From Elusimicrobiota bacterium (GTDB lineage: Bacteria > Elusimicrobiota > Elusimicrobia > F11), in the NCBI GenBank assembly GCA_022072025.1, contig JAJVIP010000003.1, positions 64,001 to 103,985 of the forward strand: DNA of 39,985 nucleotides, written 5' to 3'. Below the pieces are notes generated by a model that saw only the letters and a list, made by a program, of their open reading frames with translations, made no database searches and had not been told where the DNA came from. Every line of letters begins with the position of its first letter. Position 1 is the stretch's first letter. This document shows positions 1 to 39,985 of this stretch, in pieces. Position numbers and translations under genes: made by a program.

Positions 1-168
1 ATGTGGTTAATAATTTTGTTCCTAATTCCTATGGTATTAGGAACTATTTGGGGAATATTGAGATTTGAAAAACTCATGAGGATTAATACTAAAAAGAAAG
101 TAGAGAATTTACTTTTTAGATTCCCGAATGAGTTTAGAGGATACGAAAATGATCACTATAAGTGGTAA
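1..168 (+). CDS. small single-pass membrane protein
   Basis: This reading frame of 55 residues begins with ATG at the first base of the window, so the true start may lie further upstream. The first 20 or so residues are strongly hydrophobic (MWLIILFLIPMVLGTIWGIL) and should form one membrane segment or an uncleaved signal anchor. A basic region (RFEKLMRINTKKK) and a polar tail follow. Its last 20 bases overlap the next gene, which suggests translational coupling. I do not recognise the family. Small membrane proteins of phages include holins and spanins, but nothing here shows that function and no endolysin is adjacent. Confidence 0.5.
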   Translation: MWLIILFLIPMVLGTIWGILRFEKLMRINTKKKVENLLFRFPNEFRGYENDHYKW

Positions 169-436
169 GAGTTTCTTTTTAGGAAATTGGAAAGACTGGA
201 TCTATCACAATGTTCCAGAAGGATCAATGGTTTTTGGATCCCCACTACCCATGTATATTCCAGTACGACAGGCAATTGATTCACATGCTCTTGAAGTGTG
301 GTTTGCCCCTCTCGCTCCATTCGCATTTATTTGGTATCTCACTGGCTCTATCTCGGCGATTATCTATCGTGACCATGTTAAATGGCTACAGATGGTAATC
401 GATAATGTCAAAAATAGTCCCAAAAGCAGGACTTGA
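149..436 (+). CDS. hypothetical protein with one hydrophobic segment
   Basis: The start at 149 is preferred over an in-frame ATG at 128 because an AGAGGA ribosome site lies about 8 bases before it. The protein has 95 residues. A hydrophobic stretch in its second half (around APLAPFAFIWYLTGSISAII) could span the membrane, and a polar tail follows. The gene overlaps the preceding small membrane gene by 20 bp, so the two probably form one translational unit. It stops two bases before the convergent tRNA-Leu gene. The family is not recognised. Confidence 0.55.
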   Translation: MITISGKSFFLGNWKDWIYHNVPEGSMVFGSPLPMYIPVRQAIDSHALEVWFAPLAPFAFIWYLTGSISAIIYRDHVKWLQMVIDNVKNSPKSRT

Positions 437-437
437 G

Positions 438-520
438 TGTCAGAGGTGGGACTCGAACCCACATGCTTTTTAGGGCGTTAGTTCCTTAGACTAATGCGGC
501 TACCATTACGCCACCCTGAC
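438..520 (-). tRNA. tRNA-Leu (anticodon AAG)
   Basis: The minus strand folds as a class II tRNA. The acceptor GTCAGGG pairs with CTCTGAC, followed by discriminator A. The D-stem GCG/CGC encloses a TAATGGTAGC loop. The anticodon stem TTAGT/ACTAA encloses loop CTAAGGA (anticodon AAG). There is a long variable arm as expected for Leu, and a T-arm GTGGG-TTCGAGT-CCCAC. No CCA is encoded. An A at position 34 is uncommon in bacterial tRNAs other than Arg(ACG). It is the last gene of the minus-strand tRNA run and abuts the HNH gene stop codon. Confidence 0.9.
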
Positions 521-978
521 TAGTAATATTTTTTGTTTATTATATCAGATATAGCCTGCTTAGTGACTCCATATTTCTTTCCAAGAACTTCCATTGTGAT
601 CTTTTTTGTAAAGTAAATTTTTCTGATATTATCTGCCTGTTTAATGGTAAAGTTTCTTTTTGGAGAAATATATCCCTTTTCAAATTTTTTTAAATTATTC
701 ATTTGATTAAATCTATTTTTACTGATTGCATCTAAAACATTATCTCTGGGGGATCCTAAAAATAGGTGATCTGGATTAACACAAAGCCGATTGTCACATT
801 TATGACAAACAAACTTTTTCTTTGGAATTGTCCCATGGGCCAGTTCCCAACTTAATCGGTGGACACTAATAACTTTCCCCCCAATTTTGATTCCCCCATA
901 ACCGTTTTTACCCCTTATCCCCCCAGTCCACTCCCAACACCCATCTTTTTTAACTACTTTTTCCCAGAAACGCTTCAT
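520..978 (-). CDS. HNH homing endonuclease
   Basis: The 152-residue protein carries the HNH endonuclease signature common in phages: [11 protein letters not shown] near residues 39-49, then [18 protein letters not shown] near 57-75. The paired cysteines form the zinc-stabilised beta-beta-alpha-metal fold, and the histidines are catalytic or metal-binding. The C-terminal part ([15 protein letters not shown]...[19 protein letters not shown]) looks like a helix-turn-helix DNA-binding module, which is typical of these mobile nucleases. The gene sits between tRNA-Pro and tRNA-Leu on the same strand. Its stop shares one base with the 5' end of tRNA-Leu, so it is probably transcribed with the tRNAs. 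It is likely a selfish homing gene; a role in tRNA processing is not supported. Confidence 0.88.
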
Positions 979-1015
979 TAGTAAATTTTATCACAAAAGG
1001 TTCAATCTGTCAATG

Positions 1016-1086
1016 TCGGGGATGGAGTAGTTGAAACTCCGCCTGACGAGTCCAAGTCGCCCATGCTACCGTAACACCTATCCCCG
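1016..1086 (-). tRNA. tRNA-Pro (anticodon TGG)
   Basis: The minus strand has a perfect 7-bp acceptor stem CGGGGAT/ATCCCCG with discriminator A. The anticodon stem GGCGA/TCGTC encloses loop CTTGGAC (anticodon TGG). The T-arm is GGAGT-TTCAACT-ACTCC. The tRNA is 71 nt with no encoded CCA. It lies 4 nt downstream of tRNA-Trp in the same transcript. Confidence 0.9.
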
Positions 1087-1090
1087 TATG

Positions 1091-1164
1091 CAGGAGGAAA
1101 AGGAATCGAACCTTCCCGTGGCGTTTTGGAGACGCTACCGCCAAACCTTGGTTCATGCCCTCCT
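1091..1164 (-). tRNA. tRNA-Trp (anticodon CCA), atypical D-arm
   Basis: The minus strand has acceptor AGGAGGG/TCCTCCT with discriminator G, and T-arm GAAGG-TTCGATT-CCTTT. The anticodon loop CTCCAAA is closed by GCGT/ACGC (anticodon CCA). The outermost anticodon-stem pair is A-C. The D region (about 21 nt, containing CCAAGGTTTGG) does not form the usual 4-bp stem with a GG-containing loop. It could be a divergent or degenerating tRNA. The acceptor and T-arm fit well and its spacing within the array is regular. Confidence 0.75.
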
Positions 1165-1169
1165 AATTG

Positions 1170-1241
1170 TGGACCGATGGGGAGTTGAACCCCAGCCTGA
1201 TGCTTGCAAAGCAACCGTGCTACCGCTATCACTATCAGCCC
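1170..1241 (-). tRNA. tRNA-Ala (anticodon TGC)
   Basis: The minus strand has acceptor GGGCTGA/TCGGTCC (two G-T pairs) with discriminator A, and a D-arm containing the AGCGGTAGCA region. The anticodon loop TTTGCAA gives anticodon TGC. The T-arm region reads CTGGGGTTCAACTCCCCAT. The tRNA is 72 nt. Its 5' end lies at the predicted transcription start of the minus-strand promoter at 1249-1278, making it the first gene of the minus-strand tRNA operon. Confidence 0.88.
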
Positions 1242-1244
1242 ATC

Positions 1245-1273
1245 TTGAATTTTAGCAGATAATATGATATACT
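1245..1273 (+). promoter_or_regulatory. sigma-70-like promoter for tRNA-Thr/tRNA-Gly
   Basis: TTGAAT (1245-1250), a 17-bp spacer and TATACT (1268-1273) lie 20 bp before tRNA-Thr. The element overlaps the minus-strand promoter almost completely, so the two cannot easily be occupied at once. Confidence 0.65.
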
Positions 1274-1278
1274 GTCAA
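1249..1278 (-). promoter_or_regulatory. sigma-70-like promoter for the minus-strand tRNA/HNH operon
   Basis: The minus strand reads TTGACA (1273-1278), an 18-bp spacer, then TAAAAT (1249-1254). The predicted start, about 7 nt after the -10, falls at the first base of mature tRNA-Ala (1241-1242), so the primary transcript would need little or no 5' trimming. Confidence 0.7.
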
Positions 1279-1293
1279 TAATTGAATCGGGTC

Positions 1294-1364
1294 GCCTCCG
1301 TAGTTCAATGGTAGAACAGTAGTTTTGTAAACTTCAGATGGGGGTCCGATTCCCTCCAGAGGCT
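1294..1364 (+). tRNA. tRNA-Thr (anticodon TGT)
   Basis: The acceptor GCCTCCG/CAGAGGC has one C-A mismatch at the sixth pair. The D-stem GTTC/GAAC encloses loop AATGGTA. The anticodon stem GTAGT/ACTTC has one T-T mismatch and loop TTTGTAA (anticodon TGT). The T-arm is GGGGG-TCCGATT-CCCTC. The tRNA is 71 nt with discriminator T. The two mismatches are typical of phage tRNAs. Confidence 0.85.
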
Positions 1365-1369
1365 CAGTT

Positions 1370-1442
1370 GTGAGTATGGTGTTAGCGGTTAGCACCTCTG
1401 TTTTCCAAACAGATGGCACGGGTTCGAGTCCCGTTACTCGCT
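1370..1442 (+). tRNA. tRNA-Gly (anticodon TCC)
   Basis: The acceptor is GTGAGTA/TACTCGC with one T-G pair, and the D-stem is GTG/CAC. The anticodon stem TCTGT/ACAGA encloses loop TTTCCAA (anticodon TCC). The T-arm is ACGGG-TTCGAGT-CCCGT. The tRNA is 73 nt with discriminator T. It lies 5 nt after tRNA-Thr and shares its transcript. Confidence 0.92.
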
Positions 1443-1445
1443 CAT

Positions 1446-1583
1446 ATGAAAAGAAAAAAGATTGGTATTACATGGCCATATAGAAAAGAATATACATTTT
1501 TAGAATGGGTATATCTTAATCTGGGGAAATGCCCCGCCTGTAAACTCAAAAGGTATCCACACAGAAACTGTATTATGAGATAG
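1446..1583 (+). CDS. possible small Cys-rich protein
   Basis: A 45-residue frame starts 3 nt after tRNA-Gly and ends 8 bp before the phosphatase start. It is basic, begins MKRKKIGITWPYRKEY, and ends with CPACKLKRYPHRNC, a cluster that could bind zinc. No Shine-Dalgarno site is possible because the upstream bases belong to the tRNA. It may be leaderless, translated weakly, or not a gene. The tight fit between neighbours and the CxxC motif are the only support. Confidence 0.35.
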   Translation: MKRKKIGITWPYRKEYTFLEWVYLNLGKCPACKLKRYPHRNCIMR

Positions 1584-1591
1584 GAGGTAAT

Positions 1592-2347
1592 ATGAATATA
1601 TGGGGTGTTGGTGATCTACATGGTCACTATTGGGAGCTTACTAAGCTCTACGATCAAATGCTCGCTGGGGGATTAAAGCCAGAAGAGGATGTTGTGGTGT
1701 TTGTTGGGGACTACATTGACGGTGGCCCAGATGTCAAAAAGGTTATCAACTGGTTGATGAAAAAAGAGAAACAGTATCCCCACTGGAAATTTGTCTATGG
1801 AAACCACGAAGATTTAATGCTAGATGCCCTAGTTTATGGGAAAGTAATCTACGGAGATTATTATCTTTGGTATCGCCAAGGAGGGGAGGCTACAACCGAT
1901 AGCTACATTTCAGAAAAACTTACTCCATATGAACGAGCTCTCGTAAACCCAAGCGATGTAATCCCGAAGAAACATTTAGACTGGCTACAGTCTCGCCCTC
2001 TCTTTGCCGAAACCGAGGACTATATCTTTGTCCACGCAGGGCTACTCCCTGGATTGTCATGGGAAGACCATAAAAAGATTCTTAGTGGAGAACTAGCCAC
2101 CCCAATGTCTCGGGCTGAACTCGCCCAGGAAGTCATCTGGACAAGAGATCGCTTTATGGACTCAGACTATGACTGGGGGAAGAAGGTAATCTTTGGTCAC
2201 ACCGCCATGAGACAACCACTGGTTATGAAAAATAAAATTGGGATTGACGGAATGTTTCACAATGTCGGGCAACTATTTGCCGTTAAGCTTCCAGAAGAAA
2301 AATTCTTTATACAAGAATCTCGGGAGAAAGGATGGGGCCATGTTTAG
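1592..2347 (+). CDS. calcineurin-like metallophosphatase (PP1/PP2A/ApaH type)
   Basis: The protein of 251 residues carries the metallophosphoesterase motifs in order: GDLHGH (residues 7-12, metal-binding D and H), GDYIDGG near 42-48, GNHE near 73-76, and later VHAG and GHT, which supply further metal-binding histidines. It probably hydrolyses phosphomonoesters or phosphoprotein, or diadenosine tetraphosphate as in ApaH; phage lambda PP is a known homologue of this fold. Start choice is clear: AGGAGG lies 6 nt before the ATG. It overlaps the next small membrane gene by 8 bp. Substrate cannot be told from sequence. Confidence 0.88.
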   Translation: MNIWGVGDLHGHYWELTKLYDQMLAGGLKPEEDVVVFVGDYIDGGPDVKKVINWLMKKEKQYPHWKFVYGNHEDLMLDALVYGKVIYGDYYLWYRQGGEATTDSYISEKLTPYERALVNPSDVIPKKHLDWLQSRPLFAETEDYIFVHAGLLPGLSWEDHKKILSGELATPMSRAELAQEVIWTRDRFMDSDYDWGKKVIFGHTAMRQPLVMKNKIGIDGMFHNVGQLFAVKLPEEKFFIQESREKGWGHV

Positions 2348-2522
2348 ACTAGCACTACTTATCTTGCTTGTAGGATTAATTTTTCATGAGACAATCCTTT
2401 TAAAACTTGGAGCGGGGATCTTGCTCCTGCCAGTAATATTTGCGGGGATACTTTCAGTCTTTATTTTTATTGTGGTTATCTTTGCTCTATTGGTTGCTAC
2501 TATTGCAATTTTTAAAGATTAG
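2340..2522 (+). CDS. small membrane protein, two transmembrane segments
   Basis: This 60-residue protein is almost entirely hydrophobic, with two membrane segments (residues about 4-32 and 34-56) separated by a short turn, ending in the basic-acidic tail FKD. The start at 2340 overlaps the phosphatase stop by 8 bp and has AAAGGA upstream. Its last codons contain the -35 and lead into the -10 of the next promoter. A small two-pass protein might be a holin or a membrane anchor, but no function can be assigned. Confidence 0.65.
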   Translation: MFRLALLILLVGLIFHETILLKLGAGILLLPVIFAGILSVFIFIVVIFALLVATIAIFKD

Positions 2523-2531
2523 TGGTATAAT
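2503..2531 (+). promoter_or_regulatory. sigma-70-like promoter of the four-hairpin RNA
   Basis: TTGCAA (2503-2508), a 17-bp spacer and a perfect TATAAT (2526-2531). The -35 lies in the end of the preceding coding region. The predicted start near 2538 is one base before the first hairpin. Confidence 0.7.
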
Positions 2532-2537
2532 ATACAT

Positions 2538-2624
2538 TAGATCGCAAGATCTTCATAAGTCCCCCTTATGCTTCAAACCTGATTTGAAGAAAAATTGAGC
2601 TAACGCAAGTTGGCTCTTTTTTTT
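2538..2624 (+). ncRNA. compact four-hairpin small RNA or leader RNA
   Basis: Between a strong promoter and a terminator lie four perfect stems in a row: AGATC/GATCT with a GCAA loop (2539-2552), CATAAG/CTTATG with loop TCCCC (2554-2570), CTTCAAA/TTTGAAG with loop CCTGA (2571-2589), and the terminator stem with a GCAA loop (2597-2616). Almost every base of the roughly 87-nt RNA is paired or in a short loop, which is unlikely by chance. It has no coding frame of note. It could act in trans, or as a cis leader (antiterminator or attenuator) for the gene at 2693. I do not recognise the family. Confidence 0.65.
2597..2624 (+). terminator. Rho-independent terminator
   Basis: An 8-bp stem GAGCTAAC/GTTGGCTC (one T-G pair) with a GCAA tetraloop is followed directly by eight T residues. 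It ends the four-hairpin RNA. Confidence 0.9.
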
Positions 2625-2630
2625 GCCCTA

Positions 2631-2660
2631 TTGACAAAGCCTATAGTAAGAGAACATAAT
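2631..2660 (+). promoter_or_regulatory. sigma-70-like promoter
   Basis: A perfect TTGACA (2631-2636) lies 6 nt after the terminator, with an 18-bp spacer and CATAAT (2655-2660). It would drive the gene at 2693. Confidence 0.6.
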
Positions 2661-2692
2661 GGGAGTATTATTTATAAAATCAGGAGAACACT

Positions 2693-2965
2693 ATGGACGA
2701 GAAGTATTACAAAACAAATTCTTTGCCCCTTGCTTCCTATCTATCTTGTAAAAAGGATCTTAAGTTTGTGGGAGTCAACAAAGCTGACCCAAGAACAATT
2801 CTTTTTATTTTTGAACCAGCTGAAGCCGCTGAAGCCGCTGCTGATGAATATTTTGCAGGCGGAGGCTCATGCACTCCCCTAGAAATTCATCAACACTATC
2901 GCTCGCTTAAAGATCTAATCTTTGAAGCAAAGCGTAATTCTCAGGCTGGTGTTATTGTAGAATAA
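2693..2965 (+). CDS. small phage protein, resembles DUF5659
   Basis: The start follows an AGGAGA ribosome site. The 90-residue protein begins with a conserved-looking core (YYKTNSLPLASYLSCKKDLKF, then TILFIFEPA) and ends in an alanine/glutamate-rich helix and a short tail. The pattern of an N-terminal T-x-L-x-x-A-x-Y-L motif followed by a strand of type ILFIF resembles the DUF5659 family found in phages and mobile elements. No function is known for that family. It is flanked by its own promoter and by another strong promoter, so it may be a separate transcription unit. Confidence 0.65.
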   Translation: MDEKYYKTNSLPLASYLSCKKDLKFVGVNKADPRTILFIFEPAEAAEAAADEYFAGGGSCTPLEIHQHYRSLKDLIFEAKRNSQAGVIVE

Positions 2966-2968
2966 CAC

Positions 2969-2997
2969 TTGCTTTTTATGAGCTTTTAGCATATAAT
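2969..2997 (+). promoter_or_regulatory. sigma-70-like promoter
   Basis: TTGCTT (2969-2974), a 17-bp spacer and TATAAT (2992-2997) lie 20 bp before the start at 3018, leaving a short leader that contains the AGGAGA ribosome site. Confidence 0.7.
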
Positions 2998-3017
2998 ATC
3001 TATAAAAGGAGATTAAT

Positions 3018-3503
3018 ATGCCAAACAGCCCGTATAGAGATTTTGCCAACAGAATGCAGGAGTTTATGGATTCCTTCTACCCCATCACAATGGCGGGGGA
3101 AGTTGTTCGTGACCAAAGATACCCACCGAAGCTTTCATTAACACTTAAATCTGGAACATTTACCGTAGAAGAAAAATACTTTACCTCAGTTTCCCCCACC
3201 TGTGTGCTTGAAATGATGCAGAATGTGATGTGGAACTCAGAGGGTCATAACATGGGTTCTATTTACTGGACTAAGAGTGACAGATTGGTTTATATAATGG
3301 CAGATTCTATTGACGCCACTGAACCAAAAGAAATCTGGAGTCTTAACATTCATGCGTTCCGCGAAAATATGAAAGATGTTTTCTTTGTTAAAGACGCCTA
3401 TGAACTTTATGTTTATGGCAAAGAAGCAGAGAAAAAATCCTTGAATCTATCCTTGTCTTGGGACTTTCTAAAGAGCATGAATGTGGCGGTTAAGTTACTT
3501 TAA
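3018..3503 (+). CDS. hypothetical protein
   Basis: A soluble-looking protein of 161 residues with alternating short strands and helices and no membrane segment. It starts after an AAAGGAGA ribosome site and has its own promoter at 2969. No catalytic motif is apparent and I do not recognise the family. The gene ends before a roughly 220-bp non-coding gap that carries an inverted repeat, an operator-like palindrome and another promoter. Confidence 0.7.
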   Translation: MPNSPYRDFANRMQEFMDSFYPITMAGEVVRDQRYPPKLSLTLKSGTFTVEEKYFTSVSPTCVLEMMQNVMWNSEGHNMGSIYWTKSDRLVYIMADSIDATEPKEIWSLNIHAFRENMKDVFFVKDAYELYVYGKEAEKKSLNLSLSWDFLKSMNVAVKLL

Positions 3504-3510
3504 AAAACAA

Positions 3511-3570
3511 GGCCACCGCTTCATTCAATCCATGATCGTGTTTAACGGGGACTGAAATCTTCGAATGGCC
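3511..3570. repeat. long-range inverted repeat GGCCA/TGGCC
   Basis: GGCCA at 3511-3515 pairs with TGGCC at 3566-3570, with ATTC/GAAT repeats inside. It looks tRNA-like at first (a TTCGAAT sits near the 3' end), but no T-stem or anticodon arm forms. It may be a structured 3' untranslated region. No U-tract follows. Confidence 0.3.
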
Positions 3571-3605
3571 GAGTATTCTGTAATATTACCACACTTGATC
3601 ATATT

Positions 3606-3642
3606 TGTCAATATTGACACCTTCACTTTACTATAGTATAAT
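3606..3642 (+). promoter_or_regulatory. promoter overlapped by a 14-bp perfect palindrome
   Basis: TTGACA (3614-3619), a 17-bp spacer and TATAAT (3637-3642) form a near-consensus promoter. The palindrome TGTCAATATTGACA (3606-3619) ends exactly with the -35 hexamer. A dimeric repressor bound there would block polymerase, so this is a candidate operator. The sequence around the -10 reads CTATAGTATAAT. Confidence 0.7.
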
Positions 3643-3644
3643 AC

Positions 3645-3710
3645 AGGTTAAGGCTTAATAACCTTGCTGTGAGTGGGGGTCGGGTTAGGGCACCTGGCCC
3701 TCACAATTTT
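3645..3710 (+). ncRNA. structured leader downstream of the 3614 promoter
   Basis: AGGTTA/TAACCT (3645-3664) straddles the predicted start. A second hairpin has TGTGAG (3668-3673) paired with CTCACA (3700-3705) and an inner GGTC/GGCC. Only a weak ATTTT run follows, so it is a poor terminator. It may fold in the leader of the gene at 3725, which has no Shine-Dalgarno site. Confidence 0.4.
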
Positions 3711-3724
3711 AAATAGATATAGAT

Positions 3725-4021
3725 ATGACCAGATATAAATGTAACTTTTGCCAGCAAATTAAAGCTAAATATGCAGGGATTCCCTGTGATGATTGCTTGG
3801 CGTCTCCAGAATATAAACAAAAACTAAAAGAGGAGTCTGATAAGCTCGGGGGGGTTGGTGGGTTCCAACAGTACAGAGAGGCTACTGCTCTTGGTCACGA
3901 CAAAATAACTGGTCAACCCTATGCGATAGATGAAAAAGGTAATCGATTTGATCCTAAGGAGACTAGATATAACACAAAGACCGATCCTCATGGCTGGAAA
4001 GGTGCGGGGATAACCAAATGA
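3725..4021 (+). CDS. small zinc-ribbon-like hypothetical protein
   Basis: The 98-residue protein begins with two cysteine pairs, CNFC (residues 6-9) and CDDC (about 21-24), which should bind one zinc ion. The rest is polar, with sequences such as HDKITGQPYAIDEKGNRFDP that look like a short beta-hairpin. Zinc ribbons of this kind often bind nucleic acid or protein, but none can be assigned. There is no clear ribosome site before the ATG. It overlaps the next gene by 4 bp (ATGA). Confidence 0.6.
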   Translation: MTRYKCNFCQQIKAKYAGIPCDDCLASPEYKQKLKEESDKLGGVGGFQQYREATALGHDKITGQPYAIDEKGNRFDPKETRYNTKTDPHGWKGAGITK

Positions 4022-4371
4022 CAAAAAAGAAACTTAGCCCATCCAGCATTGCAATAAAATCAGATAATGTTCTAGATGAGATCATGGGAAAGAAAAAAAT
4101 AGAAAAATTTAACACAAACCTATTTGAGAATAAGTCTAGGCAGGTTTTACAGGATGAGTATGATGCTGCTAGAAAAAAACATATCGCCAGCGAGCTAAGC
4201 CTTTCTTGGAATAAAGATAAAAATAGGGATGATATAGAGGCTCAGTGGGATGCTGAGTATCCGCGGGGATTAGATGATTGGCTTAAAAACTACCGCATCC
4301 TAAATTCCTATGGACAGCAACAGTTGATTGATAAAGTTAATGAAATTATTGATGAATTAAATAGGAGGTAA
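4018..4371 (+). CDS. hypothetical charged helical protein
   Basis: This 117-residue protein is rich in Lys, Glu and Asp and mostly predicted helical, with no membrane segment or cysteine motif. It starts inside the stop codon of the preceding gene (ATGA overlap), which implies coupled translation. It is followed after 1 bp by another small gene with a strong AGGAGG site. I do not recognise the family. Confidence 0.6.
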   Translation: MTKKKLSPSSIAIKSDNVLDEIMGKKKIEKFNTNLFENKSRQVLQDEYDAARKKHIASELSLSWNKDKNRDDIEAQWDAEYPRGLDDWLKNYRILNSYGQQQLIDKVNEIIDELNRR

Positions 4372-4372
4372 T

Positions 4373-4576
4373 ATGGCACCAACAATAGATGGAGAAGGTA
4401 GAATAACTGACTGGAAGAGAGTGTTTGACTTCCAGGGGAAAGTTCTTAGCAATGGCACTGCAACAGCTCCAACACTTGAACCGACCAAGTTGGCGGGGAT
4501 AGATTTTACTACTCTCCTTAGTCCATATAAAGATAGAAAAGTTAAAATAACAATAGATGTACAACAGGAGGGATAA
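4373..4576 (+). CDS. small hypothetical protein
   Basis: A 67-residue protein starting 6 nt after a strong AGGAGG site. It looks like a small beta-rich domain (FDFQGKVLSNG, then RKVKITIDVQQEG). It sits 1 bp before the MoxR ATPase gene, so it may belong to that module. No family is recognised. Confidence 0.6.
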   Translation: MAPTIDGEGRITDWKRVFDFQGKVLSNGTATAPTLEPTKLAGIDFTTLLSPYKDRKVKITIDVQQEG

Positions 4577-4577
4577 T

Positions 4578-5582
4578 ATGTATTTAAACCAAGCTAAAAA
4601 ACACATTGATAAGTTGTTACAGCTTAAAACTCCAGTTTTTTTGTGGGGATCACCAGGAATTGGTAAGTCTAGCGTTGTTAAACAACTCGCCGAGGAACAT
4701 AAGTGGGGCTTGATTGACCTTCGCTTATCTCTCCTTAATCCAGTAGATTTGAGGGGGTTGCCATTCTTTGACGAAAAAGAAAAGGAGGCTGTCTGGCTCC
4801 GCCCAGAATTTCTTCCTACCGAAGCAAAGCACGGGAAAGAAGGAATCCTTTTTTTGGACGAACTAAACACCGCTCCAACCTCTGTTCAAATTGCAGCATA
4901 CCAATTGGTATTAGATAGAGCTATTGGTAACTATGTTATGCCAGATGGTTGGAGGATTGTGGCTGCTGGAAACCGAGAATCTGACGCCGCCATGGTTTCT
5001 AAAATGCCATCTCCCCTTGCTAATCGTCTGATTCATCTTCAGGTTGATGCAAACATCGAAGACTGGAAAGAATGGGCTCGCAATAAGGTTGATTCTAAAG
5101 TTATGGGTTTCCTTAACTTTAAACCGAAATTATTGGTAAAGGTTCCCAAGGCAGAAGAAAAAGCCTATCCAACCCCTCGCTCATGGTCTTATGTCTCAGA
5201 TATAGTTAAAATATATTCTGATCCCCACGACGCCGAGGATATTATTGCTGGGGCTGTGGGAGAGGGTCCATCAAAAGAATTTTTAGCTTTTGTAGATGTT
5301 TATTCTAAGCTACCAGATATTGATGGTATTTTACAGGGCAAGGTAACTAAGGTTCCGACAGGTACCGATGTACTCTATGCTTTATGTGCCGCCCTCCTAC
5401 CAAAAATGAAGGCTCAATATATTGATAATTTCCTTAAATATATTTTCAATATGCCACCAGAGTTCGCAACTCTCGCCGTTAAAGATGTGGCTAAGGGTGG
5501 ATGGGAAAATGAAATCCAAGCCTCTAAAAACTGGGAAAAATGGGTAGCCAAGCACCACGACCTAATTGTAGATGAGGACTAA
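4578..5582 (+). CDS. MoxR-family AAA+ ATPase
   Basis: The start at 4578 is chosen over an in-frame ATG at 4557 because AGGAGGG lies directly upstream of it. The 334-residue protein has Walker A GSPGIGKS (residues 24-31) and Walker B ILFLDELN (about 90-97), followed by a sensor-type segment (VAAGNRESDAAMVSKMP). MoxR-type AAA+ ATPases remodel or mature partner protein complexes and usually pair with a VWA-domain protein. Here the VWA partner lies one gene downstream, which supports the call. Target unknown; related pairs occur in large phages. Confidence 0.88.
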   Translation: MYLNQAKKHIDKLLQLKTPVFLWGSPGIGKSSVVKQLAEEHKWGLIDLRLSLLNPVDLRGLPFFDEKEKEAVWLRPEFLPTEAKHGKEGILFLDELNTAPTSVQIAAYQLVLDRAIGNYVMPDGWRIVAAGNRESDAAMVSKMPSPLANRLIHLQVDANIEDWKEWARNKVDSKVMGFLNFKPKLLVKVPKAEEKAYPTPRSWSYVSDIVKIYSDPHDAEDIIAGAVGEGPSKEFLAFVDVYSKLPDIDGILQGKVTKVPTGTDVLYALCAALLPKMKAQYIDNFLKYIFNMPPEFATLAVKDVAKGGWENEIQASKNWEKWVAKHHDLIVDED

Positions 5583-5584
5583 AC

Positions 5585-6436
5585 ATGGGCACTTGGGGAA
5601 GTAGCTTTTTCAAGGGTCTAGCCAACACCCCACTTTTTAATAAGAGGGTTAAAGCTCCTGAGGCTCAACCCCCCTTGCCAGAAATTTGCGAGAAAATAAA
5701 GGTGGGGAGGATTGACGGCAAGAGGCTTTTTAGTGGGGGAGAAAAAACTGATTGGGAAAAAGTTGCAAACCATGTGGGCAATTGGAAAACTATTCTAATA
5801 GACTATGATGTTATTAAAGATCTCCCCGTAGAGCGTGTTGCCAATAACTTCACAAAAAAAATAGCCGCTGGGTTGATTCATTCTCCAGAAATGTTAAAAA
5901 CATTTAAAAACTCTTATGGACAATATGATGAACTGTTAGAAAACTCCACCTTTGCTTCTTCGTCAGATCCGTATTATACAGGAGACGCCCCTGCTGGATT
6001 TTCTGAAGAGGAAGTTTGGATGTGGTCTAAATATAACCGAGAAATTATCAATAGATATATGTCTAGTGACTCTATTGATAACGATGCAGCAGAAGAAGAA
6101 ATAGAGGTTCTTAAGTTGGGAGGGCTAATCCTTGGGGCATATAAGTCTAAAATATTAGTTTACTTCCCGTTTTTGACTGAGTCTGTGATGGCTAAGATTT
6201 TAACAGAGGACAAAAAACCAACGGTGGATCATTTTTCCACACAACATTTTGGATCAACATTTGTGACTGGATCTGGTTCTTATTTTGGTGCCAGTGGTTC
6301 AGCTGGGCAGGGAGGTGGTGGGGCCATGCCATTTATAATCTCTCCACCTCCAGGTAACATTAGTCCTTCTATAATTGTGGGTTCTCCAGGAGTTATTAAA
6401 AAATATAATCAAATACTAAAGGGGGCCACCTCATGA
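5585..6436 (+). CDS. hypothetical protein in the MoxR-VWA module
   Basis: A 283-residue protein between the ATPase and its VWA partner, with GAGG upstream of the start and a 4-bp overlap with the next gene (ATGA). The N-terminal half contains an acidic, helix-rich region, and the middle has a DDVI-like repeatless domain. The C-terminal quarter is a low-complexity Gly/Ser segment (SGSYFGASGSAGQGGGG) followed by a Pro-rich stretch (FIISPPPGNISPSIIVGSP). No catalytic motif is seen. Its position implies it is a substrate or adaptor of the ATPase-VWA machine. Confidence 0.7.
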   Translation: MGTWGSSFFKGLANTPLFNKRVKAPEAQPPLPEICEKIKVGRIDGKRLFSGGEKTDWEKVANHVGNWKTILIDYDVIKDLPVERVANNFTKKIAAGLIHSPEMLKTFKNSYGQYDELLENSTFASSSDPYYTGDAPAGFSEEEVWMWSKYNREIINRYMSSDSIDNDAAEEEIEVLKLGGLILGAYKSKILVYFPFLTESVMAKILTEDKKPTVDHFSTQHFGSTFVTGSGSYFGASGSAGQGGGGAMPFIISPPPGNISPSIIVGSPGVIKKYNQILKGATS

Positions 6437-7704
6437 TTGCTGAACTTGCTATCGCCAGAGCCAAAATAAAAATGCTTCGCCTACTTCCGTTTTTTGCAGA
6501 TCTCACAATTATGATGGGGGCTAGGGTTAGCCCAGAGGTTGCTACTGCCGCCACTGACGGGGAATATCTTTACTACAACCCTAAATTTATTGAGAAGCTA
6601 AGTAAGGAAGAAGTCATTGGAGTTTTACTCCATGAAGTATTGCACGCCGCCCTCGGGCATGTGTGGAGAAAGAAAAATAGGGATATGTTTAAGTGGAACA
6701 TTGCTACCGATTATGCTGTAAATGCAATAATTAGAAATGAGAAGGGGACCGCTCTACCCAAGGGACATTTATATGAAGCAAAGTTTGCCAATATGAGTGC
6801 CGAAGAAATATATGACAAAATTAAAGTAGTCCAAACACCCTGCCCATTCTGCGGTGGGGGAAGTGGAAAAAGTGGAGGGGGAGAAAAAGATAACGATGGA
6901 CAAGGTGGTGGTAAGGGAGATAAAAAGGGAAAAAAGAATAGGGGTGGAGATGGTAATGGCGGAAAACAAAAGAACGGGGATGGGGAGGGGAACTACTGTC
7001 CCCACTGTAGTCATGAGATGTGGGGGAAACCATCTAAAACAATGGATAAGGATAAGATGAAAAAGCTCCAGAAGAAGTGGGAGGGGGCGATGAAGGAGGT
7101 TGTAAAAAATCGTGGAGATGTCCCAGAAGGAATGTCTAGATATGTACAAGCCCTAGAAGCTAAGGAGGATTGGCGACAAATCTTGGCAGCCTATCTATCT
7201 AGTTCTAAATCAGATTTTGACTTTACGATTAGAGATAGAAGAATGATGAGTAGCCCATTCTATCTACCAGATATGAGAGACGAAGAAGACTTGCGAGATG
7301 TTGTGGTTGTTTTTGATACTTCTGGATCAGTTTCAGATCACGATTTAAATATTTATTTTTCTGAAACTAAAAAGATTATGGAGAGTTTTCCTGGTGTTCA
7401 AGGATGGGTATCTGATTGTGACTGTACTGTCTATAACTTTTTACCAATAGAAGAGATTGATAAGCTGGCTAAACAGTTTCGGGGATATGGCGGAACATCT
7501 CATATACCAGTGTTCAGGGAAATTGATAATCGCAAAGTAGCTCCATCAGTTGTTATTTGTTTTACTGACCTCTATACAGAGTTTCCAAAAACTGCCCCCG
7601 AGTATCCAGTACTATGGGTGGTAAATCCTGGTGGAGCTGCTCAAGATGCTCCGTTTGGTCGCACTATCCGCTTGCAAAAAGACAATAATGGTGATACAAT
7701 ATAG
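6433..7704 (+). CDS. metallopeptidase-like plus VWA domain protein
   Basis: The 423-residue protein has three parts. The N-terminal domain carries HEVLHAALGH (residues 67-76), a zinc metallopeptidase HExxH motif, as in the DUF2201 putative metallopeptidase family. The central linker is extremely rich in Gly, Lys and Asp and is bracketed by CPFC (137-140) and CPHC (189-192), which could together bind zinc. The C-terminal domain has VVVFDTSGSVS (D295, S297, S299), the metal-ion-dependent adhesion site of VWA domains. It pairs with the MoxR ATPase two genes upstream. Whether it cleaves protein or acts only as a scaffold is unknown. Confidence 0.85.
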   Translation: MIAELAIARAKIKMLRLLPFFADLTIMMGARVSPEVATAATDGEYLYYNPKFIEKLSKEEVIGVLLHEVLHAALGHVWRKKNRDMFKWNIATDYAVNAIIRNEKGTALPKGHLYEAKFANMSAEEIYDKIKVVQTPCPFCGGGSGKSGGGEKDNDGQGGGKGDKKGKKNRGGDGNGGKQKNGDGEGNYCPHCSHEMWGKPSKTMDKDKMKKLQKKWEGAMKEVVKNRGDVPEGMSRYVQALEAKEDWRQILAAYLSSSKSDFDFTIRDRRMMSSPFYLPDMRDEEDLRDVVVVFDTSGSVSDHDLNIYFSETKKIMESFPGVQGWVSDCDCTVYNFLPIEEIDKLAKQFRGYGGTSHIPVFREIDNRKVAPSVVICFTDLYTEFPKTAPEYPVLWVVNPGGAAQDAPFGRTIRLQKDNNGDTI

Positions 7705-7755
7705 GACATAAATAGAGATATGAACAAACTACAAGTAATTAACAAAAGGAGAAAT

Positions 7756-8475
7756 ATGATCGGAGTAGTTTGTGCTGGAGGTAGAGGGACTAGATTATAT
7801 CCATTGACATATGCAACAAATAAACACCTTCTCCCTATTTATGATCAACCAATGATTTATTACCCCCTCCAGACTTTACTGGATGCGGGGATTAGAGATG
7901 TGGTTATTGTGGTTGGTGGGGAACATGCGGGCGCATTTATCAAGGTTATTAAAAACGGGAAAGAACTTGGTTTTAATCATGTTTACTACGCATATCAAGA
8001 GGGAGATAGGGCGGGGATTGCCGACGCCGTTCTTCAGGCCGAGGGATTTGCTAATGGGGAAGCAATCACAGTGATTCTGGGAGATAATACTACCGACGCC
8101 GATATTTCTGATGATGTCCAAAACTTTGAAAAGGGAGCTAAAATTTTCTTGAAAGAAGTCCCTGATCCAGAAAGATTTGGGTGCCCAGTATTTGACCCAG
8201 ATCAACAAATAATTAAAATAGAAGAAAAGCCTAAATCTCCACAGTCTCGCTATGGAGTAGTGGGACTCTATATTTACGACAATACCGTGTTTGATAAAAT
8301 CAAAAAACTGAAACCATCCAAGCGTGGGGAACTAGAAATTACTGATCTAAACAACATGTACCTAAAAGACGGTGGGCTAGACTATTCGATGCTTACTGGT
8401 TTTTGGAGAGATGCGGGGACATTTGACACGCTCTCCGAGAGCAATGCTTATTGGAAACTTAAAAATAATAAATAA
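7756..8475 (+). CDS. rmlA: glucose-1-phosphate thymidylyltransferase-like nucleotidyltransferase
   Basis: The start at 7756 has AAAGGAGA upstream and gives the family's usual N-terminus, GVVCAGGRGTRLYPLT, the nucleotide-binding loop. Later motifs also fit: GDNTTDAD (magnesium aspartate), EEKPKSPQS, and GFWRDAGTFDTLSESN. It would make dTDP-glucose from dTTP and glucose-1-phosphate. At 240 residues it lacks about 50 C-terminal residues of classical RmlA, which form part of an allosteric region. Short forms exist in the family, and they may use another nucleotide. It begins the glycan gene block. Confidence 0.87.
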   Translation: MIGVVCAGGRGTRLYPLTYATNKHLLPIYDQPMIYYPLQTLLDAGIRDVVIVVGGEHAGAFIKVIKNGKELGFNHVYYAYQEGDRAGIADAVLQAEGFANGEAITVILGDNTTDADISDDVQNFEKGAKIFLKEVPDPERFGCPVFDPDQQIIKIEEKPKSPQSRYGVVGLYIYDNTVFDKIKKLKPSKRGELEITDLNNMYLKDGGLDYSMLTGFWRDAGTFDTLSESNAYWKLKNNK

Positions 8476-8483
8476 GGAGATAT

Positions 8484-8873
8484 ATGAAAAATATATTTGT
8501 AAAAGTTAATTCTTTTATGCAAAAGAAATCAACCCAAACATATTGGGTTTTATTGGCGGTATTTGTGGCGGGGGGAGTAGTTAATGCTTTGATCCGTCCC
8601 ACCCCAGAACCAATCGTTAAGACGGTTGTGGAAACTAAAGAAGTTGTTTCCTGCCCAATGGAATCAACTTGGAAAGAGCTTAAGTCTATTGATGATCAAG
8701 GATTTATGCTTTCCTCCCGCGGATTTAACACTGTTTCGGTAATGATGGATGCGATGTCTAGATTTGATGTGGCTACCGCAGAGTCCAAGGTTATGGAACT
8801 TAATTCCATCGCTACCGAGATCCAAAGTATGACCGCAAAAAGAGTGGAAATATTACAAAAGTTAGGATATTAG
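8484..8873 (+). CDS. hypothetical single-pass membrane protein
   Basis: The 129-residue protein has one membrane segment near residues 20-38 (YWVLLAVFVAGGVVNALI) after a short basic N-terminus. A presumed extracytoplasmic region with one cysteine and a helical C-terminal half (VMELNSIATEIQSMTAKRVEILQKL) follow. A good AAGGAGA ribosome site precedes the ATG. It could be an anchored coiled-coil protein. No family is recognised, and its place between RmlA and a glycosyltransferase does not define a role. Confidence 0.65.
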   Translation: MKNIFVKVNSFMQKKSTQTYWVLLAVFVAGGVVNALIRPTPEPIVKTVVETKEVVSCPMESTWKELKSIDDQGFMLSSRGFNTVSVMMDAMSRFDVATAESKVMELNSIATEIQSMTAKRVEILQKLGY

Positions 8874-8906
8874 TCTAATAATAGTCTAATTACCAGAGGA
8901 AAAACT

Positions 8907-9845
8907 ATGAAAATGACCTTAGCCATCCCAGTACTTAATCAACTTCATGATGTGAAGGGGGCTCTCGGAACATTCCGCTACAACACCTCTGAGGATACAG
9001 AGTGGATGATCATAGATAACGGATCTACTGATCCATATGAAGACTTTTTGCGTCACTATCTTAAACCAAAAAAGATGAACTATATCCGAAACGATGAGAA
9101 CATTGGATTGGTTAAAACAATGCAACAAGCATACGAAAATTGTGAGACAGAGTTATTGGCTTTGACACACTCTGATGTGTTTGTATATGAAAAAGACTGG
9201 GATCAAAGAGTGATTAGATACTTTAAGGAAATGCCAGGTCTTGGTGCGGCTGGGTTCTTTGGGTCGCAGGGATGTGGACCTCTCGGGGAGAGAATACAAG
9301 ATGTCCCCCACCCAGGACAAATGGCTGGATACTCTAACATGATTGAAGCATCAATTCACGGGGTTAAACTCGAAAAGGAGTGGATCCCATGCTCTATCTT
9401 TGATGGTTTTATGATGATCTTCCGCATGGATATGCTTCGCAAGGGTGGAGGATTTGAACAGAGATACCAATTCCATCATATCTATGATCGTGATGCTGGA
9501 TTAGAATCAATCCGCCGTGGCTATAAAAATATAATTGTTAATGTACCATGCCACCACTGGGGTGGTGTAACTGCTAACCGAGCAGACTATCAAAAATGGA
9601 TACAGGGTAAATTTGGGAGGGAAGATGCTGACAAATTCACTCATGACGAAAACTCAAAACTATTTGCTGAGAAGTTTAAAGATGTTCTTCCTCTCTATGT
9701 GGAAAATGATTTTTCGTTCCGCTCTGGTACTCATGGACAGTGGGAATTTAAGGGAGATAAAATAGTACATATGGATGACCAAGATGAACACGACCTTCAC
9801 ACAGACGGATCAACGGCTACGGAATTGGGTACTAAGGAGACTTAG
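8907..9845 (+). CDS. glycosyltransferase family 2
   Basis: This is a GT-A fold glycosyltransferase of 312 residues. It begins MTLAIPVLNQLHDVKGAL and has the usual IDNGSTD strand-turn (near residue 37), RNDENIGLVKTMQQAY, and an aspartate-containing HSDVFVYEKDWD in place of a strict DxD. It should transfer a sugar from a nucleotide-sugar donor. The C-terminal 60 residues are acidic and His-rich and may be a tail outside the catalytic domain. The start follows AGAGGA. The acceptor is unknown. Confidence 0.85.
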   Translation: MKMTLAIPVLNQLHDVKGALGTFRYNTSEDTEWMIIDNGSTDPYEDFLRHYLKPKKMNYIRNDENIGLVKTMQQAYENCETELLALTHSDVFVYEKDWDQRVIRYFKEMPGLGAAGFFGSQGCGPLGERIQDVPHPGQMAGYSNMIEASIHGVKLEKEWIPCSIFDGFMMIFRMDMLRKGGGFEQRYQFHHIYDRDAGLESIRRGYKNIIVNVPCHHWGGVTANRADYQKWIQGKFGREDADKFTHDENSKLFAEKFKDVLPLYVENDFSFRSGTHGQWEFKGDKIVHMDDQDEHDLHTDGSTATELGTKET

Positions 9846-9852
9846 TTATCTA

Positions 9853-10092
9853 ATGCCTGGGGACTGGTCATATGAAAATGACCAAGATAAACCAGAGATG
9901 ATCTTCTCCCGCAAGGATGAAGATGGTATCTATGTAATAACAAAAATTAATAAGTATCCCTTGCGGAAAATACTCCACACTGAGGATATTTATGAATATA
10001 TAGTCTTGGAAGTTGTAAGAAAGACAAAACTATATATGACAAGTTTGGACTATAAAAAACAACAAGTTATGCACGAATTAACTAAAATATGA
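9853..10092 (+). CDS. small hypothetical protein, start uncertain
   Basis: The frame is open from 9775, and the ATG at 9853 avoids a 71-bp overlap with the glycosyltransferase. However, the upstream residues (RLRNWVLRRLSYLMPGDW) look protein-like, so a start at 9784 or 9775 is possible. With the later start it has 79 residues, polar and beta-rich. An AGGAG lies about 13 nt before 9853, rather far. It overlaps the next gene by 4 bp. No family is recognised. Confidence 0.5.
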   Translation: MPGDWSYENDQDKPEMIFSRKDEDGIYVITKINKYPLRKILHTEDIYEYIVLEVVRKTKLYMTSLDYKKQQVMHELTKI

Positions 10093-10985
10093 AAATACTA
10101 ATAACTGGATCTAAAGGATTTATCGGTTCTCACCTGGGGAATTATTTACAATCCAAGGATCATGATATAACTGGACTAGATAATAATTCCCACCCCTGCG
10201 GTCAACCAACAAAATTCACGACTGTTCACGGGGATGTACGATTCTATGACGAAGTAGATAAATGGGTGGGGAAAGCTGATCTAGTCTACCACTTAGCCGC
10301 CCAGATTAATGTTGATAGGTCAATAGAAAACCCGAAACAAACCCTAGATGTTAATCTAGTCGGAACATATAATGTTCTAGAAGCTTGCAAAAAATATAAT
10401 GTTCCAATGGTATTTGCCTCTACTTCGGAGGTTTATGGTGGGCATGATGAGCCAATTAACGAAGGGTCAGACACTAGATCTCAAAGTCCATATGCTACCT
10501 CTAAGCTCGCCGCCGACAAACTGTGTGGGAACTACCACGATCTCTATGGCCTAGAAGTTTATAGGGCTCGCTTCTTCAATGTATTCGGTGAGTGGCAAAA
10601 TGATGATGATTGTGGAGCGGTAATTCCGAGGTTTACAAGTCAAGTATTGTCTGGGATAAGACCAACTATTTATGGTGACGGCTCTCAGTCCAGAGATTAT
10701 ATCCACATAGACGATGTGGTTAGGGCATATGAACTTCTCCCCACCCTTAAGAAACTAAATGGTGAACCAGTAAATATTGGAACTGGGGAAACTCATACGA
10801 TTAAAAATATTGCAGAACTAATTATTCACTATGCCGAGTCTAACCTCGAACCAGATTTTTGGGATGCCAGACCTGGAGAAGTAAGTAAACTCTTGGCAGA
10901 TACCTCTCTAATTAGTTCTTTTGGATTTTTGCCTGCTATAAAATTTAACGACGGCCTGAGGAGGTATGTTCTATGGAAAAAATAA
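10089..10985 (+). CDS. NAD-dependent sugar epimerase/dehydratase (extended SDR)
   Basis: The 298-residue protein starts with the Rossmann motif GSKGFIGSHL (GxxGxxG, residues 7-16) and has the catalytic YATSK (Y-x3-K) of short-chain dehydrogenases. A conserved SRDYIHIDDVV segment follows in the C-terminal part. This family includes UDP-GlcNAc/UDP-glucose 4-epimerases and NDP-sugar 4,6-dehydratases. Given the nearby aminotransferase and NeuB, a 4,6-dehydratase or epimerase in nonulosonic acid or amino-sugar synthesis is the best guess. It starts within the stop of the previous gene. Confidence 0.88.
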   Translation: MKILITGSKGFIGSHLGNYLQSKDHDITGLDNNSHPCGQPTKFTTVHGDVRFYDEVDKWVGKADLVYHLAAQINVDRSIENPKQTLDVNLVGTYNVLEACKKYNVPMVFASTSEVYGGHDEPINEGSDTRSQSPYATSKLAADKLCGNYHDLYGLEVYRARFFNVFGEWQNDDDCGAVIPRFTSQVLSGIRPTIYGDGSQSRDYIHIDDVVRAYELLPTLKKLNGEPVNIGTGETHTIKNIAELIIHYAESNLEPDFWDARPGEVSKLLADTSLISSFGFLPAIKFNDGLRRYVLWKK

Positions 10986-11722
10986 TTGTTATCGCCGAAG
11001 CAGGGATCAACCACGGAGGAGATGTAAAAGTCGCCCACGAGATGATCGATGTGGCAAAAGATTGTGGAGCTGATGTTGTTAAGTTCCAAACAGTAAATCC
11101 AGATTTAGTTTATGCTAAAGACGATGAGTTGTATGGGATTTTTGATAAAGTAAAACTACAACGCCTCGATTGGCTGGCACTAAAGGATCACGCCGAAGCT
11201 GTCGGGATTGAGTTCCTTTCTACCCCTGGAGAGGTCGAGAGTGCCGACATGTTGGATTCCATCGGCGTAGAGGGATTCAAAATCGCCTCTGATTCTGCCA
11301 AAGACATTGATTTTGTCGCTTATGTTATGGGAAAGAAAAAGCCAGTGATTGTGTCTATGGGACAGATGAAAGACATCGACGAGATCCTCGCCACAATCAA
11401 AAAATATCCTAGACCACCAGAGATTGTTTTGCACTGTGTCTCTAAATATCCACTAGATCCAGGTGATGCGGCTCTTTATAAAATCCCCCAACTAAAGGAA
11501 AAAGTCAAAGATATGGGAATCACGGTGGGATACTCTGATCATACAGAGGGGATAACAACGGCCGTTTCGGCAGTAATGTTGGGAGCAAAAGTTTTAGAAA
11601 AACACTTTATGCTTTCTAAAAAAGCCATTGATGCCCCAGTGTCTTTGATGCCAGACGAGTTAAAAGAATTAGTTAATAAAATAAGGAGCCTAAATGACAG
11701 TAGTAGCAGTGAGAGTGTTTAA
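10973..11722 (+). CDS. neuB: NeuB-like N-acetylneuraminate/nonulosonic acid synthase, short form
   Basis: The family motif IAEAGINHGGD is at the N-terminus (residues 7-17), followed by VVKFQT, CVSKYPL and GITVGYSDHTEGITTA, which are typical of the TIM barrel of sialic acid synthases. These condense phosphoenolpyruvate with a six-carbon amino sugar to form a nine-carbon acid. At 249 residues it stops after the barrel and lacks the C-terminal SAF/antifreeze-like domain found in full-length NeuB (about 340-350 residues). The gene start overlaps the SDR by 13 bp and has a GAGGAGG site. Confidence 0.88.
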   Translation: MEKIIVIAEAGINHGGDVKVAHEMIDVAKDCGADVVKFQTVNPDLVYAKDDELYGIFDKVKLQRLDWLALKDHAEAVGIEFLSTPGEVESADMLDSIGVEGFKIASDSAKDIDFVAYVMGKKKPVIVSMGQMKDIDEILATIKKYPRPPEIVLHCVSKYPLDPGDAALYKIPQLKEKVKDMGITVGYSDHTEGITTAVSAVMLGAKVLEKHFMLSKKAIDAPVSLMPDELKELVNKIRSLNDSSSSESV

Positions 11723-12206
11723 AGATAAAATAGTAATGAGCTGTGATAGCCAGGGAACCTCTGGAAATCACAAAAGGTCATTAGAGGCTCTTGGATTTCA
11801 TAAAATATTCCAAAATAATGGAGTTACTGTTGGGGCTTGTGGAAATACCATGGAGTCTGGATTACTAAAAATATTTATCAAGAGTCACCGCCCAAAAGAG
11901 GCAACACAAGATTCAATGCTAGATTTTATGTCTGAATTTTTTGATTGGTTGAGAAAGAAGGATCAGAATATGGCTGTTGATGGAGCATATATTTTGGTTA
12001 TGGACGGGAAGGTATTTGAACTAAGTTACTTTGAGGCAAATGAAATACTCGAATACGGGGCGGTTGGTTCGGGAAGATATGTGGCTCTAGGAGCAATGTT
12101 GATGGGGGCATCGCCAGAGAAGGCCGTAGAAGCGGCTAAAACATTTGATCTTTACTGTGGAGGAGAAACCCACACAATTACTATTAACCTGGAGGCTAAA
12201 AAATGA
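11694..12206 (+). CDS. proteasome beta/HslV-like Ntn hydrolase
   Basis: The 170-residue protein starts MTVVAVRVFKDKIVMSCDS. After Met removal the N-terminal Thr2 would be the nucleophile, as in HslV and proteasome beta subunits. Other family features are the IFQNNGVTVGACGNTMES strand-turn, AVGSGRYVALGAM (the conserved GSG helix start) and the late helix CGGETH. Length matches HslV (about 175 residues). No HslU-like partner is in the window, although a MoxR ATPase is. It overlaps NeuB by 29 bp and the TIM-barrel gene by 4 bp. It might degrade host or phage proteins, or act as a self-standing hydrolase. Confidence 0.78.
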   Translation: MTVVAVRVFKDKIVMSCDSQGTSGNHKRSLEALGFHKIFQNNGVTVGACGNTMESGLLKIFIKSHRPKEATQDSMLDFMSEFFDWLRKKDQNMAVDGAYILVMDGKVFELSYFEANEILEYGAVGSGRYVALGAMLMGASPEKAVEAAKTFDLYCGGETHTITINLEAKK

Positions 12207-12901
12207 AAATAGGTATTTCAATGGGGAGTAATGACTTTGACTTATTGCCCCTTGCCGTCAAGCTCCATGTACAAAAAAAGATTGATTTTGTAGAGCTATA
12301 TTTACTTGAAGATGCTAAGTTGGAAGAACTAGTTATTTGGAAAAAAACTAAAATCCCCCTTTCTCTCCACGCCCCCCACGATGAAAAAGCCAACTTTGTA
12401 CCAGAGTTGTTGGAACTAGCCATAGAAGCATCTAAAATTTTAGATGTAGAACATATTGTTTTTAATGCTGGGACATATTCTGGAAAGCTTTTATATAAAT
12501 ACCAAAATGCCTACCCCGAAAACATGCCACACATTACTCGTTTTGGGGATTTTGGGGCACTATCTAAGCCCACCGATGTAAGAGAGGGTAAATTTTGTTT
12601 AGATGTTGCCCATGCGTGGATCTCCGCCGTTATGCTTCAGCGCGATCCTAAAGAATTCTTAAAAGAGTATTTTGCTAAAAATCCTCCACATGTTCATATT
12701 GCGACTTCAAGCAACACAGATGCAGACGATTATTGTCCACTAAAAGATGGAGTAGTAGATCTAGCCTTCGTTTTAGATCTCATCCCAGAAAATGCTTGTG
12801 TTACAATTGAAAATGATGTAGATATTAAAGATCGTAAATCGGCCATAGTCGGTGATCTTGAGTATCTCTTGGAGTTGTATGCCCACGACAAAAAAGGTTG
12901 A
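12203..12901 (+). CDS. sugar-phosphate isomerase/AP-endonuclease-like TIM barrel
   Basis: This 232-residue protein has the pattern of the xylose-isomerase-like (AP_endonuc_2) TIM barrel: FVELYL, then IPLSLHAPHDEK, then VEHIVFNAGTY, CLDVAHAW, HVHIATSS and ACVTIENDVD. These supply the metal-binding His, Asp and Glu residues. Such enzymes isomerise or epimerise sugars and their phosphates. The start has GGAGG upstream and overlaps the Ntn hydrolase by 4 bp. Its genomic setting favours a sugar substrate over DNA. The exact reaction is not determinable. Confidence 0.7.
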   Translation: MKIGISMGSNDFDLLPLAVKLHVQKKIDFVELYLLEDAKLEELVIWKKTKIPLSLHAPHDEKANFVPELLELAIEASKILDVEHIVFNAGTYSGKLLYKYQNAYPENMPHITRFGDFGALSKPTDVREGKFCLDVAHAWISAVMLQRDPKEFLKEYFAKNPPHVHIATSSNTDADDYCPLKDGVVDLAFVLDLIPENACVTIENDVDIKDRKSAIVGDLEYLLELYAHDKKG

Positions 12902-13481
12902 TGCTATTATCCAGGCCAGACTAACCTCTAGCCGTTTTCCCAATAAAGTGAATGCTATGCTGGGAAGCAAAACAGTCCTTTCTCATGTAATTGAAAACCT
13001 CCAAAAATGTAAAAATATTGATCAGATTATTCTTGCTATCCCTGATAATCCAGAAAACATGGATCTTATTGAGTATGAAAACATTTATAAAATAAAGATG
13101 TTTGCGGGAGACGAGAACAATGTTCTTGATAGATTTATCCAAGCGGCAGAATTTTATGATGTTAAAAATATTCTTAGGGTCTGTGCTGATGCCCCTTTTC
13201 TCCCCCCGTGGCTAGTGGATTACGCTATCGAAATGTGGAATCCCAAAAAGATTGGTTACATGAGAAGCACTGGGATGCCCCTTGGTCAAAATATTGAGCT
13301 AATGACTCTCTCTGCCCTTAAATCAATAGAGGTTCCTTCTCCAGAGGAAAAGGAACATGTAACTCTTGCACTTTATAAATCTTCAACCACTACCAGGTCA
13401 ATATTAGACATTGATTCCCTCACTGTGGACACCCCAGCTGACTTAAAAGAGTTAGAAAAGATAGGAAAATACTATGAGTGA
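12879..13481 (+). CDS. spsF: SpsF/NeuA-like cytidylyltransferase
   Basis: The start at 12879 (with TTGGAG upstream) is preferred to the in-frame ATG at 12852. The 200-residue protein begins VDAIIQARLTSSRFPNKV, the signature of the acylneuraminate cytidylyltransferase superfamily and close to spore coat polysaccharide SpsF. It also has VLSHVIENLQKC and VLDRFIQAA. It would activate an acid sugar with CTP to give a CMP-sugar. It lies within 1.2 kb of the NeuB gene, whose product is the expected substrate. It overlaps the previous gene by 23 bp. Confidence 0.83.
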   Translation: MPTTKKVDAIIQARLTSSRFPNKVNAMLGSKTVLSHVIENLQKCKNIDQIILAIPDNPENMDLIEYENIYKIKMFAGDENNVLDRFIQAAEFYDVKNILRVCADAPFLPPWLVDYAIEMWNPKKIGYMRSTGMPLGQNIELMTLSALKSIEVPSPEEKEHVTLALYKSSTTTRSILDIDSLTVDTPADLKELEKIGKYYE

Positions 13482-14055
13482 TTGGGAATATTTTTGGGCA
13501 GCTCGGGGAGTTGGACCGCTTAATGGAACCAACGCCAGACCAGATTATTATGATGTAGTGGGGGCGGCAGAATTTTTACACTCTAACATTGGAGATTCTC
13601 ATGATGGTGGGTCGTTGATTGATGTCGGGTGTGGTAATGGAAATCTGTTATTTGAGCTTAAAAAGTGGTACCCAAGTCTAACTGGTATTGATTATTCCCC
13701 CAAAATGATTGATTGGTGCAAAGAGAGTCTTTCAAATATTGCCAACTTTTATGTTGGAGACGCTTTTAGTATTCCCTTTAAGAATGAGTCATTTAATATT
13801 GCCATCTCCATGGGAGTAATCCAATATTGTGAGAATGATGAGAAGGCTAAAAAGATGGTTGATGAAATGTATCGGGTTGTAAAACCAGGGGGAGTAGTTG
13901 TTGTTGGGGATGTTTTAGATCGAGCTGAATATGAACCACTAGATGGAATGGGCTCTTTTTATCCAGAGGTACTGGCTAATGGTCGCCCATATGAAACAGT
14001 TAAATCATTTTATGAAGCAGATAGACGATACGATTTTATTTTAAGGAAAAAATGA
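13474..14055 (+). CDS. class I SAM-dependent methyltransferase
   Basis: The 193-residue protein contains the SAM-binding motif I, LIDVGCGNGNLLFEL (near residues 48-62), the acidic loop GIDYSPKMID, and motif IV-like FNIAISMGVIQY, followed by VVKPGGVVVVGD. It belongs to the Methyltransf_11/25 type, as often found in sugar or small-molecule methylation. Neighbours suggest a sugar acceptor. It overlaps both flanking genes by 4-8 bp. Confidence 0.85.
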   Translation: MSDWEYFWAARGVGPLNGTNARPDYYDVVGAAEFLHSNIGDSHDGGSLIDVGCGNGNLLFELKKWYPSLTGIDYSPKMIDWCKESLSNIANFYVGDAFSIPFKNESFNIAISMGVIQYCENDEKAKKMVDEMYRVVKPGGVVVVGDVLDRAEYEPLDGMGSFYPEVLANGRPYETVKSFYEADRRYDFILRKK

Positions 14056-14537
14056 GCGCTATTGCATCTGGAACGCCAATAACAGCTAACTTTATCAACG
14101 AGGCACTACAAAACGCTATCGGCATCCCACCAAATCCATATCACCCACTTGTTTGGATATTGGGTAAACCAAAAATAGGAAAGGGCGTTTATATTGGAGG
14201 TTTTTCTGAGGTCAACGCTAACGAATCGTCAATTACTATTGGTGACAATTGTGATATTGGATCTTTTGTGGTTATTAACTGTGCTGATTCCCATCGCAAA
14301 ACAATAGGGGCGAGCCGAGAGGTCGAAAGACTCCCTATAATTATAGGGAATAATGTTTTTATCGGTACTCAAAGTGCTATCCTGGGAGGGTGTAAGATTG
14401 GACACCATTCGGTTATAGCGGCTGGGTGTATTTTAAAAAATGCTATAATCCCTCCAATGTCTTTGGTATTAAGAGATGGGACAGTTAAAAAGAATTATTA
14501 TAAAAAACAGATTGTAATGGGAGTAATAACACAATGA
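14052..14537 (+). CDS. left-handed beta-helix (hexapeptide) acyltransferase
   Basis: The 161-residue protein has the repeating hexapeptide pattern of left-handed beta-helix acyltransferases: ITIGDNCDIGSFVVIN, then PIIIGNNVFIGTQSAILGGCKIGHHSVIAAGC. The H in the CADSHRK segment could be the catalytic histidine. This family transfers acetyl from acetyl-CoA to amino sugars, so it fits the N-acetylation step of an amino-sugar or nonulosonic acid pathway. It overlaps its neighbours by 4 bp on each side. Confidence 0.82.
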   Translation: MSAIASGTPITANFINEALQNAIGIPPNPYHPLVWILGKPKIGKGVYIGGFSEVNANESSITIGDNCDIGSFVVINCADSHRKTIGASREVERLPIIIGNNVFIGTQSAILGGCKIGHHSVIAAGCILKNAIIPPMSLVLRDGTVKKNYYKKQIVMGVITQ

Positions 14538-15178
14538 AAATAAGCATCCACCAACCCGCATACTTGCCATATCTCGGCTTCATAGAAAAGATGAAAAACT
14601 CAGATGTGTATGTATTCCTAGACACTGTTCAATTCTCTAAAAATAGTTTTGATAACCGCAATAAAATTATAGTTGATGGTAAAGAAAAATGGCTCACAAT
14701 CCCAATAAAACAAGACCTTGGGCAAACCTACCTTAAGACTAAACCAGTGGATATGAGTTGGTTAGATACCCATTTGAAGACAATTGCATATGCCTATAGA
14801 GATGCCCCAAACTTTGAGTATTATAAAAACGGGCTTTTGACTACCTATTCCTATGTTCGTCGCCTCCCTGCCCCCAACCTAGCAGACATTTGTTTTGAGA
14901 TGTTAATTTTTTGGAAGATGGTTTTTGATATGAAAACTAGAATTGTACGATCATCCCAATTTGATAGTTTCCCCAAGGATCTCCACTCTTCGGAGTTACT
15001 ACTTGAAATATGTAAGAGACTTGGAGCAACGGAATACTACTCTGGGAAAGCGGGAAAAGACTATCTAGATGAAAAAATCTTCACCGACGCTGGCATTAAT
15101 GTCTCATATCAGACATATGAGCCACCACATACCCTATCTGCCCTACATCAAATAATGACTGTTGGAGAGAAGTTGTGA
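14534..15178 (+). CDS. WbqC-like family protein
   Basis: The N-terminus ISIHQPAYLPYLGFIEKM with FLDTVQFSKNSF matches the WbqC-like family (conserved H-x-P-x-Y-L-P-x-L-G). WbqC proteins occur in O-antigen and other surface polysaccharide clusters; their biochemical role is unclear. The 214-residue length is usual. The gene overlaps the deacetylase start by 4 bases. This placement reinforces a glycan function for the whole block. Confidence 0.85.
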   Translation: MKISIHQPAYLPYLGFIEKMKNSDVYVFLDTVQFSKNSFDNRNKIIVDGKEKWLTIPIKQDLGQTYLKTKPVDMSWLDTHLKTIAYAYRDAPNFEYYKNGLLTTYSYVRRLPAPNLADICFEMLIFWKMVFDMKTRIVRSSQFDSFPKDLHSSELLLEICKRLGATEYYSGKAGKDYLDEKIFTDAGINVSYQTYEPPHTLSALHQIMTVGEKL

Positions 15179-15729
15179 AGATTTTGGTAATAGCTGCCCA
15201 TCCAGACGATGAAGTTCTCGGTTGTTGGGGAACAATCCTTAAACACAAAGAGGCTGGAGATGAGGTAAGAATTGAGATTATTTCTGCGGGTAGAGATGAT
15301 CCCAATGACCAAAAGTTTGATGTCCTCCCAGTAAAACAACTGGCAGATCTAATCCATGAGTATGTAATGGATTTTCACCCCGATATTGTCTATACCCATA
15401 ATAAACATGACATTAACCAAGATCATCGTAGAGTCTATGAAGCAACCATAATCGCTTGCCGTGGAGCATGGGTAGCACAAAAGATTTATGCCTACGAGGT
15501 CGCTACGCTGTCACAGGCACCTGGTTTTACCCCCAATCACTATGTACGGCTACCTCGCCCATCCATTGAGGCTAAAATTGATTACATGTGGAAACACTAT
15601 CAAGGAGAGATGAAATGTTATCCCCACCCCCGTTCTAGTGATGGTATAATGAGAATGGCTCAGTGGCGCGGGATGGAGGTTCAATCCGACTGTGCTGAAG
15701 CATTTGAAGTTATAAGGAGTATCGAATGA
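15175..15729 (+). CDS. PIG-L/LmbE-type N-acetylglucosamine deacetylase
   Basis: The gene starts with GTG at 15175, inside the stop codon of the preceding gene. The 184-residue product has the zinc-binding HPDDE motif (residues 9-13) and the second motif HDINQDHRRVYEAT typical of the PIG-L/LmbE family, which removes acetyl groups from N-acetylated sugars. The middle also contains an FHPDIVYTHNKHD segment. It may act on a precursor or on the finished glycan. Length agrees with short family members. Confidence 0.85.
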   Translation: MKILVIAAHPDDEVLGCWGTILKHKEAGDEVRIEIISAGRDDPNDQKFDVLPVKQLADLIHEYVMDFHPDIVYTHNKHDINQDHRRVYEATIIACRGAWVAQKIYAYEVATLSQAPGFTPNHYVRLPRPSIEAKIDYMWKHYQGEMKCYPHPRSSDGIMRMAQWRGMEVQSDCAEAFEVIRSIE

Positions 15730-16757
15730 TCAAATTTTATGTTCCAACTATAGACGAATCAGATAAAAGGGCAGTAATGGATGTCCTAGAGTCTAAATGG
15801 CTAACAAGTGGTCATATTACCGAACAGTTTGAAGAAGAATTTGCTAAATATGTTGGGGCTCCTTATGCAGTTGCCACTAATTCTTGTTCTAATGCGATGT
15901 TTTTGGCATTACAATATCAATTTGCCCATAATAATTCTCGGTGGGGGCAGTTTTCTGTCCCATCATTTACTTGTTCTGCCACTCCCCACGCCCTAATGTG
16001 GGCGGGAGTAACACCAACTTTTGTAGATATTGACCCTGAAACATTTGGAATGTTACCCACCCCATACCGTTCAATCCCCGTCCATTACGCTGGAAAATAC
16101 AACGAACAAAAACAGGTCTTAATAGAAGACTCTGCACATAGGCTTGTCCCCAAAAGCTTTACTGGAAACTTAACTTGCTATTCTTTCTATGTTACTAAAA
16201 ATATTACCTCTGGAGAGGGTGGGATGATTGCCTGTGCAACAAAAGAACAGGCAGAATGGTTAAAAGCTGCGAGGTTATATGGAATACAAGATGGAGCATG
16301 GAGAAGAAATGTTAAGAAATCTTGGGACTTCTCAGTTGATTTTGTTGGTTGGAAGTGCAACCCGATTGACCTAACCATGGCTCTTGGACTATCACAACTT
16401 CGAAAAGCTGACATATTTTTTGAAGAGCGTAAAAGAGTTGCTAAAAGATATGATGAACTTTTGGGAGTAGAAACAGACTGGGAGGCTAATCACCTCTACC
16501 CAATTCTTCTAAACAAGAGGGACGAATTTATCGAAGAGATGAAGAAAAAAGAAATCCAAGTTTCTGTTCATTTTCCTCCTCTCCACCTGCAACCTGCATA
16601 TAAAAATATAAGTAGTCCCCTACCAAACACTGAGTGGGTTTGGGATCACATTGTTTCCTTACCAATTTATCCATATATGGAAGATAAAGATATTGTGACT
16701 GTGGCGGGGGAAGTTAATCAGTGGAGGGGAAAATATGGAATTGCCAAAAAAGATTGA
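15726..16757 (+). CDS. DegT/DnrJ/EryC1/StrS-family PLP aminotransferase
   Basis: The 343-residue protein starts with AAGGAG upstream. It shows the family pattern: TDESDKRAVMDVLESKWLTSG-like N-terminus, SVPSFTCSATPHALMWAG, DIDPETFGM, EDSAH and SFYVTKNITSGEGGM. The lysine in the last motif forms the PLP Schiff base. These enzymes transfer an amino group from glutamate to a 4-keto sugar nucleotide. With the SDR and acyltransferase, it would make an acetamido sugar. Its 3' end overlaps the next gene by 23 bp. Confidence 0.9.
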   Translation: MIKFYVPTIDESDKRAVMDVLESKWLTSGHITEQFEEEFAKYVGAPYAVATNSCSNAMFLALQYQFAHNNSRWGQFSVPSFTCSATPHALMWAGVTPTFVDIDPETFGMLPTPYRSIPVHYAGKYNEQKQVLIEDSAHRLVPKSFTGNLTCYSFYVTKNITSGEGGMIACATKEQAEWLKAARLYGIQDGAWRRNVKKSWDFSVDFVGWKCNPIDLTMALGLSQLRKADIFFEERKRVAKRYDELLGVETDWEANHLYPILLNKRDEFIEEMKKKEIQVSVHFPPLHLQPAYKNISSPLPNTEWVWDHIVSLPIYPYMEDKDIVTVAGEVNQWRGKYGIAKKD

Positions 16758-17223
16758 CATTGGTTGTGGAAATTCTCCTAGAGATGGATATGTTGGTGTA
16801 GATCTTTTTGTGGGAGCAGAGATTCAAGATGACATCACAAAACTAGAAAAGTTCCCAGACAACTATGTAGAAGCCGTTAATACTGCCCATATTCTTGAAC
16901 ATCTTAAAAACGACGATGTGCCGCTGGCAATGAGTCAAGTTTTTAGAGTACTTATCCCAGGGGGGAGATGGGATGTAGAAGTGCCAGACTTTCCATGGGT
17001 TATCCAGGACTTTCTCAACACAGAAGAAACTGGAAGGTGGGGGTGGAAACTCCAAACAGTCTTTGGTTTACAAAATCATGATGGAGAATATCATAAAACT
17101 GGATTTAGCGTTGATAGAATGAAGGGGATGCTGATGGGGGCGGGGTTCAAAATAGAATCCATAGAATCAGTTTTTAGTGAAAGATATAACCAACAAGTTA
17201 TTAGAGCGACAGCAATCAAATGA
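16735..17223 (+). CDS. SAM-dependent methyltransferase, paralogue A
   Basis: The 162-residue protein has motif I IDIGCGNSPRDGYVG, then a VDLF acidic loop, AHILEHL, and FRVLIPGGRWDVEVPDF. This is the Methyltransf_11-like arrangement seen also at 27591-28187 and at the C-terminus of 28197-29807, so the three look paralogous. GGAGGGG precedes the start. The acceptor is unknown; the gene lies between the aminotransferase and a glycosyltransferase-like gene. Confidence 0.82.
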   Translation: MELPKKIDIGCGNSPRDGYVGVDLFVGAEIQDDITKLEKFPDNYVEAVNTAHILEHLKNDDVPLAMSQVFRVLIPGGRWDVEVPDFPWVIQDFLNTEETGRWGWKLQTVFGLQNHDGEYHKTGFSVDRMKGMLMGAGFKIESIESVFSERYNQQVIRATAIK

Positions 17224-18191
17224 AAAAGTTAGTAATGTTTGCCCACTCATACTGGGAACTGCACTGGACATATAGAGTTTTAAAGTCTTTGAGCATCCCC
17301 GTAGTATCAGATAGTCCTCATGTTTATGAAGTGGCTAAGAAATTGGGACTGGTGACTATTGAAACCGACTGGAGACAGTGGTTGGGGGAGAATGATTTCG
17401 ACGGCGTGATCACCACAAATATGCACCTTGGTCAAAATAGAGAGACTGTTGAAAAGTTTTTTGGTTCTGGAAGACTTGCCATATTAATGCAACACGCCTG
17501 GGATAGCGATCTAAATATTCTTGATAAATTTTGGAACTATGACATGTCGAGATTTACTCACTACTTAGTGGGATCTACACAAGATGAGGAGTGGTTAAGA
17601 GCCAAGCACGGGGATAAAATTGTGTATACTGGGATGCCAAGGTTGGATGATTTATATGAGGTAAAACAAGAAGCCATGGACAACCAAGGTCAATTTTTTC
17701 TTTCCATAATCCCAGATAATGGGGTGCACGGAGATAGGGTGAGGCAGGAATATTTTCACCTAGCTAGTAGTGGAAAATACAATGTCAGGTTTAAAATCCA
17801 CCCAGGTGGGCAGTATGAACCGACCAAACAATCTCTATTAGATGTCAACCCAAACTTTATTTGTTTACCAGATCCAGACGACGACCCACTCTATACTTAT
17901 AGGATGATTCAATCTTCTTCTGGTGTACTGGCGGTAGAATCTTTTATAACGGTCGAGACTAGCTTGTTGGAAAAACCAATTATCTTCTTTGGGATTGATC
18001 AAATGGATTCATCTTTTTATAACAGAGAGGAAAACTCCAGGCAAAAAGATCGCCTAGATCCCAATATGTCGTCTACCATTGACTCTCCTATATTTACTGA
18101 CGCCCAGAGAAAAATATCAGAAAGGTATTTATGCGATGGACAAAATACAAAAAGGGTTGTAGAATATTTATATAAGCTTATTAATGAATAA
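17220..18191 (+). CDS. GT-B glycosyltransferase, CDP-glycerol glycerophosphotransferase-like
   Basis: The 323-residue protein begins KKLVMFAHSYWELHWTYRVLKS and later has ILMQHAWDSD, YLVGSTQDEEWL, YTGMPRLDDLYE, FKIHPGG and VAVESFITVETSLLEKPIIFFG. This layout matches the GT-B fold of CDP-glycerol:poly(glycerophosphate) glycerophosphotransferases and related polysaccharide transferases. It might polymerise a polyol-phosphate or transfer a sugar. It starts within the previous stop codon with no clear ribosome site, so translation is probably coupled. Confidence 0.6.
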   Translation: MKKLVMFAHSYWELHWTYRVLKSLSIPVVSDSPHVYEVAKKLGLVTIETDWRQWLGENDFDGVITTNMHLGQNRETVEKFFGSGRLAILMQHAWDSDLNILDKFWNYDMSRFTHYLVGSTQDEEWLRAKHGDKIVYTGMPRLDDLYEVKQEAMDNQGQFFLSIIPDNGVHGDRVRQEYFHLASSGKYNVRFKIHPGGQYEPTKQSLLDVNPNFICLPDPDDDPLYTYRMIQSSSGVLAVESFITVETSLLEKPIIFFGIDQMDSSFYNREENSRQKDRLDPNMSSTIDSPIFTDAQRKISERYLCDGQNTKRVVEYLYKLINE

Positions 18192-18200
18192 AGGAATTGT

Positions 18201-18989
18201 ATGAGATTATTTATAGGGATGCCCGTCTATATCACCAACGAACTCCACCTCGATTACACCCGCCAAACCATTGAATCGATTAAAACAAAACACGAATATG
18301 AGTTGATGTTGATTGTCACTCATTGTGATCCAGCTCTCCGCCCCGAGTTAGATAAACTTGGGACTACGGTAGATAATCCCAAGGGTAATATTTTAGCTTC
18401 TGCGTGGAACTATGCCATTCAACTTGGATTAGAGGTAGGTCATGATTATATTTTTCTACCCAATAATGATATTGTTTTTCATCCTCAAGCCATTGATAAT
18501 CTAGTAGATTTTGCTCAAAAACACATGGACTTTTTAATGGTTACTTCCGCCGAGCATATTGGTCTTCGCACTCTCAACGACCAAGTGCTAGATAATAACT
18601 GGGATGAACATCCCCACTTCTCCTGTTTTATGCTTAACCCAGTTGCTTTAGAAGCGCTGAGAGAAATGGAAGAGGGGACCCCAGAACCATTCCCAGGAAG
18701 ATTTGATGAGGGGTTTGTTCCCGCATATTTTGAGGATGGAGATTTTCACCAGAGAATTTTGCGAGCGGGAATGATTGCGGCAAAAACTGGTTCATCATGG
18801 TTCTACCACTATGGTTCTCGCACAATTAAATCTGACGATGATCTCAATCGCAAAAATGCTTCTACCTATGAAAATAACAGACGATATTTTATTAAGAAAT
18901 GGGGGTTTGATCCCCACGGAGTAGTTATTGGGAACGATGACCCAATCCGTTGGACATACTCACAACCATTTGGAGGTGAAAATGAATAA
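18201..18989 (+). CDS. glycosyltransferase family 2
   Basis: The 262-residue GT-A protein begins MRLFIGMPVYITNELHLDY, with MLIVTHCD, NPKGNILASAWNYAI and a DxD-like PNNDIVF, then EDGDFHQRILRAG near residue 178, which carries the acidic catalytic base of the family. It should transfer a sugar with inversion. The ribosome site AAAGGA lies upstream. It overlaps the next gene by 8 bp. Confidence 0.83.
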   Translation: MRLFIGMPVYITNELHLDYTRQTIESIKTKHEYELMLIVTHCDPALRPELDKLGTTVDNPKGNILASAWNYAIQLGLEVGHDYIFLPNNDIVFHPQAIDNLVDFAQKHMDFLMVTSAEHIGLRTLNDQVLDNNWDEHPHFSCFMLNPVALEALREMEEGTPEPFPGRFDEGFVPAYFEDGDFHQRILRAGMIAAKTGSSWFYHYGSRTIKSDDDLNRKNASTYENNRRYFIKKWGFDPHGVVIGNDDPIRWTYSQPFGGENE

Positions 18990-20427
18990 AGAAAAGAAGC
19001 CCATTAAAGTTTTGGCTTGGTGTGATAGTCCAGCCGTAAGCACAGGATTTGCAACAGTTTCTAGGGGAATTTTAAAACACCTAGCTAACACTGGCGACTA
19101 CTTAATTGACATAATTGGGATTAATGATCGTGGTGGATATAAAGATCCATACGAACACCCATATCGAATTTATCCAGCCAAGGCAGGGATTGATGTTAAT
19201 GGAGACTACCATGGTCGCCCAACTCTCATCTCGGCTCTACTTGGTAAAGATAAAGAGCTACTTCCTCCGTGGGATATTGTTTTTCTTTTGAATGATCCAT
19301 TTATATTGGAAGAGCCAATCCAAGTATTTAATACTGGGACTCTTCCTGTTATCAAAAAAACACAGGAAACATGGAAAGAAAAAATTGATCCAGGATTTTG
19401 GTTTAAGACAATCTATTATATCCCAGTAGACTCACCCATAAAGGGGAATTGGGTTGATGCCTCTATTGCCCACTGTGATTATCCTGTAAGTTATTCTAAT
19501 TATGGCAAGGCAGAAATAGAAAAAGCTGACCAGGGATTGGGCAACCCAACTAAGGTTGGGGATAGAATGAAAACAATATATCATGGTGTTGACTTAACTC
19601 AGTTTAAACCAATCACTCCAGAAGAGAGAAAAGCATTTAGAGATAAATTCTTCGAGGGGAAAGTACACGATGAAACCTTTGTAGTTACATCGGTGGCTAG
19701 AAATCAGCTCCGCAAAGACATCCCTAGAACAATGAAAATCTTTAGAGAGTTCCAGAAGCGTAGACCAGATTCCTTCCTCTATATCCACGCCGCCGAAAAA
19801 GATGCTTGGGGTTCACTTCGGGAATATGCCACCATGTTTGGGCTTGAACTAGGGAAAGACTGGGCTGTCCCAGCAGGATTCTCGGCTCACTATGGGTTCC
19901 CAACCACATTTATGAATGATCTATACAACTCCTCGGATGCTATTTTAAGCACCACCCTTGGAGAGGGGGTTGGATATTATAACCTAGAGTCTTTTGCCAC
20001 AAAGACACTTGTAGTTGCTCCAGACAATACTGTCCACCCAGAACTATTCAACTATGATCCTAAAAAAGTTGATGTCGGTAATATTCAAAATCTACCAGAT
20101 ACAGAAACGCTCCGCGGGCTACCATACAAGTCTGGATCAACATCTTCTGAGTGGGCGACCTATGGACCACAAGACTTTGAGCGTGTTCGCCCTCTTGGGA
20201 ATGTAGATGATGCTGTTAAAAAGCTTGTGTGGGCATTCGACAACCCAGATAAAGTTAAAAAGATTACCCAAAATGCCTACGATTGGATTCAGGATTATAC
20301 CTGGGAGAAAATCGGGGATCAGTGGGATAAGTTGTTTAAGGAGGTCTATGACGAACTCGAAAAGGAACGATCCAAAGCAAGAGTGGCTTCAAATCTCAAG
20401 CCTAGATCCACACCCGCTAAATCCTAA
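18982..20427 (+). CDS. glycosyltransferase family 4-like (GT-B)
   Basis: The start at 18982 is selected because GGAGGTGAAA lies just before it; an in-frame ATG at 18928 lacks this. The 481-residue protein begins IKVLAWCDSPAVSTGFATVSRG, has YHGVDLTQFKP (the hinge motif between GT-B domains), SVARNQLRKDIPRTMKIFREF, and STTLGEGVGYYNLESFAT near the C-terminus, which matches the E-x7-E region of GT4 enzymes. It would be a retaining sugar transferase. Its last 80 bp are shared with the next gene in another frame. Confidence 0.85.
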   Translation: MNKEKKPIKVLAWCDSPAVSTGFATVSRGILKHLANTGDYLIDIIGINDRGGYKDPYEHPYRIYPAKAGIDVNGDYHGRPTLISALLGKDKELLPPWDIVFLLNDPFILEEPIQVFNTGTLPVIKKTQETWKEKIDPGFWFKTIYYIPVDSPIKGNWVDASIAHCDYPVSYSNYGKAEIEKADQGLGNPTKVGDRMKTIYHGVDLTQFKPITPEERKAFRDKFFEGKVHDETFVVTSVARNQLRKDIPRTMKIFREFQKRRPDSFLYIHAAEKDAWGSLREYATMFGLELGKDWAVPAGFSAHYGFPTTFMNDLYNSSDAILSTTLGEGVGYYNLESFATKTLVVAPDNTVHPELFNYDPKKVDVGNIQNLPDTETLRGLPYKSGSTSSEWATYGPQDFERVRPLGNVDDAVKKLVWAFDNPDKVKKITQNAYDWIQDYTWEKIGDQWDKLFKEVYDELEKERSKARVASNLKPRSTPAKS

Positions 20428-21037
20428 TGAACTAAGCGAGGAATATCTCCACAAGCTTAAAAAGAATATTCAGCGGAGTGGTCAGTACCCAGCTATTATT
20501 GTCCGCGCAAAAGGAGATGGTAGATATGAGATACTAGACGGCTGGCATCGTAGCAGAGTATTGGATGAAATGGGGAAGGACATCGCCCGTTGTGAGATTT
20601 GGGATGTAGATTCTAGGGAGGCGAAGCTATTAGTTGCCACGCTCAACCGCCTTCACGGGGTCGATGATGCCCATAAGCGAGCCGTTTTATTGGGAGAATT
20701 GGCAGGAGAATTTGAGACAGATCTCGTAGAATTACTCCCAGATTCTGGTAGATCTCTTGATGCTCTCCTAAAAACGATTGAGACAGACACTCCAGACATA
20801 AATACAGAGCGGGGATTAATAGAAGATCAGCTTTTACGAAGTGGTGTTGACCCCGAAAAGGCCGAACAAATGGCTAATCTCCACCGCCCCCCATCCGACA
20901 AAAAGGTTTTGACATTTTTCTTTAAGGATGAACTTGAGTATAATAAGGCTAACAAATATTTTATGGGCAAGGATAAAACTGCCGTCCTAATGGAATTAAT
21001 AAATGCTGGAGTTAAAACAGATGAAACCAGGACATAG
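20348..21037 (+). CDS. ParB/Srx-like N-terminal domain protein
   Basis: The start at 20348 has AAGGAGG upstream and gives a family-like N-terminus, WLQISSLDPHPLNPNELSE, followed by GRYEILDGWHRSRVLDEMGK (the ParB/Srx nuclease-like signature), AVLLGELAGEF and a helical C-terminal half. The 229-residue protein is typical of phage ParB-like proteins found next to terminase genes, where they may bind DNA or help packaging. It overlaps the glycosyltransferase by 80 bp in another frame, which is long for this window. Confidence 0.78.
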   Translation: MTNSKRNDPKQEWLQISSLDPHPLNPNELSEEYLHKLKKNIQRSGQYPAIIVRAKGDGRYEILDGWHRSRVLDEMGKDIARCEIWDVDSREAKLLVATLNRLHGVDDAHKRAVLLGELAGEFETDLVELLPDSGRSLDALLKTIETDTPDINTERGLIEDQLLRSGVDPEKAEQMANLHRPPSDKKVLTFFFKDELEYNKANKYFMGKDKTAVLMELINAGVKTDETRT

Positions 21038-21599
21038 GCTACCTACAAAGAAAACTCATGATTGGCCAGCTCTCAAAAAAGAGTTTTTGGCAAGTGAGTA
21101 TGACACAGTATCAGACTATCTTAAATTTAAGGGTATGCGACCAGTGAGTTGGTTAAACCAAACCACTGGATGGAGGGCTGAAAAAGATGAGATCAAAAAG
21201 AAGGCTCTGGAAAGATCTAAACAACATTTAATTAATGGGGAAGCCCACGATTTAAATGAGGTTAGAGATAGACAGGCTCGCCTCGCTAGGTTTATGCAGT
21301 TGAAGGGGACTGCCTCTCTAAAAACACTAAACCCCAAAGATGTAGAAGAAGCTAGAAAATTAATTGTATCTGGAATGGAAACGGAGCGAAAGGCTCTAGG
21401 AATGGACGCAGCAAGACCAACCAGTCTTACTCAAATTAATATTGGTCCAAAAACAAACCTAGACAAGCTCCTGGAAGGAATGGATTATGAAGGAATTCTC
21501 AAACTTATTGCCGAGCTTAGGGAACACAGAGCTGGAATCATTGGAGAAGCAACTGTTGTTAATGGCTCGTCAAAAGTTGAAGAAGGAGAAACTGTCTGA
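21021..21599 (+). CDS. possible terminase small subunit
   Basis: The 192-residue protein is charged and mostly helical, with an N-terminal region that could be a helix-turn-helix (DWPALKKEFLASEYDTVSDYLKFKG) and a central coiled-coil stretch. It sits immediately upstream of, and overlaps by 38 bp, the terminase large subunit gene, the usual place for the DNA-recognising small subunit. The call rests on position and general character. The start at 21021 is preferred to 21003 from a GGAG about 10 nt upstream. Confidence 0.6.
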   Translation: MKPGHRLPTKKTHDWPALKKEFLASEYDTVSDYLKFKGMRPVSWLNQTTGWRAEKDEIKKKALERSKQHLINGEAHDLNEVRDRQARLARFMQLKGTASLKTLNPKDVEEARKLIVSGMETERKALGMDAARPTSLTQINIGPKTNLDKLLEGMDYEGILKLIAELREHRAGIIGEATVVNGSSKVEEGETV

Positions 21600-23187
21600 T
21601 TACTGGACTTGGGTAAGAGCAGTTTGGCTTAATGCTAGGGGGAAGCCCCTCACCTTCGACAATAGACATTATCTTAAAATGGTCTACCAGGATCAGTTTA
21701 AGAGTCTTGTTTTTACAAAGTCAGCCCAGATGGGTCTTTCTGAACGGGGTATTTCTGAGGCCACTTGGGTTGCTGACCAGCTAGATAAAGTTACCCTCTA
21801 TACTTTCCCCGCCCAAATCCAGCTCCAGGACTTTGTACAAGCTCGTGTCAACCCAGTTATTAACACATCCGAATATCTAAAGTCTAGAACTGAAGAAGTG
21901 GATGAAAAAATTCATAAGTTGGGGCTCAAGAAAATTGGTAAGGGATTTATCTATTTTCGTGGATCTCAAAATGAGAAGCAGATAATCTCGGTTGATGCTG
22001 ATATGGTGGTTCTGGATGAGCGCGACCGCTTTAGTGATGATAGTATCCCCTACATTGATAAGCGTATGCTTGGATCAGATCTTAAGTGGCGCAGGGAAAT
22101 TTCAACCCCTACTCTCCCAGATATGGGAATTCACAAATCATACTTAGACAGCGACCAAAGAATTTGGGAAATAGAATGTAAGGCTTGTGGGTTGTGGCAG
22201 GAACTAGATATTTTTGAAAACATTAACTTTGATAAAAGTATTTGTTTTTGCAAAGGATGTCTGAAAGAAATCGATAGACTCGGGGACGGGAGGTGGAGGG
22301 CACTTAAACCAGAGAGAACTGAGGTTCATGGATATAAAGTTAATGGTCTTTATAATCCAATGGTTGATGTTGATCAGATTGTAAGAAAGTATAAAAATGC
22401 AAACCTAAATGGATTTTCAGAGTTACAACAGTTCTTTAACCAGGACATCGGGATTCCATATGAAATTAAGGGGCAGAGCTTACAATTAAGTGATCTTGAA
22501 AAGTGTCGCAGGGATTATAATATACCCTATAATACTAAACATAATACCTTTGCTGGGTGCGATGTTGGGAACACTAAACATCATATGGTTGTTGTCCAAA
22601 GAAGGGGGAATTCTTTACTGAGGGTTGTGTGGGCGGGGGTGGTAAATAGCTTCTTCGGACCACAAAATTCAGTTGAATCTGTGATGGAAACATATGGAGT
22701 TAATCGCCTGGTAATAGATAAAAAACCTCAAACTACCATGGTAGCAAAACTTATTGAGAAGTATGGGAAGAGGGTTTATGCCTCTAACTACCCCAATATG
22801 ATCTTTTCGGTTAAAAACTATTTTAATTGGGACGATGTAAAAAGAGAACTTGATGTTGACAGAACAATCAGTTTGGACTATCTTATAAGTGATATACAAA
22901 ATGAAAGGATTGAGCTCCCTGGGAATATTAATTCGGTAGAATCATTCTACGATCAGCTAAGATCATCTGTTCGCATTACAGAAAAAAATAAGCGGACTGG
23001 TATTGAAACTGCTCGGTGGGTAGAAAAAAAGGCAGATCACTATCTACATGCCATGAACTACGCAAGAATGGCTCAAATAGGAATTAAGTCCTCTCAGGCA
23101 TTACTAGACTACTACCGTGAGCCAGAAGAAGGACTCACACCCAATCTTGTGGATTGGATACGCGTCAACGGATCGCGTTTGTCTTAA
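21562..23187 (+). CDS. terminase large subunit, GpA type
   Basis: The 541-residue protein has a deviant Walker A, KSAQMGLSE (near residues 53-61; GpA-type terminases read Q-x-G-x-S/T), and a Walker B MVVLDERDRF (148-157). Next come a CxxC...CxxC zinc-type segment (ECKAC and CFCKGC) and a C-terminal nuclease domain beginning GCDVGNTKHHMVVV. It cuts concatemeric DNA and powers its translocation into the prohead. The start at 21562 is the first ATG in the region; a longer frame reaches back to 21487. Position before the portal gene supports the call. Confidence 0.88.
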   Translation: MARQKLKKEKLSDYWTWVRAVWLNARGKPLTFDNRHYLKMVYQDQFKSLVFTKSAQMGLSERGISEATWVADQLDKVTLYTFPAQIQLQDFVQARVNPVINTSEYLKSRTEEVDEKIHKLGLKKIGKGFIYFRGSQNEKQIISVDADMVVLDERDRFSDDSIPYIDKRMLGSDLKWRREISTPTLPDMGIHKSYLDSDQRIWEIECKACGLWQELDIFENINFDKSICFCKGCLKEIDRLGDGRWRALKPERTEVHGYKVNGLYNPMVDVDQIVRKYKNANLNGFSELQQFFNQDIGIPYEIKGQSLQLSDLEKCRRDYNIPYNTKHNTFAGCDVGNTKHHMVVVQRRGNSLLRVVWAGVVNSFFGPQNSVESVMETYGVNRLVIDKKPQTTMVAKLIEKYGKRVYASNYPNMIFSVKNYFNWDDVKRELDVDRTISLDYLISDIQNERIELPGNINSVESFYDQLRSSVRITEKNKRTGIETARWVEKKADHYLHAMNYARMAQIGIKSSQALLDYYREPEEGLTPNLVDWIRVNGSRLS

Positions 23188-23196
23188 AGGAGAAAT

Positions 23197-24939
23197 ATGG
23201 GAGTTTGGGATAATTTACTCAACAGATTAGTTAGTCCTATTATTGAAGATAAAGTAAAAGCTAGAGTATCTGAACAGTTATCAGTTAGTGCTAGTCAAAA
23301 TATTCTTAAGGGGTTGGCGATGGCTAATTCTACCCCTATTTCTGGCATGGGTTATGGAAGCAAGGACTCTAGATTAATCCCTAGGGGTGTTCCTGTTCAA
23401 ACCCTGCGCGACTTTGCTAAATTCTATCCGATCTTAAGATCGTGTATTAATTACCGCAAATCCCAAATGACCTCTCTTAGTTGGGATATTTCTCCAGTAG
23501 AAGTAGTCAAACAAGATGAAAAAGAGAAAATGAAGGGCGGAATTAACGCCGTTAAAGATTTTCTTAAATATCCAATGGGAGATAACAATACTTCTTTCAG
23601 AGAGTTTATTGATAGAATAATGGAAGACTTATATGTGCTGGACACCGTTGCAATATATAAGCGGAGAAATCGGGGCGGGGGACTCTTTGGGTACTTGCCA
23701 GTTGATGCCGCTACCATCGAACTTGTTTTGAATGATGATGGTACTACCCCATTACCCCCAGATCCAGCCTATGTTCAAAAAATAAATGGAATGGTTCACA
23801 CAGATCTTTCATTAGATGAAATGATCTATAAAATGGCGAACCCCAGAACCAATAGTCCTTATGGGCTTAGTTTGGTTGAAACCCTCATTGTGACCGTTAC
23901 TACAGCCCTTAAACTAAGTTCTTATAACTTATCCTATCTTACTGAGGGGAATATCCCCGAGGGGTTTGTAGAACTTCCAAAAGATATTGCCAGTGATCCA
24001 GATCAACTCAAAGCTTGGCAGGAGGCATGGGACTCTCTCTTCTCTGGTAATCCAAAATTCCAGCGTAAGATTAAGTTCCTTCCAGAGGGGATGAAATACA
24101 CAGCCACTAAAAAGCAAGAAGAAATGCAGTTTGAACGCTTTGAAAAATGGCTTCTTCTTAATACCTGCTCTGTTATGGCTGTCCCCCCACAGGCTATCGG
24201 ATTCCAATTTGATCGTGGTAAGGGAGCAACTGAGGCAGAATGGGAGATTGGTAAGGAACGGGGAGCCATCCCAACAGCCGCTTTCTTTAAAGAAATCTTT
24301 GACAAGATTATCCAACAAGATCTTAAACACCCAGAACTCCAACTAGTATGGACAAACCTTAATCCAACCAATAAGAAAGAAGAGGCTGATGTCTTTAAGG
24401 CACTAGTGGGAACTGGGGCAGTCTCGGTTGACGAGTGGAGAATCGCGGAGGGATATGATCCAATCGGTCTTGGCCAGTATATTATGACCCCAGTTGGGCC
24501 AGTTATGGCAAAAGACTTTGTAGAGATGTCCGAAAAAGGAACTAATCCATTTATTCCTAAGCCTGGAACAAACCCAAATGGTAAAAATGGTACTCCAGAA
24601 AATACCGTTCCAGAACAAAAGAAACAGCCAGAGCAAAAAACTAAAGTAGCTGGTCTTAATCTTGATCAACCAGAAGTTGTCGAAGAGTTAAAAAAGTGGA
24701 AAAGAGCCTCTATCAACGATCTTAAAAATGGTCGTGACTACCGCGACTTTACAACAGATATTGTTGATATGCGTACTCAGTCAATTATAAAAGCTGGGTT
24801 GGCATCGGCAAAAGACAAAGAGTCGGTAGACCAACTCTTTGATCCATTTATTACTCACGAAAACAAAGTTATAAAGGCCATGGTGGATCTTTATGAAGAC
24901 ATCGTGAGGGTATCAACAAATGAAAATCCAGAAGGTTAA
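23197..24939 (+). CDS. phage portal protein (HK97-like)
   Basis: The 580-residue protein directly follows TerL and precedes the MuF gene, the classic portal position, with an AAAGGAGA site. Portal-like segments are FYPILRSCINYRKSQMTSLSW near the N-terminus, NPRTNSPYGLSLVETL, and in the middle CSVMAVPPQAIGF followed by VFKALVGTGAVSVDEWRIAEGYDP. The C-terminus is an acidic, Pro-rich and Lys-rich tail. Portals form the dodecameric ring for DNA entry and exit. Confidence 0.85.
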   Translation: MGVWDNLLNRLVSPIIEDKVKARVSEQLSVSASQNILKGLAMANSTPISGMGYGSKDSRLIPRGVPVQTLRDFAKFYPILRSCINYRKSQMTSLSWDISPVEVVKQDEKEKMKGGINAVKDFLKYPMGDNNTSFREFIDRIMEDLYVLDTVAIYKRRNRGGGLFGYLPVDAATIELVLNDDGTTPLPPDPAYVQKINGMVHTDLSLDEMIYKMANPRTNSPYGLSLVETLIVTVTTALKLSSYNLSYLTEGNIPEGFVELPKDIASDPDQLKAWQEAWDSLFSGNPKFQRKIKFLPEGMKYTATKKQEEMQFERFEKWLLLNTCSVMAVPPQAIGFQFDRGKGATEAEWEIGKERGAIPTAAFFKEIFDKIIQQDLKHPELQLVWTNLNPTNKKEEADVFKALVGTGAVSVDEWRIAEGYDPIGLGQYIMTPVGPVMAKDFVEMSEKGTNPFIPKPGTNPNGKNGTPENTVPEQKKQPEQKTKVAGLNLDQPEVVEELKKWKRASINDLKNGRDYRDFTTDIVDMRTQSIIKAGLASAKDKESVDQLFDPFITHENKVIKAMVDLYEDIVRVSTNENPEG

Positions 24940-25732
24940 GGACTCTATAGAAGCCTTCTTCTATAAAGTTAGACTGAACATTGCTTGGCATACAGCTCTC
25001 GGAGGAGAAGAAGTTGCTGCCTTTAATAAGCTCATCCGATCGGGGATTGAAAGACAACTTTTACATTTTGCCAAAGTAGAACAAGTTAATAGGGTTATTG
25101 GAGTTTCTAAGGCGGTTCGTGAGTTGACTGATAACCTTCTCTTGCCAGAAATAGATAATCTCTGGATCCCACTATTGGCGATTATTGACGAGGCAGAGAT
25201 CCAAAATTACCACCTATGGGCAGCTAATACTGGCGGACAAATTGCCATTGATAAGATGGGGGCTGACCAAAAGTTCTCTTTGGAAAAAGACAATATTATT
25301 GCAACGATTAAAGCAAAGGCATCTCCACTGGCTAACCAACTAGATGAAACCACTAAAAACTGGGTGGCCAGAACCATGCAAGAGGGGTTGAGAGATGGGT
25401 TGTCTCATGTAGAAATCGCCGAATTAATTCGCAATACGGCAAGAAAAACCGCCCAAGCCAGAGCAGATTTGATTTCTGAAAACGAAGCCACTGAAATGAT
25501 GGGAGAGATGGAAATGATGGTTTATAAGGAATCTGGAGTTAAATATACAACCTGGGTCACAGCCAGAGATGAAATGGTTTGCCCACTATGTATGGCGAAT
25601 GAAGAGGCTGGTAAAGTGGCTACAGGAGAAGTTTTCCCTAGCGGAGCTGTTGCCCCGCCCCAACATAGTCACTGTCGTTGTTTTGTAAAACCATTTATTA
25701 CTAGTGGTGAAGAGGTTTGGGATGGGAGGTAA
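24920..25732 (+). CDS. head-morphogenesis protein (SPP1 gp7/Mu gpF type)
   Basis: The 270-residue protein carries the C-terminal signature of the minor-head/MuF family: TARDEMVCPLCMANEEAGK, then PPQHSHCRCF, in which Cys and His residues can bind metal. The N-terminal half is helical. Members attach to the portal ring and help capsid assembly or DNA ejection. It overlaps the portal gene by 20 bp, with a GAGGG site. Confidence 0.85.
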   Translation: MKIQKVKDSIEAFFYKVRLNIAWHTALGGEEVAAFNKLIRSGIERQLLHFAKVEQVNRVIGVSKAVRELTDNLLLPEIDNLWIPLLAIIDEAEIQNYHLWAANTGGQIAIDKMGADQKFSLEKDNIIATIKAKASPLANQLDETTKNWVARTMQEGLRDGLSHVEIAELIRNTARKTAQARADLISENEATEMMGEMEMMVYKESGVKYTTWVTARDEMVCPLCMANEEAGKVATGEVFPSGAVAPPQHSHCRCFVKPFITSGEEVWDGR

Positions 25733-25733
25733 C

Positions 25734-26045
25734 ATGTTTGATAGAGACTTAATGAATGGGTTCTTTGAAAGTTTTCGTAAGTATCTACCAGAATATGTCA
25801 GAGAGTCCGTCTATGAAACAATTATTAGTGAAATTCCAGTTCGGGGAACCATAGAACTATTTAACGGCTTTACTCCTGGAACTGTTCAGCTTAAGAATCA
25901 GGGAGAGATTCCCTGTTATATTACTACCGCCAACCTTGGTGGTTATAGGCTTGATCCTGGAGAAAAGATAAACTTCTTTGTCAATACCCGAGTTATGGTA
26001 ACTACTGTGTCTGGTACGACGACCTTAGGATTTGTAAAATATTAA
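25734..26045 (+). CDS. hypothetical small structural-type protein
   Basis: The start at 25734 follows GGGAGG. The 103-residue protein has an acidic helical N-terminus (FESFRKYLPEYVRESVYE) and a beta-rich C-terminal half (GTIELFNGFTPGTVQLKNQGEIPCYITTANLGGYRLDPGEKINFFV) that resembles a small virion-surface or head-decoration beta domain. It lies in the head block. A structural role is an inference from position and composition. Confidence 0.6.
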   Translation: MFDRDLMNGFFESFRKYLPEYVRESVYETIISEIPVRGTIELFNGFTPGTVQLKNQGEIPCYITTANLGGYRLDPGEKINFFVNTRVMVTTVSGTTTLGFVKY

Positions 26046-26059
26046 TATTCTTAGAACTG

Positions 26060-26068
26060 TGATATAAT
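26060..26068 (+). promoter_or_regulatory. extended -10 promoter
   Basis: TGATATAAT (26060-26068) is an extended -10 (TGN plus TATAAT). No good -35 is seen at 17 bp. The predicted start near 26075 lies before a hairpin pair and a terminator. Confidence 0.5.
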
Positions 26069-26074
26069 TAACTA

Positions 26075-26149
26075 TAGGGTTTATTAAGAGCATCCAGGCT
26101 CAAGAGAAATACACTTCTCATTAACCACCGCTTTTGTGGTGGTTTTTTT
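26075..26149 (+). ncRNA. short structured leader RNA ending in a terminator
   Basis: Downstream of the promoter are GAGC/GCTC with a 6-nt loop (26088-26101), GAGAA/TTCTC with loop ATACAC (26104-26119), then the terminator. This repeats the plan of the RNAs at 2538 and 36855: promoter, small hairpins, terminator, then a coding gene within 15 bp. Confidence 0.5.
26124..26149 (+). terminator. Rho-independent terminator
   Basis: The stem ACCACCGC/GTGGTGGT (8 bp, one G-T pair) with a TTTT loop is followed by seven T residues. It is placed 13 bp before the next start codon. Confidence 0.88.
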
Positions 26150-26162
26150 ATAGGAGAAACAT

Positions 26163-26357
26163 ATGTGGGTTCGATTTAATCAAGAATACATGGGGAATCC
26201 CCTCCACTCAGTGGTAGAGGTTGGTCCCGCCGAGGGACAAGAGATGATAGATAGCGGGCTTGTTACCAGATGTACTGGTCCAGATGGAATTGCCTTTGGT
26301 GAGGCCGCACCAGAAGATGTACAAAAAGTTATAGATTTAGATCAAGAACAGGAATAA
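26163..26357 (+). CDS. small hypothetical protein
   Basis: A 64-residue acidic protein starting after AGGAGA. It contains short strands (VRFNQEYMGNPLHSVVEVG) and an acidic tail (PEDVQKVIDLDQEQE). It follows a terminator that may control it and precedes a strongly expressed-looking gene. It may be a head-completion or accessory structural protein, but this is a guess from position. Confidence 0.6.
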   Translation: MWVRFNQEYMGNPLHSVVEVGPAEGQEMIDSGLVTRCTGPDGIAFGEAAPEDVQKVIDLDQEQE

Positions 26358-26393
26358 TTTTTATTATCAACTACCTCGAAAGGAGGTGAAAAT

Positions 26394-26912
26394 ATGCCAG
26401 CAACATTTAGCGTTGCCCAAAGTTACGGTACAGGGACTGGATCTATTTCTCTACTTGGAGCGACAGGTTCACTTTGGTACCTTAAACAAGCAACAAATCA
26501 AGGAACTAATGACTATAACACAGCAGGATCAAACATCCCCGCTGGACAAAACTCATTTGCTTTCCACGCTAGACCTTATTTCTCATCTACTGCTACTAAC
26601 ACCTTTAGTAATATTCGTTTCTATATGTCCACAACCTGGACATCTACAACTTATAACGCCGTTGGTACAAGTGCAGCTGGATATACACAGTCTACGGCGT
26701 CCTCAACAGCAGCAACTGATGGTGGAGCTTCAAATGTAGCCGTTCCAACAGGATCAGCTACTAACCAAGCTATCGCACTCGGATCACTTACTCTTGGAAA
26801 CGCATCTGGATACGGACCAACATTCCTCCGTGTTCAATTGACAACCAACGCATCTGCTCCAGGTGGAGATACTCCATACGGCGGATTCACATGGGTTTAT
26901 GACGAAAGTTAG
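26394..26912 (+). CDS. putative virion structural protein, Ser/Thr/Ala/Gly-rich
   Basis: The 172-residue protein starts after AAAGGAGGTGA, one of the strongest ribosome sites in the window, which suggests high expression. It is rich in Ser, Thr, Ala, Gly and Asn, with few charges and predicted beta strands, and ends RVQLTTNASAPGGDTPYGGFTWVYDES, like immunoglobulin-like or jelly-roll virion proteins. It may be a capsid decoration or other abundant virion protein. It is short for a major capsid protein. Confidence 0.65.
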   Translation: MPATFSVAQSYGTGTGSISLLGATGSLWYLKQATNQGTNDYNTAGSNIPAGQNSFAFHARPYFSSTATNTFSNIRFYMSTTWTSTTYNAVGTSAAGYTQSTASSTAATDGGASNVAVPTGSATNQAIALGSLTLGNASGYGPTFLRVQLTTNASAPGGDTPYGGFTWVYDES

Positions 26913-26915
26913 GGT

Positions 26916-26944
26916 TTGACATTTTACAAATCTTAATATATAAT
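26916..26944 (+). promoter_or_regulatory. promoter for the LAGLIDADG gene
   Basis: TTGACA (26916-26921), a 17-bp spacer and TATAAT (26939-26944) form a perfect consensus promoter. The -10 overlaps the left arm of an inverted repeat, and the predicted start near 26951 lies inside that arm. Confidence 0.8.
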
Positions 26945-26975
26945 ACCTCCAACTAAATTAATGGTTGGAGGTATT
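26942..26975 (+). promoter_or_regulatory. ribosome-site-masking hairpin
   Basis: AATACCTCCAAC (26942-26953) and GTTGGAGGTATT (26964-26975) are perfect 12-bp complements with a 10-nt loop. The right arm contains the GGAGG ribosome site for the start at 26976, so a transcript including both arms hides that site. Confidence 0.82.
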
Positions 26976-27533
26976 ATGTTAAGTCCTATAGCACAAGATT
27001 TTAATTTTTGGAATTGGTTGGGGGGGATGATTGACGGTGATGGCTGTTTTAGCATTAGCCTATCTAGACAACATAATTCTAAAACTAGAAGAATTTGTGT
27101 TACCCCACAGGTAGCCGTTACTGCTAGAGCAGATAGGGTCGAAGAACTAGAATATATATTAGAAAATACTAGAATTGGCAAAATATACACTAGGGGGAGA
27201 AGCCCATATCCAGTCTCGGCATGGCAAACTACATCTGGAAAAGACTCCCTAGATGTTGCCAAAAAAGTTCTCCCATATCTAGTTTTAAAAAGAAAAAAAT
27301 GCGAAGCCTTTATTAAGGTGTTGGAATATTGGATTAATACCTCCAATCCAGATAGACTTGGAGATAAAAGCAGGGCACGAGGAAGGGGTCAAAGATTGCG
27401 CACACAAGAACAAATGAAGATTATGATCAAGAATGCTTGTGAAATAAACTCAGACAGACAGACTCGTCGCTATAAAGACAAATTAACATACGAGCAGTGG
27501 GAACCAATTATAAAAGAATGGTATCCCAACTAG
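26976..27533 (+). CDS. LAGLIDADG homing endonuclease
   Basis: The start at 26976 (GGAGG 4 nt upstream) is preferred over the in-frame ATG at 26961, which lies in the hairpin. The 185-residue protein has one LGGMIDGDGCF motif (residues 15-25), the helix whose acidic residues bind the catalytic metal, followed by a strand-rich DNA-binding domain and a basic tail. With one motif it should act as a homodimer. It is free-standing between structural and glycan genes, with promoters before and after. It is a likely mobile gene. Confidence 0.88.
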   Translation: MLSPIAQDFNFWNWLGGMIDGDGCFSISLSRQHNSKTRRICVTPQVAVTARADRVEELEYILENTRIGKIYTRGRSPYPVSAWQTTSGKDSLDVAKKVLPYLVLKRKKCEAFIKVLEYWINTSNPDRLGDKSRARGRGQRLRTQEQMKIMIKNACEINSDRQTRRYKDKLTYEQWEPIIKEWYPN

Positions 27534-27562
27534 TTGACACCCCCCTTTTGTTTATATATAAT
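27534..27562 (+). promoter_or_regulatory. sigma-70-like promoter
   Basis: TTGACA (27534-27539) begins the base after the homing endonuclease stop codon, with a 17-bp spacer and TATAAT (27557-27562). It would restore transcription of the glycan genes downstream of the inserted gene. Confidence 0.75.
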
Positions 27563-27590
27563 GTCTTATATAAATTAATAAGGAATTAAT

Positions 27591-28187
27591 ATGGCGAAGA
27601 AAGAAGAAGTAAAGATTGTGGATGGAGTAAAAGATCTCGGGCTTGGACAAGAGGGTATTGCACCAGACAAAAACACTTCTTTTGATATTAACTTTAATGA
27701 TCCAAAACAACTGGTTCCTGGTATTAGATTAAATATTGGATGTGGGAATGACATTAAACCCAATTTTATCAATGTAGATCCGTTCGATAAACACGCCGAT
27801 GCTCCATGGAACGCTACGGATTTACCGTTGAATGACGACTCGGTTGCTCAGATTATCTGTTATCAAACAGTAGAACACTTCTCGGTTAGAGAGGCTGTTC
27901 AATTTTTTGATGAGGCTTTTCGGGTTATAAAAACTGGGGGAAACTTGATTATCAATGTCCCAGATATGATTAATCTTTGTGAAAGGTTCCTGAAAGATCC
28001 AGAAGATGATTATACTTTGACTCGTGTATACGGGAGTCAATGGCAACCTGGTCAATTTCATAAATCTGGTTGGACCCCCAAAAGACTGTTTACTCTTTTG
28101 GGACAAGCTGGCTTTAGATTTATAAAAGTTGCCTACTTTAATGAAGTTAATGGTTGTCGCAATATTTATGTAGACGCTACAAAATAA
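27591..28187 (+). CDS. SAM-dependent methyltransferase, paralogue B
   Basis: The 198-residue protein has an approximately 45-residue N-terminal extension before motif I LNIGCGNDIKPNFINVD, then YQTVEHFS and FRVIKTGGNLIINVPDM, matching the 16735 paralogue and the C-terminal domain of 28197. It ends FNEVNGCRNIYVDATK. AAGGA precedes the start. It is cotranscribed with the fusion gene that follows. Confidence 0.83.
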   Translation: MAKKEEVKIVDGVKDLGLGQEGIAPDKNTSFDINFNDPKQLVPGIRLNIGCGNDIKPNFINVDPFDKHADAPWNATDLPLNDDSVAQIICYQTVEHFSVREAVQFFDEAFRVIKTGGNLIINVPDMINLCERFLKDPEDDYTLTRVYGSQWQPGQFHKSGWTPKRLFTLLGQAGFRFIKVAYFNEVNGCRNIYVDATK

Positions 28188-28196
28188 GGAGCAAAT

Positions 28197-29807
28197 ATGT
28201 CAGGATTAAATGGGACTTTCAGATCATACTTCGGGGCAATAGCAGTCCCAGTGCTAGATCCAGGAAACGGAACTATTAGTAATGTTACACACGATTGGTC
28301 TAACGCAATGGCTGGGTTGGGAGGAGGATTGGGAGTTACGGTGTTACGCCTTGAAATCAAGAACTACCGCGTAGATATTGCTAAGGAAAGACTTGTAGAA
28401 CAAGCTATTAAAAACAACTGTCAATGGATTCTCTTTGTAGATGACGACACCATCCCACCTGGTGATGCTCTCATGAAAATGATTAAGCTTTGGAGATCTG
28501 ATCCAAAGTATAAGGTAATATCTGGTGTTTACTGGTCTAAATCAGATCCTTCTGTACCACTAGTCTTTAGAGGTAATTTAGAGGGGAGTTATTGGGATTG
28601 GAAAAATACAGATCTTATTGAGGCGGATGCTGCTGGGGCAGGATGTCTATTTGTAGATATTAATGTCTTTAAGAGTATGCCCAAGCCATGGTTCTCTTGC
28701 AACTACTACTTTGAAGATCCCCGCGGGCAACTAGATCTTCAAAAATGGGGACTAACAGATCGTCTCGGGGAGGAACTCCTTAAGGGAGATAATGCTAACC
28801 CAGAGATCGTTGCCGAGATTGAAAAACAACTCAAACAAACTGCTAAGGAAATTTCCGAGGTACAGGGCGGGGCGATTAATCCAGAGTTATTCAAAAATAA
28901 GCGGAGAGATGGGGCTACCACCGAAGACCTCTTCTTCTTCTCTAAGATGAAAGAAGCTGGTCATAAACTTTGGATCGATTGTTCTATCCAATGTTGGCAT
29001 CAAGACAAGCGAACTGGAAAAGTGTGGGGACTACAACCAGATATGCCACAAGCCCTTCCTCGCTATGTTGGGAAAATGGAAAGAGATAAGCAGGTTGTTG
29101 TGGATATTGGGTGTGGTAGTGCAAACTACTTCCTCCCAGAAGGTGACCCAATCCGCATTGATCTAGATGAGAGAGTCAACCCAGATATTATCGCTGATGC
29201 TCGCCAGATCCCCCTAGAAGACGAGTTTGCCGATGTAGTGTACTCATCACACCTACTCGAACACTTCTCATTCAGAGAGACTGTCTCAGTACTCAGAGAA
29301 TGGGAGAGAATACTAAAGGTGGGGGGCAAGTTAAAGATTATTGTTCCAAACTTAAAGTGGGCATCTCGTAACATTCTTAACAATGTAGAAGACGGAGATG
29401 TCGCTGAACGATCCATGTTTATGTATTACTCCGCCCAAAAAGGAGATCTCCGCGAAGCTTATACAGACTTCCATAAGGCTGGGTTTACTCCAGAATCTCT
29501 CGGTGGACTCCTTAGTAGAGTCGAGGGACTTGGAGATATTGAAATCCACACCACTGAAGGGAACTTTGGTAACTGGAAAGAACATGAAAATCATGAAGGT
29601 TTTGGTTATAACATCCTCGCTATCGCAACCAAAAAACACCATGTCTGGCCAGTAAGCCTACAGATCCCAATCATGAAACAAGAACAAATGCAGGCAAACC
29701 AACTCCCAGTTGTCCCAGAGGAATCACCAATAATAGAAGCTAAGGTTGAGGAGAAAAATGCCAAGCGAAAGAAAGCGGTCAAAAAAGCCAGTAAAACCAC
29801 TAAGTGA
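28197..29807 (+). CDS. fusion: glycosyltransferase-like domain plus SAM methyltransferase
   Basis: The 536-residue protein joins two domains. The first (about residues 1-290) looks like GT-A: IKNNCQWILFVDDDTIPPGD with an aspartate-rich DDD, VISGVYW, AAGAGCLFVD and FFSKMKEAGHKLWID. The second (about 300-480) is a methyltransferase with VDIGCGSANYFLPEG, SSHLLEHF, and ILKVGGKLKIIVPNL. A Lys/Glu-rich tail closes the protein. It could glycosylate and methylate the same acceptor, for example to cap a chain. AAGGAG precedes the start. Confidence 0.82.
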   Translation: MSGLNGTFRSYFGAIAVPVLDPGNGTISNVTHDWSNAMAGLGGGLGVTVLRLEIKNYRVDIAKERLVEQAIKNNCQWILFVDDDTIPPGDALMKMIKLWRSDPKYKVISGVYWSKSDPSVPLVFRGNLEGSYWDWKNTDLIEADAAGAGCLFVDINVFKSMPKPWFSCNYYFEDPRGQLDLQKWGLTDRLGEELLKGDNANPEIVAEIEKQLKQTAKEISEVQGGAINPELFKNKRRDGATTEDLFFFSKMKEAGHKLWIDCSIQCWHQDKRTGKVWGLQPDMPQALPRYVGKMERDKQVVVDIGCGSANYFLPEGDPIRIDLDERVNPDIIADARQIPLEDEFADVVYSSHLLEHFSFRETVSVLREWERILKVGGKLKIIVPNLKWASRNILNNVEDGDVAERSMFMYYSAQKGDLREAYTDFHKAGFTPESLGGLLSRVEGLGDIEIHTTEGNFGNWKEHENHEGFGYNILAIATKKHHVWPVSLQIPIMKQEQMQANQLPVVPEESPIIEAKVEEKNAKRKKAVKKASKTTK

Positions 29808-29958
29808 GTGTACTAAGCCGTTTGTATTTGAAATAGACGGCAAGGGGGCTAGGATTGTGCCCGCCAGTGCCGCCCATTTTTTCTCCCTTAAAATCATGGG
29901 TAGAGCTCAGAATTTTTATAATTTAGAGGATTATGACTATGACCCCTTTAAGGTTTAA
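29758..29958 (+). CDS. small basic hypothetical protein
   Basis: The start at 29758 has GAGGAG upstream and gives 66 residues. The N-terminus is basic (PSERKRSKKPVKP), then there is one cysteine and a short strand-rich section. It overlaps the end of the preceding fusion gene by 50 bp and the start of the next by 26 bp, so it could be a true overlapping small gene or a by-product. No family is recognised. Confidence 0.45.
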   Translation: MPSERKRSKKPVKPLSECTKPFVFEIDGKGARIVPASAAHFFSLKIMGRAQNFYNLEDYDYDPFKV

Positions 29959-31597
29959 CTTCTCTGGCTGGACAGATGATAACTCTGGCTATGGCAAAGC
30001 TAATATCCACTTAATGGAGTCTCTAGAAAAACTTACCAACGGGGGGATAAGCGTGGAGTGGGAAAGAAAAATATGTTCTGATCCAGAGCATATGGTTAAT
30101 TATACCCAAGCTCAAAAGGATGTTCTCCTGAAACCATTTACTTTAGAAAAAATTGGGATTATTCAATCTACTCCCAACTGGTTTAAAAACATCCACAACG
30201 ATTACAAAATTGGTTGGTCGATGATTGAGAATAACCATATAGGTAAAAAATGGGTGAATTTTTGTAATGAGATGGATCATATTTTTGTTCCCTCTGCCCA
30301 ACTTGTCCCGATATTTCAGAAGTATAAAGTAACTAAACCAATTACGGTAATCCCAGAGGGGTATGATCCAGAAGAGCATAAATATATTGATCGCCCGAAG
30401 AGAGATATATTTACTTTCCTGACCGTAGGGTGGATGGATGAGCGTAAAAACTGGGACACAATGGTACAGGCCTTTATGTCTGAGTTTGAACCCGACGAAC
30501 CAGTCCGATTCCTAATCAAAAATACTTGCCCACATTTTGGGTACCAAAATCCTATAGATAAGCGTATCCGCACAATAGATCACTACCTAACTCCTGATGA
30601 GCTCCAAAAACTTTATGGTATGGCAGACTGTTTTCTCTTCCCAACCAGGGGAGAGGGATTTGGTATGCCCATAGTTGAGGCAATGGCAACTGGACTCCCC
30701 ACAGTACTAACAAATTGGCTGGGAGCTTCTGATTTATGTGACGAGAGATACAACTATCCCATTGACCCAATAGACATTAGTTATCGCTACTTCCGCCCCG
30801 AACAACAGGGATTTATGGCTAACATTGACCCCGCCGAGCTCATGTACTGGATGAGACATATTTATGAACACCAGGACGAGGCTAGGGAGAAGGGAAAACT
30901 GGCATCAGAATGGGTTAAAAATAACTGGACATGGGACCATGCTGCCCAAAAGATCATCAATGTAGTGGAAGAAATATCTAAAACACTCCCATCGTCATGG
31001 AAAGATCCATATGAATTCTCATTTGTCTGGGACTTTGAAACCAGTAGTGATAGTAAGGCAATTAATCTCTTAGAAAGATATAAGGATAAGGAAGTTAAAT
31101 TCTTACAAATTGGAGCCTATGAGGGTAGATTTACTCTCTGGTTGCTACACCATATTTTAACTAATCCAAAAGCCAATATAGTAGATATTGACCCATGGAT
31201 AAGCACAGAAACCTATCTTACTAATGGGGCTACTCCACCCCTATCGCTTGTAGAAAAAAGATACCATCAAAACATATTTAAGAACCAAGATAATTATAAG
31301 GTGACTACTATTAGGGGTAAGTCTGAAGAAGAGTTGCTAAAACTTACAAACCAGTTTGATTTTATCTTTGTTGATGGTTCTCACCTAGCTCAAAATGTAA
31401 TTATAGATGCTGAAGAGGCGCTCCGCTTATGTAAGTCGGGGGGAGTAATCCTCTTTGATGATTATATGTGGAAGATGGGCGAAGAGATCAGTTCGTCCGC
31501 ACGCCCCCATGAAGCAATTAATGAATTTTTAGTCAATCACATGGGTGAATATAAAATTATATATAAAGATTATCAACTAGCTATCGAAAAATTATGA
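29933..31597 (+). CDS. fusion: GT4-like glycosyltransferase plus methyltransferase
   Basis: The 554-residue protein has an N-terminal GT-B domain (about 1-345) with IPEGYDPEEH, TVGWMDERKNWDTMVQAF and LFPTRGEGFGMPIVEAMATGLP, the E-x7-E region of GT4. The C-terminal domain (about 375-550) resembles Methyltransf_24: FLQIGAYEGRFTLWLL, VDIDPW, FDFIFVDGSH, and CKSGGVILFDDYMW. This is the second glycosyltransferase-methyltransferase fusion in a row, of different fold types. ATG 29933 has AGAGGA upstream; 29939 is an alternative. Confidence 0.83.
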   Translation: MTMTPLRFNFSGWTDDNSGYGKANIHLMESLEKLTNGGISVEWERKICSDPEHMVNYTQAQKDVLLKPFTLEKIGIIQSTPNWFKNIHNDYKIGWSMIENNHIGKKWVNFCNEMDHIFVPSAQLVPIFQKYKVTKPITVIPEGYDPEEHKYIDRPKRDIFTFLTVGWMDERKNWDTMVQAFMSEFEPDEPVRFLIKNTCPHFGYQNPIDKRIRTIDHYLTPDELQKLYGMADCFLFPTRGEGFGMPIVEAMATGLPTVLTNWLGASDLCDERYNYPIDPIDISYRYFRPEQQGFMANIDPAELMYWMRHIYEHQDEAREKGKLASEWVKNNWTWDHAAQKIINVVEEISKTLPSSWKDPYEFSFVWDFETSSDSKAINLLERYKDKEVKFLQIGAYEGRFTLWLLHHILTNPKANIVDIDPWISTETYLTNGATPPLSLVEKRYHQNIFKNQDNYKVTTIRGKSEEELLKLTNQFDFIFVDGSHLAQNVIIDAEEALRLCKSGGVILFDDYMWKMGEEISSSARPHEAINEFLVNHMGEYKIIYKDYQLAIEKL

Positions 31598-32361
31598 TAA
31601 GTGGATTAATGGTTCTTAAAAATGGTCTAACTCTGGGATACCCATTTATTGAGGCTATTCTTTCTGTGATTGATTATGTAGACGAGATGGTAGTGGTAGA
31701 GTGTGAGTCCACCGATAAGACACTAGATGCTCTATGTGGACTACTAAATAAACACATGGATAAGCTCAAGATTAAGATCCATCCATGGGACTTTTCTGGT
31801 AAACAAGGTGAGAAAATTGGTGAGATCCAAACAATCTCTAAAAGATATTGCAATGGGGATACCATCCTCTGCGTTCAGGCTGACGAAATCTGGGATAGCG
31901 AGAGTATTAAGCTCGCAGTATCCTTACCAAAGTCTTATCCCTTAGTTGGGCTATTTAATTTCCCCTTTGATCATGTGGTCGGGAATTTCCAATTCCGCGG
32001 ACATAACTACGACTGGGCAGTGAGAATGTTTAAGAACGATCCCAGAGTAGAGTCTGAGGCGGATGGGTGGACTTGGTTTGGGCAGATGCCATACCTAAGT
32101 GTAGAATTGCCAGCCCCTATTTTCCATAGTGGATCTATCGGGTGGAGAAACAACTATACTAAGATTGTTAATCATGGAACTATATATAAAGATAATAAAC
32201 TATATCAATCTAACTCAAATGAGTACAAAAAAAGATTAGAAGAAAATAATCCAGAAGAGTTTTTATTAAAGAGAGAGTCTTCGTTTAATATCCCCGAGAT
32301 ACTAAAGCCGTTTTTGGGCGCTGAAAATTACTATGTACGAAAGGAACTCTATGAAAGCTAG
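31594..32361 (+). CDS. glycosyltransferase family 2-like
   Basis: The 255-residue protein begins MISGLMVLKNGLTLGYPFIEAIL, with VVVECESTDKT (the conserved D of the GT-A nucleotide loop) and CVQADEIWDSES (the DxD-type region QADE). It fits GT2 enzymes acting on glycan chains. There is no clear ribosome site and it starts 4 bp inside the previous stop, so translation is likely coupled. It overlaps the next gene by 11 bp. Confidence 0.75.
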   Translation: MISGLMVLKNGLTLGYPFIEAILSVIDYVDEMVVVECESTDKTLDALCGLLNKHMDKLKIKIHPWDFSGKQGEKIGEIQTISKRYCNGDTILCVQADEIWDSESIKLAVSLPKSYPLVGLFNFPFDHVVGNFQFRGHNYDWAVRMFKNDPRVESEADGWTWFGQMPYLSVELPAPIFHSGSIGWRNNYTKIVNHGTIYKDNKLYQSNSNEYKKRLEENNPEEFLLKRESSFNIPEILKPFLGAENYYVRKELYES

Positions 32362-33052
32362 TATTATTACCCTCTGCTGGAACCATCTAGAAGATGTCAC
32401 CATTCCCTTTATTCCAGAAATACTTAAGACTCAAGACATAGAATACGAACTTATCTTTGTGGATAACGGCTCCGAAGATGGGACATATGACTATCTTTCT
32501 AAGAAATTCTGGGGTACCCCCAATGTAACTGTTCTTAAACTTAATGAGAATCGGGGGTGGTCGGGGGGAAATAACTATGGATTTGAGTATGCTAAGGGTG
32601 ATTATGTTTGTTTCATTAATAATGATGTCATAATAGACGACCCATTATGGTTGAAGAAAATGGTTGATTATGCCGAAACTAAACCCAAAACAATTCTTGG
32701 TCCAGAGATTGTGTCCGACCAACCAGCGGCAATGTGGGAAGATAAAATCCTCCCGTACTTAAATGGCTGGTGTGTATTCTCCCCGAGAGAATTTATGGAG
32801 CAATATGGGTGTTTCCATAAGGCTTTTAACACTCCATATCTAGAGGATGTGGAATTCTGTGTACGACTAGAAAAGTATGGGTGGAACTGGGAGCTATTCC
32901 CCCTAGGCATAAGACATCTCGGAGCTCGCTCAACCTATGATCAGATAGACATGTGGGGTAATGCCAATGCTAGTCGACAAACATTTATCAAGCTCATGGA
33001 TAAGCTTGCGACTAATCCTTCGATTGAAGAGTATCTGAATTATAGGGTATAA
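32351..33052 (+). CDS. glycosyltransferase family 2
   Basis: The start at 32351 with AAAGGA upstream gives a clean GT2 N-terminus: ASIITLCWNHLEDVTIPFI, FVDNGSEDGTYDYL, RGWSGGNNYGFEYAKGDYVCFINNDVII and EDVEFCVRLEKYGW. The last motif provides the catalytic base. The protein has 233 residues, a minimal rhamnosyltransferase-like length, so a dTDP-sugar donor (cf. RmlA at 7756) is possible. It ends just before a leaderless-looking promoter. Confidence 0.86.
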   Translation: MKASIITLCWNHLEDVTIPFIPEILKTQDIEYELIFVDNGSEDGTYDYLSKKFWGTPNVTVLKLNENRGWSGGNNYGFEYAKGDYVCFINNDVIIDDPLWLKKMVDYAETKPKTILGPEIVSDQPAAMWEDKILPYLNGWCVFSPREFMEQYGCFHKAFNTPYLEDVEFCVRLEKYGWNWELFPLGIRHLGARSTYDQIDMWGNANASRQTFIKLMDKLATNPSIEEYLNYRV

Positions 33053-33053
33053 T
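33024..33053 (+). promoter_or_regulatory. promoter giving a leaderless start at 33060
   Basis: TTGAAG (33024-33029), an 18-bp spacer and TATAAT (33048-33053) end 6 nt before the ATG at 33060, so transcription would begin at the start codon. No ribosome site lies before it. Confidence 0.6.
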
Positions 33054-33059
33054 AAATTT

Positions 33060-33509
33060 ATGCACATTGGTTTTCGTATTATTACTAAAGACGGTCAGAT
33101 CATAGAAAGTCATGATAAGTCGTGGAATCTCATTAAAGACCACTCTCATGCCTTACCACCATTTAATAATAGCCCTTGGTCGTCCTATGCAATTACAACT
33201 GATGAGGGGACCTTCTTAGCGGTAAACTTTGAGACTGGAGAGTTCTCTTTAAACGGCGTCAGAATCCAGCCAGGAGAAGAGGGTGGGGGATCGCTAACTC
33301 ACAATGTCGAGGGACACCAATTTCAGGCTGACCCACCAAGAGAAATTTTAGCAGAGCTACCTTATTTCCCAATTTTTGGCCGTCGCATATTCAAGGGAGA
33401 TTGGGGAGAATCAGCTATATACTACTGTGGATGGAAGAGAAAATTCGGAGGTAGAACAGTAGAAAAGATAGTTTACCTTTACCCCAACGGGGCTATTGTA
33501 TTTGTTTAA
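33060..33509 (+). CDS. hypothetical protein, possibly leaderless
   Basis: The 149-residue protein is beta-rich, with one cysteine and several Gly turns (SLNGVRIQPGEEGGG, then YYCGWKRKFGGR), and ends in YLYPNGAIVFV. The lack of a Shine-Dalgarno site and the TATAAT 6 nt upstream suggest a leaderless transcript. It opens the block of virion-surface-type genes. I do not recognise the family. Confidence 0.6.
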   Translation: MHIGFRIITKDGQIIESHDKSWNLIKDHSHALPPFNNSPWSSYAITTDEGTFLAVNFETGEFSLNGVRIQPGEEGGGSLTHNVEGHQFQADPPREILAELPYFPIFGRRIFKGDWGESAIYYCGWKRKFGGRTVEKIVYLYPNGAIVFV

Positions 33510-33524
33510 GACCTATAGTATATT
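33496..33524 (+). promoter_or_regulatory. promoter with CTATAG-TATATT core
   Basis: TTGTAT (33496-33501), a 17-bp spacer and TATATT (33519-33524). Its spacer ends CTATAG directly before the -10, as in the promoters at 3614 and 36820. It would drive the gene at 33558. Confidence 0.55.
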
Positions 33525-33557
33525 TGTAGTGTAATCAGCTTCTTTTAGGAGGAATCT

Positions 33558-34082
33558 ATGGCGTTATATCTTTTTGCAAACGGAACAAGACCCTTTGGTG
33601 CCACTCCATTTGCCGCAGTAACAACTGGAACATCTACAAAAACAATGCTACAAATTAAGTCTAGTCAGACTGGTCAGGCTGGGGGAGCCAATGGAATGTC
33701 TAGTATTAAAGTGAGAGAGTGGGGAATCTCTTTTGATGGTTCTGCTGCCGCCACTCCAATTAAATGCGAACTAATAGAGATGGCCGCACCCTCAACAGTC
33801 ACCGCCGCAAACGCTCAAGACATTATTAAGTTTGACAACTACTATTCCCCAGATCCTGCCCTTACTCTCGGAACATCTGCTACTGGGTATTCTTCTTCTT
33901 CTGAAAATGCTGGAGAGGGTGGAAGAATTTTTGATGTCCAATTTGTTGCCCCAACTAATCAATATATTAAACAGTTCCCACTCGGACAAGAGCCACAAGT
34001 ATTTGCTCTACACTATCTTAAGATCCGCGTAACTGCGGGGACTGCGGTAAATGCCTATTGTTACATCCTCTTTGAAATGTAA
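33558..34082 (+). CDS. putative virion structural protein
   Basis: The 174-residue protein starts after AGGAGGA. It is rich in Gly, Ala, Ser and Thr with alternating strands (VREWGISFDGSAAATPIKCELIEM) and a beta-rich C-terminal end (ALHYLKIRVTAGTAVNAYCYILFEM), resembling jelly-roll or immunoglobulin-like virion proteins. Its position at the head of the fibre-type block suggests a baseplate or tail-surface protein. No specific family is recognised. Confidence 0.6.
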   Translation: MALYLFANGTRPFGATPFAAVTTGTSTKTMLQIKSSQTGQAGGANGMSSIKVREWGISFDGSAAATPIKCELIEMAAPSTVTAANAQDIIKFDNYYSPDPALTLGTSATGYSSSSENAGEGGRIFDVQFVAPTNQYIKQFPLGQEPQVFALHYLKIRVTAGTAVNAYCYILFEM

Positions 34083-34091
34083 GGAGGTCCA

Positions 34092-35444
34092 ATGGCTACA
34101 AACGCCATTCAGTTTAATGGCTCCACCCAATATGGTCGTGTTGATAACTTTTCAGGACTAGATGGTCTAACGGATCATACTGTGGAAATGTGGGTAAAAA
34201 ATAGTTCCAGCTCAGTCGCCTATTCTCCATATTTTGTTATTGATGATGGGGTAAACAGATTTTCTAAAGTTACAACTGAAAATGGGACGGGAAATGAAGG
34301 ATTTAACTTTTCAGTCAACTTTTCGGGCAGTGATGCTGATGGTTATGAATCAAGTAGTAGGTTTGTAGTGGATACATGGAAATATTTAGCACTGGTTTAT
34401 GACCACACACTCTTAAAAACTAGTGTGTTTGTCGGCGGCGTTGAAAATAGTTTTTATGATTTACAGTCAACTGCTACTGGAACAATACAAGACTCAACAG
34501 GATTTAATCTTAATATAGCCAGGGATGGTAGGGTGGCAGAATATCTTAACGGATATATTGGGGGATTTGTCCGCGTATGGAATCGAAAATTAACTGGCGG
34601 GGAGATTTACTACAATTATGATAAGATTCTAACTCCCGCCAATGAAAGTGGTTTGATCATAAATTGTAATTTTACTGAGGGGTCAGGGACTACGGTTGAT
34701 AATGATGCAACTCCAGGGGAAGATATTGATTTATATAATAACCCAACCTGGGTCACTGGACCAACATTAAATACAAAAACATATCCCTATACATCATTGT
34801 ATCGCCAAATAACAGAATCAACTGATGATGCAGAACAATATAAAGATACAAATAATGTGTCTTTGACATCTAGTGATTATGAAATCCCAGCTGATGGGGG
34901 AACATCACAATATATTGGATTACGCTTTCAGAATATTACAATCCCGAAGGGGGCGACAATACAAAGTGCATATCTCAGGTTTGCTGGCGACTCAGATCTT
35001 TCTGGAACGGAAGTAACCCCTATAATTTATGGAGAAGATGCAGATAGTTCATCTACATTCACGACCACAAATAGCGATATTTCTAATAGAACGCTCACAA
35101 CCGCCTCTACTAACTGGCCCATCTCCAGCTCCACCCACATGGCGATAACATCAACGCCCGATATTAAAACAATTGTACAAGAAGTTATTGATCGTGCGGG
35201 GTGGAGTAGTGGTAATAATATATCCTTCATTGTTGATTGTTTATCAGATACAACTCTGGTTGCAAGGTTTATTTCATATAATGGTCAACCATATTCCTCC
35301 GCAATGTTACATGTGGAATATTCCCTAAGTTTTCCAAGCTCCACAAGTAAATCTAATATAAAAACCACCTACTATTGTGGATATAACTATGATTGGAAAA
35401 TAGCTGGGACTGAGGGGGCTCAAAATAGAGGCTATCAATCATAG
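34092..35444 (+). CDS. LamG-like fibre protein with carbohydrate-binding-type domain
   Basis: The 450-residue protein has an N-terminal concanavalin/LamG-like beta-sandwich (residues about 1-230): AIQFNGSTQYGRVDNF, TVEMWVKN, WKYLALVYDH and YLNGYIGGFVRVWNRKLTGGEI. The second domain (about 240-420) has ITIPKGATIQSAYLRF, PIIYGEDADSS and IKTIVQEVIDRAGWSSGNNI, a domain frequent in bacterial surface proteins. The C-terminus has SKSNIKTTYYCGY, which matches the start of the repeat protein at 36937. It is probably a receptor- or sugar-binding fibre part. AAGGAGG precedes the start. Confidence 0.75.
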   Translation: MATNAIQFNGSTQYGRVDNFSGLDGLTDHTVEMWVKNSSSSVAYSPYFVIDDGVNRFSKVTTENGTGNEGFNFSVNFSGSDADGYESSSRFVVDTWKYLALVYDHTLLKTSVFVGGVENSFYDLQSTATGTIQDSTGFNLNIARDGRVAEYLNGYIGGFVRVWNRKLTGGEIYYNYDKILTPANESGLIINCNFTEGSGTTVDNDATPGEDIDLYNNPTWVTGPTLNTKTYPYTSLYRQITESTDDAEQYKDTNNVSLTSSDYEIPADGGTSQYIGLRFQNITIPKGATIQSAYLRFAGDSDLSGTEVTPIIYGEDADSSSTFTTTNSDISNRTLTTASTNWPISSSTHMAITSTPDIKTIVQEVIDRAGWSSGNNISFIVDCLSDTTLVARFISYNGQPYSSAMLHVEYSLSFPSSTSKSNIKTTYYCGYNYDWKIAGTEGAQNRGYQS

Positions 35445-35455
35445 TCGGCTTTTTT
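35430..35455 (+). terminator. weak Rho-independent terminator
   Basis: The stem GGCTAT/ATAGTC (35430-35446, one G-T pair) with loop CAATC precedes GGCTTTTTT. The hairpin overlaps the stop codon of the LamG-like gene. The gap between stem and T-run lowers confidence. Confidence 0.4.
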
Positions 35456-35461
35456 ATTATG

Positions 35462-35470
35462 TGCTACAAT
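35462..35470 (+). promoter_or_regulatory. extended -10 promoter giving a leaderless start at 35478
   Basis: TGCTACAAT (TGN plus TACAAT) ends 7 nt before the ATG at 35478, so transcription would begin at or next to the start codon. No ribosome site precedes the ATG. Confidence 0.5.
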
Positions 35471-35477
35471 AATAACT

Positions 35478-36338
35478 ATGTTATATACACCAAATGAAGC
35501 GACCCACTTCTGGACATTAGATAATTTTGGAGCTAATCCTAGTGCCACGCCTGGGACATCTGTTACTCCTGGAATTTCTAATGCCGAAGGATCGTGGACT
35601 GAAATAATATCTGATACTAACTTAACACAAGATACATATGGATTTTTCTTATGGATACATTCCAACGCCGTAGCAACGCCAACTACGGGTAAAAACTTTT
35701 TACTTGATATAGGTACTGATCCTGCGGGGGGCACATCATACTCTGCTATCATCTCAAACATTGTATGTGGATCGGCTGGTCCAATAACCGCAGCGGGTGG
35801 ACATCAATTCTTCTTTCCAATATTTATCAAGGCAGGAACAGCTATAGCAGCAAGAATACAGGGATCTCACGGCACTGCTACCGCTTCGAGAGTTGGGATT
35901 AAATTATATGGTCAAGCAAGTAGACCAGAAATGTTCCCCACTGGTTCTTTTTCAGAAACTATTGGCACAATTACAAATTCTAATGGCGTGTCATTCACCC
36001 CAGGAAACGCAGCAAATGGGTCGTGGACATCTTTGGGCACAACAACTAATCCTCTTTGGTGGTGGAATATCGCCTATCAGGTAGATAATGGCACCATCAC
36101 AGCTGAGTACACCTATATTGAATTAGCTTATGGGGATGGATCTAATAAACACATTATTATGGAGCGTATGCACCAAGGGACAACTTCTGAGCAAACTGGT
36201 TCTATATTAAATGGTAACACCAACTTTTTTGAATGTTATGCACCAGTTCCAGCTGGTTCAACAATGTATATAAGGGGGAGATGTCTTAATGCTCCCGACA
36301 CTGGATATAACGCCGTAGCAATCGGCATAGGAGGTTAA
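35478..36338 (+). CDS. hypothetical virion-surface protein with duplicated domain
   Basis: The 286-residue protein seems to be two related jelly-roll-like halves. Residues about 20-145 contain TPGISNAEGSWTEIISDTNL, then PIFIKAGTAIAARIQG and RVGIKLYGQ. Residues about 165-286 contain FTPGNAANGSWTSLGTTTN, then APVPAGSTMYIRGRC and NAVAIGIGG. The matching elements are the turn before GSW and the AGxxxxxRxxG segment. It has no ribosome site and probably has a leaderless transcript. Such proteins are typical of fibre or tail-surface structures. Confidence 0.65.
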   Translation: MLYTPNEATHFWTLDNFGANPSATPGTSVTPGISNAEGSWTEIISDTNLTQDTYGFFLWIHSNAVATPTTGKNFLLDIGTDPAGGTSYSAIISNIVCGSAGPITAAGGHQFFFPIFIKAGTAIAARIQGSHGTATASRVGIKLYGQASRPEMFPTGSFSETIGTITNSNGVSFTPGNAANGSWTSLGTTTNPLWWWNIAYQVDNGTITAEYTYIELAYGDGSNKHIIMERMHQGTTSEQTGSILNGNTNFFECYAPVPAGSTMYIRGRCLNAPDTGYNAVAIGIGG

Positions 36339-36340
36339 AT

Positions 36341-36703
36341 ATGGCAATAGCAGAATTAAGAACTGGCACCAAGGCAGTTGACACTACAGAATGGTCACTC
36401 GCAGACGCATCTACTAATGGTGAAGCATATTCAACCGCCACCCCACTGACTGACGATGGGGTTTTTCAGATTTTCTTGGATGTATCAGATATGATCGCAG
36501 GCGACCAACTACAAATTAGAATATATGAGAAGGTTCGCAGTGGTGACACCCAAAGAATAATTTATCAGTCTATCCTTACGGGGGCTCAATCTGAGCCAAT
36601 CTGGGTATCGCCATCATTAATTTTATTGCATGGGTGGGACATTACATGTGACGCCCTAGCTGGGACAATAACTGTGAACTGGTCTATTAGACAGGTTGCA
36701 TAA
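36341..36703 (+). CDS. hypothetical virion-type protein
   Basis: The 120-residue beta-rich protein starts after GGAGG, 2 bp behind the duplicated-domain gene. It contains FQIFLDVSDMIAGDQLQIRIYEKV and ITVNWSIRQVA, a beta-sandwich-like pattern found in phage fibre and baseplate subunits. A structural role is inferred from position. Confidence 0.6.
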   Translation: MAIAELRTGTKAVDTTEWSLADASTNGEAYSTATPLTDDGVFQIFLDVSDMIAGDQLQIRIYEKVRSGDTQRIIYQSILTGAQSEPIWVSPSLILLHGWDITCDALAGTITVNWSIRQVA

Positions 36704-36712
36704 GAAATATTT

Positions 36713-36826
36713 ATGTCGTGGACATATCAACCATTATTATTAAGTGCCGCTGAGTTATCACAAATTATTACCTTTGTGAAGTCTATTCTTGTCTATCAAG
36801 CTATTAATCGTAGCCATTATTGGTAA
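36713..36826 (+). CDS. possible small peptide
   Basis: A 37-residue frame with a hydrophobic mid-section (LSQIITFVKSILVYQAI) starting 9 bp after the previous stop. It has no good ribosome site. Its stop codon overlaps the end of the -35 region of the promoter at 36820. It may be a short membrane-active peptide or not translated. Confidence 0.35.
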   Translation: MSWTYQPLLLSAAELSQIITFVKSILVYQAINRSHYW

Positions 36827-36848
36827 TTTTCATATCCTATAGTATAAT
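36820..36848 (+). promoter_or_regulatory. promoter with CTATAGTATAAT core
   Basis: TTGGTA (36820-36825), a 17-bp spacer ending CTATAG, and TATAAT (36843-36848). The predicted start near 36855 is just before the first hairpin of the leader. Confidence 0.65.
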
Positions 36849-36854
36849 GTGTTT

Positions 36855-36930
36855 AGGCTTATCCATAAGCTAGGGGAATACAAGCCCTGTTAGTAGTAAA
36901 TGGACAGGCAGCTTTTAAGCTGTCTTTTTT
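36855..36930 (+). ncRNA. short structured leader RNA
   Basis: GCTTA/TAAGC with loop TCCA (36857-36870), then AGGG/CCCT (36872-36888), and a terminator stem (36903-36924) make a compact RNA of about 76 nt. The coding gene at 36937 starts 6 bp after it. The plan matches the RNAs at 2538 and 26075. Confidence 0.5.
36903..36930 (+). terminator. Rho-independent terminator
   Basis: GACAG...CTGTC with an inner CAGCTT/AAGCTG palindrome is followed by six T residues (36925-36930). Full expression of the giant repeat protein probably requires read-through or its own start beyond it. Confidence 0.72.
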
Positions 36931-36936
36931 GGATTT

Positions 36937-39807
36937 ATGGCACGATTAGGTAGATCACAACCATTCCCACCACAATATGGCTATCCTCCTGGGATACTTT
37001 ATCAACCCATAGCTTATAGTAAGGCTAACTCAGTTAAAGCAAACATAGTTCAAACCTATTATTCTGGTTATTTACCAAGTGGTGGAGTGATAGATAGTTA
37101 TGATGTTGCTGGGTCAGAGCCAGCTGCATTTGGCGCGGGGGGAGATGGCACGGCCATAGGACAAACATTCACTGGTAATGGTTCAACCCTAGATACTGCG
37201 AAGTTTTATCTTAAGGGCGCACTTTTTACATCTGGTAATGTATATGCAAAAATTTATTCTATTACTGGAACCTATGGAGTAGATGCCGTTCCAGATACCC
37301 TATTGGCAACATCTGATGGGGTTGACGTAGAGACAATCCCCACAGAGAGTATAAGCTTAACCACCTTTACCTTCACTGGAGCGAATAAAATAACCCTAGA
37401 AAATGGGACTCATTATGCCGTGGTCTGCGAATATGCTGGATCAGGAACAATAGATATATATGTTGACACCCTAACCGTTTCTCATGATGGTAACTGGTGC
37501 GTATATTTTATGGGAGCGTGGGTTGGAATGGATGCCGCCGATACTCTGTTTTATGTCTATGGTGATGCCTCAATACCTGGATCATCAGTTAAGGCCAATA
37601 TTTATCTACTCCAAGCACAAGACAACTCGGTCAAAGCTAATATATTAGCTGGAGTTACCAAAGATAACAGCTCAAAAAGCAATATTGTATCTGAAGGGCA
37701 ATCTCCCAACTCGGTTAAGTCAAATATCATCTCCACATATTCTCAATCAAACCAAGCTAGGGCTGATATTCTTTCAGTTGTATCAGACAACAACTCAGTT
37801 AAAGCTAATATCTTAGTAACTGATAATATTATAGGCAACCAAGCTAAGGGGAATATCCTCTCCACATATAACCAAGACAGCTATTCTAAGTCTAATATTG
37901 TTGTTACATATTCAGCAGATAACTCGGTTAAGAACAATATTGTTTCTACTCTCTCCAACAACAACTCTGTAAAAGCAGACATTGTAGCGGCCGCAGTCTC
38001 GGTTACAAAAGATAACTCAGTACTTTCAAACATTGCTGGTCCCCCTGGGCAATATGTAAAAGCTAATCTTTACTGGTTGGGGCTCGCCGACAACTCAGTT
38101 AAGTCCAATATTCTTGCAGTAGTGACCAAGGATCAGTCGTCTAAAGCAAACATAGTTTCTGTTGGTCAACAACCAAATGATGTCAAGGCCAATATTCTGG
38201 CTGGTGTAAGCACGGGCAACCAGACTAAATCCAACATTGTAGAGACTATCTCCCAATCCAACCAATCCAAGGCGAATATTGTGGCGGAAGTTTCTGATAG
38301 TAACCAAGCTAAAGCTAATATTGTTAGTACTTATATTCAAGACAATAGCACTAAAGCCAACATCCTAGCTGGATATACATCTAACAACTCAGTCAAAGCA
38401 AATATTCTGGCTATCTCCTCCCAAGAAAACCAAACTAAATCTAATCTCCTAGCTACCATTTCGAAGGATCAATCATCTAAGGCCAATATTCTATCGTTGG
38501 GACAGAACGCCAACGATGTCAAGGCTAATATTTTAGCCGTAGTAACTTATGACTCTCAAGCTAAATCCAACATCTTGGCTCAGTACTCCGTCGATAACTC
38601 TACAAAATCTAATATTCTAGCTAGTGTCGCACTTGATAATAATACCAAGGCTAATATTGTAAAACTTGAGTCCTCCGCCAACCAGACTAAAGCTAATATT
38701 ATAGAAACCGTCTCTCAAGACAATGATGTTAAGGCAAATATTGCCGTAGCGGTTGCCTCCAATAAAGACAACGATGTTAAAGCTAATATCCTTCAACAGT
38801 ACTCCGCCGATAACTCGGTCAAGGCATCTATTGTAATTACTCCTACCAACGATAACTCGGTACTGGGGAATCTCCTCGCCAGCGTTGCCAAAGACAGTTC
38901 GGTTAAGGCCAATATCTTGGCACTAGGCCAGCAACCAAATGAGACTAAAGCTAATATCCTCCAGACATACACCAGCGAGAACAGTTCTAAATCTAATATT
39001 CTCTCTATAGAGACTAAGGAAAACAGTGTTAAGGCCAATATCTTTGCTGTAGGGCAATCTGATAACCAGGTTAAGGCCAATATCCTCGCCGTGCCATCAA
39101 ATGACAACAACACCAAGGCTAATATTTTGGCGACCAACTCCAACGACAACTCAGTAAAAGCAAGTATTGTAGTTACATACTCTGTAGAAAATCATGTCAA
39201 GTCTAACCTTCTCACCCCTCTCTCTAAGGAAAACAGTGTTAAGGCAAGCATTGTTACTACGGGGCAGTTTACTAATGATGTTAAGGCAAACATACTCTCG
39301 GGGGTATCGTTCGATAACCAGACTAAAGCCAATATTCTTGACATAATTAGTGAGGACAATCGTGTCAAAGCCAATATTCTAGCCTCAGTTTCAGAAACAA
39401 ACAATATTAGGGCTAACCTGCTTACAACCCCAACCAAGGATCAGTCAGTTAAAGCCAACATTCTCGCCGTGGGGCAATTTACCAACGATTCTAAAGCTAA
39501 CATTCTAGCTTCCGTGTCTCAGGATAATAGTGTCACCGCCAACCTTACCCTCATGCCATCACATGAGAATATGGTTAAAGCAAACATTGTCGCTACATCA
39601 TCTATAAATAACTCCGTCAAGGCTAACATCAGCACAGTTATAGATAATAGCGTTAAGTCAAGCATCTACATCCCAATTGTTTACCGTCCAAAGCCAATGG
39701 TGTATACTGACGGTAATCTACCCTATAGTAGTAAAAAGAATGTATATGGTGATCCATGCAGAAACCCATATAGTCAAAAGCGGGGACCATACTCCCCAAG
39801 AATCTAA
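36937..39807 (+). CDS. giant 14-residue-repeat fibre-type protein
   Basis: The 956-residue protein has an N-terminal Pro/Gln-rich start, a first KANI-type unit (NSVKANIVQTYYSGY), a beta-sandwich-like domain (about residues 55-220, including AIGQTFTGNG and ITLENGTHYAVVCEYAGSGTI), then nearly fifty repeats of about 14 residues to residue 915, and a basic Tyr/Pro-rich tail. The consensus is D-N-S-V-K-A-N-I-L-A-x-V-S-x. The regular polar/hydrophobic pattern suggests a long beta-rich or beta-helical shaft. It probably forms a fibre or adhesin. The ribosome site is weak (GGA), and a terminator lies just upstream. Confidence 0.8.
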   Translation: MARLGRSQPFPPQYGYPPGILYQPIAYSKANSVKANIVQTYYSGYLPSGGVIDSYDVAGSEPAAFGAGGDGTAIGQTFTGNGSTLDTAKFYLKGALFTSGNVYAKIYSITGTYGVDAVPDTLLATSDGVDVETIPTESISLTTFTFTGANKITLENGTHYAVVCEYAGSGTIDIYVDTLTVSHDGNWCVYFMGAWVGMDAADTLFYVYGDASIPGSSVKANIYLLQAQDNSVKANILAGVTKDNSSKSNIVSEGQSPNSVKSNIISTYSQSNQARADILSVVSDNNSVKANILVTDNIIGNQAKGNILSTYNQDSYSKSNIVVTYSADNSVKNNIVSTLSNNNSVKADIVAAAVSVTKDNSVLSNIAGPPGQYVKANLYWLGLADNSVKSNILAVVTKDQSSKANIVSVGQQPNDVKANILAGVSTGNQTKSNIVETISQSNQSKANIVAEVSDSNQAKANIVSTYIQDNSTKANILAGYTSNNSVKANILAISSQENQTKSNLLATISKDQSSKANILSLGQNANDVKANILAVVTYDSQAKSNILAQYSVDNSTKSNILASVALDNNTKANIVKLESSANQTKANIIETVSQDNDVKANIAVAVASNKDNDVKANILQQYSADNSVKASIVITPTNDNSVLGNLLASVAKDSSVKANILALGQQPNETKANILQTYTSENSSKSNILSIETKENSVKANIFAVGQSDNQVKANILAVPSNDNNTKANILATNSNDNSVKASIVVTYSVENHVKSNLLTPLSKENSVKASIVTTGQFTNDVKANILSGVSFDNQTKANILDIISEDNRVKANILASVSETNNIRANLLTTPTKDQSVKANILAVGQFTNDSKANILASVSQDNSVTANLTLMPSHENMVKANIVATSSINNSVKANISTVIDNSVKSSIYIPIVYRPKPMVYTDGNLPYSSKKNVYGDPCRNPYSQKRGPYSPRI
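37621..39681 (+). repeat. array of nearly fifty 42-bp coding repeats
   Basis: The array encodes the 14-residue repeats of the protein at 36937. Units of 13-17 codons vary at the third codon base and at several residues, so the array is old or kept by protein-level selection; a recent expansion is unlikely. The strongest conserved core is K-A/S-N-I-L/V. Confidence 0.85.
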
Positions 39808-39816
39808 GGAGGTTCT

Positions 39817-39985
39817 ATGCCAAGAATAATTTGTGATTCAATATTGCACACGGGTTGCCCTGTGGAGTTTGACTCTGGTGATATTAACAACCTAGTCACT
39901 CAATACCAGGTTCACGCCAAGGGCTCACACGGACAGGATGTGGCTAGTAGTACTATCCGCTCATTTTGTGGAGTGATATTGGACA
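39817..39985 (+). CDS. hypothetical protein, cut by the window end
   Basis: The frame starts after AAGGAGG and runs open to the last base, giving 56 residues so far. The visible part has cysteines (IICDSILHTGCP, then SFCGVIL). It directly follows the repeat protein and is probably another fibre or tail gene. No family can be named from this piece. Confidence 0.6.
   Translation, partial: MPRIICDSILHTGCPVEFDSGDINNLVTQYQVHAKGSHGQDVASSTIRSFCGVILD

Follow-up and report, generated by a model that had tools for sequence, protein, structure and literature searches.

The question raised by this locus is what a phage would do with a protein built largely from one short repeat, a 14-residue unit around the core Lys-Ala-Asn-Ile (KANI). 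The window, that is the whole analysed stretch of 39,985 nucleotides, comprises the last 40 kb of contig C3, which derives from the assembly of a bacterial bin. The ends of C3 share 127 identical bases, and this overlap closes the contig to a circle of 103,858 bp representing a complete siphophage genome. The binning with a bacterium does not by itself establish the bin as the host of the phage. As set out below, the repeat is genuine and conserved, has not been described under any name and belongs to a broad phage family; the kind of device that it probably represents, a virion fibre or linker, is already known.

Layout and repeat unit of the array protein

The array protein is organized as follows (window coordinates).

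36937..39807, + strand: whole ORF of the 956-aa array protein, ATG start
36937..36972, + strand: N-terminal peptide MARLGRSQPFPP, common to array proteins of other phages
37021..37062, + strand: isolated first KANI unit KANSVKANIVQTYY, aa 29-42
37087..37575, + strand: non-repeat beta-sandwich domain, aa ~51-213, ~160 residues
37576..39681, + strand: main array of 49 units plus a truncated last unit, consensus x-D-N-S-V-K-A-N-I-L-A-T-V-S
39664..39804, + strand: C-terminal tail, basic and Tyr/Pro-rich (...PYSSKKNVYGDPCRNPYSQKRGPYSPRI)

An earlier note on this DNA had described a 956-residue protein of nearly fifty KANI units, mostly 14 residues apart, and the detailed layout bears this out. A 28-residue leader, opening with the N-terminal peptide, precedes the first unit; after the sandwich, the 49 cores of the main array span aa 218-894, with the truncated last unit at aa ~906. 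The main array accounts for 73% of the protein, and the spacing of its units is 14 except for a few steps of 12, 15, 16 or 17. Residue autocorrelation at lag 14 reached 0.381, compared to 0.092 ± 0.010 in 1,000 shuffles (maximum 0.131). The unit columns read x, D, N, S, V, K, A, N, I, L, A, T/V, V/Y/G and S, of which Asn-3 (41 of 49 units), Lys-6 (44/49), Asn-8 (44/49) and Ile-9 (43/49) are nearly fixed. An antisense reading of the locus was rejected on account of stop codons throughout.

Adjacent units share on average 41% of their residues and 48% of their bases, and unit similarity is nearly independent of the distance along the array. Identical residues in adjacent units used the same codon at a frequency of 0.38, while 0.395 was expected from codon usage. 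This lack of codon sharing above expectation indicates that synonymous sites are saturated, that the DNA copies are old and that the residues are held by selection at the protein level, in agreement with the diverged DNA copies and protein-level pattern proposed earlier. The codons of Asn-3 (31 AAC : 10 AAT) and Asn-8 (13 AAC : 31 AAT) show opposite preferences (Fisher p = 3e-5), which points to a residual trace of one ancestral unit.

The repeat had been put forward as unnamed, with a profile search suggested as a check. Searches of Pfam, NCBIfam and PDB with the window repeat gave no match above cut-off and thus no confident match to a described repeat family; PHROG matches of the array protein stayed at chance level, and a literature search for a 14-residue phage repeat found nothing. 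Pfam DUF5622 and ATP-synt_ab_Xtn and the NCBIfam GroES model were sub-threshold noise, and the PDB profile matches (coiled-coil heptads, repeat designs) reflected composition only. In a tblastn search of annotated phages, the window protein retrieved only Aeromonas phage BUCT552, whose tail protein (L018 1299-5729, QVW27843.1) has a C-terminus consisting of a run of 14-residue repeats, LRSSVQAELLAPYN. These are superficially in phase with the KANI unit and obtain only 5 bits with the profile, which is near noise. A match on a Thermomicrobium plasmid was spurious, the antisense of a coiled coil, and that in G096 appears to be a comparable helical protein read in antisense; the pattern matches in genome contigs were, among the matches listed, chance or other repeats. 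Across 295 sampled genomes of the bin's phylum, a triple-core pattern matched only the window phage and one other genome, the latter through an Asp-rich repeat judged unrelated by its sequence.

Array relatives and their genomic setting

Relatives were collected with an iterated profile and two pattern scans of IMG/VR; some 50 related array ORFs, on about 40 contigs of uncultured phages, came to light. The model built from the window protein scored 792 bits on that protein and recovered 18 further ORFs at E < 1e-5; the iterated model recovered 59 ORFs at E < 1e-4, a count that includes some overlapping loci and at least four unrelated helical repeats. The helical, Ala-rich 14-residue repeats xAGFxKANIANTTAE (AFxKANIAN) of L031, L040, L043 and L052 were set aside as unrelated, since composition and flanks differ on inspection. 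Homologous arrays in independent metagenome contigs are 31-43% identical.

The arrays come in two flavours. The KANI flavour (xNSVKANIL) is found in L019/L021, L027, L033/L175, L037, L048 and L050, and the GKARI flavour (QTITGKARIQxxxT) in L209, L225, L198, L224, L055, L023, L025, L028, L024 and others. The longest strict run consists of 74 consecutive units (L209) and the largest array protein of 3,080 residues (L225). We define the superfamily KANI/GKARI by tandem 14-residue units with a core K-[AGS]-x-[ILV] in one phase. The window array carries this core in a single phase, both flavours have phase and core in common, and flanking domains cross between them. Homologues of the window sandwich occur in the array proteins of L025 (1.7e-28), L226 (twice, ~1e-16) and L186 (2e-16), and the C-terminal domain of L019 recurs in L225 (1e-29) and L025 (5e-26). 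An N-terminal MARxGRxQP peptide is common to the window protein, L023 (MARFGRGQPHKP) and L218 (MRLGRSQPFKP). On these grounds the two flavours are treated as one superfamily; alternatively, they might have arisen independently and exchanged domains afterwards. The PYxRKKxIYxxRV-type ending of the window protein is also present in L027, L050, L019 and L037. Many GKARI arrays (L225, L224, L198, L219, L209, L055, L186) end in a conserved non-repeat domain, EIIDRVRSQDLIDEITYVKS..., for which a Pfam search gave no convincing match. Cargo domains alongside the arrays include LamG, DUF2341 and choice-of-anchor-like and CBM-like sandwiches.

GKARI arrays matched the unnamed PHROGs 22904, 9300, 4429 and 25538 (E 5e-5 to 2e-11), suggesting that scattered members may already be clustered there; no single stretch passes alone, so these may be matches of repeat composition. 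The function of the clusters is unannotated and the KANI flavour is not covered by them. A tblastn search of annotated phages with two GKARI arrays gave no match, though the low-complexity filter may have hidden some. The repeat marks giant phage proteins, here of up to 3,080 residues, which are unnamed in current databases and occur in dozens of uncultured phages, and it provides an immediate handle for their annotation.

In the window phage the array gene lies in a structural gene block, preceded on the same strand by the following genes.

21487..24939, + strand: terminase large subunit and portal, which open the structural gene block
28197..33052, + strand: four glycosyltransferase / methyltransferase genes within the block, ahead of the array gene; the one at 31594-32361 is weakly matched only
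34092..35444, + strand: 450-aa LamG protein (PF13385, 7e-12) with a C-terminal single KANI unit SSTSKSNIKTTYYCGY
35478..36703, + strand: two small predicted virion proteins (286 and 120 aa) directly upstream of the array gene, no family match

On the circle the order is terminase (phrog_675, 4e-110), portal (6e-61), glycosyltransferases, LamG protein, array gene, S78-type prohead protease and SU10-type capsid protein (PF17236, 1e-6), then head-tail adaptor (phrog_442, 5e-9), Hc1 (weak), Neck1 (5e-6), minor tail protein, tape measure (4e-6) and Dit (7e-15). Outside the main gene, the KANI motif occurs four times in predicted proteins, as against 1.1 expected in shuffles, and three of the four lie in the LamG protein and in an 841-aa protein directly after Dit (C3:10717-13242). 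The single unit of the LamG protein is followed by TYYCGY, the first unit of the 956-aa protein by TYYSGY; in the 841-aa protein, about four units separate a glycine-rich domain from another domain. Two tail-region proteins outside the window (C3:10717-13242 and 13727-14911) open with the same glycine-rich domain, and the former matches part of the AgmC gliding-motility model (1e-25, below cut-off).

Also on the same strand, upstream of the array gene, positions 7720-16757 hold sugar pathway genes (nucleotidyltransferase, NAD epimerase, NeuB, cytidylyltransferase, PIG-L deacetylase, DegT aminotransferase and glycosyltransferases), which suggests that the phage makes a nonulosonic-acid-type sugar.

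The earlier note had proposed to look for variation of the repeat number in related phages, and such variation was observed. G098 (103,296 bp) and C3 are collinear between the capsid protein (71-82% identical) and Dit (43%), yet G098 carries four array genes of at least 2488, 377, 903 and 809 aa where C3 has one. Three array genes stand ahead of the protease in L019, and G102 has a single one of 1672 aa, sharing terminase (59%), portal (53%) and neighbouring genes with C3. The number of array genes per phage thus ranges from one to at least four and their lengths vary, while the core genes stay collinear. Homologues of the glycosyltransferases are also found with the arrays of G102 and G103.

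Predicted structure of the array and the sandwich

Hydrophobic and polar residues alternate through the core of both flavours. The GKARI profile has a hydrophobic moment of 2.5 near 180 degrees versus 0.5 at 100; the KANI profile (1.35 versus 0.5) has an equal peak at 80 degrees and is hence less clean. The beta-type pattern in the unit, from which a long beta-helical shaft had been proposed earlier, was thus recovered, but the shaft itself found no support in the prediction. An AlphaFold2 monomer of 12 array units, modelled with 24 in-register rows, was all-beta with two short strands per unit, at low confidence (mean pLDDT 50, pTM 0.31) and without a clear prediction of disorder; its best structural relative in the PDB reached only E 0.018. 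This model lends no support to a monomeric solenoid and fits an obligate multimer or a flexible linker equally. A period of two or three units was absent from the 11 arrays tested; turns of two or three units were therefore rejected, and 14 residues appears to be the structural unit. In the array of L198 (1805-6436), a higher-order period of five units (z 4.2) points to block duplication.

The beta-sandwich-like domain claimed between the first unit and the main array was recovered as strands in an AlphaFold2 model of aa 72-175 (pLDDT mostly 70-90). Its nearest solved fold was a capsid chain of cyanophage A4 (E 2e-3), followed by weaker-scoring matches to mycobacteriophage tail tips (Douge, Bxb1) and carbohydrate-binding modules (CBMs), the latter at E 0.05-0.09 only; no Pfam CBM family matched. 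Among predicted folds, uncultured phage proteins matched at 2e-6, and the domain weakly resembles choice-of-anchor R. Taken from the model, these likenesses suggest that the sandwich may bind glycans.

Several known systems offer themselves for comparison. The shaft of the adenovirus fibre is a triple beta-spiral, an intertwined trimer of ~15-residue repeats with alternating hydrophobic residues and a Gly/Pro turn. The KANI array resembles it in the short repeat, the hydrophobic alternation and its presumed place in a viral fibre, but Gly or Pro is not conserved in the turn: only 13 of the 49 units have either at position 13. The fibritin whiskers of phage T4 are neck-attached fibres formed by a trimeric coiled coil; neck attachment, presumed for the window protein, would be the likeness, and the beta pattern with no PDB sequence match is the difference. 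The curli beta-solenoid CsgA likewise consists of tandem beta repeats of variable number and kept length with N-x-hydrophobic-x-hydrophobic spacing, yet curlin repeats measure 23 ± 5 residues with Gln in both strands (23-residue repeat, QX10Q; PMC10192328), whereas the KANI unit has 14 residues without a conserved Gln pair and lies in a phage structural block. According to the abstract of a study on lactococcal 936 phages, their neck passage structure contains CBMs, and binding to the host was seen for one module of the neck and one of the tail (PMC6669499). The likeness is that of a siphophage neck appendage bearing CBM-type modules, and the sandwich model weakly matches the fold of the LP1005 neck passage structure (E 6e-4). 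That abstract reports no such repeat, and no sequence relationship to the window protein was found.

Position in the particle and proposed role

Wherever the main array genes and the tape measure gene are both visible, the former are located on the head/connector side. In L028, the only match to the free-standing adaptor of L178 (242 aa) is the C-terminus of an 870-aa array ORF (58%, 2e-97), where phrog_442 (head-tail adaptor) matches as well (2.3e-21), and the head-completion protein has its sole match at the C-terminus of the adjoining array ORF of 1,831 aa. The latter domain is 42-54% identical to those of L178/L024 (PF05521 5e-4, 21 bits versus a curated cut-off of 25). In this 36,947-bp record, both connector domains were found only as C-termini of array proteins; the record may be a fragment, so free copies could lie elsewhere. 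L024, L178, L213 and L232 have an array-head-completion fusion plus a free copy. Profile-profile comparison linked the fused domains to the adaptor (93.6%, E 2e-7) and Hc1 (94.4%, E 9e-8) of the window phage. The in-frame fusions, seen in the GKARI flavour and in the case of L028 on one contig, tie the family to the head-tail junction and suggest that arrays can hang from neck rings. The window phage has no connector fusion: its array is a separate protein whose attachment site we infer, and the position of its gene ahead of the protease and capsid genes would also fit a head fibre or a tail fibre.

We favour, at a probability of roughly 0.58, the reading that array proteins act in the head-neck region as virion fibres or linkers which display glycan-binding-like sandwiches, with arrays also present in a tail-tip protein. 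The 956-aa protein would then be a siphophage virion protein with a long beta-rich stalk of 49 units, probably extended as a fibre, anchored at the neck or head and carrying a putatively glycan-binding sandwich near its N-terminus. More generally, arrays may serve as all-purpose stalks or linkers attached to neck rings, LamG proteins and the tail-tip protein. The cargo domains and the location argue for display in glycan binding: such stalks would hold small binding domains off the particle and thereby widen its reach for surface glycans ahead of tail-tip engagement. The glycosyltransferases and sugar pathway on the same strand suggest that the stalk may itself be glycosylated. A bolder version, which we consider quite doubtful, sees a widespread, undescribed class of neck-ring-tethered beta fibres of strict 14-residue units in which the unit doubles as a docking strand; virion proteins that terminate in one unit, as the LamG protein does, would join the arrays of others, so that cargo is swapped and the anchor stays unchanged.

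The array could instead be the shaft of a tail fibre or of a receptor-binding protein at the distal tail, an unlikely reading in our view. The short array in the protein directly after Dit, a G098 array protein adjoining the tail-tip genes, the sandwich's resemblance to the Douge and Bxb1 domains and the match of the N-terminal part of L023 to minor tail protein PHROGs all point this way, as do the terminal repeats of the BUCT552 tail protein, although their likeness is near noise. The gene positions on the connector side of the tape measure and the connector fusions speak against the distal tail. Rather improbable is a flexible, mucin-like stalk with no folded shaft, whose units are glycosylated by phage enzymes. 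The composition of the main array (~14% Ser, 15% Asn, 6% Thr), the nonulosonate-type pathway and glycosyltransferases upstream, the homologues beside arrays in G102 and G103 and the low AlphaFold confidence agree with it; yet the conserved core, strict 14-residue spacing and beta alternation are unlike low-complexity stalks, which tolerate length drift, and the enzymes may modify the host surface or other virion proteins instead.

An undisplayed assembly factor, binding DNA or another polyanion through its Lys-bearing units or measuring length inside the head, is very unlikely. There is one Lys per unit and the gene adjoins the protease and scaffold-like genes, but the net charge is only ~+8 over 690 residues (59 basic, 51 acidic), the cargo domains are lectin-like folds, and total array length differs several-fold among phages with related capsid proteins and nearly equal genomes (103.9 and 103.3 kb). 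A translation artefact or chance repeat, in whose favour nothing was found, is hardly conceivable in view of an autocorrelation far beyond shuffles, homologous arrays in independent contigs and residues conserved while synonymous sites are saturated.

With display stalks of the head-neck region as the preferred reading, the family offers a natural series from few to 74 equal units, useful for relating fibre length to adsorption. A 14-residue beta repeat structure, should the array form one, would rank among the shortest of its kind and interest protein designers.

Further features were observed around the array gene. The 233-bp gap 5' of it (36704-36936) contains a sigma-70-like promoter (10/12, 36820-36848) and, directly before the start codon, a terminator-like hairpin (36906-36925); it could encode an RNA of ~80 nt, for which an Rfam search of the gap gave no match and the folding energy was ordinary. 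A 172-aa protein (26394-26912), possibly a small head decoration protein, has homologues near the arrays of G102 (84%) and G103 (32%). Among the structural genes, an ORF at 26961-27533 with WLGGMIDGDGCF looks like an inserted LAGLIDADG-type endonuclease. Outside the window, the phage genome contains GroEL-like (531 aa, C3:20137-21732) and GroES-like (97 aa, C3:21825-22118) sequences, the former kept in G098 at 52%.
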